Assembly: GCA_031262985.1 (NCBI GenBank)
Contig: JAISGQ010000005.1
Span: 1-64,000, forward strand
Source of the DNA: Oscillospiraceae bacterium
GTDB taxonomy: Bacteria > Bacillota > Clostridia > Oscillospirales > Acutalibacteraceae
Length of the DNA stretch: 64,000 nt
Direction: 5' to 3'
Part shown: in pieces, positions 1 to 64,000 of the stretch
Position numbering within the stretch: the first letter of the stretch is position 1
How the letters are laid out: the number at the start of each line of letters is the position of its first letter
Notes under the pieces: model-generated
The model's database searches: none
Told to the model about the DNA's origin: nothing
Seen by the model: only the letters and a program-made list of their open reading frames with translations
Made by a program: the position numbers and the translations under genes

Positions 1-900
1 TAAATTTAGGCAAGGCGTCAAATCTCCGTCAATCACATTCATGCTGAAAACAAATGTTTTAAGATTTTTCAACTTCTTTATGAAAGAAAGGTTCGGCAAT
101 TCATTTTTTCCAAGCAAAACCAGTTCCTCAAGGTTTTCCAAATCTTCCAACACTGAAAAATCCTCAATTTTAGGACAGTTTTCGATTCGTAAAGCCCGAA
201 GTGTGTTTTTTACTGCGGATAAAGCTGATATATCTCGCAATGATCGATTATAATACAAATATAAGCATTGCATCCTATCAGATTGTTGTATGCCTTCCAA
301 TGATTTCATTTTGCATTTAATCATAGAGAGTGTGTCCAAAACTTTACTGCAGGATAAATTTGTTAAATCAGCATCGTTATATTCGGAAATACCAAGAGTT
401 TTTAATGTTTCTATTTGTTGGTAATTAATATGTCCTTTCCCCGAAACACTTAAACTTTCTATTCCCTTTATTTGGGAATAGTTGACCTGACTGATAAACT
501 CTTCTCTATGACCATACTCGGTTCTGCAATAAAGCGATTTGATTTCCTGCATTTCATATAACGGAGAAAAATCAAAGTTGTGACCGGCACTATCCGCAGG
601 TATGATGTCGAGATGCCGTAATGTAGGACATTGAGTAATAAAGGAAATATCATCGGCAACAATAATGGCTTTCTCAAGTTTAAGCCGATTGACCAAATCA
701 ATTTGTTCAGATAACGAATGTCCCGTATTTACGATTCTGGGGCATAAACAAGTTGCATTCGGAGGACTTTTAATAACAATTGCATCATAAACATTGGCAG
801 GACGTGTTAATGGTTTAAATTCGTATCCATCGCGCAGAATATAATATTGTGAAAATATTTGATAGTCAGTAATTACTTCATTTATTTCATTTTTGTTCAT
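1..900 (-). CDS. Leucine-rich-repeat-like immunity protein, 3' end beyond window (partial)
   Basis: An open frame of exactly 300 codons runs from an ATG at 900 to the left edge with no stop, so the C-terminus lies outside the window. The second half has irregular leucine-rich repeats (for example LRALRIENCPKIEDFSVLED and LENLEELVLLG). The start overlaps the stop of the upstream Rhs tip in an ATGA arrangement, which indicates translational coupling. A gene directly behind an Rhs toxin module is normally its cognate immunity gene, and LRR-type proteins do occur in that position. The immunity role is therefore inferred from position plus fold, not from a recognised family. Start choice is supported by the coupling; no strong separate Shine-Dalgarno is visible. 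Confidence 0.75.
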   Translation of the reverse strand, partial: MNKNEINEVITDYQIFSQYYILRDGYEFKPLTRPANVYDAIVIKSPPNATCLCPRIVNTGHSLSEQIDLVNRLKLEKAIIVADDISFITQCPTLRHLDIIPADSAGHNFDFSPLYEMQEIKSLYCRTEYGHREEFISQVNYSQIKGIESLSVSGKGHINYQQIETLKTLGISEYNDADLTNLSCSKVLDTLSMIKCKMKSLEGIQQSDRMQCLYLYYNRSLRDISALSAVKNTLRALRIENCPKIEDFSVLEDLENLEELVLLGKNELPNLSFIKKLKNLKTFVFSMNVIDGDLTPCLNL

Positions 901-2144
901 TTACCTAACAACTTCTTTCCGGGACTCCAAATTTTATTATATGTTTCTGCTTTATCATCCCAATGCAAAACACCTCTTTCGGCTTGCATCAGATACTCAT
1001 CAATAAATGCTGCTATTTGGTTTGGGGCAGATTTCCACCTAATCGATGTAGGCACATCATGCTTAGCGTATCTTTTGGCTGATTGGATTGCTCTTTTAAA
1101 TCCGCCCTTACCGACATAGTTTTTACCGCTTTCAAAGATAATTTCATATGAGCCGGTTGCCTTTCTAATATCGCTTGCCTTATCAGCAGCTTTATAAATG
1201 TCTTTCGCTGCACCTATAACATCATCAGCTTTGTCAGCAATTTTCACAGTTGCCTTTACAACGTCTTTAACTTTGTCAGCAACTTTCACAGCTGTCTTTA
1301 CAATTCTTGTAACTTCACCAACGCCTGATACAAACGGGATAAGATCAATTGCATCTCCTACAAGGCCTGCCCACGCCCAAGGATCGGTGGGATTAGCACA
1401 TACTTCAACAATACTTACGCTGAGTGAAATTACATCAAATACAGTTTCCCAAAACGCGCCGCCGCTATCTTCTCGTGCAACAGGATTATTCTCGCAGTAC
1501 GCGAACATATTTGTTGAAAGCACGGAACTTCCGGTATCCACAATCTCATCCGCATTTATGAATTTCTTCATGTCCGGATCATAATACCTGCTCTGCAGAT
1601 AGTACAACCCAGTCTCAGTATCATACCGATACCCGCGATACCTGTAGGGATTCTTCACGCCGACAGTATCAGCCAATGTGCCTGTAGTAGAAACCAGCTT
1701 ACCCCAAGAATCATACAAGTAGCTGACAACATTCGCGCCGGTATCGTCAATCAGCCCGATGATGTCGCCCTGCACGTTCTTCTCGTAGTAGTAAGTCGTG
1801 CCGTTCAGCGTCATGGCAAGTATATTCCCGGCCGCATCATAATCATACCATAATATATCCTCGCCTGCAACCTCTTTTAAAACTTTTGTGCCGTTGAGGA
1901 GATAAGTATGCTCCACGCCGTTGACGGTTTTTGAGGTTCTGATTCCGTCAGCGTCGTAGGTGTAACTCGCAGTAAGCCCATTCCCGCTGATTCCGGCAAG
2001 CTGTCTGCCGCGCTGCCATGTGTAGGTGTAGCCGTCGTAGCTCGTTCGGTTTCCTATCGAATCATAAGTTATCGCCTTGCCGTCGTAGCTTGTCAGCTTG
2101 TCTTTCCAGTTGCTGTCGCCGTAGAGGTAACTTGCCGCCCGCAC
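897..2144 (-). CDS. Displaced (orphan) Rhs tip with GIY-YIG-like C-terminal toxin, 5'-truncated
   Basis: The first about 190 residues repeat the final YD-repeat/Rhs core of the large Rhs gene upstream, including RYRGYRYDTETGLYYLQSRY. Then the sequence diverges into a different C-terminal module. That module has a pre-toxin-like hydrophobic stretch (WAGLVGDAIDLIPFVSGVGE), a K/A/D-rich helical segment, and a final domain starting YEIIFESGKNYVGKG with later R and E residues, which loosely fits a GIY-YIG nuclease fold. The usual DPxG cleavage motif is degenerate (EDSGG). There is no signal peptide, and the only start is a GTG inside a hairpin, so it may be a silent cassette that needs recombination with the complete rhs gene. 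The stop overlaps the immunity-like gene (ATGA). Toxin class is a weak assignment. Confidence 0.75.
   Translation of the reverse strand: MRAASYLYGDSNWKDKLTSYDGKAITYDSIGNRTSYDGYTYTWQRGRQLAGISGNGLTASYTYDADGIRTSKTVNGVEHTYLLNGTKVLKEVAGEDILWYDYDAAGNILAMTLNGTTYYYEKNVQGDIIGLIDDTGANVVSYLYDSWGKLVSTTGTLADTVGVKNPYRYRGYRYDTETGLYYLQSRYYDPDMKKFINADEIVDTGSSVLSTNMFAYCENNPVAREDSGGAFWETVFDVISLSVSIVEVCANPTDPWAWAGLVGDAIDLIPFVSGVGEVTRIVKTAVKVADKVKDVVKATVKIADKADDVIGAAKDIYKAADKASDIRKATGSYEIIFESGKNYVGKGGFKRAIQSAKRYAKHDVPTSIRWKSAPNQIAAFIDEYLMQAERGVLHWDDKAETYNKIWSPGKKLLGK
1579..2129 (-). repeat. Rhs core duplication, copy in orphan tip
   Basis: This 551-bp stretch is near-identical, without length change, to 3399-3949 in the full-length rhs gene. 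Homology stops abruptly on both sides: at 2129 where the orphan tip loses its upstream part, and at 1579 where the variable toxin region begins. It offers a template for recombination that would swap toxin tips. Confidence 0.85.
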
Positions 2145-2166
2145 CGCAATTTCTTGCAGTGCGGGC
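2137..2166. repeat. Hairpin at the 5' junction of the orphan Rhs tip
   Basis: GCCCGCAC and GTGCGGGC flank a further GCAA/TTGC pairing with one mismatch, giving a 13-position stem around a TTTC loop. It lies 7 bp outside the point where Rhs homology ends and contains the only candidate GTG start codon of the orphan tip. It may be a terminator remnant or a recombination boundary. Confidence 0.6.
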
Positions 2167-2221
2167 TAAGTGGTTTTTGACGAATAATCTCACGCGTTTA
2201 TATGGCTATTTGGCATCTTTA

Positions 2222-2668
2222 TCAAACATCCATTCCTGTTCTTCCATCATTTTCTTCGGTAACATATTCGAGATTTGTAAAATTGTTTGCAATTGCATTT
2301 TCATAAATCGCTTTAGATATATTTTTGTCTTTAGCATAAATATCAACATATTCACAATCACAAATTAAAAGCAATAACTGACAATCGCTTTTCACAAAAT
2401 CTTCATAAGTTTTTATATCAAAATAACCACCGTTTTTTAAATATGCTCCCGCTTTGAGAAAAATGATATAATGGTCAACAAGAGCAAGCTTCAAAAACTC
2501 GCTACCATCATATGAATCTTTTTTAAAAAATGTCTCACCTGAAGGGCTTGTATATACCGCATCTTGTTCTACATACCAGATATAACTTTCAATATCGATA
2601 CATTTTAAAATTTGCCACAACATCTTTCCTGTACATTGCTCTATATCAAATGTTACTCCTATAATCAT
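2222..2668 (-). CDS. DUF2691-family immunity-like protein
   Basis: The 148-residue protein starts MIIGVTFDIEQCTGKMLWQI and ends near YVTEENDGRTGMDV. This matches the pattern I know for DUF2691, a small Firmicute family (length about 150, conserved C-terminal T/EENDxRT). The ATG at 2666-2668 has an AGGAGG ten bases upstream. It follows the full-length rhs gene by 87 bp on the same strand, the standard place for a cognate immunity gene, so protection against the Rhs C-terminal toxin is the likely role. That role is inferred from context; the family itself has no established biochemical function that I can cite. It is predicted to be cytosolic, with no signal peptide or membrane segment. Confidence 0.75.
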   Translation of the reverse strand: MIIGVTFDIEQCTGKMLWQILKCIDIESYIWYVEQDAVYTSPSGETFFKKDSYDGSEFLKLALVDHYIIFLKAGAYLKNGGYFDIKTYEDFVKSDCQLLLLICDCEYVDIYAKDKNISKAIYENAIANNFTNLEYVTEENDGRTGMDV

Positions 2669-2755
2669 TTTAATTTATCCTCCTATTGTATATAACGGAT
2701 TATTATCAGTTATGTGAAAATTCAAAAAATGCCTTTAATGACGCTCTTGCTTTAT

Positions 2756-5700
2756 TTATCCAAATACCATGCTTAATCCTTTTTCAAAACCTGCGACAAG
2801 CGGAGGAAGCAGGACATCGTCTCCTATACCTACGCCGGTAGCGTTATCAGCAATTATAATAGCCATTCCCACTACACAGCCAACGATCAAAACTGCTCCT
2901 AAGGCGCTTTCGGCAACGACTCCCCAGTCAATGTCCCAACCAATCTCTTCTATATATGGGCTGCTTCTGTCGCCATTCGGATTCACGCTCCAGTCCCAAT
3001 CATGATAATGTCCTCCATTTTCATCGTGAGGATGTTTTTTTGGTTTACCATGGTCATCATAATCATAATCCTTTATAGCCCTACCATCTCCATCATACCA
3101 TCTGTCTTGTTTAGGCGTACCATCAGGATAATTTAAAGTTACTTTTGAATTTGCCGGTCCATCTTTTGTAGGAAGGCTGTTTACATACATTATTACAATT
3201 CCCATGTAATCCAAAAAATCATAATAATCTTTTAAGCTGTTTATTATCGGTGAACCATCAGCTCTGAAGGATATGCGACCACTTGGATCTATCATATTTA
3301 CAGGATTGTTTAGGCAGTAGGTATACATATCATTGCCCAAAACCCCTTGACCTGTATGAACCAACCCATCCGCGTTAACAAACCGTCCAATACTCGCGTC
3401 ATAATACCTGCTCTGCAGATAGTACAACCCAGTCTCAGTATCATACCTATACCCGCGATACCTGTAGGGATTCTTCACACCGACAGTATCTGCCAATGAG
3501 CCTGTAGTAGAAATTAGCTTACCCCACGAATCATACAGGTAGCTGACAACCTTCGCGCCATCGCCGTCGATTATTCCAATAATATCTCCCTGCACGTTCT
3601 TCTCGTAGTAGTAGGTGTCTCCGTTCAGCGTCATCGAGAGGATATTCCCCGCTGCATCATAATCATACCACAATATATCCTCGCCTGCAACCTCTTTTAA
3701 AACTTTTGTGCCGTTGAGGAGATAAGTATGTTCCACGCCGTTGACAGTCTTACCAGTTCTAACTCCGTTTGAATCGTAGGTGTAACTGGCCGTAAGCCCA
3801 TTTCCGCTGATTCCGGCAAGCTGTCTGCCTCTCTGCCACGTATAGGTGTAGCCGTCGTAGTTCGTTCGGTTTCCTATCGAATCATAAGTTATCGCCTTAC
3901 CGTCGTAGCTGGTCAGCTTGTCCTTCCAGTTGCTGTCGCCGTAGAGGTAGGTGTAGGAGTTCGTAGCTGTAAGCCCGTCAAGTGCGCCACTGGTCAGAGT
4001 GTACTCCTCGACCAGCAGGATGTTTCCTCCGTTGTCGTAGGTGTAGGCAATCGTCTTTCCAAGCCATGCGTTATCCTCGCGAATCAGCTGATTCAGCTCG
4101 TCATAGTAGTACTGTGCCTTCTGCGTATCACCTTCGCTGATAGTTTCGATGTTGCCCAGTGCGTCGTAGGTGTAGCTCAGTGTCTCGCTCCAGTTTACGC
4201 CGGAGTTGATAATCTGGCTGACCACAGAGGAAGTAGTCTGCGCGGCTTCTCCGTTTCGGTACTGATACTCCGTTGTATATATCGGAGTTTCACCTTCAGC
4301 GGATATGTCGGTCTGAGAAACTCTGTCAAACCCGTCGATGGAGTAGGAGATTTTCTTGCCGTCCGAAAGCTCCATATCCGTGAGCGTGCCGGTGTTAGAG
4401 TATGTGTATACGTTGCCTTTAGTCACACCTTCTGAGGTAGTTTTTGTGCTTGTCAGACGTCCCGTAGTCTTGTCGTAGACGTAGGTCAGCATATCGCCTT
4501 CACTGCTGTAAGCCTTGACGGGAGTGCCGTCCGAGTCGTACTCATACCGCCAGTATACGCCGCTGATAAGGTCGTCGTACCTGCCGATTCTGCCGTCGGA
4601 GGTGTAGCTCCAGCGATAGGCATCAACACCGTCGTAGCTCATGCTTGTGATACGTCCCGCCTCGTCGTAGGTCGGCTCGGAGTAGTCGCCGTTGCCGTAC
4701 TCGGTCATCTCGAGATAGCCGTTGTTCGCGCCGTATGTGTTAGCCGCAAGCACCTGATTTCCAACGCTCGTGGAGGTGACGTTGCCGAACTGGTCGTACT
4801 CGAATGTGTAGGTTACATCCGGAGTGCTGCCGGTTGTGTTATGAGATATTGTATCAAGCCTTCCGTCATCGTAGGTGTAGGTGTTCGTGCTGTTTCCGGT
4901 AGATACTGCCAACAGATTGTCATTATCTGCGTTGTAGGTGTAATCGGTCTCATTTCCGTTCACGTCGGTTACTGTGTTTAGTACTCCCTTTAGGTCATTG
5001 TAATTATATAAAGTTTCGTTTCCGAACATATCTGTGTAAGATGACTTATAGTTTGTGCTGTATTCAATCACTCCCGAGGTCATAGTAAGCCCGTCCGCCG
5101 AAGTGCTTACCCCTGTGGCAAGACCGTCCTCGTCGTAGGAGTAAGTAGCGGTTTTGCCGTTGATGTCCGTCACGCTAAGCAGCTGCTTTGTCGTGCTGTC
5201 GTAGGTGTAGGTCGTGCTTGTTCCGTCGGGATAGGTTATGCTGCTGACCTCAGGTCTCTTGTCCTCGAGGTAGGTGTAGGTGGTGGTTCTGCCCTCCGCG
5301 TCGGTGGCGGTCGTCAGTCGTCCGAAGGTGTCGTACTCCATCTTTCCGCCGAACGCTTCCTTGTAAAGCTGAATGTCGTCGAATATCGCCCTGTTCGCCT
5401 GCCTCTCGTAGAGCAGTGCGATTTTTACCTGACTATAGGCGTAAGGTGCGGACGCCGAGCCCGATAAATACTGCCAGTTAGGGGTTTTTGCCTCAAAATC
5501 AAAGGTGAAATTCTGTGCGGTAACTCCCGATTCCGTCGGCACAAATGTCAGCTTGACCCCGTAGGTTCTGGCTGCGCCGTTGTTGAGGTCGGTCTTCATG
5601 ATGGCGTTTGCCATTGCCCATGCTCCGAACACGAAATTATCGCCTGCTGCGCCGGACACGGTAACGGTCTGTTCTATTGATTTGGCGGCTGTTCGTTGTC

Positions 5701-8700
5701 CCGCCATGTAAAATCCGCTTCCGACCCGTCCTGCAACCACCTTGTCGGAGGAGGCGAGCCCCGTTTTTACCCAGCTTGATGCTGTTGCGCTGTCTACTGC
5801 CTCTCTGAAATGTCCGTTGTCAAGCAGGTTGTACCTGTTTGCGACATCTCCCTCTTCGAGCTGTACGTTGTCGATATACACCTCTCCTACAACGTTGCGA
5901 AGTGTAACTACAGCCTTTATGGTGTCGCTCGCTGAATTTGAGGGTATTGTGAAGGTGTAGCACATTCTCTGCCAATCGAAAGTACCCTTCACCTGCTCGC
6001 CGAGCATTTGCGTCTCGTTTCCGTTCTCATCCTGACAGATTACTGCAAGCGCGAATCCGGAGTCGCCCGGCGTGCTGCCTTGTGCTACGTTTACTGCTTT
6101 TACATCGGCTGACAGCGTGTAGGTTTGCCCTTTTTGCGTCTCCGATACTGTCTGATATGCACTTACGATTTCTGTATTTGCCGAAGAGGTAAGCTTGAGT
6201 GATTTCTGCCCCAGCGAATGTTCGTCAACATTAACTCCCGCGCTTCCTGCAGTGCCTGCATATGAGCTTACCCACGCTGTGCCGGAGCCTAACTCCAGCC
6301 CCGAATTTTGAATGTAATTAGTGACGCTTTTCTGCATCTTCGACTGGTATTTCAGTGCGTGCTTCTTGTTGTCGTTTCCGTTGTCGAAGCCGGAATAGAC
6401 GGCGTTGCCCAAATGGTCTCTGGCGCAGACGGTGTGTCCGGAGTTGTCGAACATCATTGTTTCGCTTCGTCCGAGCCTGTCGGTTATGGTCGTTTCGCCG
6501 GAGTTATATGTCCACGTCAGCGTGTTGCCTTCGCCGCCCTGTGTGCCGTATTCCGTTATTTTGCTCACTCTTCTGGGAGACGCGGCTTTGTATTCTACTC
6601 CGAGGGAGCTTCCGTCGGCGTCGGTTATCTCCGTCATGATTTTTTTGCTTCCATCCGCACTCCACGTTATGGACACTATTTCGCCGTTCGGTCTCGTTAT
6701 ACTGCTGAGATAGCCGTCCGTGTAGCTGTATGAGGTCGCTCTTCCGGATGGATCTGTTACAGATGTGAGATAGTCGTTCGCATCGTATGCCAGTGTCGCA
6801 GTCCGTCCTACTCCGTCTGTAACCGATGTTATTTTGTCGCCGGTATATCCCACTGTCAAGCTCTTGCTTGTCAGCTTATCGGTTATGCCGGTGAGGTAGC
6901 CGGAGGAGTTAAACTTAACCTCCGTATCTCCGCCGTCCGAGAGGGTATACGTTCCGTCCGACTCCACCTTTATGGTTGTGGAGGTGTCAAATTCCTTCTC
7001 ATGCAAAGAGCCGCCCGACGCGCTTGCCTGGTAGTAATGCACCGTTCCGTCGGCATCTGTATGCTTGTAGGTGTAGCCCGACACGTCCGATGTCTGTATT
7101 CTCTGCGACAGATTCAGCCGCATTCCGTATCCGAGCTTGCCCTGTCCGGCAGGATTTTCTGTGCCTCTCTTGCTGTGATTATACACATGACTGATGGATA
7201 TCGGCATATGATTTCCATCCATTGTCAAATCATCATACACGTAGATGAGGTTGCCGTTAAAGTCGCCTACATTCACAGTACCCATAGAGCCGTTGCCCGC
7301 TGTCTGGTATGTAAGCTGACCTTCCAGTCCTTCGTTGTTGAGATAGGTTATGCTCGCGGCAGGTCTCCTGTTGACTGTCGCGCCTGTGTAACGAGACGAA
7401 AAGAATTGAACATATTTATATGAGTTTGCCGTATCGGGCGATATCAGTGCCAGTCCGTAGTTGTTATTATTCAGATACCACGACTTCACTGCGTCCGTTA
7501 TATCCCAGTAGAATCGCACCTGATTTTGCGCCGCCGGAATAGCTACGCTGTCAAGCACTGTACTGCTGTAATTTGAGTTCAAATCCCACCAGTTCATGTT
7601 TATCAGCGGAATATTTGCCGTAATCTGATGCGCATTTATCGTAAATCCACTTGATCCGGAAAACTGTTTTACCGTCAGTCGGGCATACGCGCTGAGTATC
7701 ATATCCGATTCCGTTATGCCGCTCGGAAGTGTAAATTTAAATGCCGATCTCAGGTGACCATACGACGACGACTCGCGTCCTACATACAATGCTCCGTACT
7801 GATACATTGCGTTTGAGCTTGCATTGTTTGAGTTTACGCTTGTGTTGTCAACTGTTGAGTTGTCGTATACCTGTGTTATGGTTGGGTCTATCACAACGGG
7901 ATATGCCCGCTCCGAAGAGAGAAGCCACTCCATATCCGGCGTAATTGTTACTGTATATATGTTTCGGTATTTCTCTAAGCTTAAAGATAACGCACTGCTT
8001 ACCTCATGCTCCGCGTCCTCCATGTAAGGAGCTTCGATTACTCTTACAACCTCGCCGCTCTGCTTGTCCTTAAGGAAGATTTTGTTTTCCTCAAGCGACG
8101 CGGTGATGTTGTTCCCCGCGCTGAGAGTAAAGCTAAAGCTCTGCGCCGCTGTCCTTTTGTTTACGATTATGTTTTCCTTTATGTCGTTTCCGTACAGTGT
8201 GTACTCCAAATCTACATCGTCCAATATGTTTTCATACACTACTGTATCACTTATACTTTTTGCCTCAGTCTTCTTCTTGTTTTCTTCTCCGTTTTCCTTC
8301 TTTACGCTTGCTTCCTTCTTGTTAACGCCGTCAAGACTCCACTTTATTTTGTAATCTCCCTCGCGTATTGTCAGCAATTTGCCTTCCTTCGCCTTCTTCG
8401 CAAAGCTTACCTTTACATTTCCGGTGTCCTTGCTCAGAGACGGCTCGGAGGTCTCGTCTTGTCCTTCCGTGAGGCTGTTATTTATCTCCACCCAATTGCC
8501 GTTTTCGTCCTTCTCATGCACATCTGTATTGTATATCATCGCCGCCATACGACCGTCTTTGAGCTTGAAATGCTTTACATTTGCCTCTCGTTTTTCCTCT
8601 GCTTCGTACAGTATTTCGTCGTCTGTGAACTCACTTTCTTCGTCAGTATCCTCATACGGATTCTCAAAAACATTGTACACGTCAGGCTGAACAATTTCGG

Positions 8701-8812
8701 GCGATGTGTTTTTATTGCTCTTCGCCGCAGATATTGCCTCTATTGGCGTAAGCTGCAAACACATTGCCAAAATCAACGCGATTGATGTTATACGCAATAC
8801 TTTCTTCATCAT
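2756..8812 (-). CDS. Secreted Rhs/YD-repeat polymorphic toxin, full length
   Basis: A 2018-residue protein. A signal peptide (about residues 1-29, ending near IEAISAA) indicates Sec export. Residues about 320-495 resemble a DNRLRE-type beta-sandwich; about 830-1155 hold two jelly-roll, carbohydrate-binding-like modules; YD/Rhs repeats (Y-x-YD-x-x-G-x-L) fill about 500-830 and 1155-1830. The core ends with RYYDASIGRFVNADG and a DPSG motif near residue 1844, the usual boundary between Rhs cage and toxin. The C-terminal toxin region has a HDENGGHYHDWDW histidine-rich motif, then a hydrophobic segment (about residues 1965-1995) that could insert in membrane. TCGGAGG lies nine bases before the ATG. 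Downstream are its DUF2691-like immunity gene and an orphan tip. Such proteins mediate contact-dependent or secreted interbacterial toxicity; the toxin activity here is not identified. Confidence 0.9.
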   Translation of the reverse strand: MMKKVLRITSIALILAMCLQLTPIEAISAAKSNKNTSPEIVQPDVYNVFENPYEDTDEESEFTDDEILYEAEEKREANVKHFKLKDGRMAAMIYNTDVHEKDENGNWVEINNSLTEGQDETSEPSLSKDTGNVKVSFAKKAKEGKLLTIREGDYKIKWSLDGVNKKEASVKKENGEENKKKTEAKSISDTVVYENILDDVDLEYTLYGNDIKENIIVNKRTAAQSFSFTLSAGNNITASLEENKIFLKDKQSGEVVRVIEAPYMEDAEHEVSSALSLSLEKYRNIYTVTITPDMEWLLSSERAYPVVIDPTITQVYDNSTVDNTSVNSNNASSNAMYQYGALYVGRESSSYGHLRSAFKFTLPSGITESDMILSAYARLTVKQFSGSSGFTINAHQITANIPLINMNWWDLNSNYSSTVLDSVAIPAAQNQVRFYWDITDAVKSWYLNNNNYGLALISPDTANSYKYVQFFSSRYTGATVNRRPAASITYLNNEGLEGQLTYQTAGNGSMGTVNVGDFNGNLIYVYDDLTMDGNHMPISISHVYNHSKRGTENPAGQGKLGYGMRLNLSQRIQTSDVSGYTYKHTDADGTVHYYQASASGGSLHEKEFDTSTTIKVESDGTYTLSDGGDTEVKFNSSGYLTGITDKLTSKSLTVGYTGDKITSVTDGVGRTATLAYDANDYLTSVTDPSGRATSYSYTDGYLSSITRPNGEIVSITWSADGSKKIMTEITDADGSSLGVEYKAASPRRVSKITEYGTQGGEGNTLTWTYNSGETTITDRLGRSETMMFDNSGHTVCARDHLGNAVYSGFDNGNDNKKHALKYQSKMQKSVTNYIQNSGLELGSGTAWVSSYAGTAGSAGVNVDEHSLGQKSLKLTSSANTEIVSAYQTVSETQKGQTYTLSADVKAVNVAQGSTPGDSGFALAVICQDENGNETQMLGEQVKGTFDWQRMCYTFTIPSNSASDTIKAVVTLRNVVGEVYIDNVQLEEGDVANRYNLLDNGHFREAVDSATASSWVKTGLASSDKVVAGRVGSGFYMAGQRTAAKSIEQTVTVSGAAGDNFVFGAWAMANAIMKTDLNNGAARTYGVKLTFVPTESGVTAQNFTFDFEAKTPNWQYLSGSASAPYAYSQVKIALLYERQANRAIFDDIQLYKEAFGGKMEYDTFGRLTTATDAEGRTTTYTYLEDKRPEVSSITYPDGTSTTYTYDSTTKQLLSVTDINGKTATYSYDEDGLATGVSTSADGLTMTSGVIEYSTNYKSSYTDMFGNETLYNYNDLKGVLNTVTDVNGNETDYTYNADNDNLLAVSTGNSTNTYTYDDGRLDTISHNTTGSTPDVTYTFEYDQFGNVTSTSVGNQVLAANTYGANNGYLEMTEYGNGDYSEPTYDEAGRITSMSYDGVDAYRWSYTSDGRIGRYDDLISGVYWRYEYDSDGTPVKAYSSEGDMLTYVYDKTTGRLTSTKTTSEGVTKGNVYTYSNTGTLTDMELSDGKKISYSIDGFDRVSQTDISAEGETPIYTTEYQYRNGEAAQTTSSVVSQIINSGVNWSETLSYTYDALGNIETISEGDTQKAQYYYDELNQLIREDNAWLGKTIAYTYDNGGNILLVEEYTLTSGALDGLTATNSYTYLYGDSNWKDKLTSYDGKAITYDSIGNRTNYDGYTYTWQRGRQLAGISGNGLTASYTYDSNGVRTGKTVNGVEHTYLLNGTKVLKEVAGEDILWYDYDAAGNILSMTLNGDTYYYEKNVQGDIIGIIDGDGAKVVSYLYDSWGKLISTTGSLADTVGVKNPYRYRGYRYDTETGLYYLQSRYYDASIGRFVNADGLVHTGQGVLGNDMYTYCLNNPVNMIDPSGRISFRADGSPIINSLKDYYDFLDYMGIVIMYVNSLPTKDGPANSKVTLNYPDGTPKQDRWYDGDGRAIKDYDYDDHGKPKKHPHDENGGHYHDWDWSVNPNGDRSSPYIEEIGWDIDWGVVAESALGAVLIVGCVVGMAIIIADNATGVGIGDDVLLPPLVAGFEKGLSMVFG
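3399..3949 (-). repeat. Rhs core duplication, copy in full-length rhs
   Basis: Partner of 1579-2129: same 551-bp length and near-identical sequence, encoding the last Rhs core repeats immediately before the toxin region. Confidence 0.85.
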
Positions 8813-9009
8813 CTTTTTTTACCTCCGATAGTTTATTTTCCATCTCGGAGTATATCAGCTTTTTTCACCTTATATTGTCGAATTATGTCGAATAGTGTAA
8901 AAATTCCTCTTTTTGTTACTTTGCACTAATCGGTCGGGTGTTTTTTGTGAAATATTGATACAGTTTCGTTTAGAGATATAATTAAGATGAGAGGGGAGCA
9001 TACGACAAT

Positions 9010-9036
9010 ACTGCGCTACCCAAATGATAGCGCAGT
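9010..9036 (-). terminator. Hairpin downstream of the pdaB-like gene
   Basis: A perfect 9-bp stem ACTGCGCTA/TAGCGCAGT with a 9-nt loop lies about 60 bp past the stop of the deacetylase gene. No T-tract follows on the minus strand, so intrinsic termination is only possible. The rest of 8813-9009 is an AT-rich leader of the rhs gene with no gene that I can see. Confidence 0.45.
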
Positions 9037-9096
9037 TGTATCGGTCTCGCTTGGATTTTGCGGAGTGTGGGCTGCTTCTCCTCCCGCACTCTCCTC

Positions 9097-9939
9097 CTAC
9101 TCCGCCGCCGCAGTCGGAGCAGTGTCGTCAGGCTCAGTCCCCTGCGCAGTAGTAACCGCAGGTGCAGTCTTCTGCTGCCTGCCCGTGTGGTCGATAGTAT
9201 ACCCATCGCGGTAGATATTTTCCGATATCTTAGTGAATGTATATCCCTTCTCCAACAGATTTTCGATTGTAGCGGGAAGTGAGGCGGGAGTATTTACCGC
9301 CGCATTGTGGAACAATACAATCGAGCCTGGAATTACTCTCTGCGTAACACGCGCGGTAATCTGCTCGGAGGGAGGATTCTTCCAGTCGTGGCTGTCAACA
9401 TCCCACTGTATGCAGTACATTCCGAGTGAGTCTGTAACTTCAATCAAAGTATCGTTATACTCCCCGTAGGGGGCGCGGAACAGCAGAGGACGCTCCCCCG
9501 TAATCGCCTCAATTTTCGAGTTGCACGCCTCTATTTCCTGCCTCATCTGCTCCCGCGAGAGCTTATTCATGTGCGGGTGAGTGTTTGAGTGATTCATTAT
9601 CTCGTGACCCGCGTCATAGAGTGCCTTGACTGATTCGGGGAATTTGTCAACCCAATCTCCCACAAGAAAAAACGTAGCTTTCACCTTGTATTTTTCGAGT
9701 ATTTCAATGAGAATCTCAGTGTCTTCATTTCCCCACGCCGCGTCAAAACTGATACTTACTATCTTGTCATTTTCCTCCCTTCCCACCGCGTAGATGGGGA
9801 GTTTCTTTTTTGAAGCGGACACGCCGATAGTCGCACTCCCCGCACCGCTTACCGCTATAGAGAACACAAAAGCGAAGATAATAAGCGATACGCCGAGTAG
9901 AGATAATTGCCGTTTGCTTGTAATTGTGAAAAATTTCAT
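9097..9939 (-). CDS. pdaB: PdaB-like polysaccharide deacetylase (CE4)
   Basis: A secreted or membrane-anchored carbohydrate esterase 4 protein (280 residues). An N-terminal hydrophobic segment (LLGVSLIIFAFVFSIAVSG) serves as signal anchor. CE4 motifs are visible in order: SFDAAWGNEDT (the sporulation PdaB variant of the first metal/base motif), HSNTHPHM (metal-binding His pair), RAPYGEYND, and a late LFHNAA. PdaB-type proteins modify peptidoglycan or cortex in spore formers. The ATG at 9937-9939 is preferred over an upstream GTG because GGAGG lies nine bases before it. The C-terminus is a T/A/P-rich tail of low complexity. It is transcribed divergently from recJ. The family assignment is firm; the spore-specific role is inferred from the SFDAAWG signature and from spore genes elsewhere in the window. 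Confidence 0.88.
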   Translation of the reverse strand: MKFFTITSKRQLSLLGVSLIIFAFVFSIAVSGAGSATIGVSASKKKLPIYAVGREENDKIVSISFDAAWGNEDTEILIEILEKYKVKATFFLVGDWVDKFPESVKALYDAGHEIMNHSNTHPHMNKLSREQMRQEIEACNSKIEAITGERPLLFRAPYGEYNDTLIEVTDSLGMYCIQWDVDSHDWKNPPSEQITARVTQRVIPGSIVLFHNAAVNTPASLPATIENLLEKGYTFTKISENIYRDGYTIDHTGRQQKTAPAVTTAQGTEPDDTAPTAAAE

Positions 9940-9989
9940 TGTACACACCCTCCGGATAAATTATTTATTGACAAAACCGCTCAAAGCTA

Positions 9990-10018
9990 TTGAACTGAGT
10001 TTTTTTCGGTGTTATAAT
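9990..10018 (+). promoter_or_regulatory. Sigma-A-type promoter for recJ-rel
   Basis: TTGAAC, a 17-bp spacer and TATAAT precede recJ by about 46 bp. A closer-to-consensus TTGACA at 9968-9973 lacks a suitably spaced -10 box. Confidence 0.6.
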
Positions 10019-10064
10019 TGGACATTAATATAATTTGTTAATTTGTGGGGGAGATGAATTTGGT

Positions 10065-12128
10065 ATGCCGCATAAACTCATCAGTGTAAAAGCCGCGAAC
10101 AAGGAGCTTTCGCGGAAAATAGCCGCGCAGTACGGTATTCCGGCATACACCGCACATCTTCTCGTGACACGCGGTATCTTACAGGAGGAGGAAATACTCT
10201 CTCTTCTCTCCGACGAGCCGCCCTGCCTTGTAAATCCGTTTGATTTTGCCGATATGCAAAAGGCGGCGGACAGGATAACAAGGGCAATTGAAAACTGCGA
10301 AAAAATAGCGATATACGGTGACTATGATGCCGATGGAGTAACGTCGTCGGCACTGCTTTTTTCTTTTTTGGAGATGTTTGACGCCAACGCCTTCGTCCTC
10401 ATCCCCGACAGGGAGAAGGACGGCTACGGGCTGTCAATGAGCGCGGTAGACAAGATTCACGCACAGCAGGCGACGCTCATAATCACAGTGGATAACGGCG
10501 TTCGCTCCGTGGAGGAGATAAAGTACGCCTCCTCTCTCGGAATAGATACCGTGGTGACCGACCACCACCTGACGGGGGAAGTTCTCCCTCCCGCAGTCGC
10601 CGTGGTCGATCCGCACAGGTCGGACTGCGACAGCGGCTTTAAGGACTACGCGGGAGTGGGGGTAGTATTTAAACTCGTGTGCGCCCTTCAGGGCGACGAG
10701 GAGTTTGTACTCGAAAACTACGCGGATATAATCGCACTCGGCACTATAGCCGACTCCGTTCCTCTTATAGGGGAAAACCGCACGCTCGTGAAGGCGGGCT
10801 TGCGTTCGATAGAGAACAGAGACCGAATAGGGCTTGATATGCTCATATCGGCGGCGGGAGCAGGGAAAAACGGCATATCGTCCTCCGACGTTGCCTACCT
10901 CTTAGCTCCGCGCATAAACGCGGCGGGTCGTATGGGCAGCGCGGACAGGGCGTTTCGTCTCCTCCTTTCGGAGGACTACGACGAGTGCAGGAGCTTAGCG
11001 GACGAGCTTAACAGCGAAAACGCCGACAGACAGCTCCTCGAAAAGAAGATAATGCTGGAGATAGACGACATCCTCCTCAAAAATCCCTCTCTCTCACAAA
11101 GCCGAGTGATAGTCATAGCGGGCGAAGGCTGGAAAAAGGGAGTAATAGGACTATTCGCAGGCAAGCTCTGCGAGCGATTTGCAAAGCCCTGCTTCGTCAT
11201 ATCAGCCGACGGCGATGTCTCCCATGGTTCGGCGAGGAGTATAGAGGGCTTCTCCCTCAATGAGGCTATGACCGCTTGCGGCAACCTCCTACTCCAATTT
11301 GGAGGACACGAGTTCGCGGCGGGCTTCGCCATCTCGGCGGACAACATAGACTTGTTTAGGCTTGCAATCAATGAATACGCTGAAAAACTGCCGGATATGC
11401 CAATTCCGGCTATGGAAGTTGAGTGTAATATTTCCCCGAAATACGTAAATACCGATTTTGTCAGGGCAGGTCAGCTCTTAGAGCCGTTTGGATACAGCAA
11501 TCCCGCGCCGATAGTTTGCCTGACGAACTGCAAGGTCTCCTCCGTAACGCATCTGAGCGGAGGAAAGCACCAGAAGCTGCTCCTAACTAAAGACGGAGCG
11601 GGAGTAGAGGCACTGTGGTTCTCCGTTCCCGACGAGTGCTGCCCATTTGCCGAGGGAGATATAGTAGACGCGGCGGCGGAGCTGTCGGTGTCGGTCTACA
11701 ACGGCAGGGAGAGCGTATCGGCGAATGTCAAGATGATTAAGCTGTCCTCCGCCGACAGGCGAAAAACGATAGAAGATGAGCGTATATTTGAAAAGTTTTG
11801 CAGGAATGAGAAGCTTTCCTCCGATGAGGTGCGTAAAATAGATGTAAACCGCGCCGATATAGAAGCTGTCTACAGGTATCTTCGGAAAAACGGCGGCTTT
11901 GGGGGAGATACCGAGGTTCTCTTTGAACGGCTGTCGGTACTGGGACTGACCGACTACGGGAAGCTGCTGGTTGTCCTCGCCATGATGGAGGAAGCCGGAC
12001 TTATAAAGCAGGGAGAACAGAGAGCCGGTACTGTGATAAGGCTTTGCGACGTCACGCAAAAGGTTGATATTTTTGAGTGCAGTCTATATAAACGGATTGA
12101 AGATATGAAGTGCGGAGTATTGGAGTGA
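10065..12128 (+). CDS. recJ: Single-stranded-DNA-specific exonuclease RecJ
   Basis: This encodes a 687-residue DHH-family 5'-3' ssDNA exonuclease used in recombination and mismatch or base-excision repair. Visible motifs are IYGDYDADGVTSSALL (motif I metal ligands), ITVDNG, VTDHH (the DHH motif), a DHHA1-type region with GAGKNGISSSDVAYLLAPRINAAGRMG and GGHEFAAGFAI, and an OB-like segment after about residue 450. The ATG at 10065 is chosen because GGGGGAG sits 11 bases upstream; the longer TTG-started frame would begin before that site. It is followed 10 bp later by rel, as in many Firmicutes, suggesting co-transcription. Confidence 0.95.
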   Translation: MPHKLISVKAANKELSRKIAAQYGIPAYTAHLLVTRGILQEEEILSLLSDEPPCLVNPFDFADMQKAADRITRAIENCEKIAIYGDYDADGVTSSALLFSFLEMFDANAFVLIPDREKDGYGLSMSAVDKIHAQQATLIITVDNGVRSVEEIKYASSLGIDTVVTDHHLTGEVLPPAVAVVDPHRSDCDSGFKDYAGVGVVFKLVCALQGDEEFVLENYADIIALGTIADSVPLIGENRTLVKAGLRSIENRDRIGLDMLISAAGAGKNGISSSDVAYLLAPRINAAGRMGSADRAFRLLLSEDYDECRSLADELNSENADRQLLEKKIMLEIDDILLKNPSLSQSRVIVIAGEGWKKGVIGLFAGKLCERFAKPCFVISADGDVSHGSARSIEGFSLNEAMTACGNLLLQFGGHEFAAGFAISADNIDLFRLAINEYAEKLPDMPIPAMEVECNISPKYVNTDFVRAGQLLEPFGYSNPAPIVCLTNCKVSSVTHLSGGKHQKLLLTKDGAGVEALWFSVPDECCPFAEGDIVDAAAELSVSVYNGRESVSANVKMIKLSSADRRKTIEDERIFEKFCRNEKLSSDEVRKIDVNRADIEAVYRYLRKNGGFGGDTEVLFERLSVLGLTDYGKLLVVLAMMEEAGLIKQGEQRAGTVIRLCDVTQKVDIFECSLYKRIEDMKCGVLE

Positions 12129-12138
12129 GTGAGATAAT

Positions 12139-14343
<2,205 letters not shown>

Positions 14344-14344
14344 T

Positions 14345-14430
14345 GCAGGAGAGATACAGGGGATTCTGACTAAGGCAGGAGAAATACAGGGGAGTTCAAA
14401 CTAAGGCACAGGAGATACGATATACGAGAG
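14345..14430. repeat. Short imperfect tandem repeat in rel-dtd spacer
   Basis: Two units of about 30 bp share GCAGGAGA(G/A)ATACAGGGGA and end in CTAAG (14345-14374 and 14375-14405). A third, decayed unit follows. Confidence 0.7.
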
Positions 14431-14431
14431 C

Positions 14432-14455
14432 TTAGGCGGTGTCAACACCTCCTAA
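14432..14455. promoter_or_regulatory. Short hairpin upstream of dtd
   Basis: TTAGGCGGTGT and ACACCTCCTAA can pair over 11 positions with one mismatch around a 2-nt turn. It lies just before the dtd Shine-Dalgarno (GGGGAGG). It could shape dtd translation or end the rel message; no T-tract follows. Confidence 0.4.
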
Positions 14456-14480
14456 AATAAAGCAGGGGAGGCGAACGGCA

Positions 14481-14939
14481 ATGCGTGCTGTAATTCAGCG
14501 TGTATCGAGCGCGGCGTGTGAGTGCGAGGGAGCGGTCACAGGTGAAATAGGCGGCGGATTCGCGGTTTTTCTGGGAGTACATGAGAGCGACACCGAACAG
14601 CAGGCGGACTATATCGCGAAAAAGATAGCAAATATGCGGATTTTCTGCGACGAGGACGACAAGATGAATCTCTCGCTCTCTGACTGCGGCGGTGAGATAC
14701 TGCTCATCTCGCAGTTTACGCTGTACGGCGATTGCAGTCACGGGAACAGACCGTACTTTGCCGCCGCCGCGCGTCCCGAAAAGGCGGTAGTGCTATACGA
14801 ATATGTAATATCACTCCTTCGGGATAAGTATAAAATAGGCGTAAAGACAGGGGTTTTCGGCGGTAAAATGAGAATTTCACTGGTCAACGAAGGACCTGTC
14901 ACCATAATTCTTGACACAGAGGAGATGAGGAAAAAATGA
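14481..14939 (+). CDS. dtd: D-aminoacyl-tRNA deacylase
   Basis: A 152-residue DTD that removes D-amino acids mischarged on tRNA in the cytosol. It starts with the family signature MRAVIQRV and carries SQFTLYGD and the C-terminal NEGPVT (SQFTL and NxGPxT motifs of the substrate pocket). Length is normal for the family. The ATG at 14481 has GGGGAGG nine bases upstream; the earlier GTG in frame is ignored. It overlaps the next gene by ATGA and is the usual companion of rel. Confidence 0.95.
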   Translation: MRAVIQRVSSAACECEGAVTGEIGGGFAVFLGVHESDTEQQADYIAKKIANMRIFCDEDDKMNLSLSDCGGEILLISQFTLYGDCSHGNRPYFAAAARPEKAVVLYEYVISLLRDKYKIGVKTGVFGGKMRISLVNEGPVTIILDTEEMRKK

Positions 14940-15580
14940 AAATAAAGCGCATTGTTATGGGATTCCTTGCCACTAACTGCTACATCCTCACCGATGAGAA
15001 AACAGGCTGTGCCGCAGTCATAGACCCCGCGCTTTACACAGAGGAGCTGTCGGCGGAGCTGGAGAGAATCGGCGCGGAGAATGTCAAGTACGTTCTGCTG
15101 ACCCACCCTCACCACGACCATATTTTGGGTGTGGACAAGACAATCGAAGCAACAGGCGCGAGGCTGGCAATCCACAAGTTGGATGCTCCCGCACTCAATA
15201 GCGCGGACACGAGCGGCTCTGCAAACAAGCGAATAAACAGGACTATAGGAACAAAGCCCGACCTCCTCCTCAGCGACGGCGACGTAATTAATTTAGGGGA
15301 GCTGAGTATAGCTGTCATGCACACTCCGGGGCATACGGCCGGCAGTGCCTGCTACATATGCGAGGATGTGATTTTTGCAGGAGACACGCTCTTTTACCTC
15401 AACTGCGGACGGTGCGACTTGCCTACGGGGAACTACGCCGCCATGCTCGGCTCTTTAGCAAGACTTGCGGCACTGCCCGGCGACTACACTGTCTACCCCG
15501 GACACGACGTTAAGACTACTCTCGATTTTGAACGCAGGAACAACGAGTATATGCGTGAAGGAATAGCAGGAAAAGCATGA
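14936..15580 (+). CDS. MBL-fold hydrolase (glyoxalase II-like)
   Basis: A 214-residue metallo-beta-lactamase-fold protein. THPHHDH supplies the HxHxDH zinc motif, and TPGHTAGS, FAGDTLF and YPGHD supply further ligands in the right order. Such small stand-alone proteins hydrolyse thioesters or related substrates; the exact substrate cannot be read from the sequence. It overlaps dtd upstream and hemZ downstream by 4 bp each (ATGA), so it belongs to a tightly coupled rel-dtd-mbl-hemZ run, a synteny common in Clostridia. Confidence 0.9.
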   Translation: MKIKRIVMGFLATNCYILTDEKTGCAAVIDPALYTEELSAELERIGAENVKYVLLTHPHHDHILGVDKTIEATGARLAIHKLDAPALNSADTSGSANKRINRTIGTKPDLLLSDGDVINLGELSIAVMHTPGHTAGSACYICEDVIFAGDTLFYLNCGRCDLPTGNYAAMLGSLARLAALPGDYTVYPGHDVKTTLDFERRNNEYMREGIAGKA

Positions 15581-17076
15581 TTGTATATATAAACGGAACG
15601 AACAACAACCACGAAATTCTTCAGGTTTGCCGATTGTTTTTCCCCGAGAGGGAGATAACCGAGGTGTCTGCTCCTCCCGATTTATCCGAAATTACGGCAA
15701 GCGGGAGAGTGTATGTCTGCCTCGATATTCACACAGACGACCGATTCATATACGCCGATGTAGGAGTAAAAACCGCTCTCTTTGACGAAGGAGAGCGGCT
15801 TTGTGCGGATATTTCCTGCCTTTCCGATGAGGAGAAGAAGGACGAGCTTGAGCATGAAGCAATCGTCTGTATGTATGAAATGATTGTAAAGCTAACCGGA
15901 TTTACTCCTCCATGGGGGATTCTTATAGGAGTTCGCCCGATAAAGCTCCTTCGCTCGCTGGAGGGCAGGCACGGCGCGGAGGAAGCCATAAGGCTATTCC
16001 GCGATTACTACAAGGTGTCTGATGGTAAAATCAATCTCTCCGCGCGGACGCTAAAGAACGAGAGCGCAGTGCTGGCGCAGTCGCGGAGCAACTCCTTCAG
16101 CCTCTACATCTCCATCCCGTTCTGCCCCAGCAGGTGCAAGTACTGCTCATTTGTCGCCCACTCGATAGAAAACGCGGGACATCTAATCCCCGAATACGTC
16201 AATCTACTTGTAAAGGAGATTGGCATTACAGCAGAACTCGCCCGCAGGCTGAACCTCCGCCTCGAATCAGTGTACATGGGAGGCGGCACACCTACCACCC
16301 TGTCGGCGGAGCAGATGACCGCCGTTCTAAGCGAGGTAACGCGGCGGTTTGACATGACTACGGTGAGGGAGTTTACCGTGGAGGCGGGCAGACCCGACAC
16401 CATAACCGCCGACAAGCTCATCGCGATGAAGCAGTGCGGAGTTGGCAGAATCAGTATAAACCCCCAGACAATGGACGATGATATCCTAAGGAGAATAGGC
16501 AGGCGGCACACGGCGAAGGATGTTGCTAATGCCTATCATTTAGCGCGGAGTATTGGCTTCTCCCACATCAATATGGATTTGATAGCGGGGCTTGAGGGCG
16601 ACACTCCCTGTGGCTTTGAGAAAACGGTGAGGGAGGTTGTCTCCCTTAACCCCGAGGCTGTGACCGTTCACACGCTGTCACTAAAGCGGTCGGCGCGTCT
16701 CTCCTCTCAGCGGGAGGACTTTTTCAGAGGTGAAATGCTCTCCTGCCGCGAGATGACCGAGCTTGCCGACAGGGAGCTGTCCGCCGCAGGATACGAGCCG
16801 TACTACCTCTACCGCCAGACGAGGACACTCGGCAACCTCGAGAATGTAGGGTGGTCGCGCAGTGGCTTTGAGGGAGTTTACAACATATTCATGATGGACG
16901 AAACCCACTCCGTTTTAGCGGTAGGAGCGGGAGGCACTACCAAGCTAAGACAGCAGGGAACGAATAATATCGAGCGAATAACCAACTACAAATTCCCGTA
17001 TGAATATATATCCATGTTCGATTCGCTCATGGAGAAGAAGAAGGGGATAGAGGAGTTTTATGAGAAATTTTGTTGA
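15577..17076 (+). CDS. hemZ: Coproporphyrinogen dehydrogenase HemZ-like radical SAM protein
   Basis: A 499-residue member of the HemN/HemZ radical SAM group. The HemZ-type N-terminal extension (about 1-165) precedes FCPSRCKYCSF, the CxxxCxxC 4Fe-4S/SAM motif near residue 182, followed by YMGGGTPTTL and the TIM-barrel strands. HemZ is named for oxygen-independent coproporphyrinogen III oxidation. In anaerobes lacking other heme genes, related proteins may have other roles, and no other heme gene is present here. It overlaps the next gene by 17 bp. Confidence 0.88.
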   Translation: MIVYINGTNNNHEILQVCRLFFPEREITEVSAPPDLSEITASGRVYVCLDIHTDDRFIYADVGVKTALFDEGERLCADISCLSDEEKKDELEHEAIVCMYEMIVKLTGFTPPWGILIGVRPIKLLRSLEGRHGAEEAIRLFRDYYKVSDGKINLSARTLKNESAVLAQSRSNSFSLYISIPFCPSRCKYCSFVAHSIENAGHLIPEYVNLLVKEIGITAELARRLNLRLESVYMGGGTPTTLSAEQMTAVLSEVTRRFDMTTVREFTVEAGRPDTITADKLIAMKQCGVGRISINPQTMDDDILRRIGRRHTAKDVANAYHLARSIGFSHINMDLIAGLEGDTPCGFEKTVREVVSLNPEAVTVHTLSLKRSARLSSQREDFFRGEMLSCREMTELADRELSAAGYEPYYLYRQTRTLGNLENVGWSRSGFEGVYNIFMMDETHSVLAVGAGGTTKLRQQGTNNIERITNYKFPYEYISMFDSLMEKKKGIEEFYEKFC

Positions 17077-18016
17077 TTACTATATATACTACAATGAAAG
17101 ATTGCGGCATATCAACTCCTCCGCGCTGCATGAGCCTGAAAAGCTGATTGCCCAGATGGAACTGCGCTACAGGAGCAGGATAAATGAGATTGCCGATTTC
17201 GTACTCCGAAACGGCGAGGGGAACAAGCTTGTTATGCTGGCAGGTCCGTCCGGTTCGGGGAAGACCACTACCGCCGCCATGCTAATGGAGCGGTTCGCGG
17301 AGAAAAACGTCAACTCCTACCGCATTTCTCTCGACGACTTCTACCTCCCGAACGAGCAAGCCCCTCTAAATCCCGACGGCACGAAGGATTTCGAGTCGAT
17401 TTACGCCTTGGATTTTTCTCTCATGCGGGAGTGTCTGCTGTCGATTGTGGAGAAGGACGAGTGCTTACTCCCGCAGTTTGATTTTGACAAGAAGGTACGG
17501 CTTCCTCAACCGAGGCATATCAAGCTCAGCGGCAACGACGTTGTCATTGTGGAGGGGATACACGCCCTCAACCCGATTGTCACCGAGTGCCTGCCCGACG
17601 AAAAGACGCTGAAAATATACATAAGCGTAAAGCAGGGGATAAAGGACGAGACACGCTCCGTCATCTGCGCTCATGATTTGCGCTTGGTACGGCGCATTAT
17701 ACGCGATGTATCGAGGCGCGATTGTTCCCCCGAGGATACTATCTCCATGTGGAGCTCCGTTATGCGCGGCGAGAAGCTGTATATAAACCCCCACAAACGA
17801 AACGCCGACATTACTATTAACTCCATCCACATATATGAGCCGTGCGTGCTTGCTCCCGCCGCCGTTCCAATGCTGCTGGAGATAGATGACGACAGTGAGT
17901 ATAAGGACGCGGCGAACGCGCTTGTCAGAAAGCTTCGCAGATTTCATCCGATAGATTCCTCCCTTATTCCCGAAAATTCGCTCCTCAGAGAATTTATCGG
18001 GGGAGGCATATATTAA
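17060..18016 (+). CDS. Uridine kinase-like P-loop nucleoside kinase
   Basis: A 318-residue cytosolic kinase-like protein. AGPSGSGKTTTAA near residues 60-72 is the Walker A loop, ISLDDFYLP matches the Udk/PRK substrate-binding segment, and VVIVEGIHALNP is the Walker B region. The protein lacks the long N-terminal threonyl-tRNA-synthetase-like half seen in some clostridial relatives but keeps a roughly 50-residue N-terminal extension. GAGGAG precedes the ATG by four bases inside the end of hemZ. The likely reaction is ATP-dependent phosphorylation of uridine/cytidine, but substrate is not certain. Confidence 0.85.
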   Translation: MRNFVDYYIYYNERLRHINSSALHEPEKLIAQMELRYRSRINEIADFVLRNGEGNKLVMLAGPSGSGKTTTAAMLMERFAEKNVNSYRISLDDFYLPNEQAPLNPDGTKDFESIYALDFSLMRECLLSIVEKDECLLPQFDFDKKVRLPQPRHIKLSGNDVVIVEGIHALNPIVTECLPDEKTLKIYISVKQGIKDETRSVICAHDLRLVRRIIRDVSRRDCSPEDTISMWSSVMRGEKLYINPHKRNADITINSIHIYEPCVLAPAAVPMLLEIDDDSEYKDAANALVRKLRRFHPIDSSLIPENSLLREFIGGGIY

Positions 18017-18063
18017 CAAACAGTAAAATAATCATTATGTATGGGGCGTATTTCTTAAATTTA

Positions 18064-18093
18064 TTGCAATTGCACGCAAACGGGTGTTATAAT
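18064..18093 (+). promoter_or_regulatory. Sigma-A-type promoter
   Basis: TTGCAA, an 18-bp spacer and TATAAT lie about 28 bp before the zinc-ribbon gene start. Confidence 0.6.
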
Positions 18094-18121
18094 TGTGAAA
18101 ACTGTGTAGGAGATGAATTGT

Positions 18122-18604
18122 ATGGGTATTTTTGAAGATGTAGTTCTCAACGCCAAGACGGCGGCTAATACAGTGGGCAAAAAAGCGGGGGAGATTATTG
18201 ACATTTCCAAGCTGAGATTGTCCGCAGGAGAGATAAACGGCGAGATAGGGAAGAGGTACGAGGCTTTAGGGCGTGTGGTGTACGATTCAAAGAAGGACGG
18301 TACTAACATTGATGCTCTTGCAGCCGAGTGCGTAAAGAGCATAGACGCCCTCTACGAGCGGCTTGATATAGTCAACGCGAAGCTCGCCAAGCTCCGCCAC
18401 AAGTATCAGTGCGGGAGCTGCGGCGCGTCGAACGAGATTGATTCGGTGTACTGCAACAGGTGCGGCAAAAGGCTGTACGACGAGGACAGCGCGGATAACG
18501 GCGGGTACGGCAGTGCATCCTCCGAGAGCGAGTTTGAGGAGGAAGCGGCATACGCGCGTCAGGCGGGTTCTGATACGGACAAAACGAAGGACGATATAAT
18601 TTAA
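18122..18604 (+). CDS. Small zinc-ribbon protein, function unknown
   Basis: A 160-residue protein: an amphipathic helical N-terminus (about 1-90; KTAANTVGKKAGEIIDISKL and later helices), then a zinc ribbon CGSCGASNEIDSVYCNRCGK at about 97-116, then an acidic low-complexity tail. Proteins of this layout are common and uncharacterised in Clostridia. The ATG at 18122 has AGGAG nine bases upstream; the ATG nine bases earlier would abut the SD. It has its own promoter and is followed by a dispersed repeat element. Confidence 0.8.
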   Translation: MGIFEDVVLNAKTAANTVGKKAGEIIDISKLRLSAGEINGEIGKRYEALGRVVYDSKKDGTNIDALAAECVKSIDALYERLDIVNAKLAKLRHKYQCGSCGASNEIDSVYCNRCGKRLYDEDSADNGGYGSASSESEFEEEAAYARQAGSDTDKTKDDII

Positions 18605-18620
18605 AAATTTCAATTTGTCT

Positions 18621-18727
18621 TATAGTTAATTAACTTAGAAAACACCAAGAAAACGCGGGCGAAAAGTTCTGATTTGTGTTGGTTTAGTCCGTGGAGGCTT
18701 GATTGTTTTGTGGGTTAATTTAGTATA
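18621..18727 (+). repeat. Dispersed palindromic element, copy A
   Basis: Begins TATAGTTAATTAAC and ends GTTAATTTAGTATA, near-inverted ends. It contains AAACACCAAGAAAAC, GCGGGCGAAAAG, and GGAGGCTTGATTGTTTT in the same order as copies C (55280-55385) and D (62942-63046). The central hairpin arm has decayed here. It lies directly upstream of the Shine-Dalgarno of the spoVB-like gene. Confidence 0.8.
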
Positions 18728-18744
18728 ATAAGGAGTTGTATTAA

Positions 18745-20595
18745 GTGTCAGATAACCAAAATAAAGACAAACCCTCCGGTTTTTTCTCGTTTTTTTCAAA
18801 GATTAAAAACAAAATAGCAGGTAGCTCCGCTTTGGGCGGCAGCAAGGGACAGACCCTCACGCAGGGTGCTTTCATCCTCGTTTTTGCCACTATTATCGTC
18901 AAAATTATAGGAGCTATATTCAAGCTCCCTCTCGGAAGAGTTATCGGAGAGACGGGAATGGGATATTTTTCCGCCGCATACGCGCTGTATAATCCGATTT
19001 ACTCGATTACGGCGGTGGGTTTCACCTCCGCACTCTCGCGGCTTATCGCGGAGCATATCGCCAAGAATCGGTACAGAGATGTGCAGAGGACGCGCAGGGT
19101 GGCGCGTAGGCTCTTTATAACAACAGGAACACTGGGCTTCATTGCCATGACGGGCGGGTCGTTCCTTTACATCAAGACTGTCGATCCCGATTCGATATAC
19201 AGTATTTTAGCGATGTGTCCCTCGGTTTTCTTCTGCTGTGTAATGGCGTCCTACCGCGGATATTACGAGGGTACGCGGAATATGTTCCCCACAGCAATCT
19301 CTCAGGTTATCGAGTCGCTTGGAAAGCTCTTCCTCGGACTGGGCTCTGCCATTGCGATTGTGAAGATAGGAGACAGCCAGTTTAACTCCACAGGCATAGT
19401 TTACGGCGAGTTGGTATCGAATTTAGACCAAGCGCGTATGGTAAGCTACAAATACGCGGCTGCAGGGGCTATTTTGGGTATAACGATAGGCTCGTTTATT
19501 GCTCTTTGCTATCTGATATTCCGCTCTAAGAAGTCGGCGGACTCGGTTACAGACAAGGAGCTTCGCCAATCTCCCGTGCCGGTTTCCGACAAAACTACAC
19601 TTATAAACATATGCAAAATCGGTATTCCCATAGCGTTGGGTGCGCTTGCACTCACATTGACACAGCTTATTGACGCCGCAACCATTCAAACCCGCATAAG
19701 AGGGCTTGATTTGAGTGCACTCAATCAGTTCTACACCGAGCTGTGCGGGCTTAACGCCGAAGGAACAGGACCTCTCTTTAATTATGCCAAGGATTTGGAC
19801 AAAATTCCAGTAGCACTCTACGGCTCGTATAACTACGCGGTCAATATATACAGCCTTGTCCCTACCATAACTCAGGCGGTAGGCATAAGCGCGTTGCCCG
19901 CCGTTGCCTTTGCGTGGACGAGAAAAGATTTTACGTTAGTCAAAAAGAATATCAATTCTGTTGTGAGGATTATCACGCTTATAGGAATACCCGCAGGCTT
20001 CGGTATTTGCTTCCTCTCAGGTCCTATTCTCAAGCTGCTTTACGGCGGCAATCCCGGAGCTTTCATAGCAGAACCGATGCTTCGTGTTCTCGGAATTATG
20101 GTTATATTCGGAACCTTTGTAACTCCCGTCAACAGTATGCTTCAGGCGATAGGCAAGCAGACCACTACCGTCATGATTATTCTGGGAGGCGCGGCAATAA
20201 AGCTGATAATGAACTACACACTTGTTGGAATACAGGATATAAATATAAAGGGTGCGCCGTTCGGGTCGCTCTTCTGCTACATCTTCATTGTTGTATCGGG
20301 ATTTATCATCCTATTGAAAAACACAAAGATGAAGATGGAAATTGTCCCGATGTTCATAAAACCGCTTATTGCAGGCTTGGCTTGCGGAGTAAGCGCGTGG
20401 GTAGCATACGGCTTGCTCTCCCGTCTCACAGGCGATGATTCGTCAATTTTTACTGTCATTGCAATAGCCGTCGGAGGAATATTTTATGTGACTTTTGTGT
20501 TTTTACTTAAAATTTTTACAAAAGATGACATTTTAATGCTTCCAAAAGGGGAAAAAATTGCAAATATGCTTGCAAAATACAAAATTATAAGTTAA
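18745..20595 (+). CDS. spoVB: SpoVB/MurJ-like MOP-family polysaccharide flippase
   Basis: A 616-residue polytopic membrane protein of the MATE/MOP superfamily. About 14 hydrophobic segments follow a 35-residue polar N-terminus, with the family start GAFILVFATIIVKIIGAIFKLPLGRVIGETGMGYF. Relatives flip lipid-linked cell-wall or cortex precursors (SpoVB, YabM, MurJ type). The GTG start at 18745 has AAGGAG nine bases upstream. It is the first gene of a conserved order, flippase-mazG-hup-rqcP-yabP-yabQ-divIC-S1, seen across spore formers, which favours a SpoVB/YabM-type role over general MurJ. The exact paralogue is uncertain. Confidence 0.88.
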   Translation: MSDNQNKDKPSGFFSFFSKIKNKIAGSSALGGSKGQTLTQGAFILVFATIIVKIIGAIFKLPLGRVIGETGMGYFSAAYALYNPIYSITAVGFTSALSRLIAEHIAKNRYRDVQRTRRVARRLFITTGTLGFIAMTGGSFLYIKTVDPDSIYSILAMCPSVFFCCVMASYRGYYEGTRNMFPTAISQVIESLGKLFLGLGSAIAIVKIGDSQFNSTGIVYGELVSNLDQARMVSYKYAAAGAILGITIGSFIALCYLIFRSKKSADSVTDKELRQSPVPVSDKTTLINICKIGIPIALGALALTLTQLIDAATIQTRIRGLDLSALNQFYTELCGLNAEGTGPLFNYAKDLDKIPVALYGSYNYAVNIYSLVPTITQAVGISALPAVAFAWTRKDFTLVKKNINSVVRIITLIGIPAGFGICFLSGPILKLLYGGNPGAFIAEPMLRVLGIMVIFGTFVTPVNSMLQAIGKQTTTVMIILGGAAIKLIMNYTLVGIQDINIKGAPFGSLFCYIFIVVSGFIILLKNTKMKMEIVPMFIKPLIAGLACGVSAWVAYGLLSRLTGDDSSIFTVIAIAVGGIFYVTFVFLLKIFTKDDILMLPKGEKIANMLAKYKIIS

Positions 20596-20667
20596 AATGT
20601 CAAAGACACGTAATTAAGTGAAGTTAAAAAACGTGAAGTTTTCCAATCTGTTTTCGAGGATTTTGAG

Positions 20668-21474
20668 ATGACATTTGAGATTAAAGAGAAATACGGCATG
20701 AGCGACCTGCTTGCTATTATGAAGCTGCTCCGTTCGGAAAACGGCTGTCCGTGGGATCGCGAGCAGAATCACAAGTCGATAAGGCGCAACCTCATTGAGG
20801 AGGCGTATGAAGTCGCGGAGGCAATAGACAACGAGGATACCGAAAATCTTAGGGAGGAGCTGGGCGACCTACTGTTGCAGGTTGTCTTCCACTCCGAGAT
20901 GGAGGAGGAGACGGGTGCTTTTACCTTTGACGATGTGACCGACGAGATTTGCAAGAAGCTGATTGTTCGGCATCCTCACATATTTTCAGATGTCACGGCG
21001 GATACTACAGACGAGGTTTTGAAAAACTGGGAAAGCATCAAGATGGAGACTAAAGGGCAGAAAAGTGCTTCGCAGTCGATAGACAGCGTACCTCGCTCCC
21101 TGCCGGCACTTATGCGAAGCGAAAAGATTCAGAAGAGAGCGGCGAAAGTCGGCTTCGACTGGAACGACGTCTACGGCGCGATGGATAAGGTTCGGGAGGA
21201 AATGGAGGAGCTTCGCGAGGCGATTGAGGAAGAGAGCGATGAACACTCCTTCGAGGAGCTTGGCGATTTGCTCTTTGCCGTGGTCAACGTCTCCCGATTT
21301 ATCGGTGCGGACGCGGAACACTCCCTGTCGAGTGCCTGCGACAAATTCGCGAGGAGGTTCGCACTGTGCGAGCGTCTGGCGGCAGAGCGGGGCATCGATA
21401 TGCAAGCCCAAAGCTTGGAGCAGCTCGACGAGCTGTGGAATGAAGCCAAGGCGACACCGAATGAAGCTGAATGA
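20668..21474 (+). CDS. mazG: Nucleoside triphosphate pyrophosphohydrolase MazG
   Basis: A 268-residue all-alpha NTP-PPase that hydrolyses (d)NTPs, house-cleaning non-canonical nucleotides. Two MazG domains are visible: the first with ENGCPWDREQNHKSI and EEAYEVAEAI...EELGDLLLQVVFH (EExxE-12-ExxD metal motif), the second with VREEMEELREAI and EELGDLLFAVVNVSR. Length fits the tandem-domain bacterial MazG. GAGGA lies seven bases before the ATG. Its place between the flippase and hup is conserved. Confidence 0.95.
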   Translation: MTFEIKEKYGMSDLLAIMKLLRSENGCPWDREQNHKSIRRNLIEEAYEVAEAIDNEDTENLREELGDLLLQVVFHSEMEEETGAFTFDDVTDEICKKLIVRHPHIFSDVTADTTDEVLKNWESIKMETKGQKSASQSIDSVPRSLPALMRSEKIQKRAAKVGFDWNDVYGAMDKVREEMEELREAIEEESDEHSFEELGDLLFAVVNVSRFIGADAEHSLSSACDKFARRFALCERLAAERGIDMQAQSLEQLDELWNEAKATPNEAE

Positions 21475-21612
21475 ACTCCTGACGAAGCTGAGTAGGGCAG
21501 GCTGACGAGTTATCGGCAAACTTATACTCCCCCCACTAAATCGGCATAGCCGAGGACTGATTTTAACAGGCAATGGACTGTTGAATACAAAAAATTTCTG
21601 GAGGTATAAAAA

Positions 21613-21888
21613 ATGAACAAAACCGAATTAATTTCTGCTGTTGCGGAGCAGGCACAACTTTCTAAAAAAGATGCGGAGAAGGCTGTTAACGCTGTTTTCG
21701 ACGCTATAGTCAACGCTGTTGCCAAGGGAGAAAAGGTACAGGTTGTCGGATTTGGATCTTTCGAGGTTCGCGAGCGTGCGGAGAGAGCTGGCAGAAATCC
21801 GAGAACAAAGGAGCCTATGACAATTCCTGCTTCAAAGCTTCCTGTTTTCAAGGCGGGCAAGACCTTCAAAGAGACTGTCACGAAGTAA
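21613..21888 (+). CDS. hup: DNA-binding protein HU
   Basis: A 91-residue nucleoid-associated protein. The start MNKTELISAVAEQAQLSKKD and the core VVGFGSFEVRERAERAGRNP (the beta-arm with the conserved RxxRxGRNP-like motif) are typical of HU. It binds and bends double-stranded DNA as a dimer. GGAGG stands eleven bases before the ATG. A long hairpin follows the stop. Confidence 0.97.
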   Translation: MNKTELISAVAEQAQLSKKDAEKAVNAVFDAIVNAVAKGEKVQVVGFGSFEVRERAERAGRNPRTKEPMTIPASKLPVFKAGKTFKETVTK

Positions 21889-21898
21889 TTGATGCTGT

Positions 21899-21964
21899 AT
21901 TGAGCCGTCTTCCGGTGCTGATAATCAGTCTATTTGGTTATCGGCATTGGGAAGTCGGCTCAAT
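21899..21964 (+). terminator. Cruciform-like hairpin after hup
   Basis: ATTGAGCCG (21899-21907) pairs with CGGCTCAAT (21956-21964). The stem continues inward with one mismatch to CTTCC/GGGAAG, and an inner GATAA/TTATC pairing is possible. TTTGTTT follows. It probably ends or attenuates the hup message before rqcP. Confidence 0.65.
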
Positions 21965-21985
21965 TTTGTTTATGGAGAAATAAAA

Positions 21986-22228
21986 ATGAGATTAGATAAA
22001 TATTTAAAGGTATCGAGAATAATAAAGCGCAGGACTGTCGCAAATGAAGCGTGCGATGCGGGGCGTGTCATCATAAACGGCAAGGTCGCCAGAGCCTCCT
22101 ACGATGTGAAGGTGGAGGACGTTATCGAGCTGACTATGGGTGCGAGAGTGCTGAAATTTAAGGTGCTCGAGGTTACCGAACACGCAACGAAGGACAACGC
22201 CTCCCTTATGTACGAGGCGATACTGTAG
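21986..22228 (+). CDS. rqcP: RqcP-type S4-domain protein (Hsp15/YabO family)
   Basis: An 80-residue protein consisting of an S4 RNA-binding domain: MRLDKYLKVSRIIKRRTVAN and DAGRVIINGKVARASYDVK are the S4 helix and loop. Family members (B. subtilis YlmH partner YabO, now RqcP) bind the 50S subunit at obstructed nascent chains and support alanine tailing in ribosome-associated quality control. The start is the ATG at 21986 after GGAG; an earlier frame extension reads through the hup terminator. Its place before yabP is the canonical one. Confidence 0.92.
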   Translation: MRLDKYLKVSRIIKRRTVANEACDAGRVIINGKVARASYDVKVEDVIELTMGARVLKFKVLEVTEHATKDNASLMYEAIL

Positions 22229-22260
22229 GAGGCGTATTCAGTTTAGTTTGATTAAGTATA

Positions 22261-22486
22261 AGTAGGTCGCAAGGCGACCTACACAGGGGAACCCCCGACG
22301 AGGGTTCCCCTACGGAAAAATGTCCTTGGGGACATTTTTCCTACCCTTCCTGCGTTTTTCTGACGATATGGGTATTTCGCCATCTGCGGATGGCGACTTA
22401 AGACTCTGTCTTAAGAATCTGCAAGCCTTTGCAAAGGCTTGATCCAAACTCTAACTCCTTGGCAACAGATTTGAATTTGTTGCCAA
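22261..22486 (+). repeat. Multi-hairpin array, copy 1 (structured RNA or BIME-like element)
   Basis: Seven stem-loops follow one another in the 349-bp rqcP-yabP spacer: 22262-22282 (9 bp, loop AAG), 22286-22310 (9 bp, loop CCGACGA), 22314-22341 (12 bp, loop TTGG), 22377-22396 (8 bp, C-TGCG-G, a UNCG-type tetraloop), 22397-22415 (8 bp, loop TCT), 22422-22441 (8 bp, loop TGCA), 22459-22486 (about 13 positions). A conserved unpaired linker CTTCCTGCGTTTTTCTGACG lies between hairpins 3 and 4. The first six recur at 27632-27809 with compensatory changes. No ORF is plausible here. Confidence 0.88.
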
Positions 22487-22531
22487 TAGTACCCATTTGC
22501 ATGAGTAGAAACAAGCATATTGCCTCGCTCC

Positions 22532-22584
22532 CGTTCATATAATTAATTGACCCAAAAAACGGAGGTGTCATGGTTATATGAACG
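22532..22584 (+). promoter_or_regulatory. Inverted repeat enclosing the yabP ribosome binding site
   Basis: CGTTCATAT (22532-22540) is the exact complement of ATATGAACG (22576-22584), which contains the yabP start codon at 22578. GGAGG at 22561 would be in the loop. Pairing would cover the start codon and could restrain translation. Confidence 0.45.
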
Positions 22585-22862
22585 AAGAAATCAGAACAGC
22601 AAAAAACAAAATCCACAACGTAATTATGGAGAGCCGCAGGCATCTGCTCATATCAGGCGTGATTGATGTGACGGAGTTCAACGAAAATGAGATACTCCTT
22701 ATAACCGAGATGGGGGAGCTGTCAGTTCGAGGGCAGGCGTTGTGCATCAACAAATTCGAAAAGGGCAGCGGAGAGCTGGATATCGACGGAGAGGTGAGCG
22801 AGCTTGTCTACTTAGAGGCTGAGCTTGAGAAAAAAGGCTTGTTCGCGCGGTTGATGCGATGA
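22578..22862 (+). CDS. yabP: Sporulation protein YabP
   Basis: A 94-residue protein with the YabP signature: HLLISGVIDVTEFNENEILL and a following GELSVRGQALCI. YabP and its neighbour YabQ are needed for spore cortex assembly in B. subtilis and are expressed in the mother cell. GGAGG lies 12 bases upstream. The stop overlaps the yabQ start (ATGA), so the two are translated together. No membrane segment is seen. Confidence 0.95.
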   Translation: MNEEIRTAKNKIHNVIMESRRHLLISGVIDVTEFNENEILLITEMGELSVRGQALCINKFEKGSGELDIDGEVSELVYLEAELEKKGLFARLMR

Positions 22863-23467
22863 ATATAGATCTTTTGATTACCAACGGAGAGCAGGCGTTT
22901 TCGTTTGTCGAGGCTCTGACAGTCGGTGTGTTCGTCGGCATATATTACGACATTTTCCGCATACTCAGAAAGATTTTCGACTGCAAATATGTGTCCGTTG
23001 TGATACAGGATTTGTTTTTTTGGCTCACTGCGTCTGTGGGAATTTTTTTCAGCGTAGTATGGTTTAATCAGGGGACATTCAGACTGTATTTTCTGGTTTT
23101 GATTTTTGTCGGATGGCTGATTTACTACTTCACCCTCGGTTTTGTCCTGCTGTTTATAACAGATTTTGCAGTAAAGCGGATAAGGAAAATCTGCCGCTTC
23201 ATACTCGAGAAGTTTCTGCTTCCTCCCTACAGGAAAATTTCAAGGTGGATAAGCGAAAAAATCGTGTCAAAGGCGAAGAGTAAGGTTAAAAGCAGGCTGC
23301 AAATTTGGCTTAACGCTGAGAAAATCAAGGCGATATTCAGGCGAAAACCCAAGCCTTCTCCCGCCTTAGGAGGAGAGATAAGGCGAAAGCCGCAGGGCGG
23401 TGTTCGCTCCCGTCTCTTTTTTATAAAGAAAAAATTTAAAAAAGTATTGAAATCAGCGGAAAAGTAA
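22859..23467 (+). CDS. yabQ: Spore cortex biosynthesis protein YabQ
   Basis: A 202-residue membrane protein. It begins with the YabQ-type segment QAFSFVEALTVGVFVGIYYD and continues through further hydrophobic helices (LFFWLTASVGIFFSVVW; LYFLVLIFVGWLIYYFTLGF), then a long, very basic C-terminal tail rich in K and R that should be cytoplasmic. YabQ is required for cortex formation in spores. The basic tail (about 85 residues) is long but low in complexity. It overlaps yabP by 4 bp. Confidence 0.93.
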   Translation: MNIDLLITNGEQAFSFVEALTVGVFVGIYYDIFRILRKIFDCKYVSVVIQDLFFWLTASVGIFFSVVWFNQGTFRLYFLVLIFVGWLIYYFTLGFVLLFITDFAVKRIRKICRFILEKFLLPPYRKISRWISEKIVSKAKSKVKSRLQIWLNAEKIKAIFRRKPKPSPALGGEIRRKPQGGVRSRLFFIKKKFKKVLKSAEK

Positions 23468-23519
23468 TGTATTATTATTGTTGAGACACCAACGTGACGT
23501 GAGATGAAGGAACGATTTT

Positions 23520-23840
23520 ATGACTGTTATTATCACTAAATTCCTTGATAAAATAAATAGTGTCGTAAAAAAAGCAGGAAACAAGTGGGTATTGCTGCTT
23601 TGTTCAACTGCGTTTGTTATGATTTTTGTCCTTATATTTCACGCTTTTATGACAGTGCAGGCAAAAACAGAAGAGCTTGAGGCGATAAAATTAGAATATC
23701 AGCAATGTCTCGAGAGGAATCAAGAAATTAATGCTTTGCTTGAGGGTACGGACGAGGAACTGATTGAGCGTATTGCACGGGAAGAGTACGGCTATGTTTT
23801 GCCGGGCGAGCGCATTATCGTTGTTTCTCCCGGGGAGTAG
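23520..23840 (+). CDS. divIC: Septum formation initiator DivIC/FtsB-like protein
   Basis: A 106-residue bitopic protein: short cytoplasmic N-terminus, a transmembrane helix at about 22-45 (WVLLLCSTAFVMIFVLIFHAF), a coiled coil with heptad leucines and glutamates (KTEELEAIKLEYQQCLERN), and the end motif REEYGYVLPGERII typical of FtsB/DivIC. It should join FtsL and FtsQ/DivIB to activate septal peptidoglycan synthesis. AAGGA is eight bases before the ATG. The place between yabQ and the S1 gene is conserved. Confidence 0.93.
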   Translation: MTVIITKFLDKINSVVKKAGNKWVLLLCSTAFVMIFVLIFHAFMTVQAKTEELEAIKLEYQQCLERNQEINALLEGTDEELIERIAREEYGYVLPGERIIVVSPGE

Positions 23841-23912
23841 ATACTATCTCGGGGAGTAGTTATCGGAAGGTGCGGCATAAATAAAAATTTTATGGGAGGC
23901 AGCGTTTTTCAT

Positions 23913-24383
23913 ATGCAGGTTGAGGTAGGAGCAATATTTGAGGGTAAGGTTACAGGTATCACTAAGTTCGGCGCGTTTGTCGAAATTGAGGGCGGCAAAA
24001 CCGGCATGGTACATATTTCAGAGGTTGCATCGAGCTTTGTCAAGGAGATACGCGACCATGTGACAGAAGGTCAGATGGTCAAGGTGAAGGTTCTGAGCAT
24101 CGGTGAGGACGGCAAAATCAGTCTCTCGATAAAAAAGGCGAACGAGGTAAAGCGGGAGAACAATTTCAGCCGTGACCGAGGTCCGCGTCCGAACTACCAG
24201 CAGAGACAGGGACGTCCCGGCGGTCATGATTACCAGCAGCAACCGAGAAGCGAATCAGCCAATTTTGACGATATGCTCTCCAGATTTTTGCAGTCCAGCG
24301 ACGAGAAGATGGGCGACTTAAAGCGTCCGTCGGAGCATGGTAGGCGCGGAGTTTCTTCCAGAAGGAATGTCAACGACAGATAG
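23913..24383 (+). CDS. S1-domain RNA-binding protein (YabR-like)
   Basis: A 156-residue protein with one S1 OB-fold domain at about 4-75 (GAIFEGKVTGITKFGAFVEI, TGMVHISEVAS, VKVKVLSIGEDGKISLSIK), then a basic, Q/R/G-rich disordered tail. YabR-like S1 proteins bind RNA or ribosomes; role is poorly known. I prefer the ATG at 23913, preceded by GGGAGG thirteen bases upstream, to the ATG at 23892, which has no SD and would itself contain that SD. It is the last gene of the spoVB-to-S1 run. Confidence 0.9.
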   Translation: MQVEVGAIFEGKVTGITKFGAFVEIEGGKTGMVHISEVASSFVKEIRDHVTEGQMVKVKVLSIGEDGKISLSIKKANEVKRENNFSRDRGPRPNYQQRQGRPGGHDYQQQPRSESANFDDMLSRFLQSSDEKMGDLKRPSEHGRRGVSSRRNVNDR

Positions 24384-24388
24384 TTTAT

Positions 24389-24412
24389 CGGCAGAGCGGC
24401 GACGCTCTGCCG
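24389..24412 (+). terminator. GNRA-loop hairpin after the S1 gene
   Basis: CGGCAGAGCG and CGCTCTGCCG form a perfect 10-bp stem closed by GCGA, a GNRA tetraloop, six bases after the stop. GTTGCAGTTT follows. Confidence 0.6.
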
Positions 24413-24422
24413 TTGCAGTTTG

Positions 24423-24477
24423 ATACGGTTGTTTAACTATAGGACGCCGTAAGTGTCCTATAGTTAAACAACCGTAT
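24423..24477. terminator. Perfect 23-bp hairpin before the fumarase gene
   Basis: Arms 24423-24445 and 24455-24477 are perfectly complementary over 23 bp around a 9-nt loop. No T-tract follows on the plus strand. It may terminate transcription or protect an RNA 3' end; see findings. Confidence 0.6.
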
Positions 24478-24559
24478 ATATTGATTCGCATTGTCGGAAA
24501 CTCCCAATCACGCGAGTGTTAGGGATCTAATCTATCATACAAAAAAGGACGTGGAGTAC

Positions 24560-25402
24560 GTGAGAGAAATACACGTAGATGAAATAACAAATGCTGTTCG
24601 CGATATGTGCATAAAGGCGAACAAGCTGTTGCCTGATGATTTAACAGGCGCGATTGACAGATGCGCCAAGTGTGAAGGCAACAAGCTTGCACGCGGCATA
24701 TTTTGCAATATGCAGGAGAATATAGAGGCGGCGAAGGAGCTGGACCTCCCTGTCTGTCAAGACACGGGAATGGCTGTGATTTTCCTCGAAATCGGGCAGG
24801 AGGTTCACATTACGGGTGGTTCTCTCTATGACGCAGTCAACAGAGGGGTTGCGCTTGGGTACACCGAGGGGTATCTCAGGCTGTCGGTAGTCGCCGACCC
24901 TCTCAGGAGGAGCAACACGGGCGACAACACCCCCGCCATAATCCACACGAGTATAGCAGAAGGCGACAGGCTGAACATCAAGGTCGCACCGAAGGGCTTC
25001 GGGAGCGAAAACATGAGCAGGCTCGCAATGCTCACTCCTGCCTCAGGGCGAAAGGAGGTCATAGATTTTATCGTCGAAACCGCCAAGATAGCGGGCGGCA
25101 ACCCCTGCCCTCCCATGGTGCTGGGAGTGGGAGTAGGCGGCGATTTTGAGTACTGCGCTCTAATGGCGAAAAAAGCACTGTGCAGGAGCATAGATACTCC
25201 GAACCCCGACAGCTACTACGCCGAGATGGAGAGAGATGCGCTTGAGAGAGTGAACAAGCTCGGCATAGGTCCTCAGGGCTTCGGGGGAGATACAACCGCG
25301 CTCTCGGTGAACATTGAGTTCGGAGCGACCCACATTGCCGGACTGCCTGTAGCCGTAAATGTCGGCTGTCATGTCACAAGACATATAGATATTTCACTTT
25401 AA
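24560..25402 (+). CDS. Fumarate hydratase class I, alpha subunit
   Basis: About 280 residues matching the alpha half of the iron-sulfur fumarase / L(+)-tartrate dehydratase family, which interconverts fumarate and malate. It has VCQDTGMAVIFLEIGQ with a cluster cysteine, RRSNTGDNTPAIIHT, and GNPCPPMVLGVGVGGDFE with a further cysteine. The start at the GTG of 24560 gives the usual MREIHVDEI opening and has AAGGA ten bases upstream; an in-frame extension to 24491 is probably not translated. The beta subunit gene that normally follows is absent: the next gene is hpf, so the partner must be encoded elsewhere or be missing. Confidence 0.92.
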   Translation: MREIHVDEITNAVRDMCIKANKLLPDDLTGAIDRCAKCEGNKLARGIFCNMQENIEAAKELDLPVCQDTGMAVIFLEIGQEVHITGGSLYDAVNRGVALGYTEGYLRLSVVADPLRRSNTGDNTPAIIHTSIAEGDRLNIKVAPKGFGSENMSRLAMLTPASGRKEVIDFIVETAKIAGGNPCPPMVLGVGVGGDFEYCALMAKKALCRSIDTPNPDSYYAEMERDALERVNKLGIGPQGFGGDTTALSVNIEFGATHIAGLPVAVNVGCHVTRHIDISL

Positions 25403-25405
25403 TGC

Positions 25406-25433
25406 TTGATTTTTTTGTGTAATGTGTTATAAT
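25406..25433 (+). promoter_or_regulatory. Sigma-A-type promoter for hpf
   Basis: TTGATT, a 16-bp spacer and TATAAT stand about 80 bp before the hpf start. Confidence 0.5.
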
Positions 25434-25514
25434 ATAGGTGGAGATGGATATCCCAGCAGAAGGACTGCAACTCCACGGGTTACACTACGGCAAATTAAGA
25501 AGGGAGCAATTAAG

Positions 25515-26066
25515 ATGAAGATTACCATAACGGGCAGAAAAGTCAATTTAAGAGATTCTTTTAAGGAACGCGTAAATAAAAAGCTCGCAAAATTCGACAA
25601 GTTTTTCGGAGATGATGCGGAGGCAAACGTAACGGTAACTCTCGAAAAAAACAGGTATAGCATAGAGCTTACCATACGTAGCAATTCTTATATATACAGG
25701 GTGGAGCATACCTCCGTTGACTTAGATGAGGCACTCGATATAATTGTCGAGAAAATATCGCGGCAGATACGGAAAAACAAAACTAAAATCGAGCGTCGGC
25801 ACAGGGCTGCAACTCCCCTTAATTTTGATTATATTTACGATAAAGACGACTACTCGGAGGAGGAGAACTACGAGGAACCCGACTATCAGGTAGTCAGAAC
25901 GAAGAAATTCCCCATAAAGCCCATGGATGTGGAGGAAGCTATATTGCAGATGAACCTCATAGGACACCAGTTCTTCATGTTCCTCAATGTCGATACAAGC
26001 GAGATTAACGTGGTTTATGCGAGGAAGGACGGCAACTACGGACTTTTAGAGCCGGAAAACAGATAG
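25515..26066 (+). CDS. hpf: Long-form ribosome hibernation promoting factor
   Basis: A 183-residue long HPF. The N-terminal domain (1 to about 100; MKITITGRKVNLRDSFKERV, KLAKFDKFF) binds the decoding centre; a charged linker leads to the C-terminal dimerisation domain (about 125-183; VVRTKKFPIKPMDVEEAILQ, GHQFFMFLNVDT), which joins two 70S ribosomes into 100S dimers. AGGGAG lies eight bases before the ATG at 25515; the open frame upstream covers its promoter. It probably rises in stationary phase or starvation, consistent with family knowledge. Confidence 0.96.
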   Translation: MKITITGRKVNLRDSFKERVNKKLAKFDKFFGDDAEANVTVTLEKNRYSIELTIRSNSYIYRVEHTSVDLDEALDIIVEKISRQIRKNKTKIERRHRAATPLNFDYIYDKDDYSEEENYEEPDYQVVRTKKFPIKPMDVEEAILQMNLIGHQFFMFLNVDTSEINVVYARKDGNYGLLEPENR

Positions 26067-26101
26067 AGCCGTCGGCGGGAGTAATGTAATGTGAATACGG
26101 C

Positions 26102-26135
26102 GGGGGTACGGCAAAATTCATTTTGCCGTACCCCC
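26102..26135. terminator. Strong hairpin after hpf
   Basis: GGGGGTACGGCAAAA and its exact complement form a 15-bp stem with a TTCA loop, 36 bases past the hpf stop. The core GGCAAAATTCATTTTGCC recurs in nearly the same form at 60757-60774. Confidence 0.75.
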
Positions 26136-26159
26136 CCTATTTGCGCTGATTTTGCGCTA

Positions 26160-26188
26160 TTGCAAAATTTTGGCATTTCGTGTATAAT
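26160..26188 (+). promoter_or_regulatory. Sigma-A-type promoter for DUF951-prfA
   Basis: TTGCAA, 17 bp and a perfect TATAAT, ending 38 bp before the start of the DUF951 gene. Confidence 0.7.
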
Positions 26189-26226
26189 GCTACAGGTAAT
26201 TATTATGTGAGGAGGAGTTGTTGTCC

Positions 26227-26415
26227 GTGGATGTTTTGGTTGGCGATATTCTGCATATGAAGAAGAAACACCCGTGCGGCTCGTTTGAGTTTGAAGTTCT
26301 GCGAGTGGGAATGGACTTTAAGGTAAAATGCAGGGGCTGCGGACACGAAATAATGACTCCGAGGCGAAAAATTGAGAAGAATATAAAGAAGATAGAGAGA
26401 ACACAGCAGCAGTAG
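26227..26415 (+). CDS. DUF951 family zinc-ribbon-like protein
   Basis: A 62-residue protein opening [20 protein letters not shown] with a later [17 protein letters not shown], the DUF951 pattern: one CG and one CxxC, an SH3/OB-like fold predicted to bind RNA. Function is not established. The GTG at 26227 is chosen since GGAGGAG lies nine bases upstream. It is followed 31 bp later by prfA, so co-transcription is likely. Confidence 0.88.
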
Positions 26416-26446
26416 TTCTCGAAACGGTGAAAGGAAGATATATTTA

Positions 26447-27523
26447 ATGTTTGATAAGCTTTCAGGCGCGGAGCAGAGATTTCTCGACCTCGAGCAGATG
26501 ATGTTCAACCCCGAGGTGGTAAACGACCAGAACAGGTACAAGGAGATAATGAAGGAGCATAAAATCCTGCTCCCCATTGTCGAAAAGTACCGCGAGTACA
26601 AAAAGGCAAAGCAGACGGAGAGCGAATCGAGGGAGCTGCTCGACGCGGGAGGACTGGACAAGGATTTCCGTGAGCTTGTCGAGCTTGAGATTACAACTGC
26701 GAGAGCCGATATAGAACGCATATCCGAGGAGCTGAAAATCCTGCTCCTTCCCAGAGACCCCAACGACGACAAGAACGTAATCATCGAGATACGCGGCGGC
26801 GCGGGAGGCGAAGAAGCCGCACTCTTTTCAGGCTCACTGTTTCGTATGTACTCCATGTACGCCGAGCAGAGGAGATGGAAGATTGAGGTCATGAACGCCA
26901 ACGAAACCGAGCTTGGCGGCTACAAGGAAATAAGCTTTATGATAAACGGCGACGGCGCGTACTCCTGCCTCAAATATGAGAGCGGAGTACACAGAGTGCA
27001 GAGAGTTCCCGAGACTGAAACTCAGGGGAGGATTCACACCTCCACCGTGACTGTCGCGGTGCTTCCCGAGGTTGACGACGTGGAGGTGGAACTCAATATG
27101 TCCGACCTCAAGGTGGACACATACCGCTCCAGCGGCGCGGGAGGACAGCACGTCAACACCACCGACTCCGCAATACGGCTCACCCATCTGCCTACGGGCA
27201 TTGTGGTTGAGTGTCAGGATGAGAGAAGCCAGTATAAGAACAAGGATAGGGCACTCAAAATTATGCGCTCCAAGCTGTATGAATCGGTTCTGCGCGAGCA
27301 GACCGACAAGATTGCCGCCGACAGAAAGTCGCAGGTGGGAACAGGCGACCGCTCCGAGCGGATACGCACCTACAACTATCCTCAGGGGAGGATGACAGAC
27401 CACCGTATCGGGCTTACGCTCTACAAGCTTGAGGCGATACTCAACGGCGATTTGACCGAGGTCATAGACGCTCTCATTACTGCCGACAGAGCCAAAAAGC
27501 TCGAGCAGTCAATGGAGAGTTAG
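26447..27523 (+). CDS. prfA: Peptide chain release factor 1
   Basis: A 358-residue class I release factor. The catalytic GGQ lies in [17 protein letters not shown], which triggers peptidyl-tRNA hydrolysis at UAA and [16 protein letters not shown] and [13 protein letters not shown] are further RF1 segments. The length is normal. AAAGGA lies eleven bases upstream. In many Firmicutes prfA is followed by prmC; here a multi-hairpin element and then tsaC come next. Confidence 0.96.
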
Positions 27524-27630
27524 GGTTACAGAGGGGTAATTACTTTGGGGTTTATTACTCGCAAGTATATCTTTCTTATATCCTGATATTTCGCCTTCTT
27601 TGCCGAGAGAAGTGGTGGAGTTAAATAATA

Positions 27631-27809
27631 AGTAGGTCGCAAGGCGACCTACACAGGGAACCCCCGACGAGGGTTCCCTACGGAATAAATGTCCTTAGGG
27701 ACATTTATTCCTACCTTCCTGCGTTTTTCTGACGATGGGGAGTTTCGCTCTCTGCGGAGAGCGATTTAGGACTCTGTCCTAAAGACCTGCAAGCCTTTGC
27801 AAAGGCTTG
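27631..27809 (+). repeat. Multi-hairpin array, copy 2 (structured RNA or BIME-like element)
   Basis: Six stem-loops in the 368-bp prfA-tsaC spacer, in the same order, spacing and orientation as copy 1: 27632-27652, 27656-27678, 27682-27711, 27745-27764, 27765-27783, 27790-27809. Loops AAG, CCGACGA, TGCG, TCT and TGCA are unchanged, while four of the six stems differ from copy 1 only by paired changes. The seventh hairpin of copy 1 is degenerate here (about 27827-27852). The rest of the spacer (27524-27630) shows nothing I can name. Confidence 0.88.
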
Positions 27810-27891
27810 ACCCAAACTCTAACTCCTTGACAACAGATTTTAGTTTGATAACAGTGGAGCGTTGACAACAGCCCGAAAGGAATCCTCAAAA

Positions 27892-28923
27892 ATGCACTCA
27901 CCTACAGAGAGAGAAACAATATTAACCGCCGCGACACCGCAGTCGATAGAGCTGGCAGGGCAGCTGCTCCGTGAAGGGCAGCTTGTCGGGTTGCCGACCG
28001 AAACAGTGTACGGACTAGCCGCTAACGCCCTTTTGCCCGAAGCGGTTACAGAAATATTCAAAGTGAAGGGGCGTCCTCAGGATAATCCCCTGATAGTGCA
28101 TATAGCCGATGTAAACGACATCTACCTCCTCGTGGAGGACTTCCCCGAGAGTGCGAGAAAGCTCGCCGAACGCTTCTGGCCCGGTCCGCTCACTATAATA
28201 ATGAGGAAGAGCGGCTTGATACCGTCGGAGGTCACCTGCGGTCAGAGTACCGTGGCAATCCGATTCCCTTCACACCCTACCGCTATAGCTGTGATTTCGG
28301 CGGCGGGAGTGCCGATAGCCGCTCCCAGCGCGAATATTTCGGGGAGACCAAGCCCTACGACCGCCGAACACGTAATGAGCGATATAGGCGGCAAAATCCC
28401 CCTCATCATAGACGGAGGGGCGTGCGATATAGGCGTTGAATCTACAGTAATTACAGTGGTAGGTGAAAAGCCCTGCCTGCTCCGTCCGGGAGCGGTGACA
28501 AAGCGACAGATTGAAGCCGTAATCGGGGAGATTGACCTGTCACCCGCCGTCCTCTCCGAGCTTGAGAGGGGAGAGGAGGCGCAGTCGCCCGGAATGAAGT
28601 ACCGCCACTACTCACCCTCAGCAAAAGTCACGCTGGTGAGAGGCTCGCTCGCCGCCTTCTCTGAGTTTTTGGAGAGCAACGCGAGTGACGGCACATACGC
28701 CCTCGCCTTTGAGGGCGATGAGACACAACTCCCCGTGCCGTGCATTACATACGGGCGGGAGGGCGACTTCTCCTCGCAGGCGCACGAGCTGTTCTCCGCG
28801 CTGAGAAAGGCGGACGAGCTTGACGCAAGGCGAATATTCGCTCGTTATCCCGAGGGAGGAGAGGGGCTTGCAGTACTCAACCGACTGCTTCGTTCTGCGG
28901 GGTTTGATGTGATTGAGCTTTAG
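27892..28923 (+). CDS. tsaC: L-threonylcarbamoyladenylate synthase (Sua5-type)
   Basis: A 343-residue enzyme making threonylcarbamoyl-AMP from threonine, bicarbonate and ATP for the t6A37 tRNA modification. The YrdC domain (about 15-215) has VGLPTETVYGLAANA, VKGRPQDNPLIVHI and SANISGRPSPTTAEHV. The linker SPGMKYRHYSPSA leads to a Sua5 C-terminal domain, so it is the long Sua5 type. The ATG at 27892 has AAAGGA ten bases upstream; the earlier TTG in the open frame is less likely. Confidence 0.94.
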   Translation: MHSPTERETILTAATPQSIELAGQLLREGQLVGLPTETVYGLAANALLPEAVTEIFKVKGRPQDNPLIVHIADVNDIYLLVEDFPESARKLAERFWPGPLTIIMRKSGLIPSEVTCGQSTVAIRFPSHPTAIAVISAAGVPIAAPSANISGRPSPTTAEHVMSDIGGKIPLIIDGGACDIGVESTVITVVGEKPCLLRPGAVTKRQIEAVIGEIDLSPAVLSELERGEEAQSPGMKYRHYSPSAKVTLVRGSLAAFSEFLESNASDGTYALAFEGDETQLPVPCITYGREGDFSSQAHELFSALRKADELDARRIFARYPEGGEGLAVLNRLLRSAGFDVIEL

Positions 28924-28941
28924 ATGGTGTCGATACCATCT
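28922..28941. terminator. Short hairpin over the tsaC stop
   Basis: AGATGGT/ACCATCT, a 7-bp stem with a 6-nt loop, overlaps the stop codon. No T-tract. The left arm AGATGGTGTC also begins the terminal repeat of the element at 55224. Confidence 0.4.
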
Positions 28942-28995
28942 GGGCGAAGTCGGGTAGGTGTGCAAAATCCTGCGAGAGGATAAGGAACGTGATTT

Positions 28996-29613
28996 ATGTC
29001 TACAATAGTGATAGGGATAACAGGTCCTACGGGAGCGGGGAAAAGCTCCCTGCGCGAGCTTTTTGAGAAGCGCGATTTTGTCTTTCTTGACGCTGATTTA
29101 TATGCGAGGAGGATTACCGAACGCGGTTCATCTACGCTTACTGCGCTGGCTGATACCTTCGGCGCGGATATACTCGACCAATCAGGGAATCTTAATAGGA
29201 AGAAGCTGTCTGAGCGTGCCTTCTCCTCTAAGGAGAATACCGAGCGGCTCAACTCCATAACCCATCCCGCTATAACCGCACTCATTTCCGAGGATTTAAA
29301 CTCGGCGAGGAGCAGGGGGCAAAACGCGGTTATTGACGCTCCTCTCCTGTTTGAATCGGGAGCATATAAGCTGTGCGATGTAGTTATCGCCGTCACCGCG
29401 TCCTACGAGGACAGGCTGAAAAGGATAACAGAACGTGACCTTATCACGAAGGAACAGGCGGAAATGCGGATGAACAGTCAGCACCAAAACGAATATTATG
29501 AGAGCCGCGCCGCATATACAATTTGTAACGAAGGCTCAACCGAACAGTTCCTCAGAGCTGTAGGTGAGTTGATTGACGGTGTTATAGAGAGGGAATCTTC
29601 CGCGAAAGGATAA
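28996..29613 (+). CDS. coaE: Dephospho-CoA kinase
   Basis: A 205-residue P-loop kinase for the last step of coenzyme A synthesis. GITGPTGAGKSSL is the Walker A loop, FLDADLYARRI carries the substrate Asp, THPAI and VIDAPLLFESG are the CoaE signatures. AAGGA lies nine bases before the ATG. It precedes a lytic transglycosylase by 4 bp, a pairing common in Clostridia. Confidence 0.95.
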   Translation: MSTIVIGITGPTGAGKSSLRELFEKRDFVFLDADLYARRITERGSSTLTALADTFGADILDQSGNLNRKKLSERAFSSKENTERLNSITHPAITALISEDLNSARSRGQNAVIDAPLLFESGAYKLCDVVIAVTASYEDRLKRITERDLITKEQAEMRMNSQHQNEYYESRAAYTICNEGSTEQFLRAVGELIDGVIERESSAKG

Positions 29614-29617
29614 TTAT

Positions 29618-30190
29618 ATGTTTGATTTGAGAAAATATAAAAAGGCAGTTATATTTTCCGTATGCGCCTTGCTCCTCCTCGCAGGCGGCTTTTTCGCATG
29701 GAAGAAATTGGAGAAATCGGTGTTCTATCCGAAGGAGTACAGCGAGTTTGTCGAACGCTATTGCAATGAGTTTTCGGTGAACGAGCATTTGGTTTACGCC
29801 GTAATCAACACAGAGAGTGCGTTTGACCAAAACGCACAGTCGGATGTGGGCGCGAGAGGGCTTATGCAAATTATGCCCGACACCTTCAAATGGCTTCAAA
29901 CCAAGCTCAAAAATGAGGGAGGAAAGCTCCCCGCCGACGAACTTTACAACCCCGAAACCAATATAAAGTACGGCGTTTTCTTCCTCTCCATACTCATGGA
30001 GGCGTTTGAGGACGAGCGAATCGCCGTCACCGCCTACCACGCGGGAATGGGGCAGACGGAGAAGTGGCTGGGCGATGCGAGCGTATCTCCCGACGGCAAG
30101 TCGATAGAGAACATTCCCTCGCGGCACACGGGTCACTATGTGGATAAGGTAATGAGCCGAAAGGCGAAGTACGATAAATTGTACGGCTAA
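29618..30190 (+). CDS. Membrane-anchored lytic transglycosylase (SLT family)
   Basis: A 190-residue protein with an N-terminal transmembrane or signal-anchor helix (about 10-27, AVIFSVCALLLLAGGFFAW) and an extracellular lysozyme-like SLT domain. NTESAFDQNAQSDVGARGLMQ contains the catalytic Glu, followed by LMQIMPDTFKWL, NIKYG and TAYHAGMG. It cleaves peptidoglycan glycan strands, forming 1,6-anhydro-muramic ends. AAAGGA precedes the ATG by seven bases. Confidence 0.92.
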   Translation: MFDLRKYKKAVIFSVCALLLLAGGFFAWKKLEKSVFYPKEYSEFVERYCNEFSVNEHLVYAVINTESAFDQNAQSDVGARGLMQIMPDTFKWLQTKLKNEGGKLPADELYNPETNIKYGVFFLSILMEAFEDERIAVTAYHAGMGQTEKWLGDASVSPDGKSIENIPSRHTGHYVDKVMSRKAKYDKLYG

Positions 30191-30229
30191 CAATACAGCC
30201 ATATATACAAAAAAGGAAGGGGATTTTTA

Positions 30230-31630
30230 ATGGAAAAGACAGAAATTGAGGAGCTGAAAAAGAGCTTGTTTCTTGATCAAAAGGAAACTGCCGCAAAGGC
30301 ATCGGAGGAGAACTTCGCCGCCGCAGATGAGTTTTGCAAGGGTTACAAGAAATTTCTAAACTCAGCGAAAACCGAGCGGGAGGCAGTCACTGAGGCTTTA
30401 AAGCAGGCGAAAAAAGCAGGCTTTAAGAAGTTTTCGAGGGAGGAGAAATATGCAGCGGGAGACAAGGTGTATTTCAACAACCGCGGCAAAGCTCTTTGTC
30501 TCGCGGTTATCGGAACTGAGAAGGTGGAGGCTGGTACGCGTCTCTCGATAGCACACGTTGATTCTCCGCGCCTTGATTTAAAGCCCAATCCGCTCTACGA
30601 AAACGACGGACTTGCCTACTTCAAGACGCACTACTACGGAGGAATCAAGAAGTATCAGTGGACCACTATACCGCTCGCCCTCCACGGCAGAGTGTGCCTT
30701 AAAAACGGCAGATATGTGGACATCTGCGTGGGGGAGAAGGAAGATGAGCCGCGGTTCTGCATAACCGACCTACTGCCGCATTTATCAGCGGAGCAAAGCT
30801 CGCGCAAGCTCTCCGAAGCCATAACGGGGGAGGGGCTTAACATCCTCATAGGTAGCCTACCTCTCGGCGGCGACAGTGGAGCGGATATGGTCAAGCTCAA
30901 CATAATGAAGATACTCAACGACAGCTACGGCATAAAAGAGGAGGACTTCCTGTCCGCCGAATTAGAGGCAGTTCCTGCGGAGAAGGCGTATGACATAGGT
31001 TTCGACCGCTCCATGATAGGCGCGTATGGACACGACGACCGCGTGTGTGCATATCCCGCGCTAAGAGCGATTATTGAGATGGAGGAAGCACCGAAATACA
31101 CCGCCGTGACCGTCCTGACTGACAAGGAGGAGACGGGAAGCGACGGCAACACAGGGCTTCAGTCGGCGTATATGAAGAATTTCATATGCGACCTCGCGAA
31201 AATGCAGGGAGGGAAGGGGCGAATCGCGCTCTCCAATTCCAAGTGCCTTTCCGCTGACGTGAACGCGGCTTACGACCCGAATTATCCGGAGGTCTACGAG
31301 AAGCGCAATTCGTGCGTGCTGGGCGGCGGCGTATGCATAACCAAGTACACAGGCGCGAGGGGTAAGGGCGGCACCTCCGATGCCTCCGCCGAATTTATGG
31401 CGGAGTGCCGCACGATATTCGACGAGAGCAATGTTCTGTGGCAGACGGGAGAGCTCGGCAAGGTGGACATCGGCGGCGGCGGAACAGTCGCTAAGTATGT
31501 CGCCAATCTCGACGCCGACGTGGTTGACGTGGGAGTACCCGTACTCTCTATGCACGCGCCGTTCGAGATTGTATCTAAGCTTGATGTTTACATGGCGTAC
31601 CGCGCGTTCTCCGAATTTTTCAAAAAGTAG
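30230..31630 (+). CDS. apeA: M18 family aminopeptidase
   Basis: A 466-residue dinuclear zinc aminopeptidase. Key segments are IAHVDSPRLDLKPNPLYE (first metal His and Asp), GHDDRVCAY, DKEETGSDGNTG (catalytic Glu and metal Glu) and VLSMHAPFEIVSKLDVY near the end (last metal His). It removes N-terminal residues from peptides in the cytosol. GGAAGGGG precedes the ATG. Two terminator-like hairpins follow. Confidence 0.93.
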   Translation: MEKTEIEELKKSLFLDQKETAAKASEENFAAADEFCKGYKKFLNSAKTEREAVTEALKQAKKAGFKKFSREEKYAAGDKVYFNNRGKALCLAVIGTEKVEAGTRLSIAHVDSPRLDLKPNPLYENDGLAYFKTHYYGGIKKYQWTTIPLALHGRVCLKNGRYVDICVGEKEDEPRFCITDLLPHLSAEQSSRKLSEAITGEGLNILIGSLPLGGDSGADMVKLNIMKILNDSYGIKEEDFLSAELEAVPAEKAYDIGFDRSMIGAYGHDDRVCAYPALRAIIEMEEAPKYTAVTVLTDKEETGSDGNTGLQSAYMKNFICDLAKMQGGKGRIALSNSKCLSADVNAAYDPNYPEVYEKRNSCVLGGGVCITKYTGARGKGGTSDASAEFMAECRTIFDESNVLWQTGELGKVDIGGGGTVAKYVANLDADVVDVGVPVLSMHAPFEIVSKLDVYMAYRAFSEFFKK

Positions 31631-31649
31631 GGCGGCAGAGATAAGATTA

Positions 31650-31678
31650 GCCGACACTGCACAAATTGCAGTGTCGGC
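31650..31678 (+). terminator. Hairpin after the aminopeptidase gene
   Basis: GCCGACACTGCA/TGCAGTGTCGGC, a perfect 12-bp stem with a 5-nt loop, 20 bases past the stop. Confidence 0.65.
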
Positions 31679-31784
31679 TGAATGCTGATTTTGATTTCGG
31701 AGCAATATTAAAGACTTTATTTCGAAAACCTAGTTTGCGAAGTTCTTTCCATATTTACTCTATGGGATTCATCTTCGAATTATG

Positions 31785-31830
31785 AAATAAGGGTCTGTAG
31801 CAAACTTCGTTTTGCTACAGACCCTTATTT
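31785..31830. terminator. Bidirectional terminator between apeA and hrb
   Basis: A perfect 20-bp stem (31785-31804 and 31811-31830) with AAATAA/TTATTT outer ends serves the two convergent genes. Confidence 0.85.
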
Positions 31831-31838
31831 ATTCTAAC

Positions 31839-32486
31839 TTACTGTACCTTCTCAAACGCATCCGCGCCTGCTCCGCACACAGGGCAAATGTAGTCGTCGG
31901 TCAACTCGCCCTCCAGAATATAGCCGCAGATTGTGCAGCGGTACTGTACTGTCTCTTTAGTCTCACTCATGTTCGATTCACCTCCCTCAGCGATATATGT
32001 AGGAGCAGCCTTCGGGGCTTTTCCTTTGATTACCGTGTGGTAGTAGCTGTAGGTCATAGGAGCGGTGTTTTCTCCCGCTATCGTATTCTCCACAGACGCC
32101 ATTATTACACAGTGAGTTCCCATGTCGGTAACTGATACTACCTTGCAGATAAGCGCACCGCAGGTATCCTCAAGAAGAACAGGCAAGCCGTACTCCACCT
32201 TGTGCTTGAAGGAGGAGAACTTGTCGGTGTCCGCACTGCTCGAGAAGCCAAACTTGCCGATAACCTGAGGGTCGGTTTGCTCGGAGAGGATGGAGATTGA
32301 AAACTCCCCGCTCTTTTCGATAGCCGAAAAGGTGTAGTTGTTCTTATTGAGGCTGATTGCTATTGTCGCAGGCTCGGAGGTAATCTGCACGGAGGTGTTG
32401 ATTATACAGCCTACATTCCGCTCGTTCTCCCTTGCGCCGACTACATACATACCGTAGGTTAGGTATCTGAAAACATTCATATCCAT
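31839..32486 (-). CDS. Flavin reductase-rubredoxin fusion (high-molecular-weight rubredoxin)
   Basis: A 215-residue fusion. The N-terminal flavin-reductase-like domain (about 1-155, MNVFRYLTYGMYVVGARENE) binds FMN; the C-terminal rubredoxin (about 180-213) has YRCTICGY and CPVCGAG, the four cysteines of an Fe(SCys)4 centre. Such Hrb/NADH:rubredoxin proteins carry electrons to flavodiiron proteins for oxygen or NO detoxification in anaerobes such as Moorella. AGGAG lies nine bases before the ATG at 32486. No flavodiiron protein gene is next to it. Confidence 0.92.
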   Translation of the reverse strand: MDMNVFRYLTYGMYVVGARENERNVGCIINTSVQITSEPATIAISLNKNNYTFSAIEKSGEFSISILSEQTDPQVIGKFGFSSSADTDKFSSFKHKVEYGLPVLLEDTCGALICKVVSVTDMGTHCVIMASVENTIAGENTAPMTYSYYHTVIKGKAPKAAPTYIAEGGESNMSETKETVQYRCTICGYILEGELTDDYICPVCGAGADAFEKVQ

Positions 32487-32739
32487 GGCGAGAATCTCCT
32501 TTTGTTGGAAGTAATTTAACTATATCAAGTATATAAATTAATGCCGGTAAAGTCAATATAAATTTGAGCAAAGGAGCGATAACCTCCTGATATTCGCCCG
32601 AAAATACTGTGCGCGATAAAATTATAAAAAACTGTAGATTTATGGTATATTTTTATGTTATACTTGTGCAGTACTTGTACGGCAAAATGTACAAAGGGAA
32701 AAATCATTGAAATTTTACTTTTAAATAGTGAGGGATATT

Positions 32740-34047
32740 GTGAGCAAGCTTAATAATTTTTCAAAAATAACTTCCGATACCATAGCCGAGGCGATAGGGC
32801 AGTTCGGCTCTCCGTTCTACCTCTACGACGAGCATTTGCTCAAGGAGAAGTGCCGCGAGGTTCTCTCCATGCCAAACGCCTACGGACTTAATGTCCGTTT
32901 CGCGATGAAGGCAAATTCGGGTAGGAGTGTGCTGAAAATAGTAGACGAGTGCGGTCTGATGATAGACGCAAGTTCTCTCAATGAGGCGAAGAGAGCCAAC
33001 CTCGCCGGTATAGATTACTCAAAAATCACGCTTACCACACAGGAAGTCCCCGAGGGGGAGGAGCGCAAGGACCTTGAGGAGATGATGCTCCGCGGACTTA
33101 AATACAACGTATGCTCCATGCGTCAGCTCGCGCTTGCCGCGCCGTTCGCGAGGGAGAATAAAATTAACCTCTCCATCCGAGTGCATCCGGGAGTGGGCGG
33201 CGGCGAGTCTGCAAGCAGAAACACGGGAGACGACTACTCCTGCTTCGGCATACACAGGACGGACTTTCAGGCGGCTGTGGATTTTGCCAAGGACAGCAAA
33301 ATCAAGTTCGACAAGGTTCATGTGCATATCGGCTCGGGTGCTGACCCCATAATGTGGCAGAATAATATTGATTTGGAGCTTGATATAATCGAGCGGTACT
33401 TCCCCGATGCAGAAACCGTCTGCTTCGGCGGCGGGCTGAAGGAGGCGAGACTGCCGGGCGAAAAGTGTGCAGATGTCACTGCTCTCGGCGAGTACGCAAA
33501 GCTCAGAATAACGGAATTTTACGAGAAAACAGGCAGAAAGCTGAAGATGGAAATTGAGCCGGGTACTTATGTCGCGGCGAATTTCGGCTACGCGGTAACT
33601 AAGATTATCGACAAGAAGCGAACGGGGGAGAACGGTCTCAACTTCTTCATCACCGACGGCGGTATGGAGATTAACGCCCGCCCGATAATGTACGGCTCAA
33701 GCCACCCGTTCTACATCATCTCCGCAGACGGCAAGCTGCTCTATTCCGATTGGCTCAAGGAGTACGAGGAGTGCGACTACGAGGCTGTAGTCGTGGGCAG
33801 GTGCTGTGAGAGCGGCGACTCCCAGTGCCTCGACGCCGAGGGTCGCAGCTTTGCGCGCAAGATGTCCGACGCGAGCATAGGCGACATTATGGTAATCGGA
33901 GGCACGGGTGCGTACTGCTCCTCCATGACGCCGTTTAACTACAACTCCCACACTCAGATTCCTGAGGTTCTCGCGACAGAGAGCGGAGAACTCAGGGTGA
34001 TTAGGAAACGCCAGACACTCCTGCAAATACTGGAAAACGAGGCGTGA
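32740..34047 (+). CDS. lysA: Diaminopimelate decarboxylase-like PLP enzyme (LysA family)
   Basis: A fold-III PLP decarboxylase of about 436 residues. VRFAMKANS holds the PLP lysine; HVHIGSGADP, CFGGGLKEARLPG, MEIEPGTYVAANFG and RCCESGDSQC (the active-site Cys of the second subunit) follow the LysA/NspC pattern. Decarboxylation of meso-diaminopimelate to lysine is likely; carboxynorspermidine decarboxylase is an alternative since the families are close. A GTG at 32740 preceded by GAGGG is preferred to the GTG at 32728, which lacks an SD. The 253-bp leader (32487-32739) is AT-rich, with one small AGGAG/CTCCT hairpin; I did not find a lysine riboswitch in it. Confidence 0.82.
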   Translation: MSKLNNFSKITSDTIAEAIGQFGSPFYLYDEHLLKEKCREVLSMPNAYGLNVRFAMKANSGRSVLKIVDECGLMIDASSLNEAKRANLAGIDYSKITLTTQEVPEGEERKDLEEMMLRGLKYNVCSMRQLALAAPFARENKINLSIRVHPGVGGGESASRNTGDDYSCFGIHRTDFQAAVDFAKDSKIKFDKVHVHIGSGADPIMWQNNIDLELDIIERYFPDAETVCFGGGLKEARLPGEKCADVTALGEYAKLRITEFYEKTGRKLKMEIEPGTYVAANFGYAVTKIIDKKRTGENGLNFFITDGGMEINARPIMYGSSHPFYIISADGKLLYSDWLKEYEECDYEAVVVGRCCESGDSQCLDAEGRSFARKMSDASIGDIMVIGGTGAYCSSMTPFNYNSHTQIPEVLATESGELRVIRKRQTLLQILENEA

Positions 34048-34069
34048 GGAGTGCAATAGGAGGGATATT

Positions 34070-34495
34070 ATGTTTGTGAGAAAATTATTGCCCATAATCG
34101 TAATTGTGTTTATTCTGTTCTCCGTTACAGGATGCAGGGAGCAACCATATCCCTTCAAAGGACCGATTAGTGAAATTGAGAGCATAGAAATTGTTTCGGC
34201 AGAGAGCAGTCTTGAATATACGGTTATAAAAACTCTTTCCGAAACAGAAAAAGAGGCTTTTCTCGGGCAGTTTAAAAGGCTGATATTTCGCAGTTATGTC
34301 GGAGACCCGCCGGGGCTTTACGGGATTGCTGTGAAAATCACATATAAGAACGGTCTTTACGAAATGGTTTCTTATTTTGCGGCTGAGTATGTAAAGAATG
34401 GTGTGATACAATATCGTTGGCTGAGCTGTGATGAAAATACGTATAACAATCTCCTTGACAAATTTCTTGAAGGAGTTACACTCCCATCGGAATAA
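34070..34495 (+). CDS. Putative lipoprotein, unknown function
   Basis: A 141-residue protein with a lipoprotein signal: basic start, hydrophobic core (LLPIIVIVFILF) and lipobox SVTGC, so Cys22 should be lipidated and the rest exposed outside the membrane. The mature part resembles no family I recognise. AGGAGGG lies five bases upstream. It starts 22 bp after the lysA-like gene and could be in the same transcript. Confidence 0.78.
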   Translation: MFVRKLLPIIVIVFILFSVTGCREQPYPFKGPISEIESIEIVSAESSLEYTVIKTLSETEKEAFLGQFKRLIFRSYVGDPPGLYGIAVKITYKNGLYEMVSYFAAEYVKNGVIQYRWLSCDENTYNNLLDKFLEGVTLPSE

Positions 34496-34562
34496 TAGCT
34501 GTTTGCGGTTCACATGATAGATGACAACGTGAAGGCTACCAATCGCAGAGGTGAGAAGCAGT

Positions 34563-34976
34563 ATGTACTTTAACAAAATTATCCCCGAGCTTTCGGTTAC
34601 CGATTTGGAGAAAAGCATAGAGTTTTACACGCTAATCGGATTTAAAACAGAATACGAGAGGAAGGAGAACAAGTTTGTTTTTCTTTCTCTCGGAGAAATA
34701 CAGTTCATGCTGCAGGCTGTTGAATGCAATCAAAAATGGGCTGTAGGCGAGCTGGAGTACCCATTCGGAAGAGGTATAAATTTTCAGCTCGAAGTTCCCG
34801 ACCTTTATAAAATATACAATAGTCTTAAAGAAGTAAATTATAAAATAGCCTTTGAAATAGAGGAAAACTGGTATAAAAAAGATGATAAGCTCCTCGGGAA
34901 CAGGGAGTTTTTAGTAAAAGACCCCGACGGTTATCTCCTGAGAATAAGCGAGGACATCGGAGAAAAGGAACTATAG
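34563..34976 (+). CDS. VOC (glyoxalase/bleomycin-resistance) family protein
   Basis: A 137-residue vicinal-oxygen-chelate protein: PELSVTDLEKSIEFYTLIGF opens the beta-alpha-beta module and FLVKDPDGYLLRISEDI closes it. Members bind divalent metals or sequester drugs; substrate unknown. The ATG at 34563 is preceded by AGAGGTG; the GTG four codons earlier overlaps this. The gene is followed at 34974 by the isolated motif TATAGTTAATTATTG. Confidence 0.85.
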   Translation: MYFNKIIPELSVTDLEKSIEFYTLIGFKTEYERKENKFVFLSLGEIQFMLQAVECNQKWAVGELEYPFGRGINFQLEVPDLYKIYNSLKEVNYKIAFEIEENWYKKDDKLLGNREFLVKDPDGYLLRISEDIGEKEL

Positions 34977-35016
34977 TTAATTATTGCTCGAAAACATACA
35001 TCTCGGAGGAAAAGCT

Positions 35017-35391
35017 ATGACAAATGTGTTTTATTACAGGGATATAGTATCTATTGATAAAGACGGCATTTGGTTTGCTCCTCCTTACAAAACCGAGACT
35101 TTTGTCAGCTTTTCGGAGTGTGTGAAGAATTTCGCGAAAGAGTGGTCAGCGGAAACGGGACGGAATATTGACGAAACTGCAATAACGTGCATAGGAACAC
35201 GCGATCACTCAAGGGGATACTTTAATTTATTTTCATCACCCGAAACGATTATTGTTACATTATCAGCGGATGATCTCAATTTCTTTTTATTAAACAGACT
35301 TATGGGAGGAAAGCGTCTTCAAGAAAATCAGTTTAGGGCTTTGCAGGCTAAAATTTTAGAAGTCGGCTACAGCACTCTTGATTTGACTTAA
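35017..35391 (+). CDS. Hypothetical protein (about 124 aa)
   Basis: A soluble protein starting MTNVFYYRDIVSIDKDGIWF. GGAGG lies seven bases before the ATG at 35017, which I prefer over the in-frame TTG at 34984. It has no signal peptide or clear motif, and I do not recognise a family. It follows the VOC gene by about 40 bp and is followed by a small membrane protein. Confidence 0.7.
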   Translation: MTNVFYYRDIVSIDKDGIWFAPPYKTETFVSFSECVKNFAKEWSAETGRNIDETAITCIGTRDHSRGYFNLFSSPETIIVTLSADDLNFFLLNRLMGGKRLQENQFRALQAKILEVGYSTLDLT

Positions 35392-35400
35392 AATATCAAT

Positions 35401-35898
35401 ATGAAAATAAGTATGATGAAATTTTATAAAGGCGACGTTATTCTCTTTTTGGTAACGGCATTTTTGATTAATGTCGGAGCGGTTTTATTTGTTTTAAATT
35501 TTCATATGGATAGTTATGCCTGTATTTTCCTTGCTATGGGTTTTTTACTAAGTCTTTTGATTGCGCTGTTGCCCCTTATAACCTACCGTCAGTGGACATA
35601 CGCGATGTTTGGCGAGGGCAGGTGTACTTCCTACACTGTTTTCAACAAGAAACTTTGTGAAATTGACACTTCAAAAAGCGTATACTATGAGTTTTTCGAT
35701 GTGCATTTCAGAGGAATACCGCCAGTACGGTTCGCTGCAATTTCAAATGAGCCGTTCAGTGTGAATCCTCGGGGAAAAAGCATATTCGCTTCTGCAAAAT
35801 TTTACGGCACATACGACCGCTCGAAAATAGTCATTTTCATCTATGACAAGCAGTCGCGTAATTTGGTCGATTTGGATAATTGGATTATGACAGATTGA
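35401..35898 (+). CDS. Hypothetical membrane protein, two TM helices
   Basis: A 165-residue protein with two hydrophobic helices (about 13-32, VILFLVTAFLINVGAVLFVL, and 41-62, IFLAMGFLLSLLIALLPLI), then a soluble domain with charged and aromatic residues. No Shine-Dalgarno is obvious; translation may rely on the gene ending 10 bp upstream. I do not recognise a family. Its neighbours (lipoprotein, VOC, hypothetical) are equally uncharacterised. Confidence 0.65.
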   Translation: MKISMMKFYKGDVILFLVTAFLINVGAVLFVLNFHMDSYACIFLAMGFLLSLLIALLPLITYRQWTYAMFGEGRCTSYTVFNKKLCEIDTSKSVYYEFFDVHFRGIPPVRFAAISNEPFSVNPRGKSIFASAKFYGTYDRSKIVIFIYDKQSRNLVDLDNWIMTD

Positions 35899-35981
35899 CC
35901 GCCTTTGACATCCGCAAATAATCGCCCGCCGAAAAATCTGCGGCGAATCCTCCGCTTATTGGTTGAGGAGGAGAAAAAAGA

Positions 35982-36004
35982 GGAGGAGGCATGACACCTC
36001 CTCC
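35982..36004 (-). terminator. Terminator of the minus-strand redox run
   Basis: On the minus strand GGAGGAGG, loop TGTCATG, CCTCCTCC, then TCTTTTTTC. It lies 23 bp past the flavodoxin-like gene. The loop and inner stem recur in the hairpin at 40546-40574. Confidence 0.8.
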
Positions 36005-36026
36005 CCGCAGAACCTAAAGCAGCCAC

Positions 36027-36740
36027 CTAAACTGAATTATCCTTGCCCTTAAGCCACCCCTGCTCAATCCAGTGACGATTGTCTGCGCCGGGGGTGGTTT
36101 CTTTTTTGAGTACTCCCTTGTGCATCTGTTTAGAGATGAAAAACAGAACGCGGACTTTAAGCGATTTTCGTGCGGGCTTTATGCTGCGAAAGCCCTTTGC
36201 GAACCGCTTTGTTTTCCTGATGATTCGGGACTTAAGCCTGCCCGAAAGCTCATCCCAAATGACGCCCTCCATCAGTCCGAAGCCGAACCGCTTTATGCTC
36301 GGCACTCCCATCCACGAAAGACTTGTGACAATATCCTTTTGCGCCGCTGCGTTGGGCGCGCCTACGCTTTGAGTTAGGATTACGGCGCGTTTCGTGAACA
36401 TTGCTGGGTCGGGGCGGTGAACCATCCAGTGACAGCCGAAGTGGTCGAGAAGTGCTTTGACCTGCCCCGGAACGCGCATTACATAGACGGGCGCGGCGAA
36501 CACAATCAAGTCCGCGCCGAGCATTGCGTTCCATATCGGCATTACGCTATCGGAGTGCGGACAGCGGCTTTCGCTCTCGAAAAAGCACAGCTTACAGCCT
36601 ACGCAAAAGTGCGGCATATCGCGGGGCAGAGTGAACTCGGTCACTTCAAACGCGCCGCCAAGCCCCTGCAAAAACGCCTCCTTCATGTGGTAGGTACACC
36701 CTTTGACCTCTGTGCCTGTGATGATTACTGCTTGTTTCAT
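36027..36740 (-). CDS. NAD(P)H-dependent FMN reductase/flavodoxin-fold protein
   Basis: A 237-residue flavodoxin-like oxidoreductase. It starts QAVIITGTEVKGCTYHMKEA (FMN phosphate-binding loop variant) and has CVGCKLCFFESESRCPHSD, the cysteine-bearing segment typical of iron-sulfur flavoprotein or NADPH-FMN reductase relatives, then FAAPVYVMRVPGQVKALLDH. GAGGAG lies five bases before the ATG at 36740, so an in-frame extension to 36806 over the neighbour is dropped. It probably reduces a flavin or quinone; substrate unknown. Last gene of a minus-strand redox run. Confidence 0.85.
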   Translation of the reverse strand: MKQAVIITGTEVKGCTYHMKEAFLQGLGGAFEVTEFTLPRDMPHFCVGCKLCFFESESRCPHSDSVMPIWNAMLGADLIVFAAPVYVMRVPGQVKALLDHFGCHWMVHRPDPAMFTKRAVILTQSVGAPNAAAQKDIVTSLSWMGVPSIKRFGFGLMEGVIWDELSGRLKSRIIRKTKRFAKGFRSIKPARKSLKVRVLFFISKQMHKGVLKKETTPGADNRHWIEQGWLKGKDNSV

Positions 36741-36742
36741 TT

Positions 36743-37207
36743 TTACTCCTCTTTCTTCCCGCAATCGCTGCACACAGCGTAGTGCATATTGATGATACCG
36801 CCGCAATGCTTGCAGGTGTATCGCTCCTTCTGCTTTGCCAAAAACGCCGTTATATCCCGCGCCGCCTCACGTCCATTTTCCTCCAAGTCTATTTTCTGTA
36901 TGGATTTATAGCGTCTATGTAGCGGCTTTAGCATCCGGCAGGGGAAATCTTCACATTCGGCGCAGAATGTCACGCCACGCTCCTGTACGCAACTCCTGAT
37001 TTCACAGCGCTTGCAGCTATCGCGGGTAATTTGCTCCTCCGGCGCACGGCAACCGTGGCACGGCTCTTTTCGCTTGGGAAACCGCGCGTAACAAGCAAAG
37101 CAGGACACCCCGCATGGGGCGACCATGCTTTTATCTACGATGCCGGGCATTTTCACAATGTTCTGTTCCCACTTTCGTTTTTTATTTGGTCTTGCAGCCA
37201 CTCTCAC
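36743..37207 (-). CDS. DUF3795-like cysteine-rich protein
   Basis: A protein of up to 154 residues with many cysteines: MVAPCGVSCFACYARFP, PCHGCRAPE, CKRCEIRSCVQERGVTFCAEC, then a C-terminal zinc-ribbon (YTCKHCGGIINMHYAVCSDCG). The first part fits DUF3795, proteins that probably bind metal or an iron-sulfur cluster; function is unknown. The GTG at 37207 overlaps the nitroreductase stop (GTGA), pointing to coupling. An internal ATG at 37150 is an alternative start with no better SD. Confidence 0.8.
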   Translation of the reverse strand: MRVAARPNKKRKWEQNIVKMPGIVDKSMVAPCGVSCFACYARFPKRKEPCHGCRAPEEQITRDSCKRCEIRSCVQERGVTFCAECEDFPCRMLKPLHRRYKSIQKIDLEENGREAARDITAFLAKQKERYTCKHCGGIINMHYAVCSDCGKKEE

Positions 37208-37713
37208 AGAAGCATATTCTCCACATCGAACCTCTCCTCGTGCATCGGCGAGGGAGTAGAATCCTCTGCGGGATAGCCGACAGGGAGTATGGCGACAGGC
37301 ACGATATTTTCCGGCAGGGCGAACAGCTCCGCAGTTTTCGCGGGGTCAAAGTGCATAACCCAGCAAGTACCCAGCCCCAAGTCCTCCGCTTGCAGCATGA
37401 GGTGAGTTGTCACAATGCAGGCGTCCGCAACTCCGCACGACTTGCCGTCGAATTTGCGCCTCCAGCAGAGGTTTTTGTCGTAGCAGACGAGCAGTACGGC
37501 AGGCGCGGCAAAGCGGCAGGGCGTACACTCGTCCACCTTCGCCAGCGCCTCGGCGGAGGTGATTACCTTAATGCGCTGAGGCTGATTGTTGCAGCCTGTA
37601 GGAGCAATTCTTCCCGCCTCCAAAAGCTGTGCCATTACCTCCCCCTCGATTGGTTTATCCGAATACTTTCGGACGGAATAGCGGCTTTTCGCCAGTTCTG
37701 CAAATGTTTTCAT
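37204..37713 (-). CDS. Nitroreductase family protein
   Basis: A 169-residue FMN-dependent nitroreductase. SRYSVRKYSDKPI at the start is the FMN-phosphate-binding signature, and GRIAPTGCNNQP and EDLGLGTCWVMHF match the short Clostridia subgroup. It likely uses NAD(P)H for two-electron reduction of nitro or quinone compounds. GAGAGGA lies seven bases upstream of the ATG. It is coupled to the DUF3795 gene downstream. Confidence 0.9.
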   Translation of the reverse strand: MKTFAELAKSRYSVRKYSDKPIEGEVMAQLLEAGRIAPTGCNNQPQRIKVITSAEALAKVDECTPCRFAAPAVLLVCYDKNLCWRRKFDGKSCGVADACIVTTHLMLQAEDLGLGTCWVMHFDPAKTAELFALPENIVPVAILPVGYPAEDSTPSPMHEERFDVENMLL

Positions 37714-37748
37714 GATGTTTTCCTCTCTTTCTTAATTTCACTCCGTAG

Positions 37749-38120
37749 TCAAAAACTGCTTTCCCCTACTTCAATTATATGACCGTCAGGGTCGTAAAAA
37801 CGAACGGCGCGTTGCCCCCACGAGTGCTTTTTTACGTGGTGGACATATCGAATATTTTCACATCTTTCTAATTTATCCAAAAAGCCGTCCATGTCGTCGG
37901 TAGCAAAATACAGCTCGGAGGAGTTGTTAGGTCGTGTAATATTGCCGCCAAACTCTGCGAACTCATTCCAAGTGTCATATGTCTGGAGATAAATTCCGCC
38001 GCTGAGCATGACGTTTGCGCCGTTGTCCTCCTCAACTTCAAGCCCGAATAATTCTCGGTAAAACATCTTCGACCGCTCCATATCGTCCACAGCAATCAGT
38101 GTTCCCGAATACTTTATCAT
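37749..38120 (-). CDS. VOC family protein (glyoxalase-like)
   Basis: A 123-residue VOC protein: GTLIAVDDMERSKMFYREL, then ELYFATDDMDGFLDKL and AVRFYDPDGHIIEVGE, the last holding the usual metal-position Glu. Substrate is unknown. GAGGA precedes the ATG. It lies between ArsC-like and nitroreductase genes on the same strand. Confidence 0.88.
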   Translation of the reverse strand: MIKYSGTLIAVDDMERSKMFYRELFGLEVEEDNGANVMLSGGIYLQTYDTWNEFAEFGGNITRPNNSSELYFATDDMDGFLDKLERCENIRYVHHVKKHSWGQRAVRFYDPDGHIIEVGESSF

Positions 38121-38189
38121 GTCGCTTTCCTCACTTCCTAATTGGAATCGGTATAAGGGTGACGCCGCACAAATGGCGGAGATACGCCC

Positions 38190-38558
38190 CTAATCTGCGT
38201 CTTTGGTCAAGTTCCTCTCCCATTCGTCCTCTTTGAATCCCACCAGTACAACCCCTCCTGAGCCGACTAAAATCGGTCGCTTGAGGAGCATTCCGTCTGT
38301 TGCGAGGAGTTGTAGGCACTCCTCCTCGCTCATAGTCGGCAGTTTATCCTTAAGATTGAGGGATTTGTATACCAGTCCGCTTGTGTTAAAGAAACGCTTT
38401 ATCGGCAATTCGCTCGCGGAGAACCACGCCCGCAGTTCCTCATAATTCGGATTGCTTTGCTTGATGTCGCGAAATTCGAAGGGGATATTCCGCTCGTAGA
38501 GCCACTTTTGGGCTTTTTGGCAGGTAGTGCATTTTGGGTAGCATATGAATGTCAGCAT
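38190..38558 (-). CDS. ArsC/Spx/YffB family protein
   Basis: A 122-residue thioredoxin-fold protein. CTTCQKAQKWL near the N-terminus gives a CxxC redox site; RPILVGSGGVVLVGFKEDEW near the end includes the cis-Pro-like RP motif of the ArsC family. It could be a regulatory Spx-like protein or an ArsC-type reductase; no ars genes are nearby, so arsenate reduction is not supported by context. GGAGGAGG lies eight bases upstream. Confidence 0.88.
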   Translation of the reverse strand: MLTFICYPKCTTCQKAQKWLYERNIPFEFRDIKQSNPNYEELRAWFSASELPIKRFFNTSGLVYKSLNLKDKLPTMSEEECLQLLATDGMLLKRPILVGSGGVVLVGFKEDEWERNLTKDAD

Positions 38559-38639
38559 GGTTTATTCCTCCTCCTACAATCAACTTTTACAGTATTTTAT
38601 AAAAATATTATGTTTCACTTTATCGCAATGTGAAAGGAG

Positions 38640-39464
38640 TTAAACTCCGAGGACATTTTCCTCCAGCCACTTCGCCACTCCGTCATCGTTATTACTGCCG
38701 ATAACGGCGGTGGCTTTCGCTTTCAGCTCCTCCACGGAGTTCGCCACGGCGTAGCATTCGTCGCTATTTTCAAAGAGAGGGAGGTCGTTTATCCCGTCGC
38801 CAAACGCAACTAATTTGCCGCACTCCATAAGCCTCTTTAGGTGCATTGCCGCGTTTGCTTTTGTAGCTCCATGCGGCAGCAACTCGCACCACAGCTCGCC
38901 CGAATAAATATCACGACCTGCAACGCACTGATATTTTGTATCCGATTTAAACCTATGTATCACAGGCGCAAGCGCGGTATCGCTGTCGATACAGGTAATA
39001 TAGAACACCTTGCCCGCATACAAGCTGTCCTCGTCCTCCGCCTCACGCCAACGAGAATCGCCGATTCGGCTGTCCAGAAAATCGCGTACCCCTGCTGTTG
39101 CGGATTTTTCTATGAATGAGAAGCACTCTTTTCCGTCTACGAACGAGTAAACAATAGGAGTGATATTATGTGCGTATAAAAACTCTCTGAGCAGATGAAC
39201 ATCAGCGGGCGAAAAATAGGTTTCATACAAAACCTCACGTGTTTCGTTGTCGAAGATAAACGCGCCGTTGTAGCAAATAACAGGGAGTGAGAGCGTTAAT
39301 TCTTCCGTCACCTTTTGGGCTGTCACCAACGACCGCGCCGTAGCGTAGGAAAATATCTCCCCTCTGTCAATCATCCTTTTCACGACATTAATCGTATATG
39401 CGGACAGCTTCTGCTCACTGTTTAGCAGTGTTCCGTCAAGGTCGGATATGTATAGCGTTTTCAC
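38640..39464 (-). CDS. Cof-type HAD family hydrolase (downstream paralogue)
   Basis: A 274-residue HAD phosphatase with a C2B cap. SDLDGTLLNSEQKL carries the nucleophile Asp (DxDGT), TKANAAMHLKRL and FGDGINDLPLF the later motifs. It probably dephosphorylates sugar phosphates or flavin nucleotides. The GTG start at 39464 overlaps the stop of the upstream paralogue (GTGA) and uses GGAGGAG in the end of that gene. Both proteins end in WLEENVL, so the pair arose by tandem duplication. Confidence 0.88.
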   Translation of the reverse strand: MKTLYISDLDGTLLNSEQKLSAYTINVVKRMIDRGEIFSYATARSLVTAQKVTEELTLSLPVICYNGAFIFDNETREVLYETYFSPADVHLLREFLYAHNITPIVYSFVDGKECFSFIEKSATAGVRDFLDSRIGDSRWREAEDEDSLYAGKVFYITCIDSDTALAPVIHRFKSDTKYQCVAGRDIYSGELWCELLPHGATKANAAMHLKRLMECGKLVAFGDGINDLPLFENSDECYAVANSVEELKAKATAVIGSNNDDGVAKWLEENVLGV

Positions 39465-40216
39465 AACACATTCTCCTCCAGCCATCTTGCCACTCCGTCG
39501 TCGTCGTTACTGCCGCAGATGTAATCCGCCGCGGACTTCACCTCATCGAGTGCGTTTGCGACCGCAACTCCAACGCCGCAGTTTAGGAGCATTTCAATGT
39601 CGTTGCTGTCGTCGCCGAACGCGGCAATCTCGGTGGTTTCAATTCCCCGCTTATCGGCGAGAAGGCGTATGGAGTTCCATTTGGAGGCAAGCTTGCTCTC
39701 GATAAAAATCAGCGGGTCTCGTATCAGCTGCGCGTACAGCTTCTGCGGCAGGAGGTCGCAAACCTCCCGATACATCTCGCCTCCCGCTTTTATGCAGATT
39801 TTATCGGCAAGCAAATCGGGTAGCTCCTCAAGTCCGCTGTGAATACTCCCCTCCCAATATTCCGATATATCGCAGTTGGTATACGCTATGTCGCTGTACA
39901 CAACCCATATTTTCAAGCCGTCATAGTGAGCGGTAAAACGACCTACAAGCTCTTTTACTATATGCGGCTCGATACCGAACTCCGTGACCGATTCTCCGCG
40001 CTTGTAGACAGCCGCGCCGTTGTTGATGATAACCATATCGGCGAGGTCGGCTATGCCGAGCAATTCGACACGATTCCCCGGACGCGCAGTTGCGAATACC
40101 ACCTTCACACCGCGAGCGCGGCAGCGGCTGAGTACCTCGGCGGTGTATGGGGAGACGGTTTTGTCGCTCCTCAAAAGAGTTCGGTCGAGGTCGGTGACTA
40201 TGAGTTTTATGTCCAT
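39461..40216 (-). CDS. Cof-type HAD family hydrolase (upstream paralogue)
   Basis: A 251-residue HAD phosphatase. TDLDRTLLRSDKT holds the nucleophile Asp but has R where most members have G (DLDRT). ATARPGNRVELLG is motif II and AFGDDSNDIEMLLNCG the Mg-binding motif III/IV. The ATG at 40216 has GGGAGG seven bases upstream. It is coupled to its paralogue by a 4-bp overlap. Substrate unknown. Confidence 0.87.
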   Translation of the reverse strand: MDIKLIVTDLDRTLLRSDKTVSPYTAEVLSRCRARGVKVVFATARPGNRVELLGIADLADMVIINNGAAVYKRGESVTEFGIEPHIVKELVGRFTAHYDGLKIWVVYSDIAYTNCDISEYWEGSIHSGLEELPDLLADKICIKAGGEMYREVCDLLPQKLYAQLIRDPLIFIESKLASKWNSIRLLADKRGIETTEIAAFGDDSNDIEMLLNCGVGVAVANALDEVKSAADYICGSNDDDGVARWLEENVL

Positions 40217-40433
40217 GCCCGCGCCTCCCTTCATAATACAAACATTATACCGTAAAATGCGGATAAATCAATACCGTATGCCGATTGCGAGCGTCTGCTG
40301 TGAATAGCCGAAAAATTATAAGTTTATAGTTAATTATTGATGCACCAATTAAACCTTGCCGTTAATTGCGTGTTTTATGTGCAAAATAGTTGAAATACAG
40401 CCGTTTCATCTTGAATGTGTATTAGGGGAGCAA

Positions 40434-40526
40434 TAACTTAGAAAAACAAGAAAACACGGCGAAAAGTTTTGATTTGTGCGGTTTTCTCCCATACAGACTT
40501 GATTGTTTCGGGACTAATTTAGTATA
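40434..40526 (+). repeat. Dispersed palindromic element, copy B (degenerate)
   Basis: TAACTTAGAAAAACAAGAAAACACGG-like start, then GCGAAAAGTTTTGATTTGTGCGG, a changed GGAGGCTTGATTG region (AGACTTGATTG), and TAATTTAGTATA. The left TATAGTTAAT end is missing, though TATAGTTAATTATTG occurs 109 bp upstream at 40325. The 351-bp spacer 40217-40567 holds this copy, that solo end and the terminator at 40546. Confidence 0.65.
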
Positions 40527-40545
40527 GTTTTTGCTTTAGATTCTG

Positions 40546-40574
40546 TGTGTAGGAGGTGTCATGCCTCCTACACA
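40546..40574 (-). terminator. Terminator of the LOR-family gene
   Basis: TGTGTAGGAGG, loop TGTCATG, CCTCCTACACA: 11-bp stem overlapping the stop codon of the minus-strand gene. Same loop and inner stem as the hairpin at 35982-36004. Confidence 0.65.
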
Positions 40575-41068
40575 GGCGACTTTATCGGAGTGCCGAGCAT
40601 AACCCCCGCCGAGGCGTCTATGGCAATTGCAATGCACAGGCACATCAACTCGTCCTCCCTGCGCGCGAACTCCATGACGAAGGCGTCGCCCCAGTTGAAC
40701 CACTGCTTTTCGTGCGTCATGACTACGCCGCCGTGGGAGGTCAGAATCCTGTAGGAAAGAGTAGTAAAGTCTCCCTTGAGGCTCCAGCCCGAGCGGCTCA
40801 GCTCATATGAAGTGCCCGAAAGTGAGCCGGATTTTTTTACCGTCTCAAACAGTGTACCGCTAATGGTAATGTCAAACTTAGTGCCGCCGAGCAAGCTCCC
40901 CCTGCGCCTTATGGAGGCGGCTTTAACACCCGTATTCGTGTATATCTCGATGATGTTGTCCTGCGCGTAGAGCGAGCCTACGCCGCGCCATACGGGATTT
41001 CTCATGCGGTCGGCGACGTCGAAGGTGTCTCCTCCCGAAAGATGCTTTTGTTCGAGGTAAAGAGCCAT
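40568..41068 (-). CDS. LURP-one-related (LOR/YxjI) family protein
   Basis: A 166-residue protein with the tubby-like LOR beta-barrel pattern: ALYLEQKHLSGGDTFDVADR at the start, then strand pairs such as IIEIYTNTGVKAASIRRRGS and FDITISGTLFETVKKSG, and a C-terminal hydrophobic helix-like segment (MCLCIAIAIDASAGVML). Related proteins may bind phosphoinositides or act like scramblases, but function in bacteria is unproven. The ATG at 41068 has AAAGGA eleven bases upstream; an ATG four codons earlier abuts the SD. Confidence 0.8.
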   Translation of the reverse strand: MALYLEQKHLSGGDTFDVADRMRNPVWRGVGSLYAQDNIIEIYTNTGVKAASIRRRGSLLGGTKFDITISGTLFETVKKSGSLSGTSYELSRSGWSLKGDFTTLSYRILTSHGGVVMTHEKQWFNWGDAFVMEFARREDELMCLCIAIAIDASAGVMLGTPIKSPV

Positions 41069-41173
41069 AGCTGTGTCCATCCTTTCGCGGCAGAGCAGAG
41101 TGTGGTTTTCGGTTAATTTCTATAATAAATGCTATCACATTCCCGCCCTATTTTCAAGTGACAGTAGAGAAAA

Positions 41174-41214
41174 ATACAGAGTACTTTCGGTTACTGCACC
41201 GGAGTACTCTGTAT
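41174..41214 (-). terminator. Terminator of sdpR-sdpI
   Basis: ATACAGAGTACT/AGTACTCTGTAT, a perfect 12-bp stem with a 17-nt loop, directly after the sdpI-like gene; followed on the minus strand by TTTTTCTC. Confidence 0.75.
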
Positions 41215-41222
41215 CCATATTC

Positions 41223-41834
41223 TCACTTTTTGATAAAGCTGACAATCGTAATTACAAGGAAGAACAGCACCATCAAGACGATAAGCACAGACGATACCAC
41301 CGGTCGCAAAAACAAGCTGAGGAGGAACAATACGCCGAACACCATCATTACTACCCCTATCCGCTTCATCACCTTGCGGTATTTTTCGGGAGGCAGTGCC
41401 TTCGCCATAAGCTTGCCGTTCTGCTCCTGCGGCACTTTCGGGAGGTAGTTGCCGAACAGTATAAACACCGCTCCCACTATCAGACAGGCAATCAGCCGTA
41501 TGTCAAGCTCCTTGCCCAAGGCTATGTACATTGTAACCGAGTACAGCAGGACGGATATAATAGGCACTACCCACAGCGCGATTTTCTGTATTTTCGGGGC
41601 ACCCTCCTTCGACTGCAAGTCATTCGACACGCACAGTATTATTTGCAGTAACGCCATGAGTGCGGGCAGTCCGAACACGGCGAAGTGCTTGCTCACCCAG
41701 CCGTTCGCCTCGTTGTTGTTGTCCCAATGTATGGCTACGGTGTCGGGGAGCTGAGGGAGCAGGACTACCCCCAAAATAACGGGCGAAAGGGCGATAAGCG
41801 ACGTAATTATAAGCTTTTTCCAATTGATTTTCAT
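41223..41834 (-). CDS. sdpI: SdpI-family (DUF1648) membrane protein
   Basis: A 203-residue polytopic membrane protein with about six hydrophobic helices. IHWDNNNEANGWVSKHFAV is the DUF1648 signature (the HxxxxGxxxxxxxK-type motif), and the C-terminal half matches SdpI/YhfL. In B. subtilis SdpI gives immunity to the SdpC toxin and captures SdpR at the membrane. No sdpC-like toxin gene is seen nearby. The start overlaps the regulator by 4 bp. Confidence 0.88.
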   Translation of the reverse strand: MKINWKKLIITSLIALSPVILGVVLLPQLPDTVAIHWDNNNEANGWVSKHFAVFGLPALMALLQIILCVSNDLQSKEGAPKIQKIALWVVPIISVLLYSVTMYIALGKELDIRLIACLIVGAVFILFGNYLPKVPQEQNGKLMAKALPPEKYRKVMKRIGVVMMVFGVLFLLSLFLRPVVSSVLIVLMVLFFLVITIVSFIKK

Positions 41835-42100
41835 TTATTCTCCTCCTTAAAATGCATAATCCAAACCAGCAGTTCCTCAAAAACCGATACATTCAGCTCG
41901 TAGTATATGAAATTCTTCTGCTTTTGCTCATATATAAGCTCCGCTTTTTTTAGGTTGGACAGATGATAGGATATTGTAGCTCCTGTCAAATCGAACTGCT
42001 TTGCTATATCTCCCGCCGTTTGTCTGCCGCCCTTTAGGTACTCCAAAATCCTGCGGCATACGGGGTTCGAGATTGCTTTGAGTGTCTCCGACAAAGCCAA
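41831..42100 (-). CDS. sdpR: SdpR/ArsR-type winged-helix repressor
   Basis: An 89-residue ArsR-family regulator: LKAISNPVCRRILEYLKGG (typical first helices), then FDLTGATISYHLSNLKKAEL as the recognition helix-turn-helix, and a beta-wing with YEQKQKNFIYYEL. It lacks metal-binding ELCVCDL cysteines, so it is of the SdpR type. The TTG at 42100 has GGGAGG eight bases upstream. Two identical palindromes flank its promoter, arguing for autorepression. Confidence 0.87.
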   Translation of the reverse strand: MALSETLKAISNPVCRRILEYLKGGRQTAGDIAKQFDLTGATISYHLSNLKKAELIYEQKQKNFIYYELNVSVFEELLVWIMHFKEENK

Positions 42101-42120
42101 GCGCAACACCTCCCGAAATC

Positions 42121-42142
42121 AATTTAGAAAATTTTCTAAATT
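42121..42142. promoter_or_regulatory. SdpR operator 1 (22-bp perfect palindrome)
   Basis: AATTTAGAAAA/TTTTCTAAATT lies between the -10 box and the start codon of sdpR, so it should cover the transcription start. Confidence 0.8.
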
Positions 42143-42143
42143 C

Positions 42144-42172
42144 AGTATAACGCACCTCCCTCACTTTGTCAA
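42144..42172 (-). promoter_or_regulatory. Consensus promoter of sdpRI
   Basis: On the minus strand: TTGACA (42167-42172), 17-bp spacer, TATACT (42144-42149), bracketed by the two palindromic operators. Confidence 0.85.
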
Positions 42173-42176
42173 GAGT

Positions 42177-42196
42177 ATTTAGAAAATTTTCTAAAT
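42177..42196. promoter_or_regulatory. SdpR operator 2 (20-bp perfect palindrome)
   Basis: ATTTAGAAAA/TTTTCTAAAT, identical to the core of operator 1, five bases upstream of the -35 box; the two centres are 55 bp apart. Confidence 0.8.
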
Positions 42197-42208
42197 TGAA
42201 CGAAAAAC

Positions 42209-42246
42209 CTCCGTCGGCAAAAGGAGTAAAGCCATTGCCGACGGAG
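42209..42246. terminator. Bidirectional terminator of the fibro-slime gene
   Basis: CTCCGTCGGCAA/TTGCCGACGGAG, a perfect 12-bp stem. TTTTAT follows on plus and GGTTTTTCG on minus, the latter serving the minus-strand surface-protein gene ending at 42272. Confidence 0.85.
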
Positions 42247-42271
42247 TTTTATATTGTTTGGTCAGTGAGTT

Positions 42272-44338
42272 TTAGTGAGTTCTATATGCTTTTTTGCGGC
42301 GCATGATGAGTACGAAAGCCGCCGCCATTCCTGCTCCCGAGGTGAGCATAACAAGGAGCAGATGTGCGAGGTCGCTGTCGTCGCCTGTAGACGGTGCATC
42401 TGTACTGCCGCCATTGGAGGATGTGCCGCTGCTCTTTCCGCCGGAGGGAGTTTGCTTGGCGGGAGAAGTAGGCGCAGTGGGTTCTGTAGGCTCAGTATCT
42501 GATGGAGACACAGGCCCAGTATCGGAGGGTGATACAGGCTCTGTGTCAGAAGGTGAAGCAGGTTTCGTGTCAGAGGGTGAAACAGGCTCTGTGTCAGAAG
42601 GTGAAACAGGTTCTGTGTCGGAAGGAGATACAGGCTCTGTGTCGGAGGGTGAAACAGGTTCTGTGTCGGAAGGAGATACAGGCTCTGTGTCAGAGGGTGA
42701 AACAGGCTTCAACTTATTTGCCTCCGCCGCCGCCTTCTCGTTCGCCTCGCCGATAATCTCATACGGGGAGATTACAGCCGTGCCGTGCGCACCTGCGCTT
42801 ACAGCTTCGATGTTGGTCTGCACAGCTTTGATGGTAGTCTTACTGAACAGCTTGGTTTCATCCGCACTCGTTATCGACTCCGCGCCGGCGACCTTCCTCG
42901 AATACCTGAAATAAACCTCTTCTTCTTTTGGGATTGTAATGGTTACAGGCTCGCCGTCCTCATCCACAATCTGAAAATCTTTATCGAGATAAATTGTACT
43001 CCATGGGCCTTCCTTGGAGGTCGCGTACTGAAGCTCGGAGAGATCGCCCGTGCCAAACTGCGCAAATCCGCCATCGTCCTCATAAACGTCGTTGTCGTTG
43101 AGCCATTCGGAATAGTGCGTCAGATTGATTGAGTACGGCTCTGTGTTTACGACAGTGAGAAAATAGTCAAAGCCGGAGCGGTCTTCACTCGCCGATACGT
43201 CCTTCTCCAGCTCCACAGTCATCATCATGCTGGTGGTAATCTTAACATTGGAGGCAGTTGGAGAGCGTTCCGCGAAAAAGAGCTTCCACTCGTGGGTTTG
43301 GCTTTGAGCGAGAGTTAATTGATCGTCTTCGGCGGCTGTAGACCAATCGGGCACTGCGCGGTAGGTAAGCCCGTCATAGGTGACAGTATCTGAGAGCGAA
43401 TCTAAAACTCCCGCGTTATCCGTGCCTGCATCTGTCCTCGACCACACCTTGCCGTCCTCGTCTATGTATACCTTACCGTTCTCCGAAGCGTGTATTCCTC
43501 CCAAATCCAGTACAAGCATATCGTTGATGTAGAGGAAAACATCGTCGTCGCCCTGAAAGTCGAAGCCGAGCACTTTGCCTGTAAGCTTAAAATATGCGCC
43601 TGTCATGACAGTAAAGCCGAAATTGTGGTCTTCTCCCGTGTCGTTTTCGCTGAACTCATTGCCCTCAACAGGGTAGAAGCTGGCGGTCTTGTCGTAGACG
43701 TACACATCCTCCGCGCCTTGTGTGCCTTTCTGCAACACAAATTCCATGGTATAGTTGTCGTCATACACAAGCTTGCTGACCTGACGCGCTGTTTCGGCGG
43801 AGGTGTAATCCTTGCTGTCGTCCTCAGTCTGGTAGGCGTCGTTAAACCAGCGGTATAGCGCGCCGCCTGTGGTACTGCCGTCTGTGGTAGTTCCCCATAT
43901 CCCGAGGGTATCTCCGCTTGCCGCCTCCGCTGAATTTGCGCCGTCACGGGGGAGCGGCTTGCCGTCCGCACCGAGGATATTGCCGAATATCCCCTGCTTG
44001 AAGCCCGCGTTTACTCCGCTTGTTTGGTCTTGCCATGTGGGCAAAAACTGGCGTTCGGTAGCAGTCGCAATCTTCGCGCCGTTGTTAGCTCCCGATTGAG
44101 TATCCCACCTCTGATCCCAGACGTTGGCGGTCAGATTGGCTGATGTGACCTCCGAGATAAACGAGTCGGGGACACCTTCGGTATGTTCGACCTCCTCACC
44201 CGCGTAGAAGAAGGAGTTCTCCTCTGCGGCACGTGCGGCGAGCGATATATTTGTAAGCACCGAGGCAAGTATGAGAAGGCATAGCGAAATCGCCGCCGCT
44301 TGATAGGATATATTATATCTGTGTGTATCGCTTTTCAT
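42272..44338 (-). CDS. Sortase-type surface protein with fibro-slime domain
   Basis: A 688-residue secreted protein. A signal peptide (hydrophobic ISLCLLILASVLTNISLAARA) precedes a large ectodomain with the fibro-slime/PA14-like pattern: NYTMEFVLQKG, FGFTVMTGAYFKLTGKVLGF and FQGDDDVFLYINDMLVLDLG. Then come nine tandem PVSPSDTE-type octapeptides (about residues 545-616), a G/S-rich spacer, and an anchor: APSTGDD, a hydrophobic helix and RRKKAYRTH, a non-canonical LPxTG-like sorting signal. The ATG at 44338 has GGTGGA nearby and is a weak choice. It probably acts in adhesion or wall-surface assembly; no sortase gene lies in the window. Confidence 0.85.
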   Translation of the reverse strand: MKSDTHRYNISYQAAAISLCLLILASVLTNISLAARAAEENSFFYAGEEVEHTEGVPDSFISEVTSANLTANVWDQRWDTQSGANNGAKIATATERQFLPTWQDQTSGVNAGFKQGIFGNILGADGKPLPRDGANSAEAASGDTLGIWGTTTDGSTTGGALYRWFNDAYQTEDDSKDYTSAETARQVSKLVYDDNYTMEFVLQKGTQGAEDVYVYDKTASFYPVEGNEFSENDTGEDHNFGFTVMTGAYFKLTGKVLGFDFQGDDDVFLYINDMLVLDLGGIHASENGKVYIDEDGKVWSRTDAGTDNAGVLDSLSDTVTYDGLTYRAVPDWSTAAEDDQLTLAQSQTHEWKLFFAERSPTASNVKITTSMMMTVELEKDVSASEDRSGFDYFLTVVNTEPYSINLTHYSEWLNDNDVYEDDGGFAQFGTGDLSELQYATSKEGPWSTIYLDKDFQIVDEDGEPVTITIPKEEEVYFRYSRKVAGAESITSADETKLFSKTTIKAVQTNIEAVSAGAHGTAVISPYEIIGEANEKAAAEANKLKPVSPSDTEPVSPSDTEPVSPSDTEPVSPSDTEPVSPSDTEPVSPSDTKPASPSDTEPVSPSDTGPVSPSDTEPTEPTAPTSPAKQTPSGGKSSGTSSNGGSTDAPSTGDDSDLAHLLLVMLTSGAGMAAAFVLIMRRKKAYRTH
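42491..42706 (-). repeat. 24-bp tandem repeat, nine units
   Basis: Nine in-frame 24-bp units encode PVSPSDTE with K, G and A variants. The pattern makes several long spurious frames on the plus strand. A repeat of this kind can change length by slippage. Confidence 0.9.
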
Positions 44339-44481
44339 AATTCCACCGACTTTCGACATCAATTCACATAATACTCCGTATATTCATTATATAAGAAAAA
44401 ACGACATATTTCAATATATAAAAAATGTAAACTCGTGAAATTTTCATATAATTTATATAGAATATATCAAAAAATACAGCA

Positions 44482-44514
44482 ACTCCCGCTCATCATTTTC
44501 GGATGAACGGGAGT
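44482..44514 (-). terminator. Terminator of htpG
   Basis: ACTCCCG(C/T)TCATC and GATGAACGGGAGT pair over 13 positions with one wobble. On the minus strand TTGCTGTATTTTTTG follows. Confidence 0.8.
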
Positions 44515-44538
44515 AATACGGTATACAGAAATACTTGT

Positions 44539-46440
44539 CTACATAAGCTCGCAGATTAAATTCGAGAACGCCACGGGGTCGTCCACGGGCAGTCCTTCAA
44601 TAAGCAGTGCCTGATTGTAGAGAAGTTCTGCGTATTTCGCCAGCTTCTCCTTGTCCTCCGCGTAGAGCTTGGTCAAGGAGGAAAACACAGGGTGATTGGC
44701 GTTAATCTCGAGAACGCGCTGTGCTGAGATTTTCTGCCCGGACGGCATGGAGTTGAGTACCTTCTCCATCTCCAGCGAAATCTCCCCCTCGGCGGAGAGG
44801 CACACAGGGTGACTGCGAAGCCGCTTGGAGGGACGCACCGCGCTGACCTTCTCCGAAAGTCCGCTTGCGATATACTCGAACATATCCTTGTTGTCCGCCT
44901 CTATCTTTTCGGCGTCCGCCTTCTCCTCCTCGTTTTCTACATCGAGATTGGCGGAGCTTGCCGAGCAGAACTCCTTCTCGTCATACACGCGGAGAATCTT
45001 GACTGCGAACTCGTCCACATCGTCCGTGAGGTAGAGAACCTCGTAGCCCTTATCGAGCAGAATCTCAATCTGCGGGAGCTTTGCGATTTTTTCCGCACTC
45101 TCCCCGCAGGCGTAGTAGATAGCCTTCTGTTCCTCCTTCATGCGGCTGACGTACTCGGAAAGGGAGGTGTATTTCCCCTCGAAGCTCGATTTAAAGAGGA
45201 GCAAATCGCGGAGAACCTCGCTGTGCTGACCGTAGTCGCTGTAAATGCCGTATTTGAGCTGTAACCCGAAGGCGTCGAAGAACTGCTCGTACTGCTCCCG
45301 CTCATTTGTGAGCATGGAGAGCAGCTCGGATTTTATCTTCTTCTCAAGGCGGGAGGAGATGATACTGAGCTGTTTGTTGTGCTGGAGCATCTCCCTCGAA
45401 ATGTTGAGAGACAAGTCCTGAGAATCAACCAAGCCCTTGACAAAGCCGAAGTGGTCTGGGAGCAAATCCTTACAGCAATCGGTGATGAGCACTCCGCTGG
45501 CGTAGAGCTTGAGTCCCTTCTCGTACTCCTTTGTATAGTAATTTGCGGGGGCTTTAGCGGGGATAAAGAGAAGGGAGCTGTAATTTGCCGCGCCCTCGGT
45601 GTAGGTGTGTATTACCCTTTGCGGCTTTGAGTAGTCGTAGAAATTCTGTGAATAAAATTCATTGTACTGCTCCTCTGTAATCTCGCTCTTGTTCTTCTTC
45701 CAGAGGGGAACCATGCTGTTGATTACGGTGTTCTCCGTGTACTCCTCGTAGTCGGCGATGTCGTCCTCCGACTTGGTCTCCTTCATTCGGGTGGAGGTAA
45801 TATCCATCCTTATGGGGTATCTGATATAGTCGGAGTACTTCTTAATCAAGCCGCGTATCTTATACTGGTCGAGGTAGCTGTCGTACTCCTCGTTTTCGTC
45901 GTTTTCGCGAAGGTGTAGTGTGATAGTCGTGCCGTTTCCGTCCTTCTCCGCAGTTTCGATTGTGTAGCCGTCCGCGCCGGAGGATTTCCACAGATACGCC
46001 CCTCCTCCGCCGTATGCCTTCGACAGAACCTCTATGCTGTCGGACACCATAAACGCGGAGTAGAAGCCCACTCCAAACTGACCGATAATGTCGATGTCGG
46101 CGGCGGCTTTCTCCTCCTGCCCGCTTTGGTTCTTGAAGTCGAGAGAGCCGCTTTTTGCGATAGTACCCAGATTGTTTTCCAGCTCCTCATAGGTCATACC
46201 CACGCCGTTGTCGGAGATGGTAAGCGTCCTCTCCTCCTTATTAAGGCTTATATCTATGGAAAAGCTGTCACGCGACAGCCCCGATATGTCCCCTGTGAGC
46301 GACTTGTAGTAGAGCTTGTCTATTGCGTCGCTGGCGTTCGATATAAGCTCCCTCAGGAAAATCTCCTTGTGTGTGTAGATGGAGTTAATCATAAGGTCGA
46401 GCAGCCGTTTGGATTCGGCTTTAAATTCTTTTGTTTCCAT
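44539..46440 (-). CDS. htpG: Chaperone HtpG (Hsp90)
   Basis: A 633-residue bacterial Hsp90. The GHKL ATPase domain has [25 protein letters not shown] and [16 protein letters not shown] (nucleotide lid glycine motif); the middle domain includes [11 protein letters not shown] with the catalytic Arg region; the C-terminal dimerisation domain follows. It helps late folding of clients under stress. The ATG at 46440 has AAAGGA about twelve bases upstream. A perfect CIRCE operator and a good promoter precede it. Confidence 0.96.
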
Positions 46441-46469
46441 GTGTAAAATCAATCCTTTCTTGATTTGTG

Positions 46470-46496
46470 TTAGCACTCGCAAACGGAGAGTGCTAA
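46470..46496. promoter_or_regulatory. CIRCE element (HrcA operator)
   Basis: TTAGCACTC, 9 bases, GAGTGCTAA: the canonical inverted repeat with no mismatch, between the htpG promoter and start codon. Confidence 0.95.
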
Positions 46497-46508
46497 ACTG
46501 TGCTATTG

Positions 46509-46537
46509 ATTCTACATCACAAGCACGAAAAAATCAA
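46509..46537 (-). promoter_or_regulatory. Sigma-A-type promoter for htpG
   Basis: Minus-strand TTGATT (46532-46537), 17-bp spacer, TAGAAT (46509-46514), just upstream of CIRCE. Confidence 0.7.
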
Positions 46538-46596
46538 GAGATAATTGTAAACAAATAATTACAAAAAGAGACGATATACATCTGCCATATTTTTTA

Positions 46597-46605
46597 TGCT
46601 ATAAT
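46597..46605 (+). promoter_or_regulatory. Extended -10 promoter for the radical SAM gene
   Basis: TGCTATAAT, a TGn-extended perfect -10 box, 28 bp before the GTG start. No good -35 is visible. Confidence 0.5.
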
Positions 46606-46632
46606 GTATGCTGAAAAGGGAGGTCGAACAGC

Positions 46633-47505
46633 GTGCATTACGCCGACTACAAGACAATTTTATCGCCGAAAAACGGGATGAACATATATCGCGGCTGTTC
46701 GCACGGGTGTATCTACTGCGATTCGCGGAGCGTGTGTTATCAGATGAAGCACGACTTTGAGGATGTTGAAGTAAAGCGAAACGCGGCGGAAATTCTCGAG
46801 GAGCAGCTAAAGCGCAAACGCCGCCCCTGCATGATTGGCACAGGCGCGATGTGCGACCCGTACACCCCGCTTGAGGAGGAACTTCGCCTGACGCGGCAGT
46901 GCATTGAAGCTATCGAGCGGCACGGCTTCGGGCTGGCTATACAGACGAAGTCGGCGCGGATTCTGCGCGATTTGGATATTCTTACCGCCATAAATGAGCG
47001 GACAAAATGCGTTGTGCAGATGACGCTTACTACCTACGACGAGGAGCTGTGCCGTATGATAGAGCCGAATGTCTCCTCCACCGCCGAGCGATTCGCCGCA
47101 CTCGAGGTTTTTCGTGACGCGGGGATACCTACAGTTGTGTGGCTTACGCCTATCCTGCCCTTCATCAATGACACGGAGGAAAATCTGCGCGGTATACTCG
47201 ACTACTGCGTTCGGGCGAAGGTGAAGGGGGTTATCTGCTTCGGTTTCGGCGTCACGCTCCGAGAGGGCAACAGGGAGTATTTCTACTCCAAGCTCGACGA
47301 GCGTTTCCCCGACATGAAGCAGAGATATATCCGTGCGTTCGGAGACAGCTACGAGTGCAGCAGTCCGAACCAAAGCCGCTTGTGGAGTATATTTACCGAG
47401 GAGTGCCGCAAGCACGGGATAATCTGCAATGCAAACGAGGTGTTCTCCTACTTGAATGAGTTCCCGCAGAAGGAGCGGCAGATTTCGCTGTTCGATGAAT
47501 GGTAA
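46633..47505 (+). CDS. Radical SAM protein, SplB-related
   Basis: A 290-residue radical SAM enzyme. YRGCSHGCIYCDSRS supplies CxxxCxxC for the 4Fe-4S cluster; the start ADYKTILSPKNGMNIYRGC and MIGTGAMCDPYTPLE match a family annotated as SPL- or Rv2578c-like proteins. True spore photoproduct lyase is a separate subgroup, so DNA repair is only a possibility. GGGAGG lies nine bases before the GTG. A decayed partial copy lies at 61826-61998. Confidence 0.9.
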   Translation: MHYADYKTILSPKNGMNIYRGCSHGCIYCDSRSVCYQMKHDFEDVEVKRNAAEILEEQLKRKRRPCMIGTGAMCDPYTPLEEELRLTRQCIEAIERHGFGLAIQTKSARILRDLDILTAINERTKCVVQMTLTTYDEELCRMIEPNVSSTAERFAALEVFRDAGIPTVVWLTPILPFINDTEENLRGILDYCVRAKVKGVICFGFGVTLREGNREYFYSKLDERFPDMKQRYIRAFGDSYECSSPNQSRLWSIFTEECRKHGIICNANEVFSYLNEFPQKERQISLFDEW

Positions 47506-47695
47506 GTTTGAAAAACTGACTGTTGCAGTTAATTATTGCCTCAATTCTTGTCATTGTAAATTCTTTGTTAATTGACCGTTTATTTTTTAAATACTGTTTA
47601 CTAAAATAAATTATTGTGATAAAATTCTGGTATATCATCAATTAAAACCGTCGACTGCGATTTATCGCAACTATATTGGGAGGACATTACATAAT

Positions 47696-49186
47696 ATGAA
47701 AGATTATTACGACAATCCGCAATATGACAATCGGGATACGAGTGCAAACGAGTATTATGATAACTATAATAGCCGCTCAAAATCGGACAAGCGATACAAT
47801 CGCGAGGAATACGGATATAATCGCCGGCACGGTTTGCCTGAGAAGTACTCTGATATTGACAGCGATTACAGCGAAGATTCATATAAGGGCGACGGATATA
47901 AAAGAAGCGGAACTACAGCTAAAATCGCTTCTGCCATACTTCTGATTATTGTCCTTATTGTAAACTTTGCAAGCACCTACGTTTTCGGAAAACTCGGTAT
48001 GATTATCGACACGAACGACCCTGATATCATTATTCCCACTGAATTAAGCAGCAGCGATGAATATGTGTCAGCAACCGAGGTCAGCGTGTCTGATTTGGAA
48101 GTGGTTGAAACAGTTCTGAAAAAACCCGACTACATTTCAAACATACTTGTTGTGGGAACAGACTCCAACAATGCCGATACTATCATGGTAGTTTCCCTCA
48201 ACAGCAACGACGGTACTTTTAGAATTATTTCATTTATGAGGGATTGCTATGTGAAAATCCCCGACCACAAGGGCAAGCATTACGGGGATCAAAAGATAAA
48301 TCACGCATACGCATACGGAGGCGGTGCTCTCCTCAAGAAAACTCTGCTTGAGAATTTCGGCTTGGAAATAGACTACTACGCAACTGTTACTTACAATGTT
48401 CTGCCCGCGATTATCGATACCTTAGGCGGTATTCCCATGGAGCTGTCATATTCTGAGGCAAAGTATATGAATATGTACTACTATAATTATAACTACGAAC
48501 CCAATCTGAAGAAGGGCAGCAACTGGCTTAAAGGAGCGCAGGTTCTCTCTTACGCAAGATGCCGTTTCGACAGCGACTACTTCAGAACAAAGAGACAGCA
48601 GAAAGTCATTCTTGCGTGTGCAAACGCGCTGAAAAAAGCCTCCGCCACAAGATTTAACAGAGTGGTAAATATAGCCTGTACAAGAGTAAAAACCGATATG
48701 TCTAAGGATGTAATCCTTTCATATGCGGCGTCTGCACCTACTTATCTCAAAAATCTCACTGAAATAAATCAGATGACAGTACCCAACAAAAATGACATTA
48801 AATCGGGAAAAGTTAAGGGTACATATGTGGTTCTTGTGGACAGAGAAAAATATACCGATATGATTCTCAATTATCTCTATAACGGATTGACAATCGAGTC
48901 TGAATCAACATATACCGGAGGTTCTTTCGCTATTCCTTGGTACTGGACTCCGCCGTCAACTGAATCCTCTTCTTCCGATACCAGCGATACCTCAACTTCA
49001 GATACGGCGAACAGTTCAAGCAGCTCAAAAACCTCAAGTACGTCGAGTACGTCAAGCGCATCGAATACATCGAATACGTCAAAACCTTTGGATTCAAGCA
49101 GCAGTTCAGAGACTGAGGCAACCGACTCAAAAACTGCGGCTAAAGATCCTGTAGCGTCTAAAAGCGAGATGTCCTCACAACAATAA
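47696..49186 (+). CDS. LytR-CpsA-Psr (LCP) family glycopolymer transferase
   Basis: A 496-residue membrane protein. A Y/D/N/R-rich cytoplasmic stretch (1-73) is followed by a TM helix (about 76-100, IASAILLIIVLIVNFASTYVF), the LCP domain (about 140-300: ILVVGTDSNNADTIMVVS, SFMRDCYVKIP, DQKINHAYAYGG, YARCRFDSDYFRTKRQQ), and a long S/T-rich C-terminus. LCP enzymes attach teichoic acids or capsular polymers to peptidoglycan from undecaprenyl-pyrophosphate carriers. GGGAGG lies twelve bases before the ATG. The long polar N-terminus is unusual. Confidence 0.92.
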   Translation: MKDYYDNPQYDNRDTSANEYYDNYNSRSKSDKRYNREEYGYNRRHGLPEKYSDIDSDYSEDSYKGDGYKRSGTTAKIASAILLIIVLIVNFASTYVFGKLGMIIDTNDPDIIIPTELSSSDEYVSATEVSVSDLEVVETVLKKPDYISNILVVGTDSNNADTIMVVSLNSNDGTFRIISFMRDCYVKIPDHKGKHYGDQKINHAYAYGGGALLKKTLLENFGLEIDYYATVTYNVLPAIIDTLGGIPMELSYSEAKYMNMYYYNYNYEPNLKKGSNWLKGAQVLSYARCRFDSDYFRTKRQQKVILACANALKKASATRFNRVVNIACTRVKTDMSKDVILSYAASAPTYLKNLTEINQMTVPNKNDIKSGKVKGTYVVLVDREKYTDMILNYLYNGLTIESESTYTGGSFAIPWYWTPPSTESSSSDTSDTSTSDTANSSSSSKTSSTSSTSSASNTSNTSKPLDSSSSSETEATDSKTAAKDPVASKSEMSSQQ

Positions 49187-49187
49187 T

Positions 49188-49226
49188 TATGTGCAACACA
49201 TAATTGAAATAATTTTGTTGCACATA
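49188..49226 (+). terminator. Terminator of the LCP gene
   Basis: TATGTGCAACA/TGTTGCACATA, 11-bp stem right after the stop. Its right arm overlaps the -35 box of the next promoter. Confidence 0.65.
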
Positions 49227-49246
49227 TAGGTAAGTTCTGCTATAAT
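49218..49246 (+). promoter_or_regulatory. Sigma-A-type promoter for the DMT transporter
   Basis: TTGCAC, 17-bp spacer ending TGC, TATAAT. Transcription would start near 49253. Confidence 0.7.
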
Positions 49247-49262
49247 TTCATATCGTTAGAGA

Positions 49263-49295
49263 TAAATGGGTTAAATTTAAAATATAACCCATTTA
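49263..49295 (+). terminator. Leader hairpin (possible attenuator) of the DMT transporter
   Basis: TAAATGGGTTA/TAACCCATTTA, 11-bp stem followed by TTTTATG. It lies inside the predicted 5' leader, between promoter and start codon. Confidence 0.55.
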
Positions 49296-49329
49296 TTTTA
49301 TGCTATTTTACAAATAAGGAGTAATTTTT

Positions 49330-50304
49330 ATGTGGTTTCTATTCGCGTTCATCACGTTCATCACATGGGGAGTAGCCGACCTTTTCTACAAAAAGGGTGC
49401 TAATCCGTCGGACAAGTATAGTCATCTCAAGACGGTCATAGCAGTCGGCGTAGTTATGGGGCTTTACGCGCTGGTTTATATGATTGTGGAGGGTATCGAA
49501 TTCAATCCTATGAGCATGGTTACATACCTGCCGGTATCGCTTATGTACATCATCTCGATGGTGCTGGGCTACGTCGGTCTGAGGTATATCGCCCTTTCCC
49601 TGTCGTCGCCTATCCAGAACTCCTCGGGAGCAATCGTCACGATTCTCTGCTTTTTCATACTCGGAGAAACGGTCGATATCTATCAGGCTGCGGCAATCGC
49701 CGCTATAGTCATAGGCATCACCTCCCTCTCTTTCTTTGAGGGCAGGAGAGAGAGAAAGCTTGCCGCCGCCGAAGGAGAGGACAAGAAGTACCGCACAGGC
49801 TTGGTAGCGTTGATTTTCCCCTTCCTGTACTGCATTATTGATTCTCTCGGAACGCTCTTTGACGCGTTTTGGCTTGATACTGAGGTCAACTTTCTCGACA
49901 AGCTGGGAATCGACAAAACCTCATCCTTCTTCGATATGTTCGGATTTAACAAGTCCGCTCCCATACTCAGCGAGGACGAGGCGACGCTTGCCTATATGTT
50001 TACATTCGCGATATGTGCGTTGCTCATATTTGTATATTTCCTCATATTCAAGAGAGAGGAGCTCAAGACAGTACCCAACGCCAGCCGCTTCGGTGCCGCC
50101 GCCTTTGAGACGGCAGGTCAAATCTTCTACGTTTTCGCAATGTCGGGCGATGCTATAGTGGCGGCTCCTGTGGTATCATCCTACTGCCTTGTGTCTGTCA
50201 TTCTGTCGAGAATCTTCCTCAAGGAGAAGCTGACGGTTGCACAGTATATTTCCATAGGGGTTGCCCTGGCGGGAATTGCCGTTTTGGGGATATACGACGC
50301 GTGA
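49330..50304 (+). CDS. EamA/DMT-superfamily transporter
   Basis: A 324-residue polytopic protein with about ten hydrophobic helices in two EamA-like halves. WGVADLFYKKGA, ALSLSSPIQNSSGAIVTILC and the repeat half near AAPVVSSYCLVSVILSRIFLK are typical. A charged loop of about 70 residues separates the halves (around 135-225). It likely exports or imports a metabolite; the substrate cannot be read. AAGGAG lies eight bases before the ATG. A leader hairpin suggests regulation by attenuation. Confidence 0.87.
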   Translation: MWFLFAFITFITWGVADLFYKKGANPSDKYSHLKTVIAVGVVMGLYALVYMIVEGIEFNPMSMVTYLPVSLMYIISMVLGYVGLRYIALSLSSPIQNSSGAIVTILCFFILGETVDIYQAAAIAAIVIGITSLSFFEGRRERKLAAAEGEDKKYRTGLVALIFPFLYCIIDSLGTLFDAFWLDTEVNFLDKLGIDKTSSFFDMFGFNKSAPILSEDEATLAYMFTFAICALLIFVYFLIFKREELKTVPNASRFGAAAFETAGQIFYVFAMSGDAIVAAPVVSSYCLVSVILSRIFLKEKLTVAQYISIGVALAGIAVLGIYDA

Positions 50305-50327
50305 TATTGATTACTGATATTTAACAT

Positions 50328-50376
50328 AACGAAGGGGGGTGTAGCAAAACAGAGTTTTGCTACACCCCCCTTCGTT
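50328..50376. terminator. Bidirectional terminator between the DMT and ROK genes
   Basis: Arms 50328-50350 and 50354-50376 form a perfect 23-bp stem with an AGA loop, serving both convergent genes. Confidence 0.85.
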
Positions 50377-50384
50377 ATTCCTGC

Positions 50385-51332
50385 TCAGCTATATCTCCCC
50401 AGCATAGCCGCGCCGATTATTCCCGCGTCATTCAAAAGCTCGGCACACTTAACCAGTGTAGTCGCGACATTTCCCCTTGTGAATCTGCGCTGCTCAATCA
50501 GTTTGGCAAGAGGAGTTGTGAGATGCTCCCCCTCCTTGCTAACGCCGCCGCCTATACATAAAATCTCAGGTTGGAGTATGTTTATAATATCGGTAAGCCC
50601 GTCGGCGAGATAGTCGATGTATGTATCAACCACCGCAGTTGCCGCCTCGTCTCCCATACGCATTGCCTCAAACGCAGTTTTTCCGCTCACCTTTTCATCG
50701 GAGTGGCAGATATCCCACATTTTAGATTGAGGATTTTCTCTCATTGCCTGTGCGGTCTGCCGCTTGAGTGCGTTCGCCGAGGCGTATGCCTCAAAGCAGC
50801 CCCGCCGCCCGCAGGTGCATAGCTCGCCGCCCTTCACAAGCAGGGTGTGACCTATCTCTCCCGCCGAGCCGTTGCAGCCGAGGTAGATTTTTCCGTCTGT
50901 GATAATCCCCGCTCCTACTCCCGTCCCCAGTGTAACAGCCACGGCGTTCCTCGCACCCTTCGCCGCGCCAGCCAGTACTTCTCCAAGAGCCGCCGCGTTT
51001 GCGTCGTTGCCGAGGATAACGGGGATATTTATGCGTTCTGTGAGCATTTTTGCAAGAGGGAGATTGTAAAAATCAAGGTTGTTTGAGTACTCCACAACGC
51101 CGCTTTTTGTATTGATTACCCCCGGACATCCCACGCCGCAGTACCCAAACTGTCCGAGCGTCATGCCCGCGTTTGATGCCGCCTCCGATATTGCCGACGC
51201 CACATCGTCGCAAAATGATGACGTTCCTAACGCAGGGTAAGACTTCCTCTTGCCGCGTCCCACTATTTTGTATTGCTCGTCCACAATGCCTACTGAAATA
51301 TTGGTGCCGCCTATATCAACGCCTAAGTACAT
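50385..51332 (-). CDS. ROK-family glucokinase-like sugar kinase
   Basis: A 315-residue ROK kinase. LGVDIGGTNISVGIVD is the ATP phosphate motif, NDANAAALGE holds the catalytic Asp, GEIGHTLLVKGG and CTCGRRGCFEAYAS provide the zinc His and three Cys of the ROK motif. Glucokinase is the probable function in Clostridia; other hexoses or N-acetylmannosamine are possible. A minus-strand promoter lies at 51387-51415. Confidence 0.92.
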   Translation of the reverse strand: MYLGVDIGGTNISVGIVDEQYKIVGRGKRKSYPALGTSSFCDDVASAISEAASNAGMTLGQFGYCGVGCPGVINTKSGVVEYSNNLDFYNLPLAKMLTERINIPVILGNDANAAALGEVLAGAAKGARNAVAVTLGTGVGAGIITDGKIYLGCNGSAGEIGHTLLVKGGELCTCGRRGCFEAYASANALKRQTAQAMRENPQSKMWDICHSDEKVSGKTAFEAMRMGDEAATAVVDTYIDYLADGLTDIINILQPEILCIGGGVSKEGEHLTTPLAKLIEQRRFTRGNVATTLVKCAELLNDAGIIGAAMLGRYS

Positions 51333-51386
51333 AATACAGCCGCCTTTCAGGATGAGTTTATGTGATACTGCCGAAGAATCAGTATA

Positions 51387-51415
51387 ATTATAGCAGTTAT
51401 ACTCTCTGCGGGCAA
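51387..51415 (-). promoter_or_regulatory. Sigma-A-type promoter for the ROK kinase
   Basis: TTGCCC (51410-51415), 17-bp spacer, TATAAT (51387-51392) preceded by TGC. Confidence 0.65.
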
Positions 51416-51446
51416 GTGCGGGTGTGCAAATTATTGGCTCAATTTA

Positions 51447-51474
51447 AAAAGCCGGTGTTTTTGCTCCGGCTTTT
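51447..51474 (-). terminator. Intrinsic terminator-like hairpin
   Basis: AAAAGCCGG/CCGGCTTTT with a 10-nt loop. On the minus strand TTTTTAAATT follows. It lies between the divergent ROK and tRNA promoters and may insulate them. Confidence 0.6.
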
Positions 51475-51484
51475 GATATTTCAA

Positions 51485-51513
51485 TTGAATTATTGAAATA
51501 TGTATGGTATAAT
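51485..51513 (+). promoter_or_regulatory. Promoter of tRNA-Arg
   Basis: TTGAAT, 17-bp spacer, TATAAT, ending 55 bp before the mature tRNA. Confidence 0.75.
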
Positions 51514-51568
51514 GTTCCACGTCAAAGTGATTGTGGTTTCACAGCACATGGCAGTTCGTTTATTACGT

Positions 51569-51645
51569 CCGCCCGTAGCGAAGCTGGATATCGCAGCAGA
51601 TTCCGATTCTGAAGGTCGGGGGTTCAAATCCCTCCGGGCGGGCCA
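51569..51645 (+). tRNA. tRNA-Arg (anticodon CCG)
   Basis: A full cloverleaf folds by hand: acceptor CCGCCCG/CGGGCGG (7 bp), D stem GCGA/TCGC with GG in the loop, anticodon arm with loop TTCCGAT (anticodon CCG reading CGG), variable loop of five, T arm GGGGG-TTCAAAT-CCCTC, discriminator G and an encoded CCA. The first pair of the anticodon stem (G27-A43) is mismatched; the other four are normal. A promoter and terminator frame it. Frames on both strands over it are spurious. Confidence 0.93.
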
Positions 51646-51680
51646 GCCTGACATGATAAAAAAGATGCAGGCGCGAAAAG

Positions 51681-51702
51681 TCCCACTACGGTGGGATTTT
51701 TT
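51681..51702 (+). terminator. Terminator of tRNA-Arg
   Basis: TCCCAC, loop TACG, GTGGGA, then TTTTTT: a textbook intrinsic terminator. Confidence 0.92.
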
Positions 51703-52148
51703 CATGCCCATTTTGCAAAAATCAACCTCGCGTTTTCACGGATGAAAATCGCCGATTTTCCGCTTTCCGAAGAAATGAACCCGCGTGGCAAAACATATTG
51801 ACACCCTCTCAAATAAATTTCGCATACATAGTTGGAGCAATAATCGCCGAATGCGGACAATTGGCTGGATAAGCCCGACAAAAAGTCGTGAACAACTCAT
51901 GGAGACTTCCAAGATTGGCATAACAATCCTTGTGGTGGGTCATATCATTTGACATTGCAGAAGAAAAAAAATGAATAATATATAAAATCGCTTGCACAAA
52001 CATCATGAAATATGTTAGAATCATAAGGAATATACGAATGTCGGCAAAGCGTGTGTGCATTGCCGTAAAATCAGCACTGAATAAAACATAGAGGATACAC
52101 TTTTTCACATAAATTTGCGGATATAAAATAAATTGTGGGGTAGAAATT
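51703..52148. other. 446-bp intergenic region without a supported gene
   Basis: No convincing gene. Open frames on the minus strand here (up to 118 codons) have no SD and no recognisable family. A possible promoter, TTGCAC (51992-51997), 18-bp spacer, TAGAAT (52016-52021), could serve the cohesin-like gene at 52149. Confidence 0.5.
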
Positions 52149-53471
52149 ATGAGACGTATCATCAAAAAGCTGATAGCTTTAGCCGCCGTACTTTGCCTGT
52201 GTACAGCTTTCCTTCCCGCCTCCTTTTCGGCGTCCTCCGTTACATACGAGCTTACCTATGAGGTGTTGACCGACGTAACGAGTGCCCGTAAAGGCAAGGA
52301 GATAGTAGTATCGTTCAAGGTCACTAACCACAGTGCCTATGTGGTGAGCAACGCGGAGTTTACTCTCAGATACAACAATACACTTTTGCAGTACAAAACC
52401 GCCGCGAGTACAACGGGAACATACTCCGCCTCAGCCGCGAAGAACGCCGGCAACTCAGTGGGGGAGATAGATGTAACCTTTGCCGCCAACTCATTGCAGA
52501 CCTGCTACAGCGCGAACGGTTCTACCACTCATGATGTTCAGTTTGTTTTCACTCCTATCAAGGCTCAGGCGACAGACACCAAGGTGGAGTTTGAGATTGT
52601 GAAAACAACCGCAAGCTGCAAGAAGGAGTATGTCTCCAACAACACGAAGTACGATTTTGACAGCGCGAAGATTGAGAGCAAGAAGGCGTCTGTAACCATT
52701 CCCGCCGCCTCGTCGGACAGCACTCTCAAAAGTATGGATTTTCTCGTAAATAACGCGGTTGTCCCTATGACGCCCTCGTTTTCACCTACTACAACCGACT
52801 ATACTGTGATTATTCCGTATGATAACCCCGGCATCTCCTACAGGCTGACCCTATCCGACCCTATCGGCGCGAGCTACAGCCAGACACTGCCGAAGTCGCT
52901 GGCAGTCGGCGACAACAAATTCAGCTTTACCGTAACAGCCGAAAACGGAACGCAGAAAACCTACACCTGCACCGTCAGGCGGCTTCCGTTAGGAACTACG
53001 GTAAGCTCATATCTCACAACACTTTCCTCTAACGCGTCCTCCGACACCTCATCCAACAGTTCGTCCTCGGAGGAGAGCAGCAATACATCCTCTCAAGCTT
53101 CCAGCGAAGAACCGGACGAATCCTCCGAAGCCTCATCTGAGGAGGAGAGCAGCCCCGTTCCCTCGCAGGACAGCCCCGCTGAATCGGACAGCGAGGGAGG
53201 AGAGCAATCTACCGCGGGAATTTTCCCTGTGGTTGAGGTCAATCTCGGCGTGATGTTCGGCATAGTCCTCGGAGCTATAGCTCTTTGCGCGGGTGCGTTC
53301 TCGGCTGGTTATATGACCCACAAGAGCGTCCTCAAGGATAAGAGAAAATACTCGAAATACTCGGATGACGACGATTACGAGGAAGTCTACGAGGACAATG
53401 CAGTCTACGATGAGGACGACGATTACGAGGATGATTACGAGGACGACGAGTATGAGGACGAGGAGGAGTAG
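52149..53471 (+). CDS. Membrane-anchored cohesin-like protein 1
   Basis: A 440-residue single-pass membrane protein. A signal peptide (1 to about 28) leads to a cohesin-like beta-sandwich at about 30-185 (GKEIVVSFKVTNHSAYVVSNAEFTLRYNN-type opening strands, then IDVTFAANS and VQFVFTPIKA), a cadherin-like beta-sandwich at about 195-285 (LKSMDFLVNN, FSPTTTDYTVIIPYD, NGTQKTYTCTVRR), an S/E-rich linker, one TM helix (about 363-390, VMFGIVLGAIALCAGAFSAGY), a basic turn, and a cytoplasmic tail of D, E and Y. It could bind the dockerin of the amidase encoded next. Cohesin assignment rests on strand pattern and context. Confidence 0.8.
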   Translation: MRRIIKKLIALAAVLCLCTAFLPASFSASSVTYELTYEVLTDVTSARKGKEIVVSFKVTNHSAYVVSNAEFTLRYNNTLLQYKTAASTTGTYSASAAKNAGNSVGEIDVTFAANSLQTCYSANGSTTHDVQFVFTPIKAQATDTKVEFEIVKTTASCKKEYVSNNTKYDFDSAKIESKKASVTIPAASSDSTLKSMDFLVNNAVVPMTPSFSPTTTDYTVIIPYDNPGISYRLTLSDPIGASYSQTLPKSLAVGDNKFSFTVTAENGTQKTYTCTVRRLPLGTTVSSYLTTLSSNASSDTSSNSSSSEESSNTSSQASSEEPDESSEASSEEESSPVPSQDSPAESDSEGGEQSTAGIFPVVEVNLGVMFGIVLGAIALCAGAFSAGYMTHKSVLKDKRKYSKYSDDDDYEEVYEDNAVYDEDDDYEDDYEDDEYEDEEE

Positions 53472-53550
53472 TCCTCCCCTCGCACTGATAGCAGTTTGAG
53501 CGATATATACCCCCCTACTTTCAACCAAGAAACGGAGTGGATTTTCTTAT

Positions 53551-55185
53551 ATGAACAGAATGAAAGGTAAGCTGAAGGTGTGGCTTGTGGTCACGTTGTG
53601 CCTTGCTTTAGTGGCGTTCTCCCTCCCGATACTAACCGCCACCTTCAACGCGGAGGCGGAAGGTCCCGTGGTCATCCTCCTCGACCCCGGTCACGGAGGT
53701 CCTGATTTCGGCGCGATAAACAAGGCGGCGGGACTTTATGAATCGGAAATAAATCTCGCCATAGCAAAGGCGTGCAAGGAGGAGCTTGAACGCTACGCCA
53801 ATGTGCAGGTGTTTATGACCCACACAGGGCTTTCCCATGAGAGGGAGAAGCTCAGCCTCTCCAGCCGCGTCAACATGGCGTACAGCGTAGGCGCGGACAT
53901 ACTCATCAGTCTGCACACAAACGCGTCCACGTCCAACTCCGCGAACGGTTCGGAGATTTACGTCTCTAAGAGTACATATAAGAGCGAGTACAATCAAAAG
54001 AGCACCGACCTTGCAATCTGCTTCTTGCGCCGGTTTAAGGACATGGGCATGAATATCAGAGGAGTCAAAACCAGACTGAGCAACGGTTCGAGACAGTACG
54101 TACACTCCGACGGAACAAGGGAAGTGGGCGACTACTACGCGGTTATCGGCGACACAATACGCAAGTACGCCATCCCGGGCATACTTGTCGAACACGGCTT
54201 TATTGTGGGAGACGCCAACCACCTCAACACACCGGAAAAGCTCAAGGCGTTCGGTATTGCCGATGCTACCGCAATAGCCGAATACTACGGCTTGCGTCTC
54301 CGCTCCGAGTCGGATACTGAGGAGGAGGTAAGCAGCAGTGATGAGCCGGTCGAGCCTCCTGTTATCGTGACCGATTCCCAGCGGGAAGAGGCGGTTTCCG
54401 TATCCGAGATGATTTTGGCACTCCCCGCCGAGGTGGATTTTTCTGCGGAGGAGAAGATAGTCGCTGCACGTGCGGCATACGAGGGTCTGACCTATGACGA
54501 AAAAAGAGTTATCGAAAGTGATGTGACCGAACAGCTCTACCACACTGTCATACAGCTTGAGTATCTGAGAAACCCCGTCAGACTGAGTGCGGACGATAAC
54601 GAGGACATTTTCATCAATCGCATAAACTCAACTCTCACGGGAATAGACGCGCTTTCGTTTGATTCTAAGGGGACTACGGCGGACACGCTTATCTCCCTTC
54701 TCAGCGTGCATTTTGACGAGCAGTCAATTTCGGAGAACGCCGTTAAGCAGGCAAGACAGCGGCTTACAGACGCAATCCTCGGCGGCATGGAGTTCGAGAA
54801 CACCGAAAGCATCTCACTTGACGAAGACGAAGTTGCCGCACTCGCCGCAGAGATTGAGAATGAAATAAGAAACAGCACATACAAAATAGTGCTGACCGAC
54901 CGCGATTCGAAACCTGTAAAGGGGAGCGGCTTTGCGGCTACCGGCTATGCCGTACAGCTCCTTTGCAACGATGAGGTAATAGACAGCGCGACTATCATCA
55001 TATTCGGAGACCTCAGCGGAGACGGAATAATTGATTCTCTCGACGAGCTGATGATAGACAGACACCTCCAAGGCGTTGAGTCTTTAGATGGAGTTGCCCT
55101 TCAGGCTGCCGACATGAACAATGACGGATACATCAACCTGCTTGACGAGGACATTCTTTCAAGGAAGATTGTCGCGGGAAAATAA
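53551..55185 (+). CDS. N-acetylmuramoyl-L-alanine amidase with C-terminal dockerin
   Basis: A 544-residue secreted protein. A signal peptide (about 1-35) is followed by an Amidase_3 catalytic domain (about 38-250): LLDPGHGGPDFGA with the first zinc His, LYESEINLAIA with the zinc Glu, LISLHTNAS with the second His, and ILVEHGF with the catalytic Glu. It should cleave the bond between MurNAc and the stem peptide. A roughly 230-residue region of mostly helical, acidic character follows. Residues about 486-544 form a dockerin: GDLSGDGIIDSLDELMIDRH and AADMNNDGYINLLDED are the two calcium-binding F-hand repeats. The genes on both sides encode membrane cohesin-like proteins, suggesting docked delivery of the amidase. 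SD is weak. Confidence 0.92.
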   Translation: MNRMKGKLKVWLVVTLCLALVAFSLPILTATFNAEAEGPVVILLDPGHGGPDFGAINKAAGLYESEINLAIAKACKEELERYANVQVFMTHTGLSHEREKLSLSSRVNMAYSVGADILISLHTNASTSNSANGSEIYVSKSTYKSEYNQKSTDLAICFLRRFKDMGMNIRGVKTRLSNGSRQYVHSDGTREVGDYYAVIGDTIRKYAIPGILVEHGFIVGDANHLNTPEKLKAFGIADATAIAEYYGLRLRSESDTEEEVSSSDEPVEPPVIVTDSQREEAVSVSEMILALPAEVDFSAEEKIVAARAAYEGLTYDEKRVIESDVTEQLYHTVIQLEYLRNPVRLSADDNEDIFINRINSTLTGIDALSFDSKGTTADTLISLLSVHFDEQSISENAVKQARQRLTDAILGGMEFENTESISLDEDEVAALAAEIENEIRNSTYKIVLTDRDSKPVKGSGFAATGYAVQLLCNDEVIDSATIIIFGDLSGDGIIDSLDELMIDRHLQGVESLDGVALQAADMNNDGYINLLDEDILSRKIVAGK

Positions 55186-55223
55186 TCTGATACTGATTCT
55201 CGATTGAAAACTGTGCAAAAATC

Positions 55224-55491
55224 AGATGGTGTCTACACAATTTAAAATGCTCGGATTTCGAGCAAATTTTTGTGGTAGATATACTAAATTAACAAGAAAA
55301 CAATCAAGCCTCCACGGGCGAAAATCGCACAAATCAGGGCTTTTAGCCCGTGTTTTCTTGTTGTTTTCTAAGTTAATTAACTATAAGGCGAATTTTTGAA
55401 AGCATAATTGGTTTATGGTAAGAAAATTCAACGAAGTATAGCCAAAAATTTGCCAAAATGCGGGCGTTCTTCACTTGTGTAGACACCATCT
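55224..55491. mobile_element. 268-bp element with 17-bp perfect terminal inverted repeats (MITE-like)
   Basis: AGATGGTGTCTACACAA at 55224-55240 is exactly inverted at 55475-55491. Inner flanks also pair imperfectly (GCAAATTTTTG near both ends). Copy C of the dispersed palindromic element occupies the centre. No coding frame is plausible, so it would be non-autonomous. It fills most of the 390-bp spacer before the second cohesin-like gene. Confidence 0.65.
55280..55385 (-). repeat. Dispersed palindromic element, copy C
   Basis: Read on the minus strand it starts TATAGTTAATTAACTTAG, has CACGGGCTAAAA pairing with TTTTCGCCCGTG, then GGAGGCTTGATTG, and ends TTGTTAATTTAGTATA. It is close to copy D at 62942-63046. 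Confidence 0.85.
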
Positions 55492-55575
55492 AAGGGGAAA
55501 GCTTCTGACAGCGGGGGTTCTCCGCGGATTTTTGCCTGCCGTTTTATGAGAGATTAGAATGAGGGAGATTTATCA

Positions 55576-56988
55576 GTGACCAAAAGTAAAAGCTTAATCA
55601 AACTATCCATGACTGCGTTGCTTATTTTCGCGTTTGTTGCGGCGGCGTTTTTCTCCGATGGAGCAAAGTTTCCGCTCGACACTTCGGCGGCGGACGCGTC
55701 ACCTGTTTTCAGCTTGAGTGTGGATAAATCCACAGCTTCTCAGGGCGACACGGTTACGGTTACGTTTGCCGTTAAAAACAACACGAATATGCCTGTTACC
55801 TCCTTCAGCGGACGCATTACCTACAACAAGAATTATTATCAGTATATGTATTTTGATTACATATCATCGATGAACGGCACTGTTCAGTCGGATAACAGCA
55901 GCGATTATATTACGAACAATTCCGTGAAATTTGTCTTTTCAGATCCTTCAAAAAAGCTTATCCCCAATAATGGAGCAACCATTTCTTTCTTCAAGGTTGT
56001 TTTTCAGGTTTTAGACAATGCCCCTGTGGGCAATCCGTATTTCGGCGGCTTTATTGACGACTGCTACGGCACGAATGAGTCCGATAACGACATTGCCTAC
56101 ACTAACCTAACTCCCGTTGTGCAAAAGAGCATAACCATAAAAACAACAACCACTACAAGAGCGACTACCACTACCACACGAACCACAACCACAAAAACTA
56201 CGACTACAACTACCACAAAAGCGACTACCAGCACAAACGCGATTATCGCGCCGGCAAAAAGCGCGAATTTGCAGTCCTTGCAGATATCGCCAGGCACATT
56301 GCAGCCGGAGTTTAATCCGAACAACGTGGCATACTCTGTCACTGTGCCGTATGAGGTTGAGGAGATGCGGATTTTCGCCGTCTCCGCCGACAACGCCGCG
56401 TTTGTCGTGGGAAACGGCACAAAGCCGCTCGCTGTGGGCGTCAACATATTCACTATTACAGTCACCGCCACAGACGGCACTCAGAAGGAGTACGGCTTGG
56501 TTGTCACAAGAGAAGCTCAGCCGGAAAGCTCCTCATCCGAGGAGGTGTCCTCCGATGAACTTTCATCCGACACCGAGAGCGGGGAGGAGGAGTCCTCCCT
56601 CTACATCATCGACTCCTCCTTAAATGATATGCTGGGAGTGGACGACCGCCTCTCCGGCAATGAGGACGACGGCAACACACTTCAGGGCAGTCCTATTAAA
56701 ATAGTGGGAATTATTTTCGCCGAAATCGCGCTCTTCTTCTTCGGATTCCTCTCGGGCTTCTATATCGACAAGGCGAATAAGCAGAAGCGGGAGGCGGAGG
56801 CACGCGCCCGCCGAAGCAGGAGGAGTCAACCACCTCGCCGCAAGGAGACCTACTACCAAGAACCCGAGGAATACGAGGAGTATGAGGAAGAGGACGAAGA
56901 CGAGTACGAGGAGTACGAAGAGGAGTACGAGGACGACGAGGAAGAAGAATACGAAGACGAGGATGACGACGACTACTATTACAGCTGA
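55576..56988 (+). CDS. Membrane-anchored cohesin-like protein 2
   Basis: A 470-residue paralogue-like protein with the same order as the gene at 52149. A signal peptide (1 to about 36) precedes a cohesin-like domain (about 42-190: LSVDKSTASQGDTVTVTFAV, SFSGRITYNKNYYQYMYFDY, a later VGNPYFGGFIDD), a Thr/Arg/Lys-rich linker (about 190-220), a cadherin-like domain (about 230-312: LQSLQISPGTLQPEFNPNNV, GTQKEYGLVVTR), an S/E/D linker, a TM helix (about 378-398) and a basic then extremely acidic, Tyr-rich cytoplasmic tail of about 60 residues. The GTG start has GAGGGAG eight bases upstream. It likely displays a dockerin-binding module at the cell surface. Confidence 0.82.
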   Translation: MTKSKSLIKLSMTALLIFAFVAAAFFSDGAKFPLDTSAADASPVFSLSVDKSTASQGDTVTVTFAVKNNTNMPVTSFSGRITYNKNYYQYMYFDYISSMNGTVQSDNSSDYITNNSVKFVFSDPSKKLIPNNGATISFFKVVFQVLDNAPVGNPYFGGFIDDCYGTNESDNDIAYTNLTPVVQKSITIKTTTTTRATTTTTRTTTTKTTTTTTTKATTSTNAIIAPAKSANLQSLQISPGTLQPEFNPNNVAYSVTVPYEVEEMRIFAVSADNAAFVVGNGTKPLAVGVNIFTITVTATDGTQKEYGLVVTREAQPESSSSEEVSSDELSSDTESGEEESSLYIIDSSLNDMLGVDDRLSGNEDDGNTLQGSPIKIVGIIFAEIALFFFGFLSGFYIDKANKQKREAEARARRSRRSQPPRRKETYYQEPEEYEEYEEEDEDEYEEYEEEYEDDEEEEYEDEDDDDYYYS

Positions 56989-57053
56989 TTGAGCTGAAAC
57001 TACGGTTACTGTCACGCTGATTGAGCCGAAATTATCCTGACGAATTGACACAA

Positions 57054-57092
57054 AATGCAGACACATGGTGAAAATCATGCACTGTCTGCATT
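57054..57092 (+). terminator. Hairpin after cohesin-like gene 2
   Basis: AATGCAGACA/TGTCTGCATT, 10-bp stem with a long loop, followed by GCTGTTTTA. Confidence 0.5.
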
Positions 57093-57135
57093 GCTGTTTT
57101 ACGGTATTTTAAAATAACTGCAAAGGAATGAAAAT

Positions 57136-60100
57136 ATGACGCGCTTTCTGAAAATCCTGTTACCTACCGCGCTTTTCCTGCTTCTATTTGTAGTGTTTTC
57201 AGGTCACACAGCCTATGCCGCCTCCTCTGTCAGAGTGACCTCCGACAGAGAGCTTGCCGTTGCGCTTAAAGACAAAAACGTGAGCGAGATAAATATAGAG
57301 TACACAGACGCGGTTATTTTTGAGAAAGTTTCCATATCAAGACCGCTTAAAATCACGGGAAATAAAGCGGTTATCTCCAATTCGGGCGACGGATTTATCG
57401 AGGTGCAGACAAAAGGCACGCTCGAACTCCAAAACATCACCATAGCCGGAGTAGAGGACTACCTCATTCGTTCCTCCGGCAAAGTAGTCCTTTCAGGCGG
57501 TATCGTTATCAATAAAAATTTCGGCATACTTATACTCGCCCCGGGGAGTATGGAGAGTGACGGAAGTGCGGTCACGGCGACCTCCTCCGTTACAACCGCA
57601 GTAGGAGTAACCACATCCGGCGGCGAGGTTTCCCTTACGGGCATAAAACTTAGCGGAGGAAAGCCTGCGGGCGACCTTATCTTCATCTATCGCTCGAAGG
57701 GGACGCTTGTCTTTCGCGGAAGCTCTGAAATAATCTCCCCCGATGGAAACGCAATTAGGTCGGCTGTTGGGTATGACGACGACCAATCGGTGAGGATAGC
57801 CGAAAACGCCTCTCTGAGAGTAATCGCGGAGAAGGCGACCAACGACGACGGCTTCGCCGCCGCCGTTTTCATCCCCGAGCTGTCGTTTTCAATGGATGCG
57901 AAATCGACGCTGGAGGTAACAGGCAGCTACTCGGGGCTTTCCGTTTCCTCCCTCACGGCGGCACAGGGATGCACGATAAACGCCATGAACACAATAGAGA
58001 GCAATGTCACAAGATTGCTCCACGAAACGGGAGCGGTGACAATATACCAAAAGTCCTCCTCCATAGGAGCGGACAGCAACCTCATTTTAAGAGGGGCAGA
58101 GGGCATTGTGCTTCGCGGGAGCAGTGACCTTTCTCTGGGCAACAATTGCATTGTCTACAGCGCGCTTTCCTCCTCCGGTGTAGGAGATGCGATACACGCA
58201 AAGGGAGGAAAAGTATCAATAGGTGCTAACTGCCGCTTTGACGGATACGCTCCCGGGAGAATAATTTTCGCCGCTAAGGACATCACTGTGGGAGAAGAAA
58301 CCGCCTTCTCCTCCGAAAATACGAGCTATCCCTCAATGGGCGGGCTGTACTCCGACGCGTCTGTTACCCTCCAAAACAGCAGTATGAAGGTGAACAATCT
58401 CACCGCCGACGGCTACGCGCTGTACGCAGACGGCTCTGTTTACTTAAAAAATTCCTCCAAGCTCGACATACTCGGCGGAGGCGGCATCTGGAGCAAGGGG
58501 GACGCGGTGATAGAAAGCGGCTGTGAGGTAAAGCTGTCGGGTATGACAAAATACGGGATATATGCTAAGGGGAAGGTAGTCGCAGGGGAGCTGAGTACTC
58601 TCTTTATAGACTCCTTCGGCACGTGCATTTATTCGGGAAAGTCGATTGAGTTCCTGCAGGGGAGCAAGGCGACGCTCTCCGTCTCCGCGCTCGAGCCTGC
58701 TGTAGAGCTTGACGCAAAGAGCGGTGAGGAGGGGTATGTCCTGCTGTCGGGAGCAGAGGTCGATTTGTCGGGGACAAACTCCTCGAACGCCCAGCGCGGA
58801 GGTTTGCTGTTTTTAAACGGCAATCTGACGGTGGAGAACCACTCGCATCTCCGCGTCAAGTCGCCCGCCTCCTTCGGTATATACGTAGATGAGGGCGGCA
58901 TTTTCGCAAAATCCGGAGGGTCTGTGCAGTCGAGTGCAGGCTGCGGAATCTATATAGACAGCGGCAACTGCGAGGTGTCGGGCGGCGCGTCGCTCTACTG
59001 CATGGGGTCGCTTGATTCGGGAATCAGAATACAGGACGGCTCGCTTAGCGTCTCCGAGGCTGAAATTGTAGCGCAGGGCGGCAGATTCGGCGCGGAGCTT
59101 TTGGGAAAGGGCGACATTTTGCTCCGCAAGCCAACCTATTACGACATAAGAAGCACGGAGTTTAACAGCGTTTTCATAGATAACGGCAAGCTCTCCGTCA
59201 CCGACACGGCGTTCTCCGCGTGGTATCGCAAGGACGGAGTGAGAAACGAAAACACATGGTGGCAGGACGGGGCAAACGGCATAGACTTCTTTGAAATCCA
59301 CACAAAGCTGACCCCCGACCGCTTGATGTACGCAGATTATACCTCCGCAGCCTCGGCGGTGTCGCAGAATTACGCGGGCGGCTCTCCCAAAGCATTTGAC
59401 GGCATGGCGGAGAATATATCGGCGTGGAATCCCTATGACTGCACAAGAATCGCGCCATTCATGACGCGTCCTGTCGCACTCTCGAACCTCTACTACCTCC
59501 CCGCCGGAAAATCCTTCTCGTGGATGCTTAGCGGCAGGAGCGTGCAGGGGGGAGGAGAAAAATTCGCCGTCTCCTCCATACTCGGCGAGGGGAATATCTA
59601 TCTGAGTGAGGACGGCAAATTTACCTACTCCGCGCCGCTTGCCACAAGAGGAGTGCAGACCTTTGAGTTTACCGTAACAGGCTCAGACGGAGCAGTTTCG
59701 CTGCCTGCGTCGCTTAAAATAAACGTAACAAAATCAAAGCCCCCCGCCGCCTACACCTCCACCTTTGAGGTGCGAACCAATGCGGAGCTTCTGTCGGCTG
59801 TCACCGTCACCGATTTTGACGGGATGATTAACAATGTCGAGGTAGTGGACAAGCCGACGTTTGGAGAGCTTATTATGTCCTCCGACGGGCAGTTTAAATA
59901 TGTGCCGGAGACAGGCTTTGCGGGGACGGATTATTTCACCTACGTTGCAGTTGACAACGACGGCGACAAAAGCTCGCTGGCAACCGCCACCATCCTCGTC
60001 GGGCAGACGAGGTACTGCGCCGCCTTCAACGCAACTCACTTAGCTGCGAGGGATGAGGTAATCACAGCCGGCTTCGACTACCGAGCGACTGCTCTGCCGG

Positions 60101-60753
60101 CGAACAATCAGGAGGCGACGCCCGCCGAAATAGCCGATGTAGTTATAACGCAAATGTCGCTCTACGGGACGTTTGAGGCGGATAACGGCGGCTACTCCTA
60201 CACTCCCTATGAGGATTTCGCGGGAACGGACACCATTAAATTTAAGCTAAAATTTTCTGACAAGACCGAGAGCGAGGAGGCGATAATAAGCATTATCACC
60301 ATCCCCAGCCAGAAGCCTTCGGTTTTCGACTACTCGCTTGAGTGCATAAAGAACCGCACTCTTTCAGAAAAACTGACCGCCGACGATATGGACGGCACTG
60401 TGGCGAAATATGAGATTACAGCTCTGCCGTCAAATGGAACTATCGAGCTTGACACGACTACGGGCGAGTTTGTCTATGAGCCGAGCCGCGGCTACACAGG
60501 CGCGGACAGCTTCTCGTTCGCCGTGTACGACAACGAGGGGCTGCGGAGCAACGAGGCGAGCGTCTCGGTGGAGGTGAAAACCCTCACTCAATCCCTTCGC
60601 GATTCGGGGAAGTACTTCGCCGCGGTGGTGTTTGTGGTTTTAGGAGTGTTAGCAGTTATAGTATTCCTCGCGCTTTTGGCCGTGCATATTGTGAGGAAGC
60701 GAAAGGACGAGGAGCGGGAGTACAGAAGACAGATGAAAAAGAAACTTCACTGA
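57136..60753 (+). CDS. Membrane-anchored beta-helix surface protein with cadherin-like domains
   Basis: A 1205-residue protein. A signal peptide (1 to about 29, ending TAYAAS) precedes a right-handed beta-helix-like region (about 30-720) made of short repeats such as GYALYADGSVYLKNSSKLDI, GGIWSKGDAVIESG and GIYAKGKVV. Residues about 790-1150 hold three Ig/cadherin-like (VCBS- or Big_9-like) units, with QFKYVPETGFAGTDYFTYVA and EFVYEPSRGYTGADSFSFAV as clear copies. A TM helix near 1160-1185 and a basic tail (RKRKDEEREYRRQMKKKLH) end it. Beta-helix proteins often bind or process polysaccharide, but no catalytic motif is seen. AAAGGA lies eight bases upstream. Its position suggests a part in the same surface system as the cohesin and dockerin genes. 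Confidence 0.82.
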   Translation: MTRFLKILLPTALFLLLFVVFSGHTAYAASSVRVTSDRELAVALKDKNVSEINIEYTDAVIFEKVSISRPLKITGNKAVISNSGDGFIEVQTKGTLELQNITIAGVEDYLIRSSGKVVLSGGIVINKNFGILILAPGSMESDGSAVTATSSVTTAVGVTTSGGEVSLTGIKLSGGKPAGDLIFIYRSKGTLVFRGSSEIISPDGNAIRSAVGYDDDQSVRIAENASLRVIAEKATNDDGFAAAVFIPELSFSMDAKSTLEVTGSYSGLSVSSLTAAQGCTINAMNTIESNVTRLLHETGAVTIYQKSSSIGADSNLILRGAEGIVLRGSSDLSLGNNCIVYSALSSSGVGDAIHAKGGKVSIGANCRFDGYAPGRIIFAAKDITVGEETAFSSENTSYPSMGGLYSDASVTLQNSSMKVNNLTADGYALYADGSVYLKNSSKLDILGGGGIWSKGDAVIESGCEVKLSGMTKYGIYAKGKVVAGELSTLFIDSFGTCIYSGKSIEFLQGSKATLSVSALEPAVELDAKSGEEGYVLLSGAEVDLSGTNSSNAQRGGLLFLNGNLTVENHSHLRVKSPASFGIYVDEGGIFAKSGGSVQSSAGCGIYIDSGNCEVSGGASLYCMGSLDSGIRIQDGSLSVSEAEIVAQGGRFGAELLGKGDILLRKPTYYDIRSTEFNSVFIDNGKLSVTDTAFSAWYRKDGVRNENTWWQDGANGIDFFEIHTKLTPDRLMYADYTSAASAVSQNYAGGSPKAFDGMAENISAWNPYDCTRIAPFMTRPVALSNLYYLPAGKSFSWMLSGRSVQGGGEKFAVSSILGEGNIYLSEDGKFTYSAPLATRGVQTFEFTVTGSDGAVSLPASLKINVTKSKPPAAYTSTFEVRTNAELLSAVTVTDFDGMINNVEVVDKPTFGELIMSSDGQFKYVPETGFAGTDYFTYVAVDNDGDKSSLATATILVGQTRYCAAFNATHLAARDEVITAGFDYRATALPANNQEATPAEIADVVITQMSLYGTFEADNGGYSYTPYEDFAGTDTIKFKLKFSDKTESEEAIISIITIPSQKPSVFDYSLECIKNRTLSEKLTADDMDGTVAKYEITALPSNGTIELDTTTGEFVYEPSRGYTGADSFSFAVYDNEGLRSNEASVSVEVKTLTQSLRDSGKYFAAVVFVVLGVLAVIVFLALLAVHIVRKRKDEEREYRRQMKKKLH

Positions 60754-60787
60754 GTATGGCAAATTCATTTTGCCATACTCAGTGAAG
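60745..60787 (+). terminator. Terminator overlapping the stop of the beta-helix gene
   Basis: A perfect 19-bp stem (60745-60763 and 60769-60787) includes the TGA stop codon. Its core GGCAAATTCATTTTGCC resembles the hpf terminator. Confidence 0.75.
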
Positions 60788-60851
60788 GAGTTAAGTGCCA
60801 TGAAATAAAATTTCGTGATGTGGAGTGCTGCGCCAACTGCCGCGCCAATCC

Positions 60852-61253
60852 CTAATCGCTCATCAGCTTGACATAATACTTCCTGTCTCTCGGACCGTCA
60901 AACTCGAGGAAGTATATATTCTGCCATATCCCGAGCAGAGGCCACCCCTCGTCGATAATGACGTTGAGCTGACTGCCCGTCATGCTTGAGCGTATGTGAG
61001 CGTAGGAGTTTCCCTCGGAGTGGGCGTAGTCCTTCGAATCGGGAAATGCACGCTCCAGCCCGAGAAGAATATCCTTTCCCACATTTATGTCGGTGTTTTC
61101 GTTCATAGTGAGGGCGGCAGTTGTATGAGGACAGAAAATGACCGCCAGCCCCGACTCTATTCCGCCGGATTTTATAGCGTCCGTCACCTCTTTTGTGATG
61201 TTGTATACACCTGTTGTTTCGGTTCTGAGTGTAAATTCTATAAGAGTACCCAT
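60852..61253 (-). CDS. yjbQ: YjbQ/UPF0047 family protein
   Basis: A 133-residue protein of the UPF0047 family. GLAVIFCPHTTAALTMNEN and SYAHIRSSMTGSQLNVIID, with the trimer active-site His and Asp residues, followed by LGIWQNIYFLEFDGPRDRKY, are diagnostic. Some members have weak thiamine-phosphate synthase activity; the physiological role is not settled. AAAGGCGG precedes the ATG. Confidence 0.93.
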   Translation of the reverse strand: MGTLIEFTLRTETTGVYNITKEVTDAIKSGGIESGLAVIFCPHTTAALTMNENTDINVGKDILLGLERAFPDSKDYAHSEGNSYAHIRSSMTGSQLNVIIDEGWPLLGIWQNIYFLEFDGPRDRKYYVKLMSD

Positions 61254-61367
61254 AATTACCGCCTTTCTTATGCTACACCAAATTATTGCTACACCAAACT
61301 ACGTTACTACACTGATTATATCGCAATTATGCTCGTTTGTAAATTAAATTTACAGGAGGCGATTAAA

Positions 61368-61811
61368 ATTACCATAAAGAAGAAGCTGAGTATCCTGACC
61401 GTGTTGTGTGCGGTACTGTGTCTGATAGCTGTTTTGTCGAATACTTTAGGCGATATCAGCACAGACACCGTCACAATAAACCCCAGCAAATACGAGCCGC
61501 AGTACTTCCTCTCCGACAGCACAGAAAGTAGGGGAGAGGGAGGAGGAGAGACCGGCGGCGGGGAGGTCAACTCAGGCGAGGAGGACAATAGCAGTAGGGA
61601 AAACGGTGAGGAAACGGACAAAATCAACATAAACACAGCCACCGCAGAACAGCTTGCCGACTTCCTCCCGGGAATCGGTCCGGTGAAGGCGAAAAGCATA
61701 GTGGAGTACCGCGAGTCGGTTGGCAAATTCAACTCCGTCTCGGAGCTTATTGAGGTGAGCGGAATCGGTCAGGCTACGCTTGACAAAATCGCGCCGTACT
61801 GCACGGTTTAG
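61368..61811 (+). CDS. ComEA-like helix-hairpin-helix protein (probable ATT start)
   Basis: A membrane-anchored protein of about 147 residues: a TM or signal anchor (LSILTVLCAVLCLIAVLSN), an S/E/G-rich linker, and a C-terminal helix-hairpin-helix domain (ININTATAEQLADFLPGIGP and a second HhH) that binds DNA, as in ComEA for DNA uptake. The best ribosome binding site, AGGAGG at 61354-61359, is eight bases before an ATT codon at 61368, and no ATG, GTG or TTG lies near it in frame. The nearest upstream in-frame ATG is at 61330 without an SD and would put the SD inside the coding region. No other com genes are in the window. Confidence 0.8.
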   Translation: MTIKKKLSILTVLCAVLCLIAVLSNTLGDISTDTVTINPSKYEPQYFLSDSTESRGEGGGETGGGEVNSGEEDNSSRENGEETDKININTATAEQLADFLPGIGPVKAKSIVEYRESVGKFNSVSELIEVSGIGQATLDKIAPYCTV

Positions 61812-61825
61812 GGAGCGGCAGCAAT

Positions 61826-61998
61826 AAGAGCAACGCGGCGGCAATTTTAGAGGAACAGCTCAAACGCAAGCACGCCCCTGCATGATTGGCATCGGCGCGA
61901 TGTGCGACCCGTATATTCCGTTGGAGGACGAGCTTCGCCTGCCCCGCCAATGCCTTGAAATCATCGAGCGGCAGTTGTCGCTGTTTGAGGGAGTTTGA
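61826..61998 (+). pseudogene. Decayed partial copy of the SplB-related radical SAM gene
   Basis: The remnant matches 46780-46925 (AAEILEEQLKRKRRPCMIGT to IEAIERH), with one base missing near 61880 (frameshift), and then jumps to the last codons (RQISLFDEW-like, RQLSLFEGV). The join lies at GAGCGGCA, present at both sites in the intact gene, consistent with a microhomology deletion. The N-terminal radical SAM cysteines are absent, so it cannot be active. Confidence 0.85.
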
Positions 61999-62000
61999 AT

Positions 62001-62900
62001 ATGCAAAACCGCCTATTTGAAATCATCTACATCCTGCTGAATCAAAAATCCACCACGGCGCGGGAGCTTGCTGAGCGGTTCGAGGTGTCGCAACGGACTA
62101 TTTACCGCGACATTGACGCGCTTTCGCTTGCGGGCATCCCCGTCTACACCGAGAAGGGCAAGAACGGCGGCATATCGCTACTGCCGGACTTTGTTCTGAA
62201 TAAATCGCTCCTCTCCGAAAAGGAACAGCAGGAGATTTTGTCGGCGTTGCAGGGCTTGGCGAGTGTGAAAACCGATGAAACCAAAGAGGTTTTGGGTAAG
62301 CTCTCCACCTTCTTCAAAAAACCCGCCGTCCCGTGGATGGAGGTGGACTTCTCCGACTGGGGTTGGCGAACCTCCGGCGCGTTCGCGGCGTTCAAGACCG
62401 CCATCATGGAAAAACGTGTCGCGGAGTTCGACTACTACAGTACATACGGCGAGAAGACTCGCCGCCGCGTCGAGCCGATTCAATTGTGGTTCAAATCGCG
62501 GGCGTGGTACATCCGCTGCTTCGATTTGGACAAGAACGACCTGCGGCTGTTTAAGCTGACGCGGGTGAAAAATCCCGCTGTGACCGACGAGCATTTCACC
62601 GAGCGGGATTTGCTTGCAGTCAAGCCTACTCCTCCCGAACACTCCCGCCACAAGCCGGATGTGACGCTGAAAGTAAAAATCGCGCGTGAGATGACCTACC
62701 GCGTCTATGATGAGTTCGACGAGGATAATGTAGAAAAGCAACCGGATGGCAGCTATATCGTCGCCGTCACATGGCAGGAGGACGCTTGGGTGTACGGCTG
62801 GATTCTGTCGTTCGGTGAGTATATAGAGGTGCTGGAGCCGGATTATATCCGAGGGATTATCCGCGAAAAAGCGAAAAAAATCGCGGGAAAATATTTATAA
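62001..62900 (+). CDS. HTH and WYL-domain transcriptional regulator
   Basis: A 299-residue regulator of the YafY/PafC type. The N-terminal HTH (about 1-60, RLFEIIYILLNQKSTTAREL and FEVSQRTIYRDIDALSLAGI) binds DNA; the WYL domain (about 135-220, ESRAWYIRCFDLDK-like core) senses a ligand. The ATG at 62001 has GAGGGAG seven bases upstream, located in the decayed radical SAM fragment. A GyrI-like gene follows after a dispersed repeat; such pairs often act together, but target genes are unknown. Confidence 0.9.
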   Translation: MQNRLFEIIYILLNQKSTTARELAERFEVSQRTIYRDIDALSLAGIPVYTEKGKNGGISLLPDFVLNKSLLSEKEQQEILSALQGLASVKTDETKEVLGKLSTFFKKPAVPWMEVDFSDWGWRTSGAFAAFKTAIMEKRVAEFDYYSTYGEKTRRRVEPIQLWFKSRAWYIRCFDLDKNDLRLFKLTRVKNPAVTDEHFTERDLLAVKPTPPEHSRHKPDVTLKVKIAREMTYRVYDEFDEDNVEKQPDGSYIVAVTWQEDAWVYGWILSFGEYIEVLEPDYIRGIIREKAKKIAGKYL

Positions 62901-62941
62901 TATGACACGACGTAGTCAAATTACGGGGTGTACAATAGTGT

Positions 62942-63046
62942 TATAGTTAATTACTTAGAAAACACCAAGAAAACACGGGCGAAAAGCCCGAATTTGTGCG
63001 GTTTTCGCCCGTGGAGGCTTGATTGTTTTCTTGTTAATTTAGTATA
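62942..63046 (+). repeat. Dispersed palindromic element, copy D
   Basis: TATAGTTAATTACTTAG start, CACGGGCGAAAA and TTTTCGCCCGTG pairing over 12 bp, an alternative CGGGC/GCCCG pairing, GGAGGCTTGATTG, and a TTAATTTAGTATA end. It is the best-preserved copy, between the WYL and GyrI-like genes. Confidence 0.88.
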
Positions 63047-63070
63047 TAACGTGGCTTGGAGGATGAAAAT

Positions 63071-63538
63071 ATGCAGACAAAACGCATACAAAAAGACGTA
63101 TTCGCGGTTATAGGCAAAGCTGGAGAGGGTGCTACGGCTAACAGCAAGGAGTGGATTCCTCCGCTCTGGCAGGAAGCCAACACGCATTTCAATGAGATTG
63201 CCGCTATCGCTAAAAAGGACGAAAACGGCGTACCGCTCATTTGGGGAGCGATGAACGATGTCACCGAGAACAATAAAATGTGGGGCGAACGCGGCAAATA
63301 CATGGTGGGATGTGAAGCCGATATTGACGCTGAGCCGCCCGCAGGATGGCAAAAGTGGATTGTTCCCGCACAGACTTACTTGGTAGCGGAGTGTACGCAG
63401 GATACATACGGTGAGGTTTTTTCGTCTGTAGTGAACGACCCTAACATAAAAATCGTTGCTACGGTTCATGAACGCTATCCGCAGCCGAGTACGGGGATTT
63501 TGGAGCTTTGGTTTCCGATAGAGGTGGAAGGCAAATAA
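63071..63538 (+). CDS. GyrI-like/AraC-effector-binding-type small-molecule binding protein
   Basis: A 155-residue single-domain protein. KRIQKDVFAVIGKAGEG opening, SKEWIPPLWQEANTHFNEI, PPAGWQKWIVPAQTYLVAEC and the end GILELWFPIEVEGK match the SOUL/GyrI-like fold of integron-associated effector-binding proteins. It probably binds a hydrophobic or cationic ligand. GGAGG lies eight bases before the ATG at 63071. The upstream WYL regulator and dispersed element are its neighbours. Confidence 0.85.
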   Translation: MQTKRIQKDVFAVIGKAGEGATANSKEWIPPLWQEANTHFNEIAAIAKKDENGVPLIWGAMNDVTENNKMWGERGKYMVGCEADIDAEPPAGWQKWIVPAQTYLVAECTQDTYGEVFSSVVNDPNIKIVATVHERYPQPSTGILELWFPIEVEGK

Positions 63539-63587
63539 TTTCAAACTGTTTGCCGATATTGCAAATCTTGTCTTTGCAAACGTCTAA

Positions 63588-63890
63588 TGCGATATTCTCC
63601 CGTCTGTACACCATTATCATTGGTGTACAGACGGGAGAATAACGGCGTATATAGCATACTCAGAGGGAAAGGCTGTTTCTGTCGCCGCTGTCTTAAATAA
63701 TAACGGTGTTTGTTCCCTTGAATTTGTGGCAACTATCCCCGAGTATCGCCGTAGACACTTTGCCGAAGCGGCGTCAATCGCGGCAGTAAATGGTGCTTTT
63801 GCAAATGGTGCGAAGATTATCACCTTACGGGCATTTGACCCTGCAATAAAATTATACGAAAAACTGAGGGTCAAGACTTATGTATGTTGA
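63588..63890 (+). pseudogene. 5'-truncated GNAT acetyltransferase
   Basis: An open frame from 63588 to a TGA at 63888 has no start codon near its beginning. From about 63630 it reads like the C-terminal half of a GNAT: YIAYSEGKAVSVAAVL, VATIPEYRRRHFAEAAS (motif A region, acetyl-CoA binding) and IKLYEKLRVKTYV (motif B). The N-terminal half is missing and its place is taken by a perfect 20-bp hairpin. Confidence 0.75.
63594..63640. repeat. Perfect 20-bp hairpin at the GNAT truncation point
   Basis: Arms 63594-63613 and 63621-63640 around TTATCAT. It could be a terminator for the GyrI-like gene or the scar of a deletion or insertion. Confidence 0.7.
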
Positions 63891-63902
63891 GGAGGAATAA
63901 CC

Positions 63903-64000
63903 ATGATTGAACTACCCGAAGCCTACACCCTCGCAAAGCAAATAGGGGAAACGCTTGTTGGAAAAACCATTATAAACGCAGTAGCCGATAGCCAGCACCA
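63903..64000 (+). CDS. Fpg/Nei-type DNA glycosylase, N-terminal fragment (partial)
   Basis: The first 32 codons (MIELPEAYTLAKQIGETLVG) resemble the N-terminal region of formamidopyrimidine-DNA glycosylase/endonuclease VIII relatives, whose proline at position 2 is replaced by I here but with ELPE retained. The gene runs off the right edge. GAGGAGG lies seven bases before the ATG. Confidence 0.7.
   Translation, partial: MIELPEAYTLAKQIGETLVGKTIINAVADSQH

Follow-up and report, generated by a model that had tools for sequence, protein, structure and literature searches.

BOX repeats of the pneumococcus are modular in make-up. Together with RUP and SPRITE they form a set of interspersed repeats with extensive secondary structure that its authors took for parasitic elements (PMC3049150). 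REPINs and BIMEs are high-copy, intergenic palindromic DNA based on a palindrome of 20–40 bp; their inverted doublets have been suggested to move together as a unit, and folding has been proposed for single-stranded DNA or mRNA (PMC3116915, PMC3733652). The main text of the second of these papers contains no word beginning ‘clostridi’ or ‘firmicutes’. Prokaryotic MITEs are short and non-coding, and elements that insert into one another have been described (PMC10969869). The STAXI motif comprises tandem pseudoknots with UNCG-type loops near DNA-handling genes, and a role as single-stranded DNA was considered by its authors (PMC2864571).

The repeat described here resembles each of these systems in part. 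It shares with REPINs and BIMEs a high copy number and palindromic DNA that appears to lie between genes (with a qualification given below), but it is a string of hairpins with a pseudoknot and a tail, and a search for the Y1/RAYT enzyme found none in 11 of 20 carriers. Like BOX, RUP and SPRITE, it is interspersed and extensively structured, and we liken its nested inserts to elements that insert into one another; it differs in spanning many genera and in keeping its order, loops and couplings while its stems change. Like MITEs, it is short and non-coding, with inverted terminal repeats or inverted ends in some genomes; in contrast to MITEs, its conserved part is an internal folded core, its ends vary between genomes, and terminal inverted repeats, looked for on single copies in the genome under study, were not seen. 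Repeated pseudoknots with UNCG-type loops are common to this repeat and STAXI, from which it is set apart by description and by Rfam scans without a match to the arrays. Among the titles and abstract openings listed in literature searches, none describes the present unit.

Two arrays and their copies

The window is a stretch of 64,000 nucleotides from an Oscillospiraceae bacterium (GCA_031262985.1, contig JAISGQ010000005.1, positions 1 to 64,000). It holds two arrays on the forward strand, at 22262–22441 and 27632–27809, where a preliminary description had placed them; the second is 89% identical to the first. The repeated unit is a string of hairpins, h1 to h7, followed by a tail and a 3′ extension past h7. 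In array 1, the hairpins lie at 22262–22282 (h1), 22285–22311 (h2), 22314–22341 (h3), 22342–22374 (a weak h4 or linker), 22377–22396 (h5), 22397–22415 (h6) and 22422–22441 (h7), with the tail and extension (..CCAAACTCTAACTCCTTGGCAACAGATT..) at 22442–22480; covariance model R1 matches 22372–22452 with 91 bits. Array 2 has h1 at 27632–27652, h2 at 27656–27678, h3 at 27682–27711, the linker at 27712–27744, h5 at 27745–27764, h6 at 27765–27783, h7 at 27790–27809 and the tail and extension (..CTCCTTGACAACAGATTTTAG..) at 27810–27849, and R1 matches 27740–27820 with 93 bits. The tail and extension are conserved in 75 right ends of copies, and their motif occurs at 139 sites in the bacterium’s own genome (up to two mismatches; reversed control 0).

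The paired differences listed in the preliminary description are all present in the sequence: array 2 has one G-C pair less in h2 and one pair more in h3, and the hairpins then numbered 4 and 5 (here h5 and h6) carry two pair exchanges each. The loops that it listed as unchanged are so, but the h3 loop, missing from that list, differs (TTGG and TTAG). The arrays had also been set in spacers after rqcP and prfA and tied to translation. The identity of prfA was confirmed, while the 93-aa frame at 21947–22228 beside array 1 is putatively RqcP; the tie to translation genes is not supported, these two spacers being 2 of 116 sites.

Those 116 sites match the h2 motif with at most one mismatch in the 1.96 Mb own genome (55 and 61 on the two strands; reversed control 0), a count that includes partial or tandem units and misses copies without h2. 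A looser count of 231 sites (up to three mismatches) was dropped because the motif and its reverse complement differ by exactly three bases, so that copies were counted on both strands.

Stem covariation and the RNA alternative

Array 1 folds far better than its dinucleotide shuffles, with z −12.8 on the plus strand and −11.5 on the minus strand as DNA, and −10.5 on the plus strand as RNA (0/200 shuffles each time). Among 68 aligned own-genome copies, the arms of h2, h3, h5 and h6 pair better with their own partners than with swapped ones, and for each hairpin 0 of 1000 swaps were as good (40 ungapped rows for h2; 63 for h3, 34 for its outer part; 68 each for h5 and h6); h1 and h7 are nearly invariant among these copies and so uninformative in this test. 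Two types of h1 exist, 54 and 48 among 102 own-genome copies.

Across 35 copies from three genera, 18 of 25 pairs have changed on both sides, and the covariation score is 0.559 against 0.200 for shuffled and at most 0.173 for slid alignments; across 78 copies of the h5–h7 core (30 genomes, 25 genera), six pairs take all four Watson-Crick types. The claim first made from the two arrays, that a folded form is under selection, is supported by these double changes and by the variety of pair types. With about a hundred own-genome copies and many from relatives collected and a covariance model built, the divergence without compensation that the preliminary description named as counter-evidence did not appear.

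In the 78-copy alignment, 1901 of 1940 pair cells are Watson-Crick. G.T takes up 8 of them (0.4%), against 21 of 306 (6.9%) in tRNAs, a small control of 14 tRNAs found in the loci examined. An A.C in the alignment is a wobble of the other strand; by strand, wobbles thus number 8 G.T against 17 A.C, 13 of the latter in one doubtfully aligned column.

Orientation relative to neighbouring genes, among 84 own-genome copies with callable neighbours, was ++ in 39, −− in 31, −+ in 9 and +− in 5. Between co-directed genes this gives 39 copies in the same and 31 in the opposite direction, compared with 2 and 8 in the related genome G441; gene calls here are longest open frames, crude and made without annotation, and 20 own-genome copies and 4 in G441 were left out for lying close to contig ends. 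Placement of the copies between genes is not fully shown, because frames overlapping them had been set aside before the neighbour search (for 21 of the 84 own-genome copies, 71–145 aa, and 15 of 26 in G441, 74–458 aa). The G-rich strand holds 44 of 86 own-genome copies.

The preliminary description took the folded form to be most simply an RNA, that is, a 3′ UTR element, attenuator or independent small RNA, occurring in many genomic copies and maintained for its fold as RNA. Scarce G.T pairs speak against this, as does the own genome, where copies lie in both orientations to genes and favour neither strand. UNCG-type loops stabilise RNA, and the C(TGCG)G loop of the repeat fits the type; together with the pseudoknot, the very strong paired changes, the RNA fold score and a terminator-like site predicted at h1 of array 1 on the minus strand, it is what an RNA would lead one to expect. 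No promoter-like site was predicted in 22150–22600, however, and no Rfam family covers the arrays at gathering score: a scan of the window returned one tRNA only, four matches to array 1 at E up to 5 all fell below the gathering score, and a scan of four relatives’ loci returned two tRNAs only. We therefore rate a structured RNA as unlikely, although it stands first among the alternatives.

Distribution, modules and ends

Within the family, a covariance model of h5–h6–h7–tail matches 64 of 250 genomes, in 44 of 135 genera; within the class it matches 24 of 391 (own genome included in both). Weak class-level matches in distant families cover h6–h7–tail only or are unclear (13 loci inspected), and class matches of the h2 motif in G148 and G168 were rejected as chance on inspection. 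Presence is patchy within genera—none in G001 and two matches in G539 of genus g2, none in G030 and one in G638 of genus g31—and ranges from 1 match to >100 sites per genome, the family search having counted at most 18 matches in any one genome. Neither array 1 nor a copy from G016 matched any plasmid or phage record; in viral contigs two patterns found no match and a third led to three contigs bearing the module.

This distribution bears on a second alternative, in which an ex-mobile repeat is now kept by its host as useful DNA sites, for the nucleoid, gyrase or two-way termination. A fold constrained over many genera and symmetric between strands would suit such a role, but presence in a minority of family genomes, carriers beside non-carriers in one genus, and the wide range in copy number do not; we hold it to be improbable and place it after the RNA.

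The unit is modular. Hairpin h3 was not found at 9 of 104 own-genome sites, some of which may be copies truncated at a contig end, and a nested insert is present at 25 of 104. Neighbouring copies less than 600 nt apart, among the 100 sites listed, comprise six tails-outward pairs, one in the same direction and none heads-outward. Three inverted pairs of units occur in G590, where the pair is flanked by MITE-like terminal inverted repeats (111 end sites, reversed control 4; 22 loci inspected), with TA on both sides in 8 of the 22 loci; inverted ends were also seen by eye in G488, G529 and G490. Copy-specific target duplications, looked for by eye in the own genome, were not visible, nor was an autonomous partner with the same ends seen by eye among 100 of the 111 G590 end positions that were listed.

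Occupancy differs between the sister species G490 and G595. One spacer is occupied by a unit in G490 but has 3 nt in G595; the unit is diverged (46 bits), and the gap could be a deletion in G595. Another spacer holds the unit in opposite orientations, and an array of five units is found in G490 only. Beside the place of this array, G595 seems to retain a fragment resembling the 3′ extension (a weak match, E 0.015), which suggests loss from G595 rather than insertion.

Copy number, palindromes and inverted doublets, along with GTAG at the 5′ foot of h1–h3 on the minus strand in the own genome, recall REP or BIME sequences moved by an IS200/IS605-type Y1 transposase (RAYT). Yet the carriers in which Y1_Tnp was not found include the own genome (79% complete) and G441 (100% complete), the domain is equally common in relatives generally (26 of 60) regardless of the element, the G016 copies inspected do not retain the GTAG feet, and the unit is far longer than a REP, all of which makes this origin highly improbable.

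Proposed tertiary contacts and the case for mobile DNA

The h2 loop pairs with the linker beyond h3 in what we propose is a pseudoknot (ACG at 22298–22300 with CGT at 22353–22355 in array 1; ACG at 27667–27669 with CGT at 27722–27724 in array 2). Pairing holds in 29 of 43 distinct combinations of genome, loop and linker, whereas 5000 shuffles reach at most 17. Counted by site, 127 of 144 are paired, including two wrong-strand matches (1 of the 29 combinations) kept in the count; the 17 unpaired sites include wrong-strand and chance matches, none of which was removed.

Each of h6 and h7 is followed by a segment whose bases match that hairpin's loop-side 5′ arm in parallel register: in array 1, AATCTG at 22416–22421 tracks the h6 arm at 22401–22404, and AAACTC in the tail, at 22446–22451, tracks h7 bases 22428–22432. 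The h7 coupling has the interleaved order x, y, x′, y′, with x and x′ in agreement in 65 of 65 copies, y and y′ in 64 of 65, and the x and y bases in five combinations. Linkage was weighed as the cause of the coupling after h6; r2 in the own genome is 1.0 within couplings (X–X′–X″ and x–x′), against 0.21 for X–Y and, for x–y at a distance of two columns, 0.0. Since only three of the four possible combinations of X and Y occur there, the own-genome h6 coupling could rest on few events; the h7 coupling, with its five combinations and interleaved order, and the cross-genus test weigh more. In that test, other registers (h6 parallel 14, 16 and 18; antiparallel sums 75, 76, 77, 81 and 82; h7 parallel 19) also beat all 300 permutations, though by smaller margins and with no more than 55% matches. 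Exceptions to the couplings are cytosine facing cytosine at y–y′, 6 T against 4 A in some genomes, and A-A in 25 of 78 copies at 30–47.

Template switching that repairs imperfect palindromes, joined with gene conversion between copies and with no selection on the fold, would yield strict Watson-Crick pairing and strand symmetry, but the loop–linker triplets are not stem arms, so that palindrome repair is not an easy source of them, the parallel couplings are not palindrome arms either, and two interleaved agreements kept through five combinations leave this the least probable reading of all.

We consider it reasonably probable that both arrays belong to a modular, non-coding repeat, interspersed in high copy number, which is a non-autonomous mobile DNA maintained for the fold that it takes as DNA. 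We favour this because of the missing strand preference, the rarity of G.U, the modularity, the inverted doublets, the G590 ends and the differences between sister species. The repeat would spread, or would once have spread, as small non-autonomous mobile DNA. A single strand would fold into the hairpin string, held by the pseudoknot between h2 loop and linker, and the segments after h6 and h7 would contact those hairpins and add to the fold. This form would be maintained as DNA, whether single-stranded or extruded from the duplex, most likely because an enzyme acting in trans recognises it when the element is excised, copied or inserted. Units may gain, lose and exchange modules, and are paired tails outward, with MITE-like ends around the pair in at least G590.

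Several points count against this reading: no transposase or excised form was found, the G595 gap may be a deletion, the trace of an extension in G595 suggests loss there, and target duplications were not visible by eye in the own genome, while in G590 TA flanks only 8 of 22 loci on both sides. To these are added the UNCG-type loop, the terminator-like site at h1, the small tRNA control and the 2 same to 8 opposite orientations in G441. A bolder form of the mobile-DNA reading, which we offer only tentatively, is of an element widespread in Clostridia that acts as a folded single strand with tertiary structure (a pseudoknot and parallel contacts like base triples), is moved by neither Y1/RAYT nor any known partner of such repeats, and has its identity in DNA shape, not sequence.

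Most descriptions of such repeats give them one or two palindromes. The present unit has seven hairpins and recurs with the same order, loops, loop–linker pairing and two parallel couplings, while many of its stem bases have been swapped pairwise and G.U is almost absent. If it folds as DNA, it would provide an unusually rich comparative data set on DNA tertiary structure, and the contacts predicted by its mirror-like couplings behind h6 and h7 are directly testable. Covariation by itself should not be taken as a sign of RNA. Knowledge of the repeat would also aid annotation and assembly of genomes from uncultured Clostridia.

Dispersal and constraint of a folded repeat

Both hairpin arrays of the preliminary description were found in the window (array 1 at 22262–22441, array 2 at 27632–27809), and every paired change it listed was confirmed in the sequence. 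Array 1 folded as DNA with z-scores of −12.8 on the plus strand and −11.5 on the minus strand, and as RNA on the plus strand with −10.5 (0/200 shuffles in each case).

Used as a query against its own genome, array 1 gave at least 42 matches when the best 40 of 131 candidates were scored, of which 40 spanned most of the query at 86–100% identity. The motif of the second hairpin (h2), counted with ≤1 mismatch, occurred at 55 forward and 61 reverse sites (reversed control 0); a collection of 104 distinct h2 sites with flanks was made. Copies start near GTAGG (54/102) or TATAGG (48/102) and run through hairpins h1–h7 and a tail to an end near TTGGCAACAGATTNNAGTT, which alone occurs at 139 sites in this genome (reversed control 0). 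The unit is modular; among the 104 sites, h3 was not found at 9 and a nested insert was present at 25, while several sites carry tandem partial units.

The nested insert is a separate MITE-like element with inverted ends (..TCTAAATTAACTTAG .. GTTAATTTTGAAT..), often within h6 (inside or adjoining h6 at loci L049, L188, L196, L199, L202, L203, L205, L211 and L212). A 3′ extension, TTGGCAACAGATT.., is repeated in tandem at a spacing of ~32–34 bases in the right flank of L012, L193, L214 and L215. Six contigs of this genome (C2, C5, C19, C24, C29 and C50) end inside or adjoining copies, so the repeat may interrupt assemblies of these genomes and be counted too low in them.

Among 60 genomes in the relatives search (own included), DNA matches covering much of array 1 occurred only in relative G016, and a single 39-base stretch matched in G029. 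Another relative, G441, has 66 h2 sites. Order and linkers are conserved in the copies of G016, G441 and G263, whose h1, h3, h5, h6 and h7 stems are largely different. A covariance model, R1, was built from 35 copies of three genera and covers h5-h6-h7-tail. R1 matched 64/250 genomes and 44/135 genera of the family (best 18 candidates per genome scored), and 24/391 genomes of the class. Two of 80 named prfA loci matched, L098 (54 bits, uncultured Oscillospiraceae) and L091 (30 bits, labelled Oscillospiraceae); the nearest prfA relative was 75% identical, which places the host no more closely than as an uncultured member of the Clostridia in the vicinity of that group. The module is rare in viral contigs (3 carriers by one exact pattern).

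Pairing was kept in 96.6% of pairing cells in the 35-copy alignment, compared with 77.7% after shuffling; 18 of 25 pairs had changed on both sides (shuffled mean 14.7; 1/500 shuffles as high) and the covariation score was 0.559, against 0.200 shuffled and ≤0.173 slid. A set of 78 distinct R1 matches (≥75 bits; 30 genomes, 25 genera) showed all four Watson-Crick types at six pairs, for example C-G 30, T-A 23, G-C 13 and A-T 12 at one pair; such cross-genus matches were aligned by fitting to the model and are biased towards structure, whereas own-genome alignments were made without model fitting. The folded repeat is real, strongly constrained and patchy across Clostridia.

In other genera, h5-h6-h7-tail is retained and other hairpins stand in place of the 5′ half (L232 and L233 in genus g323; L235 in G029; L304 and L306 in f25). 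In two genera, a further hairpin module (GGCGCC..GTGTGCC..GGCACAC..GGCGCCGACCG.., with variants) lies inside h6 or h7 (L138, L139, L155 and L156 in G441; L038 in G263).

Pairing and coupling beyond the stems

Loop nucleotides 4–6 of h2 are complementary to a linker triplet beyond h3, which would make a pseudoknot. The triplets pair at 127/144 sites and in 29/43 distinct genome/loop/linker combinations, counts that include two and one wrong-strand matches, respectively; 5000 shuffles gave a mean of 7.8 paired combinations and a maximum of 17. Six right-strand triplet pairs occur (ACG/CGT, GCG/CGC, GCT/AGC, GAT/ATC, AAT/ATT and ACT/AGT), with a seventh, CCG/CGG, seen by eye in L238 and L240; own-genome copy L027 has changed on both the loop and linker sides.

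The loop-side 5′ arm of h6 is the parallel-register complement of the segment after h6. In own-genome copies, arm positions X and Y agreed with their counterparts X″ and Y″ in that segment in 65/65 and 63/65 cases. Across the 78 copies, parallel offset 17 matched at 69.7%, against 57.8% when permuted (best of 300, 61.0%), and no antiparallel register at h6 exceeded 45%. At h7, parallel offset 18 matched at 76.4%, compared with 72.3% permuted (best 74.4%). Certain other registers, of h6 as well as h7, also exceeded their own permutations, by a smaller margin and with lower match. Position x of h7 agreed with x′ in the tail in 65/65 own-genome copies and y with y′ in 64/65 (C facing C, or a purine facing T), x and y occurring in five combinations. 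A base-triple contact at h6 would need a pyrimidine third strand parallel to the purine strand; the h7 coupling fits such a code less simply.

A fold kept in DNA or RNA

The preliminary description held that a folded form is under selection, which the covariation supports, and that this form is most simply an RNA, against which few G.T pairs and the lack of an orientation rule in the own genome favour DNA. The 78 copies contained 8 G.T and 17 A.C among 1940 pair cells, and own-genome copies 5 and 34 among 3587 (14 of these A.C from one column and 12 from the outer portion of h3, where the alignment is poor); 14 tRNAs from the loci examined had 21 G.T in 306 pair cells. Between co-directed genes, 39 own-genome copies lay in the same and 31 in the opposite orientation (2 and 8 in G441), and 44/86 own copies were on the G-rich strand. 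Weak individually, these wobble, gene-orientation and skew observations jointly point to DNA as the level at which the fold is kept.

Proposed mobility and relation to known repeats

Non-autonomous mobile DNA is the best reading of the repeat. Two sister genomes, G490 and G595, are collinear (79–91% over the compared stretch) and differ at three spacers. The first is 219 nt with a diverged unit in G490 versus 3 nt in G595, where deletion is a possible alternative to gain in G490. In the second, the unit points in opposite directions in the two genomes, and G595 has additional repeats and masked bases there. The third has an array of five in G490 versus ~98 other bases in G595, beside which G595 seems to retain a piece resembling the 3′ extension.

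Own-genome neighbours <600 nt apart were almost all tails-outward (six pairs, against one same-direction and no heads-outward), and those at 600–3000 nt comprised three same-plus, three tails-outward, two same-minus and one heads-outward. In relative G590, the tails-outward pair sits within elements that have inverted ends (111 sites); 22 loci measured 39–40 (4), 79–81 (2), 262–271 (9) or 445–604 bases (7), and 5/22 held the exact tail word AAACTTTT of the h5-h6-h7-tail module. Identical inverted ends also occur there as bare 39–40 base palindromes without cargo (L325–L328).

The Y1_Tnp enzyme was present in 26/60 genomes of the relatives search and in 9 of the 20 carriers searched; among those carriers it was not found in the genome of the window, G441 or G490, and REP/RAYT membership therefore fails on its enzyme. 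Searches of an open-access library found no published description of the unit. Compared with REPIN, BOX and MITE-like repeats, it adds a multi-hairpin fold, loop-linker pairing and parallel couplings, and because of these it is new as a variant of such repeats, one that may work like a REPIN.

Follow-up and report, generated by a model that had tools for sequence, protein, structure and literature searches.

Our analysis supports a model in which three adjacent genes, encoding the proteins P0001, P0002 and P0003, probably constitute a small non-cellulosomal cohesin-dockerin system that serves the cell's own peptidoglycan hydrolase, with the dockerin of the hydrolase predicted to bind the cohesins of its two neighbours. 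The genes lie in the window, by which we mean the whole stretch of 64,000 nucleotides analysed. Open reading frame calls and domain searches place four genes on the plus strand at 52149-60753, encoding in order a cohesin-transmembrane (TM) protein, an Amidase_3-dockerin protein, a second cohesin-TM protein and a beta-helix/Big_9-TM protein, and thereby recover, with the expected domain types, the four-gene set of the original prediction. The arrangement is far from chance, because three of the six cohesin and dockerin domains of a genome of ~2 Mb fall in adjacent genes, and because the three-gene core is also kept in another genus. The features are as follows.

52149..53471, +, P0001, upstream cohesin-like membrane protein, 440 aa (ORF, domains, orthologs L096, L162, L163, L169)
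52269..52613, +, P0001 divergent cohesin domain, supported as such (PF00963, ortholog profile against PDB, HHalign)
52764..52982, +, P0001 Cadherin-like beta-sandwich PF12733 (residues 206-278, 33.9 bits)
53244..53300, +, P0001 predicted TM helix (residues 366-384, hydropathy 2.3)
after the TM helix to 53468, +, P0001 acidic tail (47% D/E)
53551..55185, +, P0002, Amidase_3 peptidoglycan amidase with C-terminal dockerin, 544 aa (ORF, domains, orthologs)
53578..53634, +, P0002 N-terminal hydrophobic segment, probable uncleaved membrane anchor (residues 10-28, hydropathy 2.58)
53674..54279, +, P0002 Amidase_3 catalytic domain (112.3 bits, hmmscan)
54568..55005, +, P0002 pre-dockerin module (by-eye likeness to L047 and L108-L126)
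55006..55170, +, P0002 type I dockerin with two calcium-binding loops (PF00404, Dockerin_1; 41.1 bits in hmmscan, 45.1 bits in the genome scan)
55224..55491, no strand, MITE-like element of 268 bp between P0002 and P0003, with a 17-bp perfect inverted repeat at its ends
55576..56988, +, P0003, downstream cohesin membrane protein, 470 aa, GTG start (ORF, domains, orthologs)
55711..56082, +, P0003 cohesin domain, supported as such (PF00963, family profile, HHalign)
56272..56514, +, P0003 Cadherin-like beta-sandwich PF12733 (residues 233-313, 40.2 bits)
56695..56751, +, P0003 predicted TM helix (residues 374-392, hydropathy 2.3)
after the TM helix to 56985, +, P0003 acidic tail (45% D/E)
57136..60753, +, P0004, membrane-anchored beta-helix/Big_9 repeat protein, a neighbour outside the conserved core (Pectate_lyase_5-like region, Big_9/tandem-95 repeats, TM at the C-terminus)

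The amidase, its dockerin and the flanking domains

The dockerin of P0002 is unambiguous: beyond the domain match, both calcium loops, DLSGDGIIDSLD and DMNNDGYINLLD at residues 487 and 521, are complete, which bears out the two-repeat C-terminal dockerin originally read from the sequence. The module that precedes it resembles by eye the segment that occupies this place in other lone-dockerin proteins. At the other end of the protein, residues H48, E64, H122 and E214, which we take to be the zinc-binding and catalytic residues of Amidase_3 enzymes, are all present and, in a residue check of alignment columns, invariant across orthologs; together with the Amidase_3 score, they agree with the earlier view that the passenger is a peptidoglycan hydrolase, as predicted from its domain and residues. 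The best NCBIfam match of P0002 is CwlD, the spore-cortex amidase, with which it shares the combination of an Amidase_3 domain and an N-terminal hydrophobic segment; yet at 65.9 bits it scores far under the equivalog cut-off of 221.6, and we rejected this identity, a separate CwlD-like amidase (195.5 bits) being encoded elsewhere in the host genome.

The hydrophobic segment of P0002 ends ~12 residues before the catalytic domain. Its orthologs show no AxA signal-peptidase site, and those that have no dockerin carry longer cytoplasmic N-termini ahead of the segment and are clearly anchored N-terminally. Given both features, P0002 is probably held in the membrane by its own N-terminus. This geometry bears on the proposal that the complex shows its enzyme outward, to digest the peptidoglycan of other bacteria or of dead cells in nutrition or competition. 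Although the display of exo-enzymes is usual in cohesin-dockerin systems such as the cellulosome, amylosome and mucinolysome, the anchors of this locus are embedded in the membrane and not attached to the wall or an S-layer, the short spacer would leave the catalytic domain on the inner surface of the wall, and the locus encodes one hydrolase with no other digestive passengers. We thus consider outward display very improbable, and retain the reading of P0002 as an enzyme acting on the cell's own wall.

P0001 consists of a signal peptide, a cohesin, PF12733, an S/E-rich linker, one TM helix and an acidic tail; in P0003 the order is signal peptide, cohesin, T-rich linker, PF12733, linker, one TM helix and acidic tail. 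Both would therefore be single-pass proteins with cytoplasmic tails, as had been proposed for the scaffolds. The cohesin call itself rests on several comparisons. Relative to the curated PF00963 cut-off of 24.1 bits, the P0003 domain lies above in both searches (30.9 bits in hmmscan, 36.4 bits in the genome scan) and also matches the family cohesin profile at 3.5e-10, whereas that of P0001 falls just below in hmmscan (22.2 bits) and above in the genome scan (25.5 bits). Alignments of the cohesin regions orthologous to P0003 (A4) and to P0001 (A5) were compared by HHalign with an alignment of 15 strong cohesins from the same bacterial family (A7), whose profile matches solved cohesins at E = 1e-24 to 4e-24; the values obtained were 96.1% for A4 and 94.9% for A5, against 1.4% for the control, the PF12733 Cadherin-like domain of P0001 and P0003. 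When the full-length P0001 ortholog profile was searched against PDB, the five best matches were all cohesins (top E = 6e-4); the profile of the P0003 cohesin region found no significant solved cohesin in PDB, one appearing at E 0.77 amid unrelated matches. A structure model of both cohesin regions, built from a two-sequence alignment, contains eight strands (the cohesin fold being a nine-stranded jelly-roll) at a pLDDT of 38.9, too low to trust, and a prediction of the P0002 dockerin alone (pLDDT 39) was unusable. Overall, the profile comparisons support the original assignment of both flanking domains, which we regard as divergent cohesins, P0001 being the less certain.

Conservation of the amidase core

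Among 398 genomes of the same family searched for the amidase, orthologs of P0002 were found in two other genera, g45 and g36. In g45 (genomes G044, G163 and G303) an amidase with 43-46% identity to P0002 carries a dockerin and has a cohesin-TM gene on both sides, the cohesin-amidase-cohesin synteny being seen at loci L096, L162 and L163. In blastp comparisons, P0001 is the best match for the upstream gene product in G044 and in G242, and P0003 for the downstream one in G044, G163 and G303; in G242, the fourth g45 genome, the sequence stops inside the amidase, with the upstream cohesin gene (L169) present. In the six genomes of g36, no dockerin match was obtained at any of the six amidase loci, the protein ending after the pre-dockerin module, and no cohesin gene lies beside the amidase in the five loci from which its reading frame was recovered. 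Across these genera, then, the dockerin and the cohesins beside the amidase share one pattern of presence and absence. Because the gene pairing is kept in two genera, on which the synteny of the core rests, and dockerin and cohesins are jointly missing from a third, P0001 and P0003 are likely to be the partners of the P0002 dockerin.

This conservation does not extend to the whole of the four-gene set for which synteny had been anticipated: the three-gene core is kept in g45, but P0004 is absent from the matching place in L096, L162 and L163, where a different protein of ~212 aa is found. In G348 (g36) a ComEA-like gene follows the amidase, and in the window the homolog of this gene lies downstream of P0002 at a distance of ~6 kb. 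This suggests either that the cohesin and beta-helix genes were inserted between the two or that G348 lost them. The cytoplasmic tails also vary, acidic in P0001 and P0003 but rich in Met, Pro, Gly and Gln in g45, so a signal based on their charge is not conserved. Among the matches listed in a scan of wider genome contigs with the amidase alignment were unrelated amidases, and preliminary cohesin and dockerin profiles matched none of the 80 loci listed; a scan of viral contigs gave no match.

Other cohesins and dockerins in the host and its family

By profile scan, the 51 contigs of the host assembly (1.96 Mb in total, 79% complete) contain four cohesins and two dockerins. Besides the locus described here, contig 8 (C8) encodes a second amidase that combines Amidase_3, a dockerin and a cohesin in a single polypeptide, and contig 30 (C30) a cohesin-TM protein beside glmM. 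Both dockerins sit on Amidase_3 proteins, and none of the host's two dockerin proteins is a polysaccharide-degrading enzyme. All four cohesins are single, LPxTG-like motifs are missing from all four proteins, and the 79%-complete assembly holds no multi-cohesin scaffoldin; a cellulosome was rejected on the grounds of this absence and of the amidase passengers. Likewise, the sortase-anchored scaffoldin that the original prediction had named as a possible true partner was sought in the same assembly and none was found. Since SpoIVA is present alongside the separate CwlD-like amidase, sporulation is possible in the host, probably a spore-forming member of Clostridia; nothing in the genome content examined links the locus to this process.

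The C8 and C30 cohesins could in principle be the main partners of the P0002 dockerin, leaving the flanking cohesins to hold something else and, in the case of C8, joining amidase to amidase in a chain. The C8 enzyme bears both modules, an arrangement with a precedent in Amy4 of R. bromii, where cohesin and dockerin likewise occur in one enzyme (PMC5814915), and it is kept in g45 as L171/L172, whose cohesin part is not significant; the glmM-linked type, present in the host and its relatives, offers another candidate. However, the flanking cohesins are the better candidates, since they are encoded next to the amidase and are missing where its dockerin is missing. In addition, g36 keeps the glmM-linked gene (in all six genomes, four of them with no dockerin over the cut-off) although its amidase bears no dockerin, which points to independent retention of the C30 type. 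We therefore consider this pairing unlikely and continue to favour P0001 and P0003. As the glmM-linked protein persists in the g36 genomes with no dockerin over the cut-off, a dockerin partner is not a necessity for every cohesin-like domain of this lineage, and such domains may have other ligands.

A second group of loci in the family resembles the one in the window. Dockerins are present in 122 of 150 sampled genomes; 64 of these 122 were taken further, with at most four loci each, and 80 dockerin loci were classified with profiles. In 13 genomes, each of a different genus, the dockerin is borne by a SagB-like glucosaminidase, the relation to SagB being given by an NCBIfam NF052642 match in the three enzymes scanned. 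A cohesin-TM gene adjoins the glucosaminidase-dockerin gene on the same strand in 11 of the 13, compared with ~0.04 adjacent cases expected under random gene order, an approximate figure in which operon clustering is left out of account. The two exceptions comprise a gene at a contig end and one whose neighbour has the same Cadherin-like repeats with no detectable cohesin. The anchors beside the glucosaminidases share PF12733 and a C-terminal TM helix with P0001 and P0003. In a further 15 genomes (15 genera) the lone dockerin belongs to a beta-propeller-like protein, whose repeats were read by eye with no Pfam hit; none of the 15 has an adjacent cohesin, and we rejected these proteins as members of the same linked system. 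In five of these genomes that were read, the cohesin is located elsewhere, also on a protein with a C-terminal TM helix.

These loci weigh on the interpretation of the flanking domains as stalks with a cohesin fold that have lost dockerin binding, in which case the genes would merely share an envelope neighbourhood and the dockerin would be a relic or serve another ligand. The low P0001 score, the persistence of the C30 type in g36 independently of dockerins and the commonness of beta-sandwich stalk domains all fit such a view, but it sits poorly with profile-profile matches that are specific to cohesins, with dockerin calcium loops conserved in orthologs only ~45% identical, and with cohesin-TM genes adjoining the dockerin genes of two unrelated hydrolases. 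In our judgement it is improbable, and dockerin-binding cohesins remain the preferred explanation.

Proposed docking of wall hydrolases and known systems

Cohesin-dockerin pairs are among the tightest protein interactions known, and are known almost wholly from the assembly of enzymes for the digestion of food or host glycans. In the system proposed here, the dockerin of P0002, on the secreted side, would plug in a calcium-dependent manner into the cohesin of P0001, of P0003 or of both, so that a wall hydrolase would work inside a membrane complex whose anchors reach the cytoplasm. Docking would provide a second attachment for P0002, to partners whose cytoplasmic tails are disordered, and would probably control where or when it cuts the cell's own peptidoglycan. 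Because P0002 seems to be N-terminally anchored already, simple tethering is less favoured, and by analogy we favour docking as a means of assembling or regulating a hydrolase complex over its being the sole tether. Thus, of the earlier idea that the pair positions an autolysin on the membrane, the predicted membrane cohesin partners stand, but docking as the only tether does not. It is also conceivable, though we advance it tentatively and with less confidence than the model for this locus, that minimal pairs of a single membrane cohesin and a single dockerin are a widespread means in the family of docking own wall hydrolases, amidase and glucosaminidase being interchangeable, and provide a role for many lone dockerins and cohesins of cellulosome-free gut genomes. 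If so, part of the orphan dockerin and cohesin set in gut genomes would gain a cell-wall role, and the interaction would turn out to have been co-opted for growth of the wall, division or sporulation. In a human-gut survey, dockerin proteins were found in 26,894 genomes and cohesin proteins in 6,562, with both in 4,333 (PMC12997984).

Non-cellulosomal cohesin-dockerin pairs, and single-cohesin TM proteins with unclear partners, are already known; in the open-access literature, a search to which subscription journals contributed little, we found no account of a membrane cohesin serving as the docking site of a peptidoglycan hydrolase. The present system shares its modules with the cellulosome, amylosome and mucinolysome, the dockerin lying on the enzyme and the cohesin on a non-catalytic surface protein, but differs in having one cohesin per anchor and no multi-cohesin scaffoldin, TM instead of sortase or SLH attachment, and a peptidoglycan hydrolase in place of polysaccharide-degrading passengers. 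Closer in architecture are the single-cohesin proteins with a C-terminal TM helix reported for Lachnoclostridium sp. MSJ-17, H. luporum and C. cibarium in a genome survey (PMC11557425), likewise monovalent cohesins on single-pass membrane proteins; there, however, the gene sets are cellulosome-like and the partners are listed as unclear, whereas here a linked hydrolase is the predicted partner. The enzyme complexes of Clostridium perfringens (PMC12997984) also pair single cohesins and dockerins outside a cellulosome, although with secreted enzymes acting on host glycans and not with own wall hydrolases on membrane anchors. In function, the closest analogues appear to be found in Staphylococcus aureus, where LytH is activated by ActH and SagB forms a complex with SpdC (PMC9733580). 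In both cases a peptidoglycan amidase or glucosaminidase has a dedicated membrane partner, as we predict here, and the glucosaminidases scanned here match the SagB model; the staphylococcal partners are unrelated membrane proteins (SpdC being multi-spanning) and involve no cohesin or dockerin. A putative partner encoded with its hydrolase, as looked for in a membrane hydrolase regulator, is found here in the conserved flanking TM proteins, which would make P0001 and P0003 candidate counterparts of ActH and SpdC.

Further cohesin and dockerin proteins

The host genome encodes two further proteins with these modules, on contigs other than that of the window:
contig 8, locus L174, 7215-8930: second amidase, with dockerin and cohesin within a single chain
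contig 30, locus L175, 6382-7644: cohesin-transmembrane protein with a D-rich tail (in relatives also, at loci L284, L285, L288, L289 and L296)

Relatives of the contig 8 amidase in g45, the genus whose dockerin amidase is flanked by cohesin-transmembrane genes, retain amidase and dockerin (L171, L172), and their cohesin portion is not clearly recognisable. The contig 30-type gene is adjoined by glmM in the host and in several genomes of g36, the genus with a dockerin-less orthologous amidase. Its product, retained in genomes without detectable dockerin, is an orphan cohesin as to ligand.

Lone dockerins are borne by beta-propeller-like proteins in 15 genomes (L081, L098, L108, L112, L114, L116, L117, L123, L124 and L126, among other loci); these proteins have an N-terminal hydrophobic segment and a pre-dockerin module in common, and in the five such genomes read, the cohesin found belongs to a C-terminal transmembrane protein encoded elsewhere. 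At L083 (genome G138, contig 2), two cohesin genes are interleaved with two GH16-dockerin genes. This locus repeats the alternating cohesin/dockerin-enzyme gene layout as a small variant that degrades polysaccharides.

Inverted-repeat element and other genes of the window

55224-55491: 268-bp element between the dockerin amidase and downstream cohesin-transmembrane genes, with 17-bp perfect inverted repeats (AGATGGTGTCTACACAA)
42272-44362, minus: surface protein with a C-terminal transmembrane helix and, close to that end of the chain, a tandem repeat of the PSDTEPVS type
2756-8812, minus: RHS/YD-repeat protein, 2018 aa
897-2144, minus: 415-aa ORF, following the RHS/YD-repeat gene

The 268-bp element is MITE-like, and near-identical copies of its termini occur at two further sites of the host genome (contigs 19 and 37). 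In the minus-strand pair (897-8812), the 415-aa ORF repeats the C-terminal RHS core of the 2018-aa protein with a different tip, in the manner of an RHS orphan cassette.
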